Shown one piece after another: positions 1 to 37,316 of a stretch of DNA of 37,316 nucleotides (position 1 is its first letter; every line of letters starts with the position of its first letter). The translations under genes were made by a program, and so were the position numbers. The notes beneath the pieces were generated by a model. The model saw nothing but the letters and a program-made list of their open reading frames with translations, was not told where the DNA came from and ran no database searches. The DNA is taken from the NCBI GenBank assembly GCA_031179215.1, contig JAPSIA010000015.1, forward strand, positions 1 to 37,316, given 5' to 3'. This stretch comes from Agrococcus sp. GTDB lineage: Bacteria; Actinomycetota; Actinomycetes; Actinomycetales; Microbacteriaceae.

Positions 1-358
1 GCATCCAGCCGCCCTCGGCCGGCACGCGGAGGCCGAGGCCGACGAGCGTCGTCATGCCGGCGATCCACGCGAGGACGAGTGCGCCGACGCTCACCGCCCC
101 GATCGCGGCGAGGCGCTTGCCGCCCGCCGCGAGCAGCTCCGCCGAGAGCGCTGCGGCGATGGCGTCGACGTCGCCGAACTCGGCGACGATCGCGGCCGCG
201 GCCGATCGGCGCTCCTGACCCCGGGCGACGCGCGCCTCGAGATCCTCCCGCAGGTCGCCCTCGACCTCGCGCGCGACCTCCCTGCGGCGCCGAGGCGGCG
301 CCGCGACCGCGAGCTCGAGCCTGGCGACGAGGTCGGCGATGGCGTCGGGGTCGGGCAT
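1..358 (-). CDS. HAAS-type signalling-domain membrane protein, N-terminal part (cut by window edge)
   Basis: I translated this by hand from the ATG at 358; it runs off the left edge with 119 residues visible. Residues 1-80 are a charged helical region ending in [11 protein letters not shown]. This resembles the HAAS / DUF1700-like / permease prefix domain that precedes membrane segments in actinobacterial proteins often encoded next to PadR regulators. A hydrophobic segment, probably the first transmembrane helix, starts near residue 84 ([19 protein letters not shown]). The gene is divergent from gltX with only 37 bases between the starts. Family assignment rests on the pattern of the N-terminal domain. 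The function of the full protein cannot be told because the C-terminus lies outside the window. Confidence 0.6.
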
Positions 359-395
359 CGCGGCCCATCCTGCCACGCCTAGGATGGGAGCCATC

Positions 396-1886
396 ATGAG
401 CGTCCCCTTCTCGACGGCGACGGGCAGTGATGTCGTCGTCCGCTTCTGCCCCTCGCCCACCGGCACCCCGCACGTCGGCCTCATCCGCACGGCGCTGTTC
501 AACTGGGCCTACGCGCGCCACCACGGCGGCAGGCTCGTGTTCCGCATCGAGGACACCGACGCCGCCCGCGACAGCCAGGAGTCCTACGAGCAGCTGCTCG
601 AGGCGATGCGCTGGCTCGGCATCGACTGGGACGAGGGCGTCGAGACGGGCGGCCCGCACGAGCCGTACCGGCAGTCGCAGCGCGGGGAGATCTACGCCGA
701 GCTCATCGAGCGGCTGCGGGCATCCGGGCACCTGTACGAGTCGTTCGCGACCGCCGAGGAGATCGAGGCGCGCAACGTCGAGGCGGGCCGCGACCCGCGC
801 CAGGGCTACGACAACTTCGAGCGCGAGCTCACCGAGGCGCAGCGCGAGGCCTACCGCGCCGAGGGTCGCCAGCCGAGCCTGCGCCTGCGCGTGCCCGACG
901 AGGACCTCTCGTTCGTCGACCTCGTGCGCGGCGAGATCACCTTCCCGGCCGGCTCGTTCAGCGACTTCGTCGTCGTGCGGCCCAACGGCGCCCCGCTCTA
1001 CACCTTCGTCAACCCCGTCGACGATGCGCTCATGGGCGTCACGCACGTGCTGCGCGGCGAGGACCTGCTCTCGTCGACGCCGCGCCAGATCGCGCTCTAC
1101 CGCGCGCTCGCCGACATCGGCGTCGCGAGCGCGATCCCGCGCTTCGGCCACCTGCCGTACGTCATGGGCGAGGGGAACAAGAAGCTCTCCAAGCGCGACC
1201 CGCAGTCCAACCTCTTCCTGCTGCGCGAGGCGGGCTTCATCCCCGAGGGCCTGCTCAACTACCTCGCGCTGCTCGGCTGGTCGATCGCCCCCGACCGCGA
1301 CGTCTTCACCCGCGACGAGCTCATCGCCGCCTTCGACGTCGAGCAGGTCAACCCCAACCCGAGCCGCTTCGACCCCAAGAAGGCCGAGTCGATCAACGGC
1401 GACCACGTGCGGATGCTCGCGCCCGACGACTTCGCGCGCCGCCTCGAGCCGTACCTCGGCCAGGTCTTCGGCGGCGCGCCGACCGACGAGCAGCGGGCGC
1501 TGCTCGCGAAGGCGGCACCGCTCGTGCAGGAGCGCATGCAGCTCATCGGCCAGGCCGAGGACATGCTGGGCTTCCTCTTCCTCGACACCGAGGACATCCG
1601 GCACGACGCCGATGCGGTCGCGGGCCTCGGCGACGACGCGCACGCGGTGCTCGAGGCCTCGCGGCGCGCGCTCGCCGAGCTCGAGGCCTTCGACACGTCC
1701 TCGATCGAGGCGGTGCTGCGCGAGGTCCTCGTCGAGGGCCTGGGGATCAAGCCGCGCTTCGCGTTCACGCCGCTGCGCGTGGCCGTCACGGGACGCCGCA
1801 TCTCGCCGCCCCTGTTCGAGTCGATGGAGCTGCTCGGCCGCGACGCGACGCTCGCGAGGATCGACCGGCTGGCCGCGAGGGTCTGA
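396..1886 (+). CDS. gltX: Glutamyl-tRNA synthetase
   Basis: Class I aminoacyl-tRNA synthetase that charges tRNA-Glu with glutamate in the cytoplasm. In actinobacteria with GatCAB it also mischarges tRNA-Gln (family knowledge). The 496-residue protein has the HIGH-type signature near the N-terminus ([19 protein letters not shown]) and an intact KLSKR signature (GNKKLSKRD). Length is normal for bacterial GltX. I chose the ATG at 396 because an AGGA/GGGA ribosome-binding stretch lies at 381-389; upstream in-frame starts at 339 and 384 lack one. The stop overlaps the next gene's start (TGATG), so the flavoprotein is probably translationally coupled. A tRNA-Gln gene follows at 2883 and a tRNA-Glu gene lies at 36929. 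Confidence 0.96.
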
Positions 1887-2797
1887 TGGACGTCGACGTC
1901 GTCGTGATCGGCGCCGGCCCCGCTGGACTCGCGGCGGCGCTCGGCCTCGCGCGGCAGCAGCGCACGGTGGCGCTGCTCGACTCGAACCGGCCCCGGCACG
2001 CCGCGACCCTGCGGTCGCACGGGTTCATCACCCGCGACGGGAGCTCGCCCCTCGAGCTGCGCACCCTCGGCCGCGAGGAGGTGCTGCGCTACCCGACGGT
2101 CACGCACGAGCGCACCCTCGTGCGCCAGGTCGCTGCGATCGACGGCGGCTTCGTCGTGCAGGCCGAGCAGCCCGGCTCGCGCGCGGAGAGCGAGACGCGC
2201 GCCCGGGCGGTGCTCATCGCGACGGGGCTGAGCGAGACGCTGCCCGCGTCGCCGCTCGTGCGCCCGTGGTACGGCACGAGCCTCCACTCGTGCATGGACT
2301 GCGACGGCTACGACAAGCGCGGCCAGGCCCTCGCGCTCATCGGCGAGACCGACGACCTCGTCGACCGCGCCAGGGTCATCCGCCGGCACACCGACGACCT
2401 CGCGGTCTTCACGAACGGGTCGGATGCGGTGGATGCGGCGGGGGAGGCCGCGCTCGCCGAGCACGGGATCGCCCTCGAGCGCTCGCCGATCGTCGCGATC
2501 GAGGGCGATCGCGACGGCATGCGAGCGATCGTGCTCGATGACGGCTCGCGCAGCGAGCGCTCCGGCGGCTTCGTGCGGCCCTGGTGGCACCCGCAGCTCG
2601 AGTTCGCGGAGGCGCTCGGCCTCGAGACCGACGAGGACGGCCTCGTCATCGTCGATCGCACGCAGCGCAGCTCGGTCGAGGGCGTCTACGCGGCGGGCGA
2701 CATCACCCCGGGCTTCCGTCAGCTCGCGGTCGCGGCGGGCGCCGGCACGATCGCCGCGTCCGTCATCAACCGCGACCTCATCGCCCGCGGGCTGTAG
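1886..2797 (+). CDS. Thioredoxin-reductase-like FAD flavoprotein with CxxC pair
   Basis: 303 residues. The N-terminal FAD Rossmann motif is VIGAGPAGLAAALG (7-20). A redox-active pair C136-x-x-C139 sits in SCMDCDG, and the C-terminal FAD motif AGDITPGFRQLAVAAG is intact. The region corresponding to the NADPH-binding GxGxxA motif of true thioredoxin reductases is degraded (LALIGETDDLVDRA, about 152-165). The stretch HGFITRDGSSPLELRTLGRE resembles the GliT/HlmI/DepH group of dithiol oxidases, which keep FAD and CxxC but do not use NADPH. I therefore infer either a dithiol oxidase or a reductase with unusual electron supply; databases would probably name it NAD(P)/FAD-dependent oxidoreductase. 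The start overlaps the gltX stop (TGATG), so it is probably co-expressed with gltX. Confidence 0.8.
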   Translation: MDVDVVVIGAGPAGLAAALGLARQQRTVALLDSNRPRHAATLRSHGFITRDGSSPLELRTLGREEVLRYPTVTHERTLVRQVAAIDGGFVVQAEQPGSRAESETRARAVLIATGLSETLPASPLVRPWYGTSLHSCMDCDGYDKRGQALALIGETDDLVDRARVIRRHTDDLAVFTNGSDAVDAAGEAALAEHGIALERSPIVAIEGDRDGMRAIVLDDGSRSERSGGFVRPWWHPQLEFAEALGLETDEDGLVIVDRTQRSSVEGVYAAGDITPGFRQLAVAAGAGTIAASVINRDLIARGL

Positions 2798-2817
2798 CCG
2801 GCTCGGGCCGCAGTCGA

Positions 2818-2847
2818 TTGGCGCGACGGCCGAGGCTCCGCTATGCT
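2818..2847 (+). promoter_or_regulatory. Probable promoter of tRNA-Gln
   Basis: TTGGCG (2818-2823) and TATGCT (2842-2847) are separated by 18 bases. They fit sigma-70-type -35 and -10 boxes and place the transcript start about 30 bases before the mature tRNA. Confidence 0.5.
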
Positions 2848-2882
2848 CGACTCTTGGCTCGCTCGCCTCGGCAGGCGTCCAT

Positions 2883-2954
2883 TGGGGTATGGTGTAATTG
2901 GCAACACGGAGGTTTCTGGTACCTTTGTTCTTGGTTCGAGTCCAGGTACCCCAG
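2883..2954 (+). tRNA. tRNA-Gln (anticodon CUG)
   Basis: Cloverleaf folded by eye. The acceptor stem TGGGGTA (2883-2889) pairs with TACCCCA (2947-2953), with discriminator G2954. The anticodon stem GAGGT (2909-2913) pairs with ACCTT (2921-2925) through one G-U pair. The anticodon is CTG at 2916-2918, reading CAG codons. The T-loop is TTCGAGT. CCA is not encoded. A promoter lies upstream and a hairpin follows at once. Confidence 0.95.
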
Positions 2955-2960
2955 CAGTGC

Positions 2961-2982
2961 AACCCGCGGAGACCCGCGGGTT
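2961..2982 (+). terminator. Hairpin terminator after tRNA-Gln
   Basis: AACCCGCGG (2961-2969) pairs perfectly with CCGCGGGTT (2974-2982) around a four-base loop. The tail (CTGTTGC) is only weakly T-rich, as is common in high-GC actinobacteria. Confidence 0.65.
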
Positions 2983-3278
2983 CTGTTGCATCCGGGCTCG
3001 GTCATCGCGACGCGCTGGCTCTGAGCGCTCGTCGCGACCGGCCCCGTTGCGCGACATGCCTGTGCCGATGGATGTGGGCGTGACATGCCCGTGACGGGGC
3101 GATGCTGGGCCCGCACAGGCACGGTGGCGAAGCCGCGCCCACCGAGGCAGCCGGAGCGGGTTCCGCAGCTGCGGACCGATGGGCGGAGCGTGCCAGGCCG
3201 ACATCGAGCAGCCGTGGCCCCAGCCCTTCGCTGAACGCGGCGCTGCTCGCGGCCGAGGGCGCGCAGGCGCGAGAGGGC
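2983..3278. other. Gene-free stretch of about 300 bases
   Basis: No reading frame here has a ribosome-binding site and recognisable protein content. The only structure seen is a pair of 8-base inverted repeats, GCCTGTGC (3058-3065) and GCACAGGC (3113-3120), 47 bases apart, of no obvious meaning. The TetR gene ends at its right border. Confidence 0.5.
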
Positions 3279-3818
3279 TCAGCGCGGGACGAGCGCCTCG
3301 ACGAGCCGATCGAACGACGCGTCGACATCGACCGCCATGCCGAACCCGCCCGCCGACTCGAGCGCCGCGAAGCCGTGGGCGGCGGCGCGCATCGCGCGCA
3401 TCGCGTGCACGGCCTCGTCGCCCTCGAGGCCGTCGACCGCACGCGCGGCGACCGCCAGCAGCCGCTCCGCCGCTGCCTCGAGCCGCGGGTCCCCCGACGG
3501 CTGCACGGGCAGCGCGCGGTAGCGGCCCGGGTGCCGCAGCGCCCACGCGCGGTACGCGTGCAGGAAGGCGCGCGCCGCATCAGCGCCGCGACGGTCGACG
3601 ACGGCCACGGAGAGCGTCGTCGCGAGGTCGTCGAGCAGCCGAGCGCCCACGAGCGCCTCCAGCTCAGGGAGCCCAGCGACGTGCTTGTAGAGCGAGGGTG
3701 GGCGCACGCCGGCCCTCGCGGCGACGGCGCCGAGCGAGAGCTGCGCGCCGCCGGTCGCATCGACCTCCTCGAGCGCGATGGCGACGAGGGTCTCCGGCGA
3801 CAGGCCCGCCCTAGGCAT
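3279..3818 (-). CDS. TetR-family transcriptional regulator
   Basis: 179 residues, starting at the ATG at 3818. The start lies inside the last codons of the upstream hydrolase gene (8-base overlap), so the two form one transcription unit. The N-terminal helix-turn-helix is clear: LSLGAVAARAGVRPPSLYKH (about residues 27-46), the usual TetR pattern ending in SLYKH. The rest is an alpha-helical ligand-binding region similar to the TetR C-terminal WHG-type group (RAWALRHPGRYRAL). It most likely represses its own operon through the palindrome at 4658-4674. The ligand is unknown; the neighbouring hydrolase suggests a small ester, lactone or amide. Confidence 0.88.
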   Translation of the reverse strand: MPRAGLSPETLVAIALEEVDATGGAQLSLGAVAARAGVRPPSLYKHVAGLPELEALVGARLLDDLATTLSVAVVDRRGADAARAFLHAYRAWALRHPGRYRALPVQPSGDPRLEAAAERLLAVAARAVDGLEGDEAVHAMRAMRAAAHGFAALESAGGFGMAVDVDASFDRLVEALVPR

Positions 3819-4650
3819 CGACGCTCCAGCCGAGGCGGCGCGCGAGTGCGAGCACGGCGTCCGCCGTCTCGGCGGGCCGCTCGGCATGCGGGTAGTGGCC
3901 CGCGTCCGCGACCATGCGCACCTCGACGTCCGCGCCGGCGACCGCGGCCGCGTACGCCTGCGCCTCGGCGCGCGGATCCCGGAAGTCGGGGTCGCGCTCG
4001 CCCATGACCACGACGACGGGCGCGACCTGGCTCGCGCGCGCACCGATGGCGTCCTTCGTCGCGCCGGTGCCCATGGCTTGCAGCACCTCGGTGCCGCGCG
4101 GCCGGCGCAGCGTGGCGACGATCCGGCGGCGGTGCTCGGCGAGGTCAGCGGGTGGCGCGGCATGCAGCGAGCGGTACACGAGCGACCACAGCCACGGCGT
4201 GCGCGTCACGAGGCGCATGAGCGCGCGCATGAAGGGCGGCTGCGTCGGCGCGGTGGCCCACGGGCCGATCGCGACGGCGCCGAGCACGGCGCGCGGCGCG
4301 AGCTGCGTCGCGAGGAGGGCGCTGTCGGGCGTGAAGGAGTGCCCGACCGCGATCGCGGGCCCGCCGAGCCGCTCGACGAGCGCGACCGCCGCCTCGGCGA
4401 TGAGCCGCTGCCCGGCAGGGGCGTCGGGGATGCCGGAATCGCCGTGGCCGGGGAGGTCGAGCATCGCGACGCGCAGGCCTCGAGCAGCCAGCAGCGGGGC
4501 GAGCAGCCGATACGCGCTGCGCACGTCGCCCATGCCCGGCAGGCAGACGACCAGAGGAGCGGACGGCGCAGGCGCGGCTGGTGCGACGACGTCGTAGGCG
4601 AGCTCGACGCCGTGCGCGTCGAGCATTGCGGGGGCGGAGGGTGTGGTCAC
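3811..4650 (-). CDS. Alpha/beta-hydrolase fold protein
   Basis: 279 residues with the alpha/beta-hydrolase pattern. An oxyanion-hole region (VCLPGMGDVRSAYR) is followed by LDLPGHGDS, then the nucleophile elbow AVGHSFTPDS, where the last Gly of GxSxG is replaced by Thr. A probable acid lies in MGERDPDF, and the catalytic His in DAGHYPHAERP near the C-terminus. The substrate cannot be told from sequence. The start is GTG at 4650; an in-frame ATG at 4626 is the alternative, but neither has a good ribosome-binding site. A TANNNT box (TAGCCT on the minus strand, 4657-4662) lies six bases before the GTG, suggesting a leaderless transcript. It overlaps and precedes a tetR gene, so it is probably repressed by that product. 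Confidence 0.82.
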   Translation of the reverse strand: MTTPSAPAMLDAHGVELAYDVVAPAAPAPSAPLVVCLPGMGDVRSAYRLLAPLLAARGLRVAMLDLPGHGDSGIPDAPAGQRLIAEAAVALVERLGGPAIAVGHSFTPDSALLATQLAPRAVLGAVAIGPWATAPTQPPFMRALMRLVTRTPWLWSLVYRSLHAAPPADLAEHRRRIVATLRRPRGTEVLQAMGTGATKDAIGARASQVAPVVVVMGERDPDFRDPRAEAQAYAAAVAGADVEVRMVADAGHYPHAERPAETADAVLALARRLGWSVDA

Positions 4651-4657
4651 CCGGCTA

Positions 4658-4674
4658 GGCTAATCCAATTAGCC
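4658..4674. promoter_or_regulatory. Candidate TetR operator
   Basis: GGCTAAT-CCA-ATTAGCC is a perfect 7+7 inverted repeat just upstream of the hydrolase-tetR unit. It overlaps the presumed -10 box of that unit and sits in a short AT-rich island in very GC-rich surroundings. Its size and position suit a TetR operator; assignment to this TetR is inference. Confidence 0.6.
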
Positions 4675-4690
4675 AAAGCGTGCAAGCGGT

Positions 4691-5641
4691 TCACGCCCGC
4701 CCGGCGAACAGGTCGCCCGCGAGGTACTTGAGCCCGGTGTCGGTCGCGACCGTCACGACGGTCGAACCGGCGCCGACCTCTGCCGCGAGCTGCAGCGCGG
4801 CCGCGACGTTGAGCGCGGCCGACGTGCCGGCGAAGATGCCCTCCTCGCGCGCGAGCCGAGGCGCGAGCGCCCGGGCGTCCTCCTCGTCGATGGCGCGCGC
4901 CTCGTCGAAGCTGCCGGGCGCGAGCAGCGGCGGCACGATGCCGGTCGCGATGCCCTCGACGCGGTGCGGGCCGGCCCAGCCCTGGGTGAGCATGGGGGAG
5001 GAGGTCGGCTCGAGCGCGACGACGCGCACGGCGCCGAGCTCGCGCAGCGCCGCCGAGACGCCCACGAGCATGCCCGCCGTGCCGACCCCCGCGCAGAAGA
5101 CATCGACGCGCGCACCCGCCGCGCGCGTCTGCTCGAGGATCTCGCGCCCCATCTCGCCGTAGCCGACGAGCGCGTCGCGCTCGTGGAACTGGTCGACCCA
5201 CCAGGCGCCCTCGCGCTCGACGATCCCGTCGACGACCGCGCGCATGCGCACGAAGAGGTCGGGCGTGATGCGCCCGCCGTCGCTCTGCACGAGCGTGAGC
5301 TCCGCGCCGAGCGCGCGCATCGTGTCGAGCTTCTCCTTGGCGAACGCGTCCGAGGAGACGATGGAGAGCGGGTGCCCCGTCACGGCGCACACGAAGGCGA
5401 GCGATGAGCCGGTGCTGCCCCCGGAGAACTCGACGACCCGCTGGCCGGGCTCCAGGCGCCCCCGGCGCTCCGCGCCCTCGATGATCGAGCGCGCCATGCG
5501 GTCCTTGTAGCTGCCGGTGGGATTCCCGCCCTCGAGCTTCACGAGCACGTCGGCGCCGCCGGGGGCGACCAGCCGGCGCAGGCGCACGAGCGGCGTGCCC
5601 CCGATCGCCTCGAGCGCAGAAGCGCAGATGCCGTCGCGCAT
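4691..5641 (-). CDS. PLP-dependent cysteine synthase family protein
   Basis: 316 residues of the fold-type II PLP family (cysteine synthase / cystathionine beta-synthase). The PLP-lysine region reads VKLEGGNPTGSYKDRMARS (family pattern LE..NP.gS.KDR). The substrate-binding loop SGGSTGSSLAFVCA and the phosphate-binding glycine loop CAGVGTAGMLVG are present. It would act on O-acetylserine or a similar activated amino acid with sulfide, or do a related beta-replacement; SYKDR in place of the usual SVKDR leaves the exact substrate open. I start at the ATG at 5641 because homology begins there; an upstream extension to 5746 is arginine-rich and unlike the family. It is separated from the hydrolase operon by the palindromic region and is divergent from the permease operon. 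Confidence 0.85.
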   Translation of the reverse strand: MRDGICASALEAIGGTPLVRLRRLVAPGGADVLVKLEGGNPTGSYKDRMARSIIEGAERRGRLEPGQRVVEFSGGSTGSSLAFVCAVTGHPLSIVSSDAFAKEKLDTMRALGAELTLVQSDGGRITPDLFVRMRAVVDGIVEREGAWWVDQFHERDALVGYGEMGREILEQTRAAGARVDVFCAGVGTAGMLVGVSAALRELGAVRVVALEPTSSPMLTQGWAGPHRVEGIATGIVPPLLAPGSFDEARAIDEEDARALAPRLAREEGIFAGTSAALNVAAALQLAAEVGAGSTVVTVATDTGLKYLAGDLFAGRA

Positions 5642-5789
5642 GTCGACCCCGACCTGCCGCGCGGCGCGCCCTCGCGCCGCTCTCGCGGGGAATGTACACC
5701 CGCGCCGCGTGCCGCGCGAGTGTCCTCCTCGGGGCGCGCCGCGCATCCCCGCGGCGGTGGCGCACCGGCACGCTCGAACGCCGCGAGCA

Positions 5790-5825
5790 TTGTCGCTCGG
5801 CGCCTCGCTGTGTAATGTCTGTTAC
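5790..5825 (+). promoter_or_regulatory. Promoter with RpiR-type operator for the permease operon
   Basis: TTGTCG (5790-5795) and TAATGT (5813-5818) are 17 bases apart and look like -35 and -10 boxes. The 15-mer at 5811-5825, TGTAATGTCTGTTAC, covers the -10 box. It contains an imperfect dyad GTAAY-GTCT-GTTAC and matches 13 of 15 bases of the site in front of the rpiR gene (13305-13319, opposite strand). I infer that the RpiR regulator controls this operon here. Confidence 0.65.
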
Positions 5826-5895
5826 GCATTGCTCCGAATGGCGGCTCGCCGTCTGATGAACGTCAGCGTCGACGTTCGAGGGAAAGGTCTGGCAG

Positions 5896-7335
5896 ATGAC
5901 TTCGACGGTGAACGCGCCCGAGGGCGCGACGACGAGCCCGCGCAGGATGCTGCGCCTGTGGGAGGTCGTGGCGATCTCCGTGGGCTTCATGGGCCCCGTC
6001 ATGGCGATGTCGCTCAACGGCATCGGGGTGGCGGCGCTCGTGGGATCGGCGGTGCCGTTCACGTTCATCGTGTCGTTCGTCGGCACGATGCTCGTCGCGT
6101 ACGCCTTCATCCGCCTCACGCGCTCCATCACCCACGCGGGCTCGGTGTACGCGCTCGCTGGCGCGACGCTCGGCCCGCGCGCCGGCTTCTTCGGCGGCTT
6201 CGCGCTGCTGGGCACCTACCTGTTCTTCGCGGCGTGCATCGCCGGGGCGTGCGCCGTCTTCTTCGAGGCGATGATGGCGGAGCTCGGGCTCGCCATGCCG
6301 ACGTGGGCGTGGATGCTCGTGCCGGTCGTCGTCGCGGTGTTCGTGCTGCTGCTCAACGTCCGCGAGTCGACGGTGACGGCGCGCACGCTGCTCGGCATCG
6401 GGTTCGTCGGCATCGCCGCCATGGTCGTGCTGGCGATCGTCATCATCGTGCGCGTCGCGGTGGGGGATGCGCCCGTCACGACCGGCGTCGACCTGTCGGT
6501 GCTGCTGCCAGGGGAAGCGCCCGTCAGCGCCATCATGACGGCGGCGGTGTTCGGCTTCCTCTCGTGGGCGGGCTTCGAGTCGGGCACCTCGCTCGGCGAG
6601 GAGACGCGCAACCCCAAGCGCGTCGTGCCGATCGCGCTGCTGCTGGCCGTCGTGCTCGCCGGCGCCATCTACGTGCTCGTCATGTTCGCCCAGACGATCG
6701 GCTTCGGCACCGACGCCGCCGGCGTCGAGGCGTTCGCGAACGCGTCCTCGACGCTCACGACGCTCGCCTCGACCTACATCGGGCCCTGGTTCGCCGTGCT
6801 CATCTCGGTGCTCGCGTTCCTCGTCGCCTTCGCGTCGCTGCTGAGCTCGACCGCCGCGGCATCACGGCTGCTGTTCGCGCTCGCCCGCGACGGCTTCGGG
6901 CCGAGCGGCTTCGCGCAGCTGAGCCCCAAGACGGGCGTGCCCGTGCGCGCCACCGTGTTCGTCGTCGTGCTGACCGTCGTGCTCGCCGTCGTGCTGGGCC
7001 TGTTCGGGGCGACGAGCGTCGACGCCTACTACTGGTACGCGACGATCGCGACGCTCTGCATGGTCGTCGCCTACGCGATGTGCTCGGTCGGCGTCATCCG
7101 CCACACCTTCCGGCCCGGCTCGAGGATCGCCAAGTGGGAGGCCATCGTGCCGGTCGCGGGCATCGCCTTCCTCGTCTACGTCTACGTGATCCAGATCGCC
7201 GGGCAGGTCGCGCCGTACACCTACTTCCCCTGGATCGCGGGCGCCTGGTGCGTCATCGGCCTCGCGATCGTGCTCGCCAAGCCGGCCCTCGCCGACCGCA
7301 TCGGGTCGCGCCTGACCTCGGAGGACCTCGACTGA
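5896..7335 (+). CDS. APC-family amino acid/amine permease
   Basis: 479 residues with about 12 to 14 hydrophobic segments. The APC-superfamily start is typical: the first helix carries VVAISVGFMGPVMAMSLNG, followed by conserved FxxLTRSITHAGSVYAL and, in helix 6, GFLSWAGFESGTSLGEETRNP. That helix 6 motif (F..F.GFE......EE..NP) is diagnostic of the amino acid-polyamine-organocation family. It imports an amine, amino acid or conjugate into the cytoplasm, probably with protons. ATG at 5896 is preceded by GGGAAAGG. It is the first gene of a five-gene operon, with the ligase gene starting two bases after its stop. PuuP of the E. coli putrescine pathway is a functional parallel (inference). Confidence 0.9.
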   Translation: MTSTVNAPEGATTSPRRMLRLWEVVAISVGFMGPVMAMSLNGIGVAALVGSAVPFTFIVSFVGTMLVAYAFIRLTRSITHAGSVYALAGATLGPRAGFFGGFALLGTYLFFAACIAGACAVFFEAMMAELGLAMPTWAWMLVPVVVAVFVLLLNVRESTVTARTLLGIGFVGIAAMVVLAIVIIVRVAVGDAPVTTGVDLSVLLPGEAPVSAIMTAAVFGFLSWAGFESGTSLGEETRNPKRVVPIALLLAVVLAGAIYVLVMFAQTIGFGTDAAGVEAFANASSTLTTLASTYIGPWFAVLISVLAFLVAFASLLSSTAAASRLLFALARDGFGPSGFAQLSPKTGVPVRATVFVVVLTVVLAVVLGLFGATSVDAYYWYATIATLCMVVAYAMCSVGVIRHTFRPGSRIAKWEAIVPVAGIAFLVYVYVIQIAGQVAPYTYFPWIAGAWCVIGLAIVLAKPALADRIGSRLTSEDLD

Positions 7336-7337
7336 CC

Positions 7338-8663
7338 ATGCTGCCCACCGGCTCGCACGACAGCGCCCCCGAGCTCGACGAGCTCATCTTCATCGCGACG
7401 ACCGACATCGCCGCGCGCACGAAGGGCCGCTCGATGCGGCTCGCCGACTTCCGCGACGACACCTCGCTCGGCTGGGTCCCGGCCAACCTCGGCATCGGAT
7501 CGCTCGGCCACATCGTCGACGACATCCCCTACGGCTCGACGGGCGACCTGCGCCTCAAGCCCGACCCCTCCTCCCGCACCCGCATCGACGGCATCCCCGG
7601 TCGACCGCCGCTCACGATCGTCTTCGCCGACCTCGTCGACACCGACGGCTCGGCGTGGGAGAGCTGCCCGCGCACGTTCCTGCGCGAGGCCGTCGACCAG
7701 CTGCGCGACGAGTTCGGCATCACGACGCGCTGCTCCTTCGAGCACGAGTTCATGGATGTGAGCGCGCAGGGCGACCACCACCCGTTCTCGCTGCAGGCGT
7801 TCCGGAACGCCGAGCCGCTCGGCTCGACGCTCATGAGCGTGCTGCACCGCGCCGGGCTCGAGCCCGAGACGTGGCTGCCGGAGTACGGCCGCCACCAGTA
7901 CGAGATCACCGTCGCGCCGACCGACGCCGTCGCGGCCGCCGACCGCGCGATCCTCGTGCGCGACATCGTCTACGACATCTTCACCGCGCACGGCCGCGAG
8001 GCGTCGTTCGCACCCGTCGTCGCGCCCGGCGAGACCGGCAACGGCGTGCACGTGCACTTCGGCCTCGACGACGCCGATGGCAGGACGCTCGTGTTCGACG
8101 CCGAGCGACCCGGGCGCCTGTCCGAGCTCGCCGGCAGCTTCGCGGCGGGCATCGTGCGCCACGGCCCGGCCATGGCCGCCCTGTTCGCGCCGCTCGCGAC
8201 GAGCTACCTGCGGCTGGCCCCGCACAACTGGTCGACCGCTCGCGCGTTCCTCGGGCTGCAGAACCGCGAGGCGCTCCTGCGCATCTGCCCCACGAACGAG
8301 ATCGATGGACGCGACCCGAGCGGGCAGCTGCACTTCGAGTTCCGCGGCAGCGACATCGGCGCGAACCCGTGGATCCTGCTCGGCATGATCCTCCGCGCGG
8401 GCATGCAGGGCCTGCGCGAGGGGCTCGCGACGCCCGAGATCGTCGAGGGCGAGCTCGACCTCGACGGCCGCGACGCCGGGCTCGCGCGACTGCCGCGCGA
8501 CCTCGAGGAGGCGCTCGACACCCTCAAGCGCGACGAGATCGTCTCCGGCTGGTTCTCGCCCGCGTTCCTCGCGACCTACGAGGCGATCAAGCGCGACGAG
8601 TTCGCCTCGGTGCAGGCGCGCTCGCTCGCCGAGCAGTGCGAGGTGTACACGCGTGTCTACTGA
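7338..8663 (+). CDS. Glutamine-synthetase-family ligase (gamma-glutamyl-amide synthetase type)
   Basis: 441 residues of the GS type I fold. Visible are the beta-grasp-like N-terminal part, the metal-binding ETxxE-equivalent CSFEHEFM, the His-rich loop GNGVHVHFGL, a region equivalent to the Arg-rich motif (RLAPHNWSTARAFLGLQNREALLRICP region), and the acidic EFRGSD motif. It is shorter than GlnA and divergent in the NxxY/PGxEAP region, so it is unlikely to be the housekeeping enzyme. Relatives include PuuA, IpuC and the C-terminal half of fungal FluG, which attach glutamate to an amine through its gamma-carboxyl. It directly precedes, with an 11-base overlap, an amidohydrolase of the kind fused to GS in FluG. 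The amine substrate is unknown. Confidence 0.85.
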   Translation: MLPTGSHDSAPELDELIFIATTDIAARTKGRSMRLADFRDDTSLGWVPANLGIGSLGHIVDDIPYGSTGDLRLKPDPSSRTRIDGIPGRPPLTIVFADLVDTDGSAWESCPRTFLREAVDQLRDEFGITTRCSFEHEFMDVSAQGDHHPFSLQAFRNAEPLGSTLMSVLHRAGLEPETWLPEYGRHQYEITVAPTDAVAAADRAILVRDIVYDIFTAHGREASFAPVVAPGETGNGVHVHFGLDDADGRTLVFDAERPGRLSELAGSFAAGIVRHGPAMAALFAPLATSYLRLAPHNWSTARAFLGLQNREALLRICPTNEIDGRDPSGQLHFEFRGSDIGANPWILLGMILRAGMQGLREGLATPEIVEGELDLDGRDAGLARLPRDLEEALDTLKRDEIVSGWFSPAFLATYEAIKRDEFASVQARSLAEQCEVYTRVY

Positions 8664-9819
8664 CGAGCGAGCGGATGCGGCCCGGGCGACGAGCCTCGAG
8701 GGGATGCCGCTGTTCGACCACCACTGCCACGGCGTCGTGACGGCGCCGCTCGAGCGGGCCGCCTTCGAGGACCTCATCACCGAGTCGGACTGGGCGGCAC
8801 CCGAGGGCACGACGCACTTCGACACGCAGGTGGGCTTCGCCATCCGCCGGTACTGCGCTCCCGTGCTCGGGCTGCCGCCCTTCGCGAGCCCCGAGGCGTA
8901 CCTCGCGCGGCGGCGAGAGCTCGGGGCGGGTGCGAGCGAGCTGCTGCTGCGCGCGACGGGCATCAGCGACTACGGCATCGAGACGGGCCACCGCGGCGAC
9001 GAGATCCTCGATCCGGCGGGCATGGCGGTGGCGGGTGCGGCGCGCGCGCACGAGATCGTGCGGCTCGAGCGCCTGGCGGAGGAGCTCATGCTCAGCGGCT
9101 GCGCGCCGACGGCCTTCCGCGACGACTTCGGCCGGCTCCTCGACGAGCGGCTCCAGCACGCCATCGGGGTCAAGTCGATCGCCGCGTACCGCATCGGGCT
9201 CGACTTCGACCCGGCCCGACCCTCCGATGCCGAGGTGGATGCCGCCGTCGAGGCGTGGTCGGCGCGCATCGCCGCGGGGGAGCCCGCGAGGCTCGACGAC
9301 CCGATCGTGATCCGGCACCTGCTGTGGGCGGCCGTCGACCGCGCGTGCGCCATCCAGTTCCACATCGGCTACGGCGACGCCGACGTCGACCTGCACCGGT
9401 GCAGCCCCCTGCTGCTCACGGAGTTCCTGCGCCGCACCCGCGCGTCGGGCGCGCGCGTGCTGCTGCTGCACTGCTATCCCTTCCACCGCGAGGCCGGCTA
9501 CCTCGCCCAGGTCTTCCCGCACGTCTACTTCGACGTCGGCCTCGCGATCAACTACACGGGCTCGCGCTCGGTCGAGGTGATCGCCGAGACGCTCGAGCTC
9601 GCGCCGTTCCACAAGATCCTGTTCTCCTCCGACGCCTTCGGCGTCGCCGAGCTCTTCCACCTCGGGGCGCTGCTGTTCCGCCGCGGCCTCGAGCAGGCGC
9701 TCGACGCGTTCGCCGAGCGCGACGGCTGGCCGGCGGCGGAGCGACAGCGCGTCGCCGAGCTCATCGCGTGGCGCAACGCCGAGCGGGTGTACGGCCCTCC
9801 GGCGGCGGGAGCGGCGTGA
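8653..9819 (+). CDS. FluG-type amidohydrolase (metal-dependent hydrolase)
   Basis: 388 residues, GTG start inside the end of the ligase gene. It is an amidohydrolase-2-like TIM-barrel enzyme: metal-binding LFDHHCHG at the N-terminus (residues about 18-25), central VLLLHCYPFHREAGYL, and the metal/catalytic Asp in ILFSSDAFGV near residue 325. The same family forms the N-terminal half of fungal FluG and of plant nodulin-6/FluG proteins, where the GS-like half follows. Here the two halves are separate, overlapping genes in reverse order. The likely role is hydrolysis of a gamma-glutamyl amide or another amide/ring intermediate made in the same operon (inference). Confidence 0.8.
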   Translation: MSTDERADAARATSLEGMPLFDHHCHGVVTAPLERAAFEDLITESDWAAPEGTTHFDTQVGFAIRRYCAPVLGLPPFASPEAYLARRRELGAGASELLLRATGISDYGIETGHRGDEILDPAGMAVAGAARAHEIVRLERLAEELMLSGCAPTAFRDDFGRLLDERLQHAIGVKSIAAYRIGLDFDPARPSDAEVDAAVEAWSARIAAGEPARLDDPIVIRHLLWAAVDRACAIQFHIGYGDADVDLHRCSPLLLTEFLRRTRASGARVLLLHCYPFHREAGYLAQVFPHVYFDVGLAINYTGSRSVEVIAETLELAPFHKILFSSDAFGVAELFHLGALLFRRGLEQALDAFAERDGWPAAERQRVAELIAWRNAERVYGPPAAGAA

Positions 9820-11063
9820 GCCCCGGCGCCGAGCAGCTCGTCGAGCTCGCCGCACGCTGGAGCGCGGCGCTCGAGCGCCAGCTGCCGGCGGCGGAGCGGC
9901 TGCGGCAGCAGCTGCACGCCGCCCCGCGGCTGTCGGGCGACGAGCACGAGACGACCGCTCGCATGACCCGCGAGCTCGAGGGAGTCGTGCGCTTCGACGC
10001 GGTGGCCGACGCGGGGGCCGTCGGCAGGGTCGGCCCCGAGCACGGCCCCGCGGTCGCGCTGCGCGCCGAGCTCGACGCGCTCCCGATGCGAGAGCGCACG
10101 GGCGCCCGCTTCGCGGCGAGCGGCGAGGCGATGCACGCGTGCGGCCACGACGTGCACCTCGCGGCGCTCGCCGCGCTGCTGCGGGCATCCGCCGCGCTCG
10201 CGCTGCCGGTCGGCCTCGCCGCGCTGCTGCAGCCGCGCGAGGAGGCCTACCCCTCCGGCGCGCTTGACGTGCTGCGCGAGGGTGTGCTCGAGCGCCACGA
10301 GGTCGCCCACGTGATCGCCGCCCACGTGCACCCCGGTGTGCCGGTCGGCGCGGTCGCCGCGGGCGGCGGCTTCATCAACGCGGCCGCGGACGAGATCGAG
10401 GTGCGCGTCGAGGGCCGCGGGGGCCACGGGGGCTACCCGCACGAGGGCTCCGACACGGTCGCGGCCATCGCGCACATCGCCACGGGGATCCCGGAGGTCG
10501 TGCGCCGCACCGTCGCCCCGCTCAACCCCGCGATCATCAGCGTCGGCACGCTGACGGCCGGCGACGGCGCGGCGAACGTGCTGCCGGCGCACGCGCGACT
10601 GCTCGCGACGATGCGCACGACGGATCCCGCCGACCGCGAGCCGCTGTTCCAGGCGGTGCGGGCGATGGCCGAGCGGGTCGCCGCGGCGTTCGGCACGCGC
10701 GCCGAGGTCGTGCGCACCGAGGGAGAGCCCGTGCTCGTCAACGACCACGAGCTCGCGCTCGGCGCCGACGACTGGCTCGCGCGGCTCGGGGTCGACGGCG
10801 CAGAGCCGATGCGGTCGCTCGGCGCGGACGACTTCTCCTACTTCAGCGACGCGGTGCCGTCGCTCATGATGTTCGTGGGCGTCGAGACCGCGGGGGAGCA
10901 GCCGCAGCCCGCGCTGCACCACCCCCGCTTCCTGCCGGGCTCCGAGGCTGTCGGCGCCGTCGCGCGCGCGCTGCTCGCGGGCTACCTCGCCGCGGCCGAG
11001 CGGGTGCTCGGCATCGAGCACCACCGCGATCCGCTCGTCGCCTCCGGCCGCGGTGGCGCGTGA
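9816..11063 (+). CDS. M20-family amidohydrolase/peptidase
   Basis: 415 residues of the M20D (HipO/AmhX/IAA-amino acid hydrolase) family. The metal and catalytic residues are visible: the Asp region ALRAELDALPMRE, the zinc site HACGHDVH, the catalytic Glu pair in LLQPREEAYPSG, the dimerisation-domain motif GRGGHGGYPHEG, and the C-terminal zinc His in ALHHPRF. It hydrolyses an amide between an acyl group and an amino acid or amine in the cytoplasm. The GTG at 9816 overlaps the preceding stop (GTGA) and has GGGAG upstream. As part of this operon it may release the substrate amine from an imported conjugate, or glutamate from a gamma-glutamyl product (inference). Confidence 0.9.
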   Translation: MSPGAEQLVELAARWSAALERQLPAAERLRQQLHAAPRLSGDEHETTARMTRELEGVVRFDAVADAGAVGRVGPEHGPAVALRAELDALPMRERTGARFAASGEAMHACGHDVHLAALAALLRASAALALPVGLAALLQPREEAYPSGALDVLREGVLERHEVAHVIAAHVHPGVPVGAVAAGGGFINAAADEIEVRVEGRGGHGGYPHEGSDTVAAIAHIATGIPEVVRRTVAPLNPAIISVGTLTAGDGAANVLPAHARLLATMRTTDPADREPLFQAVRAMAERVAAAFGTRAEVVRTEGEPVLVNDHELALGADDWLARLGVDGAEPMRSLGADDFSYFSDAVPSLMMFVGVETAGEQPQPALHHPRFLPGSEAVGAVARALLAGYLAAAERVLGIEHHRDPLVASGRGGA

Positions 11064-12401
11064 GCGCGCCCGCGCCCGAGGTCACGTCGCTCATCGATCG
11101 CGACGCTCGCGCCATCGCGGGTGTCGAGCGCCTGCGGTTCTTCCCGCTCGCGGCGGTCGCCGGTCGAGGCTCGATGCTCGTGGAGGCCGGAGGCCGCGAG
11201 CTGCTCGACCTCAGCGCGAGCTGGACGGCGACCGGCTTCGGCCACGGCAATCCGGCGATCGTCGAGGCCATCGCGCGCGCCGCGGCCGAGGCGCCTGGGG
11301 CGTCGATCCTCTCGGGGACGCACCCCGAGGCCGTCGCGCTCGCCGAGGAGCTGCTCGAGCTCGTGCCGGCGCGCGGCTCCGGCGAGCGGCGGGTGTACCT
11401 CGGGCACGCGGGCACCGACGCGAACGACGTCGCGCTGCGCGGCAGCCGGCACGCGACGGGGCGCCCGGGCGTGCTCGCGTTCGAGCAGGGCTACCACGGC
11501 GGACTCGGGACGGCGCAGGGCGTCTCAGGCGTGCACGTCGCCGCCGGGGCGAGCGCTGCGCCCGGCGTGCGCTTCCTGCCCTACCCCGACCCCTACCGCC
11601 CGCACACGGGCGACGCCGCGACCGTCGTCGACGACGTGCTGCGGCGTGCTGCAGCCGTGCTCGCCGAGCGCACCACGGCAGCGGTCATCGTCGAGCCCCT
11701 GCAGTCCGACGGCGGCGTGATCGTGCCGCCCGAGGGCTTCCTGGCCGGCTTGCGGGCCCTGTGCGACGAGCACGGCACCTACCTCATCGTCGACGAGGTG
11801 AAGGTCGGCCTCGGGCGCACGGGCCGCACGCACGCGTTCGAGCACCACGGCATCGTGCCCGACGTCGTCACGCTCGGGAAGGCCCTCGGCGGCGGGCTGC
11901 CGCTCTCGGCCGCGGTCGGACCCGCCGCGGTGCTCGACGAGCCGACGGCCTCGGCGCTCATGACCACGATCGGCAACCCCGTCTCGTGCGCCGCCGGCCG
12001 CGCGGTGCTCGCGCTCGTGCGCGACGGCGCCGCGACGCGCGGCGCGCTCGAGCGCGGCGCCCAGCTGCGCGGCCTGCTCGATGCCTACGCCCGCAGCGGC
12101 AGACCGGGGGCCGCGGGTCGGCGACGTGCGCGGGCAGGGGCTCTCGCTCGGCATCGAGCTCGTCCGCGGACGAGCCGACGATGCGCCGGATGCGGCGCTC
12201 ACCGCGGAGGCGGCGTATCGGGCGTGGGAGCTCGGCGCCGTCGCGTACCCCGTGCGCGGGAACGTGCTCGAGCTGACGCCGGCGCTCACCATCAGCGCCG
12301 ACGAGGTGGAGCGGGCGGCGGCGCTGCTCGCGCGCGCGATCGACGACGCGGCGACCGGCGCGGTCTCCGACGAGCAGATCGCCCCCTACCGCGGCTGGTA
12401 G
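11060..12401 (+). pseudogene. Class III aminotransferase with a frameshift at a G run
   Basis: The first part (frame of the GTG at 11060, GTGA overlap with the previous stop) is a class III PLP aminotransferase. It has the substrate region SWTATGFGHGNPAIVEA, the DEVKVGLGRTG motif and the PLP-lysine K274 in TLGKALGGGLPLSA. Similarity stops near residue 350, and the missing C-terminal domain (PRVGDVRGQGLSLGIELV to a TAG at 12399-12401) continues in another frame. The frames join if one G is removed from the five-G run at 12106-12110, giving 446 residues, a normal family length. Either a true frameshift mutation or a sequencing/assembly indel explains this; the rest of the operon looks intact and selected. 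Expected role: transamination of an omega-amino compound, comparable to PuuE. Confidence 0.85.
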
Positions 12402-12407
12402 GCCGCC

Positions 12408-13286
12408 TCAGGACGCGGGGTCGGCGGTGCCGGCGCGCATGGACTCGATCGCCTCGAGCCGCCGCCTGCCGGCCTCGCCCATCCGATCGGTGACCGCGGC
12501 GATGACGGCCTCGACGAGCGCGAGGGCGGGCACGAGCGAGTCGAAGGGCGAGGGAGCGCCGACCTCGGCCGGCAGCACGGTGGTGGCGACATCGGCCGCG
12601 GGGGAGAGCCAGCGGTCGGTGAACAGCACGACCTCGGCACCGCGCTCGGCCGCCTGCTGCGCGACCCGCACGACCGCGGGGTCGTAGCGGCGGTAGTCGA
12701 AGGCCACGAGCACGTCACCGCGCCGCGCATCCGAGACCGACGCGAGTCGCGCGAGCTCGGTGTCGTCGATGACGGTGACGCCGGGCCGCAGCAGCATGAG
12801 GTGCGCGCCGAGGTACTGCGCGAGCATGCGGCTGAACCGGCCGCCGAGGAGCGAGACGCGCAGCCGCGGCTGCGAGAGCAGCGCGACGGCCCGGTCGAAC
12901 TCGCTGCGCGGGAGGGCGCCGATCGTGCCCTCGATGCCGGCGGAGAAGACGCGCGCCGCGCGAGCGAGATCGCCGTCGCCCCACTGGATGTCCTCGCGCC
13001 CGTACTGCTCGAGGGGCGAGCCGAGGCGCTCGTGCACCTCGCGCATGAGCCGTCGCTGGAAGTCGGGGTAGCCCGAGAAGCCGAGCCGAGCGACGAACCG
13101 CACGACCGTCGGCGGGCTCACGCCCGCGCGCTTGGCGAGCTCGGCCACGGTCTCGAGCCCGGCGATCGGGTAGTTCGCCAGCAGGGTGCGGCCGACCTTG
13201 CGCTCACCGGCGCTCAGCGCGTCGAGCGCGCCGCGCACGACGTCGCGCAGCGGTCCTGCGCCTGCGCCATCGCCGAGCTCCGTCAC
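12408..13286 (-). CDS. MurR/RpiR-family transcriptional regulator
   Basis: 292 residues. The N-terminal RpiR-type helix-turn-helix (AELAKRAGVSPPTVVRFVAR, about residues 49-68, then LGFSGYPDFQRRLM) is followed by a SIS domain (VSLLGGRFSRMLAQYLGAHL). SIS domains in this family bind phosphosugars or other small effectors. GTG at 13286 has a strong ribosome-binding site (GGAGGG, six bases away). It is convergent with the aminotransferase gene, six bases apart. A 15-bp site about 20 bases before its start is nearly identical to one in the promoter of the permease operon. It is therefore most likely the local regulator of 5896-12401 and of itself. Confidence 0.9.
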   Translation of the reverse strand: MTELGDGAGAGPLRDVVRGALDALSAGERKVGRTLLANYPIAGLETVAELAKRAGVSPPTVVRFVARLGFSGYPDFQRRLMREVHERLGSPLEQYGREDIQWGDGDLARAARVFSAGIEGTIGALPRSEFDRAVALLSQPRLRVSLLGGRFSRMLAQYLGAHLMLLRPGVTVIDDTELARLASVSDARRGDVLVAFDYRRYDPAVVRVAQQAAERGAEVVLFTDRWLSPAADVATTVLPAEVGAPSPFDSLVPALALVEAVIAAVTDRMGEAGRRRLEAIESMRAGTADPAS

Positions 13287-13304
13287 GCCTCACCCTCCGT
13301 GCTT

Positions 13305-13319
13305 GGAACAGACGTTACA
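13305..13319 (-). promoter_or_regulatory. RpiR-type operator in front of rpiR
   Basis: On the minus strand it reads TGTAACGTCTGTTCC and matches 13 of 15 bases of the site at 5811-5825. The dyad is GTAAC-GTCT-GTTCC. The TAACGT part could be the -10 box, as TAATGT is at the other site. Confidence 0.6.
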
Positions 13320-13340
13320 GGCGCGGCGCCGCGGCCGCTC

Positions 13341-13625
13341 CTAGGCGAGCGTGAGGAAGAGGCGCTCGAGCTCCTGGGTCGTCAGTCCCTCGCGATCCTG
13401 CGAGCCCTCGGGATCGCCGACGCAGTCCTCCATCGCGCCCGCGACCACGACGAAGCCGGCGCGGTGCAGCGCCTGCGTGACGGCCGCGAGCTGCGTGACG
13501 ACGTCGCGGCACGGCGCACCGTCCTCGACGGCCTCGATCACGGCGTCGAGCTGCCCGCGCGCCCGCTTGAGGCGGTTGGCGACGCGGCGCTGCCGCGCGA
13601 GGCGCTCCTCGCTCGCGGCCGACAT
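13341..13625 (-). CDS. CsoR/CstR-family repressor lacking the copper histidine
   Basis: 94 residues of the DUF156 (CsoR/RcnR/CstR) family: basic helix RQRRVANRLKRARGQLDAVI, then APCRDVVTQLAAVTQALHRAG, then MEDCV. The two cysteines (C39 and C68) are spaced 29 residues apart, as in CsoR and CstR. The copper-ligand His of CsoR, four residues before the second Cys, is Ala64 here. The C..C pattern without this His is typical of CstR, which senses persulfides. The gene follows thioredoxin with a single base between stop and start. A fitting operator lies upstream of the pair, so the unit is probably autorepressed and induced by reactive sulfur or another thiol-active signal (inference). Confidence 0.85.
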   Translation of the reverse strand: MSAASEERLARQRRVANRLKRARGQLDAVIEAVEDGAPCRDVVTQLAAVTQALHRAGFVVVAGAMEDCVGDPEGSQDREGLTTQELERLFLTLA

Positions 13626-13626
13626 G

Positions 13627-14019
13627 TCAGGCCTGGTCGGCGGAGGCCTGCTCGCGCGCGGCCTGCTGCTCGGCGATCTTCGCGCGCACCTCGTCCATGT
13701 CGAGGTCGCGCACGGCACCGATGAGCTGCTCGAGCTGCGGGCCGGGCAGGGCGCCGGGCTGCGAGAAGACGAGCACGCCGTCGCGGAAGGCCATGAGGGT
13801 CGGGATCGACGTGATCTGGAAGCCCGCGGCGAGCTCCTGCTCGGCCTCGGTGTCGACCTTCCCGAAGACGATGTCCTGGTGCTGCTCGGAGGCCTGCTCG
13901 AAGATGGGGCCGAACATGCGGCACGGGCCGCACCACGCTGCCCAGAAGTCCAGCAGCACGATGCCGCCGTCGTCGATCGTCTGCTCGAGCGAGTCCTTGG
14001 TGATCTCGATGGTTGCCAT
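13627..14019 (-). CDS. trxA: Thioredoxin
   Basis: 130 residues, cytoplasmic. It has the thioredoxin fold with the active site FWAAWCGPCRMFGP and the conserved cis-Pro in TSIPTLMAFRDG. About 20 extra residues rich in Ala, Gln and charge extend the C-terminus beyond a standard thioredoxin. It reduces protein disulfides or persulfides. The start is the ATG at 14019, where homology begins; GGAGG ends only one base before it, an unusually short spacing. It is co-transcribed with the CstR-like repressor. Because of this context it may be a stress-induced thioredoxin rather than the housekeeping one (inference). Confidence 0.93.
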   Translation of the reverse strand: MATIEITKDSLEQTIDDGGIVLLDFWAAWCGPCRMFGPIFEQASEQHQDIVFGKVDTEAEQELAAGFQITSIPTLMAFRDGVLVFSQPGALPGPQLEQLIGAVRDLDMDEVRAKIAEQQAAREQASADQA

Positions 14020-14030
14020 GCCTCCAGCGT

Positions 14031-14046
14031 ATACCCCCAGGGGTAT
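14031..14046. promoter_or_regulatory. CsoR/CstR-type operator
   Basis: ATACCCC-CA-GGGGTAT is a perfect 7+7 inverted repeat 11 bases before the thioredoxin start. It has the G-tract plus TA-flank form known for CsoR and CstR operators. The CstR-like gene in the same operon is the obvious binder. Confidence 0.8.
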
Positions 14047-14143
14047 CCCCGCCGTGCGCGCGACGCCGCTCGAGGACACCCCTCGACACCGACGCGGGGA
14101 CGCGGCATCGTGGTGGTCCCATCGACGACGAGGGAGAACCGCA

Positions 14144-14566
14144 ATGGCCGACGACACCGACGACTCGAGCGACGCGAGCGACGCGGGGCCCGACGGAGGG
14201 CACGTGCGCAGCGGACCGGAGGCATCCGACTCGCTGCGCTACTCGCAGGAGGTGACCTCGCCGGAGGACGAGCCGGAGCGCGCAGGCCGCAGCCTCGCCA
14301 CGACGAGCCACGACGTGATCCGCCAGTGGGCCGAGGCGCGCGACGCCGTGCCGGCGACCGTCGACGGCACCGAGCACGACGGGCACCTGGGCGTGCTGCG
14401 GCTCGACTTCGGGGGCGATTCCGATCGGCTGCGGCACGTCGAGTGGGACGAGTGGTTCGCGACCTTCGACGAGCGGCGCCTCAACTTCATCTACCAGGAG
14501 GACCACACCGACGGCTCGCCGTCGACCTTCTTCCGGCTCGACAACCCCGAGCGCGAGGACGGCTGA
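14144..14566 (+). CDS. Small conserved protein of unknown function
   Basis: 140 residues, soluble and acidic. A disordered Asp/Ser/Gly-rich head (1-50) precedes a compact part: HDVIRQWAEARDAVPATVDG, then GVLRLDFGGD, then VEWDEWFATFDERRLNFIYQ. This matches the pattern of a small family widespread in bacteria that databases often mislabel as 1,4-alpha-glucan branching enzyme. No biochemical role is known to me. ATG at 14144 has GGGAG upstream. It is divergent from the thioredoxin operon, and the shared 124-base gap holds the CstR-type operator, so it might be co-regulated. Confidence 0.8.
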   Translation: MADDTDDSSDASDAGPDGGHVRSGPEASDSLRYSQEVTSPEDEPERAGRSLATTSHDVIRQWAEARDAVPATVDGTEHDGHLGVLRLDFGGDSDRLRHVEWDEWFATFDERRLNFIYQEDHTDGSPSTFFRLDNPEREDG

Positions 14567-14572
14567 GCGGCC

Positions 14573-15370
14573 TCAGTACGAGTCGGTCGGCCCCTGCGGC
14601 TGCTTGAGCCGCGCGACCGCGGCCTCCGAGCCGCGCGCCATGAGCGTCACATCGGCCGCGACGAAGACGAACGCGGCACCGCGAGCGATGCAGCGGTCGG
14701 CGTCGGCGGCCGCGAACGCGTTCACGCCGACGGGCTTGCCTGCCGCGCGCACCGCGTCGATCGTCGCGTCGACCGCCTGCACGACCGCCGGCTCCGACGG
14801 CCGCCCGGGGTGGCCGAGCGATCCCGCGAGGTCGGCAGGGCCGATGAAGACCGCGTCCACCCCGTCGACCGCGGCGATCTCGGCGGCGTTCGCCGCCGCC
14901 TCTGCCGTCTCGATCTGCACCGTGACCGACACGTGCCGGTCGGCCTCGCCGACGTAGCCCGCGATGCGCCCCCACCGCGACGAGCGCGCGAGCGCGGAGC
15001 CGATGCCGCGCGTGCCCTCCCGCTCGCCGGGCGCGCCGGGGTAGCGCGCGGCGCGCACGGCGGCGCTGGCCTCCTCGGCGGTCGAGACCATGGGCACGAG
15101 CAGGTTCTCGGCGCCGAGGTCGAGCACCTGCTTGATGACGACGGGGTCGTTCCACGGCACCCGCACGATCGTCGTGACGGGGTACGCGGCCGCGGCCTGC
15201 AGGATCGGCAGCATCTCCGAGATCGAGATGGGCCCGTGCTCGCCGTCGACGAGCAGCAGGTCGGCGCCGGAGCCGGCCATGATCTCGGCGGCGAGGGCGC
15301 TGCCGGAGGCGTTCCACAGGCCCACGAGCGGAGCCTGCGCGGCGGCGAGCGCTTCGCGGAAGGTGCTCAT
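14573..15370 (-). CDS. hpaI: 4-hydroxy-2-oxoheptanedioate aldolase
   Basis: 265 residues of the HpcH/HpaI class II aldolase family. It cleaves 4-hydroxy-2-oxoheptane-1,7-dioate to pyruvate and succinic semialdehyde, the last step of homoprotocatechuate meta-cleavage. Diagnostic stretches are GLWNASGSALAAEIMAGSGA, LLLVDGEHGPISI, the metal-binding Glu in VTVQIETAEA, and FIGPADLAGSLG. The ATG at 15370 overlaps the hpaH stop (ATGA), so it is the last gene of the hpa operon. It converges with the small gene ending at 14566, six bases away. Assignment to HpaI rather than another pyruvate aldolase rests on the operon. Confidence 0.92.
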   Translation of the reverse strand: MSTFREALAAAQAPLVGLWNASGSALAAEIMAGSGADLLLVDGEHGPISISEMLPILQAAAAYPVTTIVRVPWNDPVVIKQVLDLGAENLLVPMVSTAEEASAAVRAARYPGAPGEREGTRGIGSALARSSRWGRIAGYVGEADRHVSVTVQIETAEAAANAAEIAAVDGVDAVFIGPADLAGSLGHPGRPSEPAVVQAVDATIDAVRAAGKPVGVNAFAAADADRCIARGAAFVFVAADVTLMARGSEAAVARLKQPQGPTDSY

Positions 15371-16191
15371 CGGAACGTCACCTCGACCGCTCCGAGCCCC
15401 TCGTACTCGGCGCGCACGACGTCGCCGGGCCGCACCCAGACGGGCCGCGTGAAGGAGCCCGCGAGCACGAGCTCCCCGGCCTCGAGCCGGTCGCCGTGCT
15501 GCGCGAGCTTGCCTGCGAGCCACGCGACCCCGAGCGCGGGGTTGCCGAGCACGCCGCCCGAGACGCCCGTCTCGATGATCTCGTCGTTCACGAGGCACAG
15601 GGCCCCCACCCACGACAGGTCGCGGTCGCGCGGCCCGATCTCGTCCTCGCCGACCACGACGGCGCCGAGCGCAGCGTTGTCGCTGATGGTGTCGACGATC
15701 GTGCGGCCCTCGAGCTCGATGTGCGAGTCGAGGATCTCGAGCGCCGGCACCACGGCCTCGGTCGCGTCGAGCACCTCGTCGACCGTGAGGCCCTCGCCCT
15801 CGAGCGGCGCCGAGAGCACGAACGCGAGCTCGACCTCGACGCGCACGTTCGACCACTGCGCATGCTCGAGCGTCTCGCCCGAGCGGTGCGTCTGGTCGGC
15901 GAAGATGACGCCGTAGTCGGGCTCGGTGATGCCGGTCGCGAGCTGCATCGCCTTGCTCGTGAGGCCGATCTTGCGGCCGACCAGGCGCGCGCCGGCCTGC
16001 TCGCGGCGCGCACGCCACACGCGCTGCACCGCGTAGGAGTCCTCGATCGTCGCCTCGGGGAAGCGGGTCGAGATGCGCTCGATCGTGCCGCGCGAGCGCG
16101 TGGCCTCCGCGAGCTCGTCGGCGATGCGCGTCACGGTCGCGTCGTCGAGGCCGCGTCCCCGCCCGGGGCCGGGGGTCACCGCGGTCGTCAC
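15367..16191 (-). CDS. hpaH: 2-oxo-hept-4-ene-1,7-dioate hydratase
   Basis: 274 residues of the FAH-like hydratase family (HpaH/MhpD/XylJ). It adds water to the 2-oxo-heptene-dioate intermediate, making the HpaI substrate. Typical stretches are YAVQRVWRARREQAGARLVG, RKIGLTSKAMQ followed by EPDYGVIFAD, VEVELAFVL (metal-binding Glu residues) and ALEILDSHI. The GTG at 16191 overlaps the hpaD stop (GTGA), and its own stop overlaps the hpaI start. Length is normal for HpaH. Confidence 0.93.
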   Translation of the reverse strand: MTTAVTPGPGRGRGLDDATVTRIADELAEATRSRGTIERISTRFPEATIEDSYAVQRVWRARREQAGARLVGRKIGLTSKAMQLATGITEPDYGVIFADQTHRSGETLEHAQWSNVRVEVELAFVLSAPLEGEGLTVDEVLDATEAVVPALEILDSHIELEGRTIVDTISDNAALGAVVVGEDEIGPRDRDLSWVGALCLVNDEIIETGVSGGVLGNPALGVAWLAGKLAQHGDRLEAGELVLAGSFTRPVWVRPGDVVRAEYEGLGAVEVTFR

Positions 16192-17282
16192 AGCTGGGTG
16201 CCGATCTTGAACCCCTTCGACGCCTCGCCGCGGTAGGTGCCGTCGTCGTCGCCGACGCGCGTGTACGAGAACCCGTCGGCGCCGATCGTCACCTCCATCT
16301 CGCTCGAGTCGGTGCGCTCGACGACCTCCACCACGTTGCCGTCGAGGTCGAGCACGGGCGAGGCCTCCGTGTACCAGGAGGGCACCACGGGGTTGCCCCA
16401 CCAGTCGCGGCGCTGGTTGTCGTGCACGTCCCACGTGACGACGGGGTTGTCGGGGTCACCGGTCCAGTAGTCCTGCGTGTAGATCTCCACGCGGTGGCCG
16501 TCGGGGTCGGTGATGTAGAGGTAGAACGCGTTCGAGACGCCGTGACGGCCCGGGCCGCGCTCGATGTGGTCCGACATCCGGAGCGCGCCGAGCTTGTCGC
16601 AGATCTGGATGATGTTGTGCTTCTCGTGCGTCGAGAAGGCGATGTGGTGCATGCGCGGTCCGTTGCCGCCCGTGAGCGCCGTGTCGTGCACGGTGCCCTT
16701 GCGCTGCATCCACGCGGCGTACGTGACGCCCTGGTCGTCCTGGATGTCCTCGGTGACGCGGAAGCCGAGGTCCTCGAGGTACTTGCGACCGCGCGGCACG
16801 TCGGGCGTGACCTGGTTGAAGTGGTCGAGCCGCACGAGCTCGCCCGCCGAGATCAGGTCGTAGCGCTGGTGCAGCCGCTCCGCGTGCTCGGTGGCGTAGA
16901 AGAACTCGTAGGGGAAGCCCAGTGGGTCCTCCACCCGCACGCTGTCGCCGAAGCCCTTCTGGAAGCCGTCTGCGCGGCGCTCGGTGCGGCAGCCGAGCTC
17001 CCGGTAGTACGCCTCGGCCCGGTCGACGTCCTCCGGGGTGCGCACGCGGTACGCGAAGGCGGCGACGGCCGCGACCGGACCCTTGCGCAGCACGAGGTTG
17101 TGGTGGATGAACTCCTCGAACGACCGCAGGTAGATCGCCTCGTCGTCCTCCTCGGTCACGTGCAGCCCGAGCACGTCGACGTAGAAGGCGCGGCTGGCGG
17201 CCAGGTCGGTCACGACCAGGTCCATCGCCGCGCAGCGGATGATGTCGGGCGCGGGGACGCTGGGCTTGGGGATCGCAGTCAT
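16188..17282 (-). CDS. hpaD: Homoprotocatechuate 2,3-dioxygenase (extradiol)
   Basis: 364 residues. It opens the ring of 3,4-dihydroxyphenylacetate to 5-carboxymethyl-2-hydroxymuconate semialdehyde. It belongs to the vicinal oxygen chelate type I extradiol enzymes and closely follows the Brevibacterium fuscum enzyme. The metal ligands correspond to H154, H213 and E266 (155, 214 and 267 there). The second-sphere residues also match with the same one-residue offset: N156, H199 and Y256. The start is the ATG at 17282 with AAGGAG six bases upstream. It lies 23 bases behind hpaE and overlaps hpaH. All catalytic residues are intact, so it should be active with Fe(II) or Mn(II). Confidence 0.96.
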   Translation of the reverse strand: MTAIPKPSVPAPDIIRCAAMDLVVTDLAASRAFYVDVLGLHVTEEDDEAIYLRSFEEFIHHNLVLRKGPVAAVAAFAYRVRTPEDVDRAEAYYRELGCRTERRADGFQKGFGDSVRVEDPLGFPYEFFYATEHAERLHQRYDLISAGELVRLDHFNQVTPDVPRGRKYLEDLGFRVTEDIQDDQGVTYAAWMQRKGTVHDTALTGGNGPRMHHIAFSTHEKHNIIQICDKLGALRMSDHIERGPGRHGVSNAFYLYITDPDGHRVEIYTQDYWTGDPDNPVVTWDVHDNQRRDWWGNPVVPSWYTEASPVLDLDGNVVEVVERTDSSEMEVTIGADGFSYTRVGDDDGTYRGEASKGFKIGTQL

Positions 17283-17305
17283 GCTCTTCTCCTTCGAAGT
17301 GCGGG

Positions 17306-18799
17306 TCAGGCGGATGCGCCGAACCGGGCGGTGTGGACGTCGCCGAGCGTGATGTGCACGGCCTGCTGGTCGCTGTAGAAGTCGAGCGAGCGGTAGCCGC
17401 CCTCGTGGCCGAGGCCGGAGGCCTTGACGCCGCCGAAGGGGCTGCGGAGGTCGCGCACGTTGTGGCTGTTGAGCCACACCATGCCCGCCTCGACGCTCTG
17501 CGCGAAGAGGTGGGCGCGCTTGAGGTCGCGCGTCCAGATGTAGGCCGCGAGGCCGTAGCGGGTGTCGTTCGCGAGCTCGAGCGCCTGCTCGTCGGAGTCG
17601 AACGGCGTGATCGAGACGACCGGGCCGAAGATCTCCTCCTGGAAGATGCGGGCGTCGGGGGCGACGTCGGCGAACACGGTCGGTGCGACGAAGTTGCCCT
17701 CCGGGAAGGCCTCTGGGCGTCCGCCGCCGGCGAGCAGGCGGCCCTCCTGCTTGCCGATCTCGACGTACGACATGACCTTCTCGAAGTGCTCGGGGTGCAC
17801 GAGCGCTCCCACCTCGGTCTTCGGGTCGTGCGGGTCGCCGACGACGATGCGCTTGGCGCGCTCGGCGTAGCGCTCGAGGAACTCGTCGTAGATCGAGCGC
17901 TCGACGAGGATGCGGCTGCCGGCGGTGCAGCGCTCGCCGTTGAGGGAGAAGACGCCGAAGAGCGTCGAGTCGATCGCCGCGTCGAGGTCGGCGTCGGCGA
18001 AGACGACCGCGGGCGACTTCCCGCCGAGCTCCATCGAGAGCGCCTTCAGGTGCGGCGCCGCATTGGCGAAGATCAGCTGGCCCGTGCGGCTCTCGCCCGT
18101 GAACGAGATGAGCGGCACGCCGGGGTGCTTCACGAGCGCGTCGCCCGCGGTCTCGCCGAAGCCGTTGACGAGGTTGAACACGCCCTTGGGCAGCTCGGCC
18201 TCCTCGAAGATGCCGGCCCACAGCGATGCCGACAGCGGCGTGAACTCGGCGGGCTTCAGCACGACCGTGCAGCCGGAGGCGAGCGCGGGGCCGAGCTTCC
18301 ACGACTCGAGCATGAAGGGGGTGTTCCACGGCGTGATGAGGCCGGCGACGCCCTTGGGCTTGCGGTTGACGTAGTTGAGCTGGCTGCCGGGCACCTGGTA
18401 GGTGTCGTCGCGGCCGGCGACGATGAGGTCGGCGAAGAAGCGGAAGTTCTCGGCCGCGCGCTGCGCCTGCCCCTTCGCCTGCGTGATCGGCAGTCCGGAG
18501 TCCCACGACTCGAACTCCGCGAGCTCGGCGTCGCGGGACTCGACGATGTCGGCGATGCGGGAGAGGATGCGCGCGCGCTCGCGGTTCTTCATGCGCGGCC
18601 ACGGGCCCTCCTCGAACGCGCGCGTCGCCGCGGCGACAGCGAGGTCGATGTCGGCCTGCTTGCCGGAGGCCGCGACGGTGTAGTCCTCGTTCGTCACGGG
18701 GTTGAGCACGCCGAACGTCTCGCCGTCGATCGACGGCACGCGCTCGCCGTCGATGTAGTGCGGGATGAGCTCGGGGATGCCTTCGGGCCGGTTCGCCAT
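17306..18799 (-). CDS. hpaE: 5-carboxymethyl-2-hydroxymuconate semialdehyde dehydrogenase
   Basis: 497 residues of the NAD-dependent aldehyde dehydrogenase superfamily. It oxidises the HpaD product to the muconate. Visible are GVAGLITPWNTPFMLESWKL, the catalytic Glu in SMELGGKSPAVV, the nucleophilic Cys in NGERCTAGSRILVE, and IFGPVVSITPF near the C-terminus. The N-terminus PELIPHYIDGERVPS and C-terminus GGYRSLDFYSDQQAVHI are characteristic of HpaE/BetB-like enzymes; position beside hpaD decides the call. The ATG at 18799 has GAAGGAG upstream. The gene is 56 bases behind gntR in the same operon. Confidence 0.94.
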   Translation of the reverse strand: MANRPEGIPELIPHYIDGERVPSIDGETFGVLNPVTNEDYTVAASGKQADIDLAVAAATRAFEEGPWPRMKNRERARILSRIADIVESRDAELAEFESWDSGLPITQAKGQAQRAAENFRFFADLIVAGRDDTYQVPGSQLNYVNRKPKGVAGLITPWNTPFMLESWKLGPALASGCTVVLKPAEFTPLSASLWAGIFEEAELPKGVFNLVNGFGETAGDALVKHPGVPLISFTGESRTGQLIFANAAPHLKALSMELGGKSPAVVFADADLDAAIDSTLFGVFSLNGERCTAGSRILVERSIYDEFLERYAERAKRIVVGDPHDPKTEVGALVHPEHFEKVMSYVEIGKQEGRLLAGGGRPEAFPEGNFVAPTVFADVAPDARIFQEEIFGPVVSITPFDSDEQALELANDTRYGLAAYIWTRDLKRAHLFAQSVEAGMVWLNSHNVRDLRSPFGGVKASGLGHEGGYRSLDFYSDQQAVHITLGDVHTARFGASA

Positions 18800-18855
18800 G
18801 GTGGCTCCTTCTCGGTCGGATCGAATCGATGAGGCGGCGCGGGTCGCGCGCCAGG

Positions 18856-19554
18856 TCAGTGGTCGCTCGGGTGGATGCGCTGGAGGTACGCGTCGGGCGT
18901 CGCGAGCCGGTGCGCCCGCACCGCGAGCTCGATGCGGCGGGGGTCGGCGCCGTCCTCGATGAGGCCGAGGATCGCCTCGTGCTCGTCGACGGAGGCGAGC
19001 GCGCGGTTCGGCACGAACGAGAACGTCGACTGGCGCAGCCGCGCGAGGCGCTTCCAGCACGTGTCGATGACGTCGCCGATGACCGCGTTGGGCGAGACGT
19101 CGGTGAGTCGCCGGTGGAACGCCTCGTTGAGCGAGGTGAACTGCACGGGGTCGAACGCCGCGAGCGAGGCGCGCATCCGCTCGTTGATGGCGCGCGCCTC
19201 GTCGACGTCGCGCTTGGAGTAGAGGCCGGCCGCGAGCGAGACCGCGGCGCCCTCGACGAAGGAGAGCGTCTCCATCGTGTCGTGGTACTGCAGCTCGTCG
19301 ATCTCGGCGACGCGAGCGCCGATGTTGCGCTCGAAGGTCACGAGGCCCTCGGCCTCGAGCCGCCGGATCGCCTCCCGCACGGGCACGACGCTCATGTCGA
19401 GCTCGCGGCCGATCGCGTCGAGCACGAGCCGGTAGCCGGGCGAGTAGGTGCCGTCGACGATGCGGTCGTGCAGCAGCTCGTACGCGCGCTGGGACTTCGA
19501 GGGGGCGGCGGTGGAGCCCCCCTCGGCGTCGGCTCGCGCGCGCCGCTCGCTCAC
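18856..19554 (-). CDS. GntR-family (FCD) transcriptional regulator of the hpa cluster
   Basis: 232 residues. The N-terminal winged helix (RAYELLHDRIVDGTYSPGYR, then VVPVREAIRRLEAEGLV) is followed by an all-helical FCD ligand-binding domain with conserved His residues in NEAFHRRLTD and SVDEHEAILGLI. FCD domains bind carboxylic acids, often through a metal. The GTG at 19554 overlaps the stop of the FAH-RraA gene (GTGA), so it is inside the hpa operon. GntR/FCD operators typically contain TNGTATACNA-like cores, and such a site (ATCGTATACGAT, 21069-21080) lies directly before the operon. It is therefore the likely repressor of hpa and of the divergent transporter. Confidence 0.9.
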   Translation of the reverse strand: MSERRARADAEGGSTAAPSKSQRAYELLHDRIVDGTYSPGYRLVLDAIGRELDMSVVPVREAIRRLEAEGLVTFERNIGARVAEIDELQYHDTMETLSFVEGAAVSLAAGLYSKRDVDEARAINERMRASLAAFDPVQFTSLNEAFHRRLTDVSPNAVIGDVIDTCWKRLARLRQSTFSFVPNRALASVDEHEAILGLIEDGADPRRIELAVRAHRLATPDAYLQRIHPSDH

Positions 19555-21062
19555 GAGCGACCCTCCGCCGACTCCGCTTCGTACTTCGCGCGCCACTGGG
19601 CGTTCATGGGGAACAGGCCGTCGACGGGGTGGCCGGCCTCGACCTGCCGGCCGATCCACTCCTCCTCCGCCTCCTGCGCGAGCGCTTCCTCGACGAGCTC
19701 GCGCGCGAGCGCCGGGGGGATCACGAGCACGCCGTCGCCGTCGCCGACGATGATGTCGCCGGGCTGCACGGTCGCGCCGCCGCACGCGATCGTCTCGTCG
19801 AACGACCACGGCACGTGGAGGCGGCCGAGCACGGCCGGGTGGCCGCCCGCGTGGTAGGTCGGCACGCCGATCTCGGTGACCACGTCGAGGTCGCGCACGC
19901 CGCCGTCGGTCACGATGCCGGTCGCGCCGAGGTGGCGCGCTCGCAGCGCGAGGATGTCGCCGAGCGTGCCGGAGCGGTTGTCGCCGCGCGCCTCGATCAC
20001 GACGACCTCGCCCGGCCGCAGCGAGTCGAACAGCCGCTTCTGCGCGTTGTAGCCGCCGCCGTGGGCCTTGAACAGGTCCTCGCGATTGGGCACGTAGCGC
20101 AGCGTGCGAGCGGTGCCGACCATGCGCGCGCCTGGCTGCGTCGAGCGGAGGCCGTCGATCGAGACGTTGTTGAGGCCGCGCTTGCGCAGCCCGGAGGAGA
20201 GCGTCGCGAGCGCGACGCGCGAGAGCTTGTCGCGCAGCTCGTCGTCGAGCGCGGGCGCGGTGGGCTCTTGGAACTCGGCGATCGGGCGGCCGGATGCATC
20301 CGCCCACTGCTCGGGGGTGGGCTTCGGCTGCGCGGAGTACGCCGGCAGCTGCTGCTCGCCGATGCGCACCGTCGAGGCGAGCCTGCCGGTCGAGAGCCGC
20401 TCGCCGTCGAGCGCTGTCGCTGCGACCTCGACCTCGACCGTCTGGCCGGGGGAGAAGGTGGAGGCGTTCGCGGGCGTGCCGGTGAGGATGACGTCGCCCG
20501 GCTCGAGGGTGATGAGCTGCGAGAGGTCGCTGACGATCTGCGGCAGCGAGAAGATGAGCGTCGCCGTCGAGTCCTCCTGCACGAGCTCCCCGTCGAGCCA
20601 CGTGCGCACCTCGATCCCGTGCGGGTCGAGCCGCGCCGCGTCGAGCAGCGATGGCCCGATGGGCGTGCAGCCGTCGCCGCCCTTCGAGCGGAGGTTCGAG
20701 CCCTTGTCGGCCCAGCGCAGGTCGAACACGCCGAGGTCGTTGGAGGCCGTGACCGCCGCGACGTGCGACCACGCATCCGCCTCGTCGACGGCTCGGGCGA
20801 GCCTGCCGATCACGATCGCGATCTCGCCCTCGAAGCCGAAGATCTCGGTGCCCGCGGGCATCACGAGCTCGCCGCCGGTCGAGAGGGAGGTCGCGGGCTT
20901 CAGGAAGTAGCCGGGAGCCTCGGGCGTGCGGCCCTTCTGCTCGGCGCGCGCCCGGTATCCGATGTGCATCGCGAAGACCTTCGCGGGCCTGCGACCGAGC
21001 AGGCTCCAGGCGTCCGCTGCTGCAGTGGGGGCCTCTGCCGAGGGCTGCGCCGATGCATCCAT
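19551..21062 (-). CDS. Fusion of FAH-family enzyme (HpaG-like) and RraA/HMG-aldolase-like domain
   Basis: 503 residues. About residues 25-270 form a fumarylacetoacetate-hydrolase-fold domain: KPATSLSTGG, the metal-binding FEGEIAIVIGR, DLRWADKGSNLRSKGGDG and the ILTGTPAN motif. About 310-480 are an RraA-like domain with TGIVTDGGVRDLDVVTEIG and PGDIIVGDGDGVLVIP. This keeps the Asp/Arg-Asp signature of class II pyruvate aldolases/oxaloacetate decarboxylases of that fold, so the domain is probably enzymatic rather than an RNase E inhibitor. In E. coli HpaG two FAH-type domains do decarboxylation and isomerisation; here the second is replaced. The start is the ATG at 21062; TACGAT six bases before it suggests a leaderless message. 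First gene of the hpa operon. Confidence 0.87.
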   Translation of the reverse strand: MDASAQPSAEAPTAAADAWSLLGRRPAKVFAMHIGYRARAEQKGRTPEAPGYFLKPATSLSTGGELVMPAGTEIFGFEGEIAIVIGRLARAVDEADAWSHVAAVTASNDLGVFDLRWADKGSNLRSKGGDGCTPIGPSLLDAARLDPHGIEVRTWLDGELVQEDSTATLIFSLPQIVSDLSQLITLEPGDVILTGTPANASTFSPGQTVEVEVAATALDGERLSTGRLASTVRIGEQQLPAYSAQPKPTPEQWADASGRPIAEFQEPTAPALDDELRDKLSRVALATLSSGLRKRGLNNVSIDGLRSTQPGARMVGTARTLRYVPNREDLFKAHGGGYNAQKRLFDSLRPGEVVVIEARGDNRSGTLGDILALRARHLGATGIVTDGGVRDLDVVTEIGVPTYHAGGHPAVLGRLHVPWSFDETIACGGATVQPGDIIVGDGDGVLVIPPALARELVEEALAQEAEEEWIGRQVEAGHPVDGLFPMNAQWRAKYEAESAEGRS

Positions 21063-21068
21063 GCGGGC

Positions 21069-21080
21069 ATCGTATACGAT
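21069..21080. promoter_or_regulatory. GntR/FCD-type operator before the hpa operon
   Basis: ATCGTATACGAT is a perfect 12-bp palindrome seven bases from the first ATG of the hpa operon. It overlaps a TATACG/TACGAT -10 box on the minus strand, with a possible -35 box TTGCGG 16 bases before that. The core fits FCD-GntR operators. Confidence 0.7.
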
Positions 21081-21138
21081 CTCAGATCCGGTCCGCAAGC
21101 GACGGCGGGAGCGCTCGCCCACGCCTGACCGGCGGGCC

Positions 21139-21167
21139 TTGCTGTCGTGCACGAAATCGTATATCTT
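21139..21167 (+). promoter_or_regulatory. Promoter of the transporter with second GntR-like site
   Basis: TTGCTG (21139-21144) and TATCTT (21162-21167) are 17 bases apart. Overlapping the -10 box is ATCGTATATCTT (21156-21167), which shares its first eight bases with the perfect palindrome at 21069-21080. One regulator could thus silence both divergent promoters. Confidence 0.55.
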
Positions 21168-21220
21168 TCCGTCAGTCCACGGCGCTCGTCCCGGGCGCCC
21201 CATCTGACAAAGGAGTCAGC

Positions 21221-22633
21221 GTGTCCCACAGCACGACGTCTCGCACTTCCGCTCGGGAGCGCAACAAGGTCTTGGCCGCGGTCGTCGTCGGCACCACCAT
21301 CGAGTGGTACGACTTCTTCATCTACGCGTTCATGGCCAACCTGGTCTTCGCGGCGCTCTTCTTCGAGCCTGCCGGCCCCGGCCTCGCCCAGATCCTCTCG
21401 CTCGTGACGATCGGCATCTCGTTCCTCTTCCGTCCGCTCGGCGCGTTCCTCGCCGGCCACTTCGGCGACAAGCTCGGGCGCCGGCCGATGCTCGTGCTCA
21501 CGCTCCTGCTCATGGGTGGCGCGACGACGCTCGTCGGCGCGCTGCCGACCTATGAGCAGATCGGCGTCCTCGCGCCGATCCTCCTCATGCTCCTGCGCAT
21601 CCTGCAAGGCCTCTCTGCCGGCGGCGAGTGGGGTGGCGCCGTCCTCATGGCGATCGAGCACGCGCCCGCGAACCGCCGCGGGCTCTACGGCTCCTTCGTG
21701 CAGGCAGGCGTGCCGCTCGGCATGATGCTCGCGACCGGCGTCCTCGCCGGCGTCCGCGCGCTCTTCCCGGGCGACGCCTTCCTCGAGGTCGGCTGGCGCA
21801 TCCCGTTCTTCGTCTCGATCCTGCTCGTCGTGGTGGGCTACGTCGTGCGCCGCTCGGTCGACGAGTCGCCGGTCTTCCAGGAGATCAAGCAGACGGCCCA
21901 GCAGGAGTCGGCGCCCATCATGCAGGTCGTCCGCAAGTACGGCGGCGTCGTGCTGCTGTGCGCGATGGTCTTCATCGCGAACAACGCGACGGGCTACATG
22001 ACGACGGGCGGCTACGTGCAGGGCCTCGCCTCGCGGCCGGTCGACGCGACCCCGCCGGGGCTCGGGTTCGACCCGGTCGGCGTGCAGCTCGCGACCTTCG
22101 CGGGCTCCGTCTCGTGGCTCGTGTTCACGTTCCTCGCCGGCTGGCTCTCGGACCGCATCGGCCGCAAGCCGCTGTACCTCATCGGCTGGGTCACGCTCGC
22201 GATCGGCATCGTGCCGCTGTTCGTGCTCGTGGAGCAGGGCGTCGGCGGCGTCGCGTGGGCGACGATCCTGCTCGGTGCGGGCCTCGGCCTCACGTACGGC
22301 GCGCAGGCCGCGTGGTACGCGGAGTCGTTCCCCGCATCCGTGCGCTACTCGGGCGTCTCGATCGCGTACGCGATCGGCGCGGTGTTCGGCGGCGCCTTCG
22401 CCCCGACGATCGCGCAGGCGCTCCTGCAGGCGACGGGCTCCACGTGGTCGATCGTCGGCTACCTGCTCGCGACGGTCGTCGTCTCGGTCATCGGCACGCT
22501 GCTGCTGCGCGACCGCACGGGTGTGCCGCTCTCGATCGAGTCGGAGCACTCTGGCCGCTGGGAGACGTGGAAGAAGGGCGACGCGGGCGACGAGGTCTCC
22601 TCGAGCGACCACGCCGCGCCTGCCTCGCGCTGA
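21221..22633 (+). CDS. MHS-type major facilitator (aromatic acid/metabolite symporter)
   Basis: 470 residues, about 12 transmembrane helices. The MHS (metabolite:H+ symporter, ShiA/ProP-like) signature is clear: VVVGTTIEWYDFFIYAFMANL in helix 1, the loop motif GHFGDKLGRRPML, RILQGLSAGGEWGGAVLMAIEH, and a second GWLSDRIGRKPLYL in the C-terminal half. The GTG at 21221 is preceded by AAAGGAG five bases away. It is divergent from the hpa operon across a 158-base region with shared GntR-like sites. It is thus the probable importer of the hpa substrate, for example a hydroxy- or methoxy-phenylacetate (inference). It is not the HpaX subfamily known from E. coli. Confidence 0.9.
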   Translation: MSHSTTSRTSARERNKVLAAVVVGTTIEWYDFFIYAFMANLVFAALFFEPAGPGLAQILSLVTIGISFLFRPLGAFLAGHFGDKLGRRPMLVLTLLLMGGATTLVGALPTYEQIGVLAPILLMLLRILQGLSAGGEWGGAVLMAIEHAPANRRGLYGSFVQAGVPLGMMLATGVLAGVRALFPGDAFLEVGWRIPFFVSILLVVVGYVVRRSVDESPVFQEIKQTAQQESAPIMQVVRKYGGVVLLCAMVFIANNATGYMTTGGYVQGLASRPVDATPPGLGFDPVGVQLATFAGSVSWLVFTFLAGWLSDRIGRKPLYLIGWVTLAIGIVPLFVLVEQGVGGVAWATILLGAGLGLTYGAQAAWYAESFPASVRYSGVSIAYAIGAVFGGAFAPTIAQALLQATGSTWSIVGYLLATVVVSVIGTLLLRDRTGVPLSIESEHSGRWETWKKGDAGDEVSSSDHAAPASR

Positions 22634-22643
22634 GGCGATGCTC

Positions 22644-22673
22644 GGAGGGGTCCCGCGGTTGCGGGGCCCCTCC
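22644..22673. terminator. Strong bidirectional hairpin terminator
   Basis: The 13-base arms GGAGGGGTCCCGC (22644-22656) and GCGGGGCCCCTCC (22661-22673) pair with a single G-U and a four-base loop. It lies between two convergent genes and can serve both. Confidence 0.75.
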
Positions 22674-22681
22674 TTCGCGCG

Positions 22682-23083
22682 CTACTCGGCCTCGACGACG
22701 GGGTCGTCGAGCGGTGTGCCGCGCGAGTACGGCCCGAAGAAGAGATCGGCGCCCGCCTCGGTGAGGGCGGTGCCCGAAGCGCGAGTGCCGTCGAACGCGG
22801 CGATCGTCGCGAAGGGCAGCCGCTCGGAGGGATCGTCGGGGTCGGCGATCTCGAGCAGCCAGCCGCTCGGCGCCTCGACGAGGGCGGGGTCGGCGATCAC
22901 GATGCGCAGCATGCCGCCGTGCGCGGTGAGGGTGACGGTGCCGCGGAACGATCGCGCGTCGCCGGGGAAGCGGACGGCACCCTCGATCGCGGTCGCTCCT
23001 CCCGAGAGCTCGACCGTGCCGCCGCCGCGGCCGCGCACGTAGTCGAGCAGCGAGGCCTTGACGCCCCACACGAGCGCGCTCAC
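22682..23083 (-). CDS. Stand-alone HtaA-domain protein without signal peptide
   Basis: 133 residues with one HtaA domain: LVWGVKASLLDYVRGRGGG at the start (family W..K.SF..Y), then AVRFPGDARSFRGTVTLTAH, MLRIVIADPALVE and SGWLLEIAD. HtaA domains bind haem in corynebacterial cell-surface proteins, where several copies, a signal peptide and an anchor are usual. Here one domain makes up the whole protein and no export signal is visible, so it should be cytoplasmic. I prefer the GTG at 23083 (GTGA overlap with the lysR stop, GGGAG just upstream); a GTG at 23098 is possible. Coupled to a LysR regulator and near a P450 fusion; its role is unknown. Confidence 0.7.
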   Translation of the reverse strand: MSALVWGVKASLLDYVRGRGGGTVELSGGATAIEGAVRFPGDARSFRGTVTLTAHGGMLRIVIADPALVEAPSGWLLEIADPDDPSERLPFATIAAFDGTRASGTALTEAGADLFFGPYSRGTPLDDPVVEAE

Positions 23084-24003
23084 CGCGCTCCCGGCCACGG
23101 GAGCGCCCGCGCGAAGTCGATGAGCGCGCGCGTGCGCGCCGTCGGTGCAGGCCGAGCCGGCCAGATGACGTCGACCCCGACGGGCGGCACTGCGGGCGCG
23201 ATCTCGAGCATGGCGACAGGGTAGCCCTCGTAGCTCGCCGCGTTCGCGGGCCGCTGCACGAGGATCCCGTAGCCGAGCCCGCGACCGACGAGCGCTCGCA
23301 CGGCCTCGTAGCTCTGCACGCGGTGCCGCACGCGCGGGGTGACGCCCGCTGCGGCGAACAGCGACAGCGTGTGCTGGCTCGAGGGCGGCGCGTCGAGCAG
23401 GATCAGGTCGCGATCGGCGAGCTCCGCGAGGTCCACGGTGCCGCGCCGCGCGAGCGGGTCGTCACCCGCGACGACGACGTGCGCCGGCAGGGCGAACAGC
23501 GTCGCGCGCTGCGGCTCGCCGGGCACGAGCGTGTCGTAGACGAAGGCCACGTCGACTTGCCCGGACTCGAGCCTGCCCTCGAGCCGATCGTGCGTCGCCT
23601 CGACGATGTCGAGCTCGACCCGGGGATGCTCCCTGCCGAAGCCGGCGAGCAGCGGCGGCAGGATCGTGGGCGCGAGCGTCGGGTAGCAGCCGATGGTGAT
23701 GGGACCGAGGAGCTCTCCCGGTGCACCGCGCAGCGAGGCCTCGAGCTCGCGCGACGAGGCGAGCAGCGCTCGCGCGCGAGCGACGACATCCGCCCCGGTG
23801 CTCGTGAGCGTGAGCCCGCGCGCCCTGCGGCGCACGGTGAGCTGCGCCGAGAGCTCGCGCTCGAGCTCGCTGATCGCCTCGGAGACCGCTGAGGGCGAGA
23901 CGTGGAGGCGGGCCGCCGCGGCCGCGATCGTGCCCTCGTCGGCAGCGCAGACGAGGTAGGAGAGCTGGCGCAGCGAGAAGGGAGGCGCGTCGAGAGGGTC
24001 CAT
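23080..24003 (-). CDS. LysR-family transcriptional regulator
   Basis: 307 residues. The N-terminal winged helix is typical: FSLRQLSYLVCAADEGTIAA, then AAARLHVSPSAVSEAISELE and TLTSTGADVVARARALL. The type 2 periplasmic-binding-like effector domain follows (ITIGCYPTLAPTILPPLLAG, GRLESGQVDVAFVYD, VQSYEAVRALVGRGLGYGIL). The ATG at 24003 is divergent from the P450 fusion gene with 98 bases between the starts, the classic LysR arrangement. It probably activates that gene in response to an aromatic or similar substrate. The HtaA gene overlaps its stop and is probably co-transcribed. Confidence 0.92.
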   Translation of the reverse strand: MDPLDAPPFSLRQLSYLVCAADEGTIAAAAARLHVSPSAVSEAISELERELSAQLTVRRRARGLTLTSTGADVVARARALLASSRELEASLRGAPGELLGPITIGCYPTLAPTILPPLLAGFGREHPRVELDIVEATHDRLEGRLESGQVDVAFVYDTLVPGEPQRATLFALPAHVVVAGDDPLARRGTVDLAELADRDLILLDAPPSSQHTLSLFAAAGVTPRVRHRVQSYEAVRALVGRGLGYGILVQRPANAASYEGYPVAMLEIAPAVPPVGVDVIWPARPAPTARTRALIDFARALPWPGAR

Positions 24004-24101
24004 TGTGCGGCTGCTCCGAGTTTGATCGTTCGTTGAATCCGCTTTTCCCACACTAACTCGCGGTGCAGGATCGAGGGAGGCCGACCACGAGGATGTGCGA
24101 G
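24004..24101. promoter_or_regulatory. Divergent control region of lysR and the P450 fusion
   Basis: 98 bases with a distinctly AT-richer core (about 24020-24058, including TTTGATCGTTCGTTGAATCC). A loose dyad GAT-N10-ATC at about 24023-24038 could be a LysR contact site. I cannot assign the -10 and -35 boxes with confidence. GAGGGAGG at 24072-24080 and GAGG at 24089-24092 are ribosome-binding stretches for the P450 gene. Confidence 0.4.
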
Positions 24102-27095
24102 ATGTCGAGCAACGCTGCTCCCGTCGCCGATTGGGTGACGATCCCGGATCTCTACAGCGATCCCTTCCCGATCTACGAGCGCCTGCGCGCCGAGGGCGGC
24201 GTGCACTGGGTGCCGCAGGTGAACCGCTACCTCGTGACCTCGTACGAGGCGGTGCACGCGACCGAGCTCGACCAGGAGACGTTCTCGGCGAACGAGCAGG
24301 GCTCGCTGCAGATCCGCGCGATGGGGCACTCGATGCTGCGTCGCGACGACCCCGAGCACTACCTCGAGCGCAAGGCATGGCAGCCGTCGCTCCGGCCGGG
24401 GGTCGTGCAGCGCCACTGGCGGTCGATGTTCGAGCGCACCGCCGAGCAGCTCCTCGACGAGATGACCGCGAAGGGCTCCGCGGCAGATCTCATCTGGGAC
24501 TTCGCGGCCCCCTACGCCGCCGAGTGCCTGCGGCAGATCCTCGGCCTGCACAACGTCTCGCAGCAGGATCTCCAGCGCTGGTCGCAGACGCTCATCGACG
24601 CGACCGGCAACTACGCCGACGACCCCGAGGTGTGGGCACTCGGCAAGCGCTCGTTCGACGAGGTGGACATCGCGCTCGACGAGATGCTGCCGTGGCACGC
24701 GCAGCACCCGAACGAGTCGCTCCTGTCGCAGCTGCTGCGCATCCCCGACTACGAGATGCCGATCGAGCGCATCCGCGCCAACGTGAAGATGACGATCGGC
24801 GGCGGGCTCAACGAGCCGCGCGACGCGCTCGGCGTCGCGGCGTGGGCGCTCCTGTCGCATCCGGAGCAGCGCCGCGCGGTCGAGGCCGATCCGAGCCTGT
24901 GGCACGCGGCCTTCGACGAGACGCTGCGATGGATCGCGCCGATCGGCCTCTACTCGCGCCAGGTCACGCGCGACACCGAGCTCGCGGGCGTCGCGCTGCC
25001 GGCCGGCGCACGGCTCGGGATCTGCATCCTCTCCGCGAATCGCGACGAGCGCGTGTGGCCCGACGCCGACCGCTTCGACATCCGGCGCGAGGTCAAGCCG
25101 CACCTCGCCTTCAGCAAGGGCGTGCACGTGTGCCTCGGCGCGTGGGTCGCGCGCTCGGAGGTCGCCGACGTCGCGCTGCCCAAGCTGTTCGAGCGGCTGC
25201 GCGGGCTCGAGCTCGTGCCCGAGGATCCGGCACGGGTCGGCGGATGGGTCTTCCGCGGCATGCTGAGCCTGCCGGTGCGCTGGTCGTCGGTGTCGTCGGA
25301 CGCCTCGCGCGCGCCCGGCGAGGCCGCACCGGCGGAGCCGGCGCCCGCGCCGCGCATCGCGATCGTGGGAGCCGGTCCCGCGGGCTGCTTCACGGCGCAG
25401 GCGCTGCGCCGCCGGTTCCCCGAGGCCGATCTCGACGTCATCGATGCGCTGCCGGTGCCCTACGGCCTCGTCCGCTCAGGCGTGGCCGCCGACCACTCCG
25501 GCACGAAGGCGGTCACCCGGCAGTTCGACCGCCTGTTCCTGCACGAGCGCGTGCGCTTCCGCGGCAACACGCGCGTCGGCCTCCCCGGCCGCGGGGGCGA
25601 CGTGTCGCTCGAGGAGCTGCGCGCCGCCTTCGACGCGGTCGTGCTCGCGACAGGGCTGCGCGCCGATCGCTCGCTCGACGTGCCCGGCCGCTCCCTCGAG
25701 GGAGTGCACGGTGCCGGGCGCATCACGCGACTGCTCAACGGGCATCCCGACGAGGGTGCGGCGCCGTCGCTCGGCGAGGCGACGGTCGTCGTGGGCCACG
25801 GCAACGTCGCGATGGACGTCGTGCGGCTGCTCGCCCGCGATCCCGAGGAGCTCGAGGGCACCGACGTCGACGACGAAGCGCGGGACCGGCTCGCCGGCAG
25901 CTTGCGCACGATCCACGTCGCGGGCCGGAGCGCGCCGACGGCGGCGCGCTTCGATCCGGTGATGGTGCGCGAGCTCGCGGGTCTGCGCGGAGTCGTGCAC
26001 CGCGTGCACGGTGCCGCGCTCGAGTGCATCGAGCCCGGGAAGGACGCGAGGGCCGACGCGGTGCGCGGGCTTGAGGCGGCGCGCGACGGCGCCTCGACGG
26101 CCGAGGCGGCGCGCGTCGAGGTGCACTGGTGGTTCGGGCTCGCGCCTGCGCGCATCGAGGGCGCGGGTCGCGTCGAGCGCGTCGTCTTCGACGGCGCGGA
26201 CGGCGAGCTGGCGCTCGCGGCCGATTCCGTCGTGACCGCGACCGGCTTCGCCGCGGATGCGGAGGCGCTCACCGAGCCCGGCGCGCATCCGGACGGCCGA
26301 GTGGAGCCGGGCCTGTACACCGCGGGATGGCTGCGGCGGGGCCCCCGCGGCACGATCCCCGACCAGCGGCTCGACGCTCGCGAGCTCGCGCGCACGATCG
26401 CCGACGACCTCGCGTCCGGCGGGATCGCGGTCGGCGCGCCGGGGCTTCCCGAGCGCGCCGATGAGGTCGCCTTCGAGGGCTGGCGGCGCATCGATGTCCG
26501 CGAGCAGCTCGGCGCCGCGCCGGGACGCACGCGCGCGAAGCTGCGCTCGGTGCGCGAGCTGCTCGATGCGGCGCGCGACGCGTCGATCCCGTTGCCGGAG
26601 ATCGCGGCCGAGGCGGATGCCGTCGAGGGGTCCGGCCTGCCCGTGACCGTGCTGTTCGGCACCGAGTCGGGCGGCGCCGAGCTCGTCGCCGACGAGCTGC
26701 GCCGGACGCTCGCGCCGCGCGCCGAGGTCGAGGTGCGCGACCTCGCGGAGATCGCGCCGAGCGAGCTCTCGCGGGAGCGGCTGCACCTGCTCGTGTGCTC
26801 GACGTACGGGGACGGGGAGGTGCCGACCGCCGCGCGCGCCTTCCACCGTGCGCTCGTGGAGGCGCGGCCCGACCTCACGGGAGTGCGCTACGCCGTGTTC
26901 GGCATGGGCGATCGCAGCTACACGAAGACGTACTCGCGCGGCAGCGAGCTCATCGACGAGGCGCTCGCAGGCTGCGGCGCGGAGCGCGTGGGGGAGTACG
27001 GCCGCCACGACGCGAGCGGACCCGCACCCGCGACGGATGTCGCGGTCGAATGGGCCGAGGGCGTGCTCGCGGAGGCGACCGCCCGCGTCGCCTGA
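24102..27095 (+). CDS. Self-contained cytochrome P450 fused to FprA/adrenodoxin-reductase-like and flavodoxin domains
   Basis: 997 residues in one uninterrupted frame. Residues about 1-395 are a P450: I-helix GGGLNEPRD (233-241, no usual Thr), ExxR (E273-R276) and haem loop FSKGVHVCLG with Cys344. After an Ala/Pro/Glu linker (about 396-417), 418 to about 820 are an NADPH/FAD reductase like FprA/adrenodoxin reductase: FAD motif AIVGAGPAG (420-428), VPYGLVRSGVAADH, NADP motif GHGNVAMD (565-572), GWLRRGPRGTIP. Residues 846-997 are a flavodoxin-like FMN domain: FGTESGG (852-858), STYGDGE (900-906), FGMGDRSY (933-940). Expected electron path: NADPH, FAD, FMN, haem. The P450 part resembles GcoA (CYP255A, aromatic O-demethylase). 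ATG 24102 has GAGG nine bases upstream; starts at 24093 or 24063 are possible. Probably LysR-controlled. Confidence 0.93.
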   Translation: MSSNAAPVADWVTIPDLYSDPFPIYERLRAEGGVHWVPQVNRYLVTSYEAVHATELDQETFSANEQGSLQIRAMGHSMLRRDDPEHYLERKAWQPSLRPGVVQRHWRSMFERTAEQLLDEMTAKGSAADLIWDFAAPYAAECLRQILGLHNVSQQDLQRWSQTLIDATGNYADDPEVWALGKRSFDEVDIALDEMLPWHAQHPNESLLSQLLRIPDYEMPIERIRANVKMTIGGGLNEPRDALGVAAWALLSHPEQRRAVEADPSLWHAAFDETLRWIAPIGLYSRQVTRDTELAGVALPAGARLGICILSANRDERVWPDADRFDIRREVKPHLAFSKGVHVCLGAWVARSEVADVALPKLFERLRGLELVPEDPARVGGWVFRGMLSLPVRWSSVSSDASRAPGEAAPAEPAPAPRIAIVGAGPAGCFTAQALRRRFPEADLDVIDALPVPYGLVRSGVAADHSGTKAVTRQFDRLFLHERVRFRGNTRVGLPGRGGDVSLEELRAAFDAVVLATGLRADRSLDVPGRSLEGVHGAGRITRLLNGHPDEGAAPSLGEATVVVGHGNVAMDVVRLLARDPEELEGTDVDDEARDRLAGSLRTIHVAGRSAPTAARFDPVMVRELAGLRGVVHRVHGAALECIEPGKDARADAVRGLEAARDGASTAEAARVEVHWWFGLAPARIEGAGRVERVVFDGADGELALAADSVVTATGFAADAEALTEPGAHPDGRVEPGLYTAGWLRRGPRGTIPDQRLDARELARTIADDLASGGIAVGAPGLPERADEVAFEGWRRIDVREQLGAAPGRTRAKLRSVRELLDAARDASIPLPEIAAEADAVEGSGLPVTVLFGTESGGAELVADELRRTLAPRAEVEVRDLAEIAPSELSRERLHLLVCSTYGDGEVPTAARAFHRALVEARPDLTGVRYAVFGMGDRSYTKTYSRGSELIDEALAGCGAERVGEYGRHDASGPAPATDVAVEWAEGVLAEATARVA

Positions 27096-27109
27096 GCGAC
27101 GATCGCGCG

Positions 27110-28300
27110 TCAGGCCGCGCTCATCGGCTCCTTCGGGAGCCGCTTGACGCGGGAGCGGCGCTTGGGCCGCGCCGGGATCATCGACCGCATCTCCTCGAGG
27201 CGGCCGAAGCACAGCAGCCGATCCTCGGCCTCGAGCACCTCGCGGCCCTTGGGGTTCGGGATGACCGTCGTGCCCCGGTGGAGGGTGAGCACCGTGATGT
27301 CGCGCTCGTCGAGCCCCGAATCCCGCAGCGACCTGCCGACGAGGTCGGCGTCGCCGTGCACGACGAGCTCCGCGACACCGAACCCCGTCGAGACGCTCAG
27401 CCGCTCGCGCACGTCGATCTGCGGGAAGGCGACCTGGTTGTCGATGTAGTCGATGATGGCGCCCGCGACGTCGAGCCGCGTCGCCGCCTCGATGCCCTCG
27501 AGGCCCGGCGAGGAGTTCACCTCCATCACGAGCGGCCCGTCGCTGCCCTCGAGCATGTCGACGCCCGCGACCTTGAGCCCCATGATCTGCGCCGCGCGCA
27601 CCGCGACGCGCTCGTACTCGGCGTCGAGCGTGACCGGCTCGACGCTGCCGCCGCGGTGCACGTTCGAGCGGAACTCGTCGCCGTTGGCGACGCGCCGCAT
27701 CGCCGCGACGACGCGGTCGCCGACGACGAGCGCTCGGATGTCGCGCCCCCTGCTCTCGGCGACGAAGCGCTGGATGAGCACCTGCTGCCGCGTGCTCTGC
27801 AGCGTCTCGATGATCGCCTCCGCGACCTTGATCGACGGGGCGAGGATCACGCCGATGCCCTGCGTGCCCTCGAGCAGCTTGAGCACGACGGGTGCACCGC
27901 CGACGCGCTCGATCGCGGGGATGACGTCGGCGCGGTTGCGCACGAACGTCGTCGCGGGCATGCCGATGTCGTGGCGCGCGAGGATCTGCGTCGCCCGCAG
28001 CTTGTCGCGCGAGTTCGAGATGCCGTTGGCGGTGTTGGGCGTGTAGACGTCCATCTGCTCGAACTGCCGCACGACCGCGGTGCCGAAGTACGTGATCGAG
28101 TTGCCGATGCGCGGGAGGATCGCGTCGTAGTCCGTCAGTCGCCGGCCGCGGAACTGCAGGTCGGGCGCGTCCCCGGAGAGGTCGATCGCGAAGCGGAGGG
28201 TGTTGAGCACCTTCACGTCGTGGCCGCGCTCGACGGCCGCGGCCCGCAAGCGCCGCGTGCTGTACGCGCGCGGGGCGCGCGAGAGGATGGCGAGCCGCAT
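27110..28300 (-). CDS. rimK: RimK-family ATP-grasp ligase with C-terminal TrkA-C-like domain
   Basis: 396 residues. Residues 1-300 are an ATP-grasp amino acid ligase of the RimK type: MRLAILSRAP at the N-terminus, glycine loop KLLEGTQGIGV (141-151), metal/ATP region DMLEGSDGPLVMEVNSSPGL (248-267). RimK adds glutamate residues to the C-terminus of ribosomal protein S6 in E. coli; relatives make other glutamyl or peptide bonds. About 305-372 resemble the TrkA-C/RCK-C regulatory domain (VVHGDADLVGRSLRDSGLD). The ATG at 28300 is chosen; a GTG three codons upstream is an alternative. It is divergent from a RimB-like gene 34 bases away, a pairing known for rimABK. Convergent with the P450 fusion, 14 bases apart. 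Confidence 0.88.
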   Translation of the reverse strand: MRLAILSRAPRAYSTRRLRAAAVERGHDVKVLNTLRFAIDLSGDAPDLQFRGRRLTDYDAILPRIGNSITYFGTAVVRQFEQMDVYTPNTANGISNSRDKLRATQILARHDIGMPATTFVRNRADVIPAIERVGGAPVVLKLLEGTQGIGVILAPSIKVAEAIIETLQSTRQQVLIQRFVAESRGRDIRALVVGDRVVAAMRRVANGDEFRSNVHRGGSVEPVTLDAEYERVAVRAAQIMGLKVAGVDMLEGSDGPLVMEVNSSPGLEGIEAATRLDVAGAIIDYIDNQVAFPQIDVRERLSVSTGFGVAELVVHGDADLVGRSLRDSGLDERDITVLTLHRGTTVIPNPKGREVLEAEDRLLCFGRLEEMRSMIPARPKRRSRVKRLPKEPMSAA

Positions 28301-28334
28301 CGGGCGCACCTGCCTTTCCTGCTTGGATGGGCGC

Positions 28335-28820
28335 ATGGGCGACGACCATCCTTCCAGTCCGACGATCTGCGGATGGCGAGAGTGGGTCGCGCTGCCGGAG
28401 CTCGGCATCCCGCACGTGAAGGCGAAGCTCGACACCGGGGCGCGCACGAGCTCGCTGCACGCGCTCGACGTCGAGGAGCTCTCGCGCGACGGCGAGCCGT
28501 GGGTGCGCTTCGCCGTGCAGCCCTGGCAGCGCTCGACCGCCGACGTGATCGTCGTCGAGAGTCCCGTGCACGACCGCCGCGTCGTGCGATCCTCCACGGG
28601 CCACGAGCAGGAGCGCGTCGTCATCCGCACGGCGATCTGGCTGTTGGGTCGCTCGATCACGACCGAGGTGACGCTCGCGCGACGCGACGACATGGGGTTC
28701 CGGATGCTCGTGGGCCGCGAGGCGCTGCGGCAGGGGTTCCTCGTCGACGCGTCGCGCTCGTACTACGGCGGCCGCCCGCCGCGCTCGGTGCGCCTGCGCA
28801 ACCGCGGCCACGGCGAATGA
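28335..28820 (+). CDS. RimB-like retropepsin-type aspartic protease (DUF785)
   Basis: 161 residues. The active-site motif AKLDTGARTSSLHA (about residues 28-41) is the single DTGA triad of retropepsin-like bacterial proteases formerly called ATP-dependent zinc protease/DUF785. The pattern RTAIWLLGRSITTEVTLARR, then MLVGREAL and FLVDASRSY, follows the family. Related RimB acts with RimK in controlling ribosome modification in pseudomonads. ATG at 28335 fits the start of homology, though its ribosome-binding site is poor. It is divergent from rimK with 34 bases between the starts, so both probably share a control region. Confidence 0.82.
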   Translation: MGDDHPSSPTICGWREWVALPELGIPHVKAKLDTGARTSSLHALDVEELSRDGEPWVRFAVQPWQRSTADVIVVESPVHDRRVVRSSTGHEQERVVIRTAIWLLGRSITTEVTLARRDDMGFRMLVGREALRQGFLVDASRSYYGGRPPRSVRLRNRGHGE

Positions 28821-28862
28821 GCCGGGCGTGCGCGTCGTGCGAGCGTCCGTGAGGCGCTCGCG

Positions 28863-29333
28863 GTGATCGGCACGCTCGTCCTCGTCGCCGCCGTCGTCGC
28901 CGCCGGGCTGACGGCCGGCGTCTTCTTCCTCTACGCCACCGCGATCATGCCGGGCCTGCGCCGCGTCGACGATCGCACCTTCGTCGGAGCCTTCCAGGCG
29001 ATCGACCGCGCGATCATCAACCCCGTGTTCCTGGGCGCGTTCTTCGGCACGCTCGCGCTCTCGGTCGCGGCAGCGCTCCTGCACCTCGGCGAGGCGCACG
29101 CACTCGCCTGGAGCATCGCCGCGGCGGTGCTGCAGCTGCTCGTCATCGGCATGACGGGAGCCGTCAACGTGCCGCGCAACGATGCGCTGAAGGCCGCGGG
29201 CGACCCGGACGCCATCGACGTCGCGGCGGCGCGCGCCGCGTTCGACGAGCGCCGCTGGGCGCGCTGGAACCGCGTGCGGATGCTGCTCTCGACCGCGGTC
29301 GTCGGCTGCCTCGCGGTGGCGCTCGCGAGCTGA
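28863..29333 (+). CDS. DUF1772 (anthrone-oxygenase-like) membrane protein
   Basis: 156 residues with about four transmembrane helices (roughly 3-25, 52-73, 80-101 and 135-154). The family pattern is clear: GLTAGVFFLYATAIMPGLRR early, then AINPVF-like AIINPVFLGAFFG and the loop GAVNVPRNDAL before WARWNRVRMLLS. DUF1772 proteins are named after a fungal anthrone oxygenase, but bacterial members have no established function. Start GTG at 28863, 42 bases after the RimB-like stop, so it may be co-transcribed with it. Confidence 0.82.
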   Translation: MIGTLVLVAAVVAAGLTAGVFFLYATAIMPGLRRVDDRTFVGAFQAIDRAIINPVFLGAFFGTLALSVAAALLHLGEAHALAWSIAAAVLQLLVIGMTGAVNVPRNDALKAAGDPDAIDVAAARAAFDERRWARWNRVRMLLSTAVVGCLAVALAS

Positions 29334-29386
29334 GGCCCTCTCGGAGGGAAGCGCTGGCGATCACGTCGTGCACGGATCGGCAAGCC

Positions 29387-29413
29387 CGCCTCCCTCACGC
29401 GATAGTCGCCTCC
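29387..29413. promoter_or_regulatory. Direct repeats before the GMC/ALDH operon, possible AraC site
   Basis: CGCCTCC occurs at 29387-29393 and again at 29407-29413, exactly 20 bases apart, on the same face of the helix. This is typical of AraC-type target half-sites. A separate 7-bp hairpin/dyad GCCGATC-GACGGA-GATCGGC lies at 29439-29458, directly before the ribosome-binding site AAGGAGG. Confidence 0.35.
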
Positions 29414-29471
29414 TCGTGCCTCTGTGAGCATGGCCGGAGCCGATCGACGGAGATCGGCCGAAGGAGGAACC

Positions 29472-31001
29472 ATGTCGGACGTCTTGGTCGTCGGAGCCGG
29501 ATCAGCAGGATCGGTCATCGCTCGTCGATTGCTCGACGCGGGAGCGAGCGTCACGCTCGTCGAAGCCGGCGGATCCGATGACAAGCCGACGATCGACGAC
29601 CTCGGCCGCCTCGGCGAGCTCTGGCTGAGCCCCGACGACTGGGGGTACCACACGACGCCCCAGGCTCACGCGAACGGGCGGCGCATCCACTGGCCGCGCG
29701 GCAGGGTGCTCGGCGGCTCGCACTCGCTCAACGCCTCGATCTTCGTGCGCGGGGCGCACGGCGACTACGACCGGTGGGCGCGCGAGGGCGCGACGGGCTG
29801 GAGCTGGGACGACGTGCTGCCGGTGTTCCGCCGGCTCGAGTCGTTCGCGGGCGGCGAGAGCGCGCTGCGCGGCGGCGACGGTCCGCTCGACGTGACCGAC
29901 CGATACGAGCGCAACCCCGTGTTCGAGTCGATCCGCGACGCGTTCGTCGGCGCCGGTGTGCCCGCGAATGACGACTACAACGGCGCCGAGATCGAGGGCG
30001 TGAGCTGGATGCAGCTCACGACGCGGGGCGGCGTGCGACTGTCGACCTGGCGGGCGTACATGCGGCCCGTGGCCGACCATCCGGCCCTCACGGTGCGAAC
30101 GGGCGCGTGGGTGCACCGGGTCATCGTCGAGCACGGGCGCGCGGTCGGCGTCGAGGTCGAGGTCGACGGCGAGCTGCAGGAGCTGCGCGCCGACCTCGTC
30201 GTGCTGAGCGCCGGCGCGCTCGACACGCCCCGCATCCTGCTGCACTCGGGCATCGGTCCGGCTGCGCACCTGCGACAGGTCGACGTGCCCGTCGTGCACG
30301 ACCTGCCCGGCGTCGGCGAGAACCTGCACGACCACCTGCTCGTGCCCTTCGTCTTCGAGACGACGGCGAAGCCGATCCCCGCCCGCAAGACCTATGAGCC
30401 GGTCGCGATGGTGCATGCCTTCACGACCTTCCGCGAGGGCCTCGACGTGCCCGACACGCAGCCCATCTGCTTCTCGGTGCCGATGGCGCCGCCGGGCGAG
30501 GACGTCACGGGCACGTGCTTCACGCTGCAGGCCGGGCTCGTGCGCCCCGAGTCGCGCGGCACGCTGCGGCTCGCCTCGAACGACCCGCACACGCCCGCGC
30601 TCATGGATCCGCGCGTGCTCGAGCGGTCCGAGGACGTCGCGAGCCTGCGCGCCTCGATGCGGCAGATGCTCGAGATCGGTGCGCAGCCCGCGCTCGCGGA
30701 GGAGTGGGGCGCGAGGCTCGTGCTGCCGCGTCCGACGCGCTCGGCGGCCGAGCTCGATGACGCCGCGCTCGATGCGCACATGCGCGAGTGGGTGACGACC
30801 TACCACCACCAGGCGGGCACCTGCCGGATGGGCACCGACGGCGCCTCCGTCGTCGACCCGGGCAGCTTCGCGGTCCACGGGCTCGAGGGCCTCCGGATCG
30901 CGGACGCCTCCATCATGCCGAGCGTGCCGAGCGGCAACACGAACGCCCCGTCGGTCCTCATCGGCGAGCGCGCCGCTGCTGCCTTCACCGGCGGCAGGTG
31001 A
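29472..31001 (+). CDS. GMC-family flavin-dependent alcohol oxidoreductase
   Basis: 509 residues of the glucose-methanol-choline family. The FAD Rossmann motif is VVGAGSAGSVIARRLLDAGA at the N-terminus. The GMC signature WPRGRVLGGSHSLNASIFVRG and second signature region SAGALDTPRILLHSGIGP are present. The catalytic His region TTYHHQAGTCRMG and the C-terminal MPSVPSGNTNAPSVLIGERA complete it. It oxidises a primary alcohol to an aldehyde with FAD. The ATG at 29472 has an excellent AAGGAGG site. The aldehyde dehydrogenase 30 bases downstream would take the product to the acid. Similar pairs are BetA/BetB for choline, but the substrate here is open. Confidence 0.92.
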   Translation: MSDVLVVGAGSAGSVIARRLLDAGASVTLVEAGGSDDKPTIDDLGRLGELWLSPDDWGYHTTPQAHANGRRIHWPRGRVLGGSHSLNASIFVRGAHGDYDRWAREGATGWSWDDVLPVFRRLESFAGGESALRGGDGPLDVTDRYERNPVFESIRDAFVGAGVPANDDYNGAEIEGVSWMQLTTRGGVRLSTWRAYMRPVADHPALTVRTGAWVHRVIVEHGRAVGVEVEVDGELQELRADLVVLSAGALDTPRILLHSGIGPAAHLRQVDVPVVHDLPGVGENLHDHLLVPFVFETTAKPIPARKTYEPVAMVHAFTTFREGLDVPDTQPICFSVPMAPPGEDVTGTCFTLQAGLVRPESRGTLRLASNDPHTPALMDPRVLERSEDVASLRASMRQMLEIGAQPALAEEWGARLVLPRPTRSAAELDDAALDAHMREWVTTYHHQAGTCRMGTDGASVVDPGSFAVHGLEGLRIADASIMPSVPSGNTNAPSVLIGERAAAAFTGGR

Positions 31002-31031
31002 GCACCGGAAGACCACGAGAGAAGAGGGACC

Positions 31032-32435
31032 ATGGAGACCTACGAGAGCCTGCTGGCGGCCGTGACCGTCGAGGAGGGCACGCCCGTCATCGACCCGGCG
31101 ACAGGCGAAGCCTTCGCCCACGCGCCCCGCGCGAGCGTCGACGACCTCGAGCGCGCGATCGCGACGGCGACCGCGGCGCAGCCGGCCTGGGCGGCGCTGA
31201 GCGACGACGAGCGCCGCGCCGCGCTGGCAGCCGCCGCCGACGAGGTGGAGGCGAGCGCCGAGGCGCTCGCCCAGCTCATCGCGCGAGAGCAGGGCAAGCC
31301 GCTCAGCGGCCCGGGCGCGCGCTTCGAGGCGGGTGCCGTCGTCGCGTGGCTGCGCGCGACGATCGCGACCGAGCTCGAGCCCGAGGTCGTCGTCGACGAC
31401 GGCCAGGCGAAGGCGACCGTCTACTACCGGCCGATCGGGCTCGTCGGCGCCATCGGCCCGTGGAACTGGCCCGCCATGATCGCGACGTGGCAGTTCGCGC
31501 CGGCGCTGCGCATGGGGAATGCGGTCGTGATGAAGCCGAGCGAGTACACGCCGCTCAGCGTGCTCGCGACCGCGCACCTCGTGAACCGGCACCTGCCCGA
31601 GGGCCTGTTCACGGTGCTCGCCGGCGACCGCGACCTGGGGGAGGCGATCGGCAGCCACCCGGCCTTCGGCAAGGTCACGTTCACGGGATCCGCCCGCACC
31701 GGCCGCGCGATCATGCGCGCGTCCGCCGACAACCTCACGCGGCTCACGCTCGAGCTCGGCGGGAACGACCCCGGCATCGTGCTCCCCGACGTCGACCCCA
31801 AGACGATCGCCGAGGGCCTGTTCTGGGGCGCCTTCATCAACACGGGACAGACGTGCGCGGCGCTCAAGCGCCTGTACGTGCACGACGATGTCTACGACGA
31901 CGTCGTGCGCGAGCTCTCGGCGGTCGCGGCGGCGATGCCCATGGGTCCCGGCAGCGACGAGCAGAACGTGCTCGGACCGCTCACGACCGAGCAGCAGTTC
32001 GACGTCGTCGACCGGCTCGTGGAGGACGCGAAGGCGCGCGGCGGGCGCATCGTGCTCGGCGGCGAGCCCGATCGCGACGCGGCGGGGTGGTTCTACCCGG
32101 CGACGCTCGTCGAGGGCCTCGACGACGACGCCGCCCTCGTCCGCGAGGAGCAGTTCGGGCCGGCGCTGCCGATCCTGCGGTACTCCGACGTCGACGACGC
32201 GATCGAGCGCGCGAACCGCGGCGAGGCGGGCCTCGGCGCGAGCGTCTGGTCCTCCGACCCCGAGCGCGCTCGCGCGGTCGCTGCGCGCATCCAGGCCGGG
32301 TCCGTGTGGATCAACTCGCACGGCACCATCCACCCCATGGCGCCCTTCGGCGGCGTCAAGGGGTCCGGCTACGGCCTCGAGTTCGGCGTCGAGGGCCTCA
32401 AGGCGATGGCGGTGCCGCAGGTCATCCACGGCTGA
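31032..32435 (+). CDS. NAD(P)-dependent aldehyde dehydrogenase
   Basis: 467 residues of the aldehyde dehydrogenase superfamily. Visible are GAIGPWNWPAMIATW, KPSEYTPLSVL, the catalytic Glu in LTLELGGNDPGIVL, the nucleophile Cys275 in NTGQTCAALK, and EEQFGPALPILRY. Length is slightly short for the superfamily but complete. It is encoded 30 bases after the GMC gene with GAAGAGGGACC before the ATG, so the pair should form alcohol-to-acid chemistry. The substrate is not readable from the sequence. A strong hairpin ends the operon. Confidence 0.92.
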   Translation: METYESLLAAVTVEEGTPVIDPATGEAFAHAPRASVDDLERAIATATAAQPAWAALSDDERRAALAAAADEVEASAEALAQLIAREQGKPLSGPGARFEAGAVVAWLRATIATELEPEVVVDDGQAKATVYYRPIGLVGAIGPWNWPAMIATWQFAPALRMGNAVVMKPSEYTPLSVLATAHLVNRHLPEGLFTVLAGDRDLGEAIGSHPAFGKVTFTGSARTGRAIMRASADNLTRLTLELGGNDPGIVLPDVDPKTIAEGLFWGAFINTGQTCAALKRLYVHDDVYDDVVRELSAVAAAMPMGPGSDEQNVLGPLTTEQQFDVVDRLVEDAKARGGRIVLGGEPDRDAAGWFYPATLVEGLDDDAALVREEQFGPALPILRYSDVDDAIERANRGEAGLGASVWSSDPERARAVAARIQAGSVWINSHGTIHPMAPFGGVKGSGYGLEFGVEGLKAMAVPQVIHG

Positions 32436-32443
32436 GCCGGGAG

Positions 32444-32478
32444 CGATCGGGCCCTCGCACGGAGGGGGCCCGATCGCG
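32444..32478. terminator. Hairpin terminator between ALDH and AraC genes
   Basis: GCGATCGGGCCCTC (32444-32457) pairs with GGGGGCCCGATCGC (32465-32478) except for the loop-proximal bases. It lies nine bases after the ALDH stop, between convergent genes. Confidence 0.75.
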
Positions 32479-32568
32479 TCGGTCGCGCTGCCGCGCCGCG
32501 GTGCCGGGCGACCGCGACGACGCGGTGCGCCCGGTAACCGCGACGGTGGTGCGGTCGGGCGGTGGTGC

Positions 32569-33558
32569 TCAGCCTGCCGGTGCCCGCTCCTCGCGCGCCA
32601 GCGCGGGCTCGAGCGCGGTCGCGGCACGGTACTCGGACGGGCTCTGGTCGAAGGTCGCGCGGAAGAGCCGCGAGAAGTGCGCGGGGTTCACGAGCCCCCA
32701 GCGCGCGGCGATGCGAGCGATCGGCACCGCCGCGAGCTCGCCGTCCGCGAGGTCGCGGCGGATGTGCTCGAGGCGGCGCTCGCGGATCCAGCCCGCGACC
32801 GTGATGCCGTGCTCGGCGAAGACGGCGTGCAGGTGGCGGGTCGAGATGAAGTGAGCGGCGGCGATCTGCGCGGGCGAGAGCTCCGGGTCGTCGAGCAGGC
32901 GATCGATCGTGCCGAGGACCTCGTGCAGCAGCTGCCGCCTGGGGTCACGGCGGATGCCGTCCTTCAGATGCGTGCGGATGAGCGTCATCAGCAGGTCCAG
33001 CCCGGTGCGAGCCAGGCGCTGGCCGTGCCCGGCAGGCAGCTCGCCCAGGCTCTGCGCGAGCCCGACGAGGAACGGGTTGACGACGCGGCCGAGCGGGGAC
33101 TCGAGGGGGAACGCCGTCGCGGTGACGGCCGCCAGCTCCTCCCGCGGGATGTCGAGGTAGCCGTGCGGGAAGGTCAGCACCACGAGGCTCGTCTCGCCGT
33201 CGAAGCGCAGCGTGTACGGGCGCGAGGTGTCGTAGATCGCGAGATCGCCCGCGTGGAGGAGCGCGACGCGGCCGTCCTGCTCGATGAGCTCCTCGCCGGA
33301 GAGCTGCAGGCTCACCTTGATGAGGTCGGTCGCGCCGCGGCTGACGAGCGCTGGGGTGCGGGCGACGATGCTCGCCGAGTGCTCGATGCGGAACACCGAC
33401 ACCGCGCCGACGTCGACGCGGCCGACCCGCGCGCGGAACGGCGCATCGCCGAGCGGATGCACGTCGAGCGGCACGAAGCTCTCGGAGACGTCCCGTCGCC
33501 ACTGCACGATGTCGACGAAGGGCGCCTCGAGCGGCGGGAAGTCGAAGATGTCGGCCAA
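32569..33558 (-). CDS. AraC-family regulator with NphR/FeaR-like sensor domain
   Basis: 329 residues. About 10-195 are an AraC-binding-like sensor domain (VSLQLSGEELIEQDGRVALL, then DTSRPYTLRFDGE), as in NphR and FeaR, regulators of nitrophenol and phenylethylamine/tyramine use. About 215-320 are the AraC/XylS double helix-turn-helix (ISTRHLHAVFAEHGITVAGW, then IARIAARWGLVNPAHFSRLF and DQSPSEYR). The start is TTG at 33558, supported by a strong AGGAGG five bases upstream. It is convergent with the GMC/ALDH operon and probably activates it; an aromatic or amine-derived effector is inferred from the sensor type. Confidence 0.88.
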   Translation of the reverse strand: MADIFDFPPLEAPFVDIVQWRRDVSESFVPLDVHPLGDAPFRARVGRVDVGAVSVFRIEHSASIVARTPALVSRGATDLIKVSLQLSGEELIEQDGRVALLHAGDLAIYDTSRPYTLRFDGETSLVVLTFPHGYLDIPREELAAVTATAFPLESPLGRVVNPFLVGLAQSLGELPAGHGQRLARTGLDLLMTLIRTHLKDGIRRDPRRQLLHEVLGTIDRLLDDPELSPAQIAAAHFISTRHLHAVFAEHGITVAGWIRERRLEHIRRDLADGELAAVPIARIAARWGLVNPAHFSRLFRATFDQSPSEYRAATALEPALAREERAPAG

Positions 33559-33723
33559 CGGGTCCTCCTGCGGCCGCCGCGGCGCGGCCGTCGTGCCAGG
33601 CTACCGGGCACGAGCGCTCGCCATCGTGCGCGGACCGTCAAGTGCGCTGCGCTCGCGCGACCGGTCGTCGCGCGCGACGGGAGCGTGCAGCCATCCGTGT
33701 CGCGTGGGACTCGTGCGCGGAGG

Positions 33724-34476
33724 TCAGCCGAGCAGGCCCAGCACGCCCGTGACGACGAGCGCCGCGCCGCCGAGCACCGAGAGCGCGATGATCGTCCAGC
33801 GCACCGCCGCGGGGCGCACGAAGTGCGCGAGGCGGTTGCCGAGCAGCACGCCGGCCACGACGGGCACGCAGAGCACGAGCCACGCCCACAGCGGCCAGTC
33901 GGGGCTGCCCTCCGGCGCGACGATCGGGCGCACGGCCACCACGACGCCGCTCACGAGCACCCAGAACGGCTGCATCGTCGCGACGAAGGAGCGATCCTGC
34001 CAGCCCGACAGGAGCGTGTAGACGCCGAGCGCGGGCGCGCCCATGCCGACGCTCGCGTTCAGCGCACCGATCGTCGCGCCCGCCGCGACGCGCAGCGCCG
34101 GCCCGTCGTGCGCTCGCGATGCGGCCGTGAAGGCGACCGCGACCGCGACGCCGACGATGGCGATCACGCCGACCGCGATGCGCAGCACGTCGGTGTCGAG
34201 GCCCTTCGCGACGAGCAGCCCCGGCACCATGAGCGCGAGCGCCGGGATCGCGAGCCACGCGAGCCGCCGCCAGTCGACGTCGCGCCACACCGTCGGCAGG
34301 ATGACGAGGCACGCGAGCGCGCCGTAGACGTTCACGACGAGCACGGCCGCGAGCGGACCGGCGACGAGCGCGACCGCGGGCGTGACGACGAGCCCCCAGC
34401 CCATGCCGATCATCCGCTGCCCGGCGGCGCCGACGAGCACCGCGGCGAGGGCGACGACGAACGAGAGCAGGTCCAC
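33724..34476 (-). CDS. TauE/SafE-family (TSUP) membrane transporter, copy 1
   Basis: 250 residues with about eight transmembrane helices and the two-fold repeat of the TSUP family. Helix 1 has GQRMIGMGWGLVVTPAVAL; the second repeat has ATIGALNASVGMGAPALGVY. WRDVDWRRLAW lies in the first loop and MQPFWVLVSG follows the repeat. TSUP proteins are putative exporters or importers of organic or sulfur anions. The GTG at 34476 starts three bases after the iclR stop, so it is translated from the iclR message. It is a diverged paralogue of the protein at 35303-36061 (shared AQR/GQR, WRDxDWRRL, MQPFWV and RWTII). Confidence 0.88.
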   Translation of the reverse strand: MDLLSFVVALAAVLVGAAGQRMIGMGWGLVVTPAVALVAGPLAAVLVVNVYGALACLVILPTVWRDVDWRRLAWLAIPALALMVPGLLVAKGLDTDVLRIAVGVIAIVGVAVAVAFTAASRAHDGPALRVAAGATIGALNASVGMGAPALGVYTLLSGWQDRSFVATMQPFWVLVSGVVVAVRPIVAPEGSPDWPLWAWLVLCVPVVAGVLLGNRLAHFVRPAAVRWTIIALSVLGGAALVVTGVLGLLG

Positions 34477-34479
34477 GCG

Positions 34480-35214
34480 CTACCGCAGCTCGGCCTCGAT
34501 CGCGCGGGCGGTGCGCTGCACCGCGGCGCCCAGCGCCGCCGTGTCGGGCTCGCCGACCGTGACGACCGCGACCGACGCATCCGTCGACCGGCGCGCGCGG
34601 AGCGGCGCGCCGACCGCGGTGATGCCCTGGATGACCTCGTTCGCGCTCACGGCGTAGCCCCGCGAGCGCACGTGCTCGACCTCGGGGTGCATGGGGCCGT
34701 CGTGGCCGAGCTCGCGCCACGTCGCCTCGCTCAGCATCGACTGCAGCGCGATGCCGGGCGCCCCGAGCGCGATGGGGTGCCGGTGGCCGGGGTGCTGGGC
34801 GACGGATGCGTTGACGCCGCGCGGCACGGCCGTCACGAGCGTGACGGCGTCGTCGCCGTCGCGCACCGCGAGGAAGGCCGTCATGCCGAGCTCGTCGGCG
34901 AGCTGCTGCAGGTGGGGGAGCGAGGCCGACTGCAGGTCGTGCTCGACGTCGCGCGCGAGGACGACGAGCTGAGGACCGAGCGAGAGCATGCCGCCCGCGT
35001 CGCGCACGACGAGCCGGTGCTCCTCGAGCGTGCGCACGAGCCGGTAGGCGACCGAGCGGTGCACGCCGAGCAGGTCCGCGAGCGACTGGATCGACTGGCT
35101 GCCGTGGTCGGCGAGCAGCGCGAGGGCGGTCAGGCCGCGAGAGAGCGTCTGCGAGCCGCTCGTGTCGGGCTTCGCGGCGCGCAGCGCCGCCGTGCTCGTG
35201 CGCGTCTCCGGCAT
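34480..35214 (-). CDS. IclR-family transcriptional regulator
   Basis: 244 residues. N-terminal winged helix: TLSRGLTALALLADHGSQSI, then SLADLLGVHRSVAYRLVRTL. It is followed by the IclR effector domain (GMTAFLAVRDGDDAVTLVTA, HPIALGAPGIALQSML, RSRGYAVSANEVIQGITAVG). I take the ATG at 35214 (GGGAG four bases upstream); the in-frame ATG at 35232 or a longer form from 35265 are alternatives. It sits between two paralogous TSUP permease genes on the same strand and probably regulates them. The conserved Cys in some aromatic-acid sensors of the family is not evident. Confidence 0.9.
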   Translation of the reverse strand: MPETRTSTAALRAAKPDTSGSQTLSRGLTALALLADHGSQSIQSLADLLGVHRSVAYRLVRTLEEHRLVVRDAGGMLSLGPQLVVLARDVEHDLQSASLPHLQQLADELGMTAFLAVRDGDDAVTLVTAVPRGVNASVAQHPGHRHPIALGAPGIALQSMLSEATWRELGHDGPMHPEVEHVRSRGYAVSANEVIQGITAVGAPLRARRSTDASVAVVTVGEPDTAALGAAVQRTARAIEAELR

Positions 35215-35259
35215 GCCGCTCCCGTCGCGCATCCGCTCGGATGCTTGCGCTCGAGCATA

Positions 35260-35272
35260 GAACACGCCGTTC
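35260..35272. promoter_or_regulatory. Small inverted repeat upstream of iclR, possible operator
   Basis: GAAC-ACGCC-GTTC is a 4+4 dyad in the 88-base gap between the second TSUP gene and iclR. IclR-type operators are short palindromes of this kind, but this one is too short to be certain. Confidence 0.3.
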
Positions 35273-35302
35273 AGATAGCGAGACGAGGGCGTCGGCTGCG
35301 GC

Positions 35303-36061
35303 TCAGGCGGAGAGCAGGCCCGCCACGCCCGTCGCGATCACGGCGAGACCGCCGGCGATCGACAGACCGATGATCGTCCAGCGCGCGACGCTCGCGGGCA
35401 CGCGATGCGCGATCCGGTGCGCGAGCACCGTGCCGAGCGCCGCGGCCGCCGAGGCGCCGAGCCACGCCCACCACGGCCACTGGGGGAAGCCGTCGGGCAC
35501 GAGCAGCTGCCGCTCCGCGAGCGTGGCGAGGTTGAGCACCACCCAGAACGGCTGCATCGACGCCGCCATGACCCGCGGGTCCCAACGGCTCACGAGCGAG
35601 TACATGCCCACGAGCGGCGCGCCGACGCCGACCGCGGCGTTGCAGCTGCCGATCGCGACGCCCGCGGCGATGCGGGTGCCGGGCCCGTCGAGCGTGAGGG
35701 AGGAGCGCGTGAAGACCACCGAGACGAGCACGCCCGCGATCGTGATGATCCCGACCGCGATGCGCAGCGCATCCGTCGACACCATGCGGGCGACGAGGAG
35801 GCCCGCGGCGCTCGCGGGGATCGCCGGCAGCAGCAGCCACGAGAGCCGACGCCAGTCGATGTCGCGCCACACGCCGGGGAGCATGAGGCCGCACGCGACG
35901 ACGGCGAACACGCAGTTGAGCGGCACGGCGGCGATGGGCCCGGCCACCATGACCGAGACCGGCCCCATGACGAGGCCGAAGCCGAGCCCGACGACGCGCT
36001 GCGCGACGGTCGCGACGAACAGCGCCGCCGCGTAGAGCAGCAGCGTCACCGGGTCGATCAC
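35303..36061 (-). CDS. TauE/SafE-family (TSUP) membrane transporter, copy 2
   Basis: 252 residues, about eight transmembrane helices. The family repeat is seen as AQRVVGLGFGLVMGPVSVMV near the start and AIGSCNAAVGVGAPLVGMYS in the second half. WRDIDWRRLSW, SMQPFWVV and RWTIIGLSIAGGLAVIATG align with the copy at 33724-34476, so the two are paralogues, probably an old local duplication with iclR between them. It starts with GTG at 36061. The substrate is unknown; the catabolic context would allow an organic acid or sulfonate. Confidence 0.88.
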   Translation of the reverse strand: MIDPVTLLLYAAALFVATVAQRVVGLGFGLVMGPVSVMVAGPIAAVPLNCVFAVVACGLMLPGVWRDIDWRRLSWLLLPAIPASAAGLLVARMVSTDALRIAVGIITIAGVLVSVVFTRSSLTLDGPGTRIAAGVAIGSCNAAVGVGAPLVGMYSLVSRWDPRVMAASMQPFWVVLNLATLAERQLLVPDGFPQWPWWAWLGASAAAALGTVLAHRIAHRVPASVARWTIIGLSIAGGLAVIATGVAGLLSA

Positions 36062-36101
36062 GCGAGCATCGCCGGCGGGAGCTCGCGCGCGGACGCGGCG
36101 A

Positions 36102-36734
36102 TCAGAACTCGATCGCGTCGCCGGGGGAGAGGCGGTGGTGCTCGCCGCCGCCCTCCTGCACCGCGCCCTCGATGCGCGCGTGCGCCATCGCGAGCCCCAT
36201 GGGCGACAGCGGGGCGTCGTGCACGGCGAAGGTCATCTTCGGAGCGACCTGGGCGACGAAGTCCATGACCTCGCCGATCTTGAGCCACGGCGCGCCAGCG
36301 GGCGTCGCGAGCAGGTCGACCGGCACGTCGGGCGCGACGTAGGAGTCGCCGGGGTAGTAGAAGCGCTCGTTGACGAGCACGCCGAGGTTGTCGACGCGCG
36401 GGATCGAGCGGTGGATCTCGGCGTGCGTGCCGCCGAAGAAGCGCAGTCGGAAGGGGCCGGCGGTCACGCGCTCGCCCGCCTCGACGACCGTGACGTCGAA
36501 GCCCTCGGCGGCAGCGGCCACTCCCGCGGGGCCGTAGATGGGCACGTTCGGGTTGGTCGCGCGCAGGGTCGCCAGGTGCTCGGCATCCCAGTGATCGGGG
36601 TGCTCGTGCGTGATCACGATCGCGACGAGTCCGGGCGCCGCGAAGGGGCCGGTCTGGTTGCCCGGGTCGATCACGAGGCTCTGCCCCTCATCGCCGAGGA
36701 CCATGCACGCGTGCTCTCGCTTCGTCACTCGCAT
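36102..36734 (-). CDS. Metallo-beta-lactamase-fold hydrolase
   Basis: 210 residues. The zinc-binding motif THEHPDHWD lies near residues 42-50, with further ligands probably at GGTHAEIH and in YYPGDSY (Asp) and FAVHDAP (His). The start MRVTKREHACMVL and IDPGNQTG fit the UlaG/UPF0173-like group of MBL-fold proteins. Substrate unknown. I keep the ATG at 36734 because family members start at this point. However, GGAGG ends only one base before it, and the in-frame GTG at 36728 would have ideal spacing. It follows the second TSUP gene on the same strand with 40 bases between. Confidence 0.88.
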   Translation of the reverse strand: MRVTKREHACMVLGDEGQSLVIDPGNQTGPFAAPGLVAIVITHEHPDHWDAEHLATLRATNPNVPIYGPAGVAAAAEGFDVTVVEAGERVTAGPFRLRFFGGTHAEIHRSIPRVDNLGVLVNERFYYPGDSYVAPDVPVDLLATPAGAPWLKIGEVMDFVAQVAPKMTFAVHDAPLSPMGLAMAHARIEGAVQEGGGEHHRLSPGDAIEF

Positions 36735-36928
36735 GCCTCCACGATATCCGCGCTGCCCGAGAGGGGCGAGTCGCGCGGGCTTGCATGCCGCGGGGGCGCT
36801 GCTGCCCCGTCAGCGCGCGCGTCCGAAGCCGTTCGGCCGGCGCGCCGAGCGTCTCGGCCGGCCGATTTTGCGCGCGCTGGGATCGTGTGGCACACTATCC
36901 AGGTTGCAATCGCAAGGTTCGCAGCGAA

Positions 36929-37001
36929 GGCCCCATCGTATAGCGGCCTAGTACGCCGCCCTCTCACGGCGGTAACGCGGGTTCGAATCCCGCTGGGGTC
37001 A
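36929..37001 (+). tRNA. tRNA-Glu (anticodon CUC)
   Basis: Cloverleaf by eye. The acceptor stem GGCCCCA (36929-36935) pairs with TGGGGTC (36994-37000) through one G-U, with discriminator A37001. The D-stem GTAT/GTAC closes. The anticodon stem CCGCC (36956-36960)/GGCGG (36968-36972) holds loop CTCTCAC with anticodon CTC at 36963-36965. The T-stem GCGGG/CCCGC (36977-36981, 36989-36993) encloses TTCGAAT. CCA is not encoded. It is a substrate of the GltX in this window. Confidence 0.95.
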
Positions 37002-37010
37002 CACGCAGCA

Positions 37011-37040
37011 GCGCCCCCGGTCCACGGACCGGGGGCGCTT
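37011..37040 (+). terminator. Hairpin terminator after tRNA-Glu
   Basis: GCGCCCCCGGTC (37011-37022) and GACCGGGGGCGC (37027-37038) form a perfect 12-bp stem with a CACG loop, followed by TT. It begins ten bases after the tRNA. Confidence 0.8.
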
Positions 37041-37120
37041 CGCGTTGTGTGCGCGGCCCCCGCCGCGCCCGCGCCTCCGCCCGGGCGCCCCTCCGCCTCC
37101 GCGCGTCGGCTCCGCAGCAC

Positions 37121-37176
37121 GGAGTGTCGGGAAGCGGTTCGATCCCGGCGCGATCGGAACCGTTCCCCGACACTCC
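37121..37176. repeat. Long imperfect palindrome, possibly REP-like
   Basis: The left arm 37121-37144 (starting GGAGTGTCGGG) and right arm 37152-37176 (ending CCCGACACTCC) are inverted copies of about 24 bases. They differ by a few changes and one indel, and enclose a 7-base loop CCGGCGC. The outer 11 bases are identical. It lies between the tRNA-Glu terminator and the 3' end of the last gene. It could be a terminator of that gene or a member of an interspersed palindromic repeat family. Confidence 0.6.
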
Positions 37177-37200
37177 GCCGACGCAGGGTGCCCGGCGGCG

Positions 37201-37316
37201 CTAGCGGGCGGGCAGGAGTGCCCCGCGGAAGAACGCCGCGAGCTCGTCGGTCGCGGTCAGCGGCAGCACGTGCGCGACGTAGTGGTCGGGCCGCACGACG
37301 ACGACCGCGCCGTCGC
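37201..37316 (-). CDS. Aromatic-ring hydroxylase-like FAD monooxygenase, C-terminal end (cut by window edge)
   Basis: Only the last 37 codons and the TAG stop (37201-37203) are in the window. The readable tail DGAVVVVRPDHYVAHVLPLT, then DELAAFFRGAL, matches the C-terminal thioredoxin-like domain ending of phenol-2-monooxygenase-type flavoprotein hydroxylases, where (V)(L)VRPDGYVAxR is typical. These use NAD(P)H and oxygen to hydroxylate phenolic rings. The match is short, so the substrate class is open, but it fits the aromatic catabolic theme of the region. Confidence 0.6.
   Translation of the reverse strand, partial: DGAVVVVRPDHYVAHVLPLTATDELAAFFRGALLPAR

Follow-up and report, generated by a model that had tools for sequence, protein, structure and literature searches.

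A cytochrome P450 joined in one chain to an adrenodoxin reductase/FprA-type reductase and a flavodoxin in Agrococcus, possibly a third class of self-sufficient P450

Introduction

CYP1232A24 of Arthrobacter sp. (PDB 6g71) is 61.2% identical over 389 residues to the P450 domain of a protein encoded in a 37,316-nucleotide stretch of Agrococcus sp. DNA (the window). In P450 nomenclature more than 55% identity to a named member denotes the same subfamily, and the Agrococcus domain lies above that value. CYP1232A24 is reported to demethylate dimethoxyphenylacetate. The 2019 paper of Klenk et al. has the papaverine pathway in its title. The solved 6g71 chain is a P450 alone (405 residues) and its partners are described as separate components, in contrast to the present protein, in which P450, reductase and flavodoxin are fused. 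According to a passage in PMC9687028, Klenk et al. proposed a cluster in which two Arthrobacter P450s have a flavodoxin and a flavodoxin reductase as partners.

The fusion resembles CYP102A1 (P450BM3) in having a haem domain followed by a two-flavin reductase, but in CYP102A1 the flavodoxin precedes the FAD/NADPH domain, whereas in the fusion FAD precedes FMN. The electron route in CYP102A1 runs from NADPH to FAD, then FMN, then haem. Passages in PMC7260179 and PMC9687028, respectively, describe the P450BM3 reductase as CPR-type, with the flavodoxin ahead of the FAD/NADPH domain, and as a member of the FNR family; the FAD domain of the fusion belongs instead to the AdR/FprA (glutathione reductase) family, which places it outside the CYP102 class with its CPR-type reductase and FNR-family FAD/NADP domain. 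CYP116B enzymes are also single chains with an electron-carrier domain at the C-terminus, and have an FMN reductase domain and a 2Fe-2S ferredoxin (passage in PMC7260179). Neither a phthalate-dioxygenase-type reductase nor a 2Fe-2S ferredoxin was matched in the fusion by Pfam (seven families, E up to 1), and the fusion is accordingly not of the CYP116B class. The cyclohexanecarboxylate P450 of Paraburkholderia terrae KU-64 is likewise a natural single-chain P450-redox fusion; a passage in PMC9687028 gives it N-terminal 2Fe-2S ferredoxin and FAD domains and a C-terminal P450, and mentions no flavodoxin there. In the P450cin/cindoxin system electrons pass from an FAD reductase to a flavodoxin-like FMN protein and on to the P450, the sequence of modules proposed here, but the components are three separate proteins (passage in PMC9687028).

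The RDX-degrading XplA/XplB system has the three module types in common with the fusion, but its reductase is a separate gene and only flavodoxin and P450 share a chain, whereas the fusion joins all three as haem-FAD-FMN. Loci in Gordonia KTR9 and R. erythropolis R138, which we take to be XplA/XplB or XplA/XplB-like (the records say P450 and FAD-dependent oxidoreductase), encode a one-chain flavodoxin-P450 and a separate reductase, in agreement with the original prediction that the Agrococcus layout is a different one. The XplA flavodoxin sits at the N-terminus (passage in PMC8081977), and the fusion has neither this arrangement nor a separate reductase gene. We found no description of a P450-AdR/FprA-flavodoxin architecture in the open-access full-text literature searched, in keeping with the original prediction, which did not recognise the layout; within that literature, the joining of a P450 to both electron partners in this combination is new.

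Results

Domain organization of the fusion protein

The fusion and its parts are as follows.

24102..27095, plus strand: P450-AdR/FprA-flavodoxin fusion, 997 aa (translation, Pfam, PDB sequence matches)
ATG 24093 and GTG 24063, plus strand: alternative in-frame starts of the fusion (sequence)
24129..25289, plus strand: P450 domain, CYP1232A24-like, residues 10-396, with haem Cys344 and I-helix GGGLNEPRD
25290..25346, plus strand: linker 1, residues 397-415, Ala/Pro-rich, weakly conserved, low-confidence in the model
25347..26591, plus strand: FAD/NAD(P)H reductase domain with an adrenodoxin reductase/FprA fold (residues 416-830)
26592..26642, plus strand: linker 2, residues 831-847
26643..27059, plus strand: flavodoxin (predicted FMN) domain, residues 848-986, from sequence only

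Translation gave a single open frame whose sole stop is terminal, and the Pfam families p450 (residues 268-362, 67.6 bits), Pyr_redox_2 (residues 418-576, 40.6 bits) and Flavodoxin_1 (residues 850-974, 79.5 bits) each matched above cut-off, in the order originally predicted. Among PDB sequences, 6g71 spans residues 6-396 (551.6 bits), and the reductase is matched by FprA (1lqt) over residues 419-821 and by adrenodoxin reductase (1cjc) in two stretches, the better at 416-631; together with the Foldseek matches below, these bear out an AdR/FprA-type reductase that is neither of the CPR nor of the phthalate-dioxygenase type. The motifs lie where they had been placed: ExxR 273-276 and haem Cys344, the pair that marks a cytochrome P450; and AIVGAGPAG 420-428 and GHGNVAMD 565-572, which carry the GxGxxG and GxGNxAxD patterns of the AdR/FprA fold. 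In the flavodoxin, FGTESGG occupies 852-858, STYGDGE 900-906 and FGMGDRSY 933-940. In an alignment of 52 rows (the window and 51 of 61 fused loci) the P450 residues E273, R276 and C344, the reductase residues G423, G425, G428, G565, G567, N568 and D572, and the flavodoxin residues E855, S856, G857, Y902, G905, G936, D937 and Y940 are all invariant. At the sequence level, then, one frame holds the complete set of modules from NAD(P)H to haem expected of a self-sufficient enzyme.

The I-helix motif GGGLNEPRD, which has no canonical acid-Thr pair, occurs in 61 of 61 fused rows and is identical in 6g71, while SyoA reads GGLQEP there. An AF2 model (mean pLDDT 84.5, pTM 0.61) does not fix the placement of the domains relative to one another and is of low confidence at residues 333-343, before the haem Cys. 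Foldseek ranked CYP1232A24 (6g71) first, followed by FprA/AdR and then the O-demethylases GcoA and SyoA, with CYP199A2/A4 lower down among other P450s. Since no flavodoxin appears among the best 50 Foldseek matches listed, our assignment of that domain derives from its sequence.

At the position that would bind the NADPH 2'-phosphate, the fusion has R609-S610, invariant in the 52 fused rows of the alignment; a GRS pattern was found in 57 of the 61 fused rows, the other four not being matched by the pattern. The usual pair at this site in adrenodoxin reductase/FprA is Arg-Arg, as in the FprA paralogue of the same genome (L136); it was found in none of 20 other flavodoxin-paired reductases compared. 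Because the usual Arg-Arg reads Arg-Ser, the NADPH of the predicted route through FAD and FMN to haem is doubtful as the donor. A table in a review lists NADH for XplB assays (part of PMC8081977).

Distribution and conservation

The fusion is no one-off. Named genomes yielded 76 related loci, and at 61 of these the modules have the same order in a single frame; they span 20 named genera of Actinomycetota and Gammaproteobacteria, which answers the question of conservation in related genomes raised with the original prediction. It also occurs in one frame in 20 of 149 genomes searched (its own included), G023 carrying a frame-broken copy; the 76-locus and 149-genome sets overlap in species. Frames are broken at three of the 76 loci (L103, L108 and L113), and L099 ends at a contig edge. 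Relative to seven Agrococcus orthologues, dN/dS (NG86) was 0.23-0.31 for the P450 domain, 0.24-0.37 for the FAD domain and 0.21-0.34 for the FMN domain, and 0.63-1.32 and 0.28-0.92 for the two linkers. All three domains are under purifying selection.

Genome contigs were scanned for relatives with six peptide patterns copied exactly from the fusion, a method that favours close relatives; among the viral contigs the six patterns had no match, and we set viral spread aside. Matches were found in 1316 plasmid records, all below 60% identity to the query, nine having one place that covers 80% of it; in four of those nine (H1, H3, H4 and H9) the modules are split over at least two genes. A plasmid-borne intact fusion was set aside on the grounds of these identities and the four split loci. 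A search for a permuted fusion matched one of 394 genomes at class level under a strict limit, namely the window's own, and 23 of 299 at family level at E 1e-55, the whole length being matched in one frame only in G075.

Unfused relatives and phylogeny

All 16 unfused relatives examined together with their partners carry a separate 2Fe-2S ferredoxin and reductase. These are all 11 P450-only loci of the 76-locus set, among them L123, whose reductase match is in two pieces, and five plasmid matches drawn from 20 P450-only rows listed (H21-H40); the count omits the P450-only matches G771, G900, G937 and G837. No ferredoxin match at E 1e-5 was found in the fetched flank of any of the 61 fused loci. 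In view of the partners of these 16 relatives, the fusion seems to have taken over from the iron-sulphur partner set of class I ancestors. In Rhodococcus pyridinivorans P23 the module types of the fusion are encoded by separate genes, which keep its order.

In the P450 trees the fused proteins form one group. A careful tree, built from the window, 27 of the 61 fused rows and 14 of the 16 class I rows, places CYP1232A24 inside it on a long branch that the tree does not resolve. The first P450 tree and the reductase tree were quick trees, the former flagged for long branches that meet among the plasmid outgroups. The trees of reductase and flavodoxin comprised the window, 32 of 61 fused rows and 20 other rows, which include L048, itself the permuted fusion though labelled unfused; L141 gave no row, and the broken or cut copies (L099, L103, L108, L113) were excluded throughout. 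Two unfused reductases (G614 and G545) fall inside the fused reductase clade, which counts against the explanation we favour.

Gene neighborhood

A homoprotocatechuate meta-cleavage (hpa) cluster adjoins the fusion in the window.

14573..15370, minus strand: HpaI-like aldolase, start approximate; 274.3 bits, under the cut-off of 368.8
15367..16160, minus strand: HpaH-like hydratase, start approximate; 294.5 bits, under the cut-off of 351.5
16359..17246, minus strand: HpaD, 3,4-dihydroxyphenylacetate 2,3-dioxygenase, above cut-off; coordinates are the extent of the family match
17306..18780, minus strand: HpaE, 5-carboxymethyl-2-hydroxymuconate semialdehyde dehydrogenase, start approximate; 654.7 bits, above the cut-off of 638.35
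18856..19500, minus strand: GntR/FCD regulator; start approximate
19551..21203, minus strand: fumarylacetoacetate hydrolase (FAH)-RraA protein, PRK12764 above cut-off, with a putative HpaG-like role in the meta pathway
21053..22633, plus strand: MFS transporter
22682..23098, minus strand: single HtaA-domain protein, no obvious signal peptide by visual reading
23080..24003, minus strand: LysR-type regulator, divergent from the fusion
31032..32435, plus strand: aldehyde dehydrogenase, no NCBIfam model above cut-off, perhaps serving an arylacetaldehyde step
32569..33558, minus strand: FeaR-like AraC regulator, 134 bits, below cut-off 199

Among the 61 fused loci, a LysR match lies within 3.5 kb of the fusion in 51 and an HtaA match in 37. 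Linkage to hpa genes recurs in 20, in both phyla and in differing gene arrangements; the hpa-linked locus of Halomonas sp. EAR18 also has a CHMI/HpaF protein, a phenylacetaldehyde-dehydrogenase-like protein and FeaR. Within the genus, hpa genes are beside the fusion in 14 of 17 fusion-bearing genomes (the window counted), and HpaD is above cut-off in 23 of 24 genomes, the fusion being present in 17 of 24. An HpaB_N-family gene lies elsewhere in the window's own genome. In the other 41 fused loci no hpa linkage was seen within the fetched flank; all 12 Leucobacter and all 9 Brevibacterium rows are among them, and there the fusion adjoins an MFS transporter or other genes. Substrates may therefore vary across the family.

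Discussion

We put at roughly 0.72 the probability that the fusion is a natural self-sufficient P450 monooxygenase, a methoxyphenylacetate O-demethylase in which electrons pass from NAD(P)H to FAD, FMN and haem. A flexible linker would tether a CYP1232-type haem domain to a module with two flavins, the FAD domain plus the flavodoxin. NAD(P)H would reduce the FAD of the AdR/FprA-type domain, which would hand single electrons to the FMN of the flavodoxin domain, and the FMN would reduce the haem, within one chain or between the chains of a dimer. For P450BM3, a homodimer has been suggested in which electrons move both within and between chains (passage in PMC7260179), and the earlier expectation that the FMN domain has to swing back to the P450 does not follow from the domain order.

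The hpa context points to an O-demethylation that forms homoprotocatechuate. The most likely substrates of the haem domain are methoxylated phenylacetic acids like homovanillate or 3,4-dimethoxyphenylacetate, whose O-demethylation would give 3,4-dihydroxyphenylacetate. The adjacent HpaD-HpaE-FAH-HpaH-HpaI set would then cleave and degrade this product, and the divergent LysR regulator probably controls the fusion. As HpaD is more widespread than the fusion and an HpaB_N-family gene lies elsewhere, we favour such an upper "funnel" step over 4-hydroxyphenylacetate hydroxylation; that role is less likely given the HpaB_N-family gene, although membership of this family does not prove it to be the hydroxylase.

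The likelihoods that we attach to other readings overlap with that of the preferred one and with each other, and do not sum to one. The most serious is that the enzyme is self-sufficient but its physiological reaction is another one, a hydroxylation or an attack on a different methoxyaromatic, so that the hpa linkage of Agrococcus, Microbacterium and halomonads would be representative of no more than a part of the family. The 41 loci lacking hpa linkage and the Leucobacter and Brevibacterium neighborhoods speak for it, but the recurrence of the linkage in both phyla with different gene orders, the O-demethylases that lead the fold matches to the haem domain and the GGGLNEPRD motif of all fused rows make it about half as probable as phenylacetate demethylation. 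We are far more doubtful of a reductive, XplA-like enzyme in which the flavin module would power the reduction of a xenobiotic without oxygen. Its module types are indeed those of XplA/XplB, identity is 43% to the reductase and 41% to the flavodoxin of Gordonia KTR9, and the I-helix lacks the acid-Thr pair as in XplA (passage in PMC8081977); yet the P450 shares only 25-26% identity with the two flavodoxin-P450 proteins found, against 61% with CYP1232A24, and the hpa context needs an oxygenated product.

Hardly more probable is a reading in which the C-terminal flavodoxin works chiefly for other P450s in trans and not for the haem domain of its own chain. Directly upstream of the Arthrobacter terricola fusion (L084) are a second P450, a free flavodoxin and an HtaA gene, so that modules may be shared, but the window's own genome (88% complete) has one other PF00067 match, two in all, and the three modules are kept in one chain at 61 loci. 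An assembly or frame artefact joining three neighboring genes is the least credible reading: broken or cut copies do occur (L103, L108, L113, L099 and G023), but the frame is open end to end at 61 of the 76 named-genome loci and in 20 of the 21 copies from the 149 genomes, selection is purifying domain by domain, and we consider an artefact ruled out by this conservation across genomes.

The fusion is possibly a third class of self-sufficient P450. With somewhat less confidence than in the enzyme's function, we think it likely that evolution built a two-flavin reductase for a second time, out of a bacterial AdR-type flavoprotein and a flavodoxin and not out of the CPR lineage, that this reductase replaced the class I iron-sulphur set in a single fusion event and that the product spread between phyla. 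The family seems to attach an AdR-type rather than an FNR-type two-flavin module to a P450, and domain order, the choice of FAD fold and the replacement of iron-sulphur by flavin can now be tested against P450BM3 and CYP116B. The fusion probably demethylates plant-type aromatic acids; its 61 natural sequences offer a starting set of candidate single-chain O-demethylases for lignin-type aromatics, and it could serve as a ready-made biocatalyst.

Domain Organization and Proposed Electron Route of the Fusion

The fusion translates as a single open frame of 997 residues (24102-27095, plus strand), in which Pfam, NCBIfam and PDB-sequence searches identified three domains:

Residues ~10-396, P450 domain
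Residues 416-830, FAD/NAD(P)H reductase of the adrenodoxin reductase/FprA type
Residues 848-986, short-chain flavodoxin

All of the motifs named in the original prediction of a self-sufficient haem-FAD-FMN enzyme were found, and key residues were invariant in a 52-row alignment. The AlphaFold model (mean pLDDT 84.5, pTM 0.61) has low-confidence linkers, so that the modeled domains are credible and their relative placement is not. Foldseek with this model ranked 6g71 first ("Structure of CYP1232A24 from Arthrobacter sp."); FprA and adrenodoxin reductase came next, ahead of the aromatic O-demethylases GcoA and SyoA, and CYP199A2/A4 and other P450s stood further down. There was no flavodoxin among the 50 matches listed, and the putative FMN domain is therefore assigned from sequence.

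The module types imply that electrons would pass from NAD(P)H to FAD, FMN and then haem, the order originally proposed. NADPH as the donor, also proposed, is not a safe choice, because the window reductase has GRSAP vs. GRRGP in the FprA paralog of the same genome, and the Arg-Arg pair, which binds the 2'-phosphate of NADPH, was absent from all 20 further flavodoxin-paired reductases in the comparison. A review table gives NADH for XplB assays (PMC8081977). Nor does domain order force the FMN domain to swing back to the P450, as had been supposed: P450BM3 has been suggested to work as a homodimer with transfer both within and between chains (PMC7260179).

Conservation and Selection

The layout is conserved in related genomes, a check suggested with the original prediction: the full fusion was present in one frame in 20 of 149 genomes, own genome counted, with a broken copy in another (G023). 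Among 76 loci kept from the named-genome scan, 61 encode P450-FAD-FMN in one frame, 11 encode only the P450, three have broken frames (L103, L108, and L113) and one (L099) runs off its contig. The 61 fused loci span 20 named genera, some rows having no genus name; by family they divide into Microbacteriaceae 28, Micrococcaceae 13, Brevibacteriaceae 9, Halomonadaceae 7 and others 4. Among 396 genomes drawn evenly from the order, 10 carry the fusion and three more the P450 alone at the limit used; within Agrococcus it occurs in 17 of 24 genomes, in one frame in 16 of these. Comparison with seven Agrococcus orthologs (NG86) gave dN/dS values of 0.21-0.37 for all three domains, with linker values mostly higher. 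These values and the recurrence of one-frame copies led us to reject an artefactual origin of the frame. The interrupted copies (L103, L108, L113, and L042 of G023) are either pseudogenes or sequencing errors.

Origin of the Fusion

The unfused related P450s examined (16 loci, 11 from named genomes and five from plasmid records) are all adjoined by a 2Fe-2S ferredoxin and an FAD reductase; a ferredoxin match was found in none of the 61 fused loci. In a P450-domain tree of 78 rows, all 62 fused rows lie on one side of a single branch (SH-aLRT 99), and the gammaproteobacterial fused rows nest within Actinomycetota, a pattern suggesting that the fusion was transferred whole. A careful tree (43 rows) agreed on the fused grouping (100/99) and placed CYP1232A24 inside it, on a long branch without a resolved position. 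The flavodoxins of fused rows also form one group (98). In the tree of reductases, however, the fused clade includes two unfused members (G614 and G545), each near a distant P450 (24-26% identity), so there may have been a second gain, or the reductase may have been released later. Most simply, the iron-sulphur partners of a class I P450 would have been lost and the P450 fused, a single time, to a reductase-flavodoxin pair. Pairs of this kind are encoded by free-standing genes next to other P450s; R. pyridinivorans P23 has three separate genes that follow the order of the fusion, the first two overlapping, and its P450 is only 24% identical to that of the fusion.

Several related arrangements were observed. 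A permuted FAD-FMN-P450 fusion with a different P450 (989 aa, one frame; L048:6778-9747, minus strand, G075) lies in a genome of the same family and is the one whole-length match among 299 family genomes; G030 (L049; P450 67% identical) has the same three genes unfused and arranged likewise. In Arthrobacter terricola (L084:6730-11969) a second P450, a free flavodoxin and an HtaA gene, with overlapping open frames, lie directly upstream of the fusion. Enterobacterial plasmids (Enterobacter, Klebsiella; L130, H4-H8) carry a reductase, flavodoxin and P450 of this partner type, as separate genes in L130. Alphaproteobacterial plasmids L127 and L128 carry a reductase-flavodoxin pair, 45% identical to the window module, in a catabolic operon, and the stretch fetched has no annotated P450. 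A CYP1232-like P450 match (53%; G837:C62:87099-88289, L179) lies within a 1799-aa open frame.

Gene Neighborhood and Likely Substrate

The following are encoded left of the fusion:

HpaD, over the NCBIfam cut-off
HpaE, over the NCBIfam cut-off
HpaH-like protein, best match, below cut-off
HpaI-like protein, best match, below cut-off
GntR regulator
Fumarylacetoacetate-hydrolase/RraA protein
Transporter
22682-23098, minus strand, HtaA-domain protein
LysR regulator, divergent

Together they form a homoprotocatechuate (3,4-dihydroxyphenylacetate) meta-cleavage set, which is found beside the fusion in 14 of the 17 fusion-bearing Agrococcus genomes (exceptions G008, G021, and G023) and, by the rule used, in 20 of the 61 fused named loci (Agrococcus 7, Microbacterium 4, Subtercola 1, one Micrococcales row with no genus, Gammaproteobacteria 7). 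The arrangement varies: in Agrococcus the set lies to the left of the fusion, in L056 to the right, and in L085 and L100 it is mixed. Identity between the halomonad genes and those of the window is only 30-53%. The linkage therefore probably had more than one origin, or had some reason to persist. The Halomonas sp. EAR18 cluster adds a CHMI/HpaF protein, a phenol-hydroxylase-like monooxygenase, TRAP transporter parts, a phenylacetaldehyde-dehydrogenase-like protein (below cut-off) and FeaR (over cut-off). In the window, a FeaR-like regulator with a weaker match and an aldehyde dehydrogenase are encoded ~4-6 kb right of the fusion.

The hpa context and the relationship to CYP1232A24 point to O-demethylation of methoxylated phenylacetates as the probable activity of the fusion. 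That HpaD is over cut-off in 23 of 24 Agrococcus genomes, vs. 17 for the fusion, fits the expectation for an accessory entry step. Against this activity counts the lack of hpa linkage, within the fetched flank, in 41 of the 61 fused loci.

The neighboring HtaA protein has a single domain of this haem-binding type and no obvious signal peptide. For 37 of the 61 fused loci there is an HtaA match no more than 3.5 kb away, and in several Micrococcaceae rows it lies directly upstream in the same direction. Our guess is that it might supply or sense haem for the P450.

No description of P450, adrenodoxin reductase and flavodoxin in one chain was found in the open-access full text searched. In the parts consulted, one source recognizes two self-sufficient P450 classes (PMC7260179), and another adds a ferredoxin-FAD-P450 type and states that direct evidence for products of a bacterial flavodoxin reductase and flavodoxin fusion was not reported (PMC9687028). 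Judged against the literature searched, there is a fair chance that the fusion merits its own class of self-sufficient P450.
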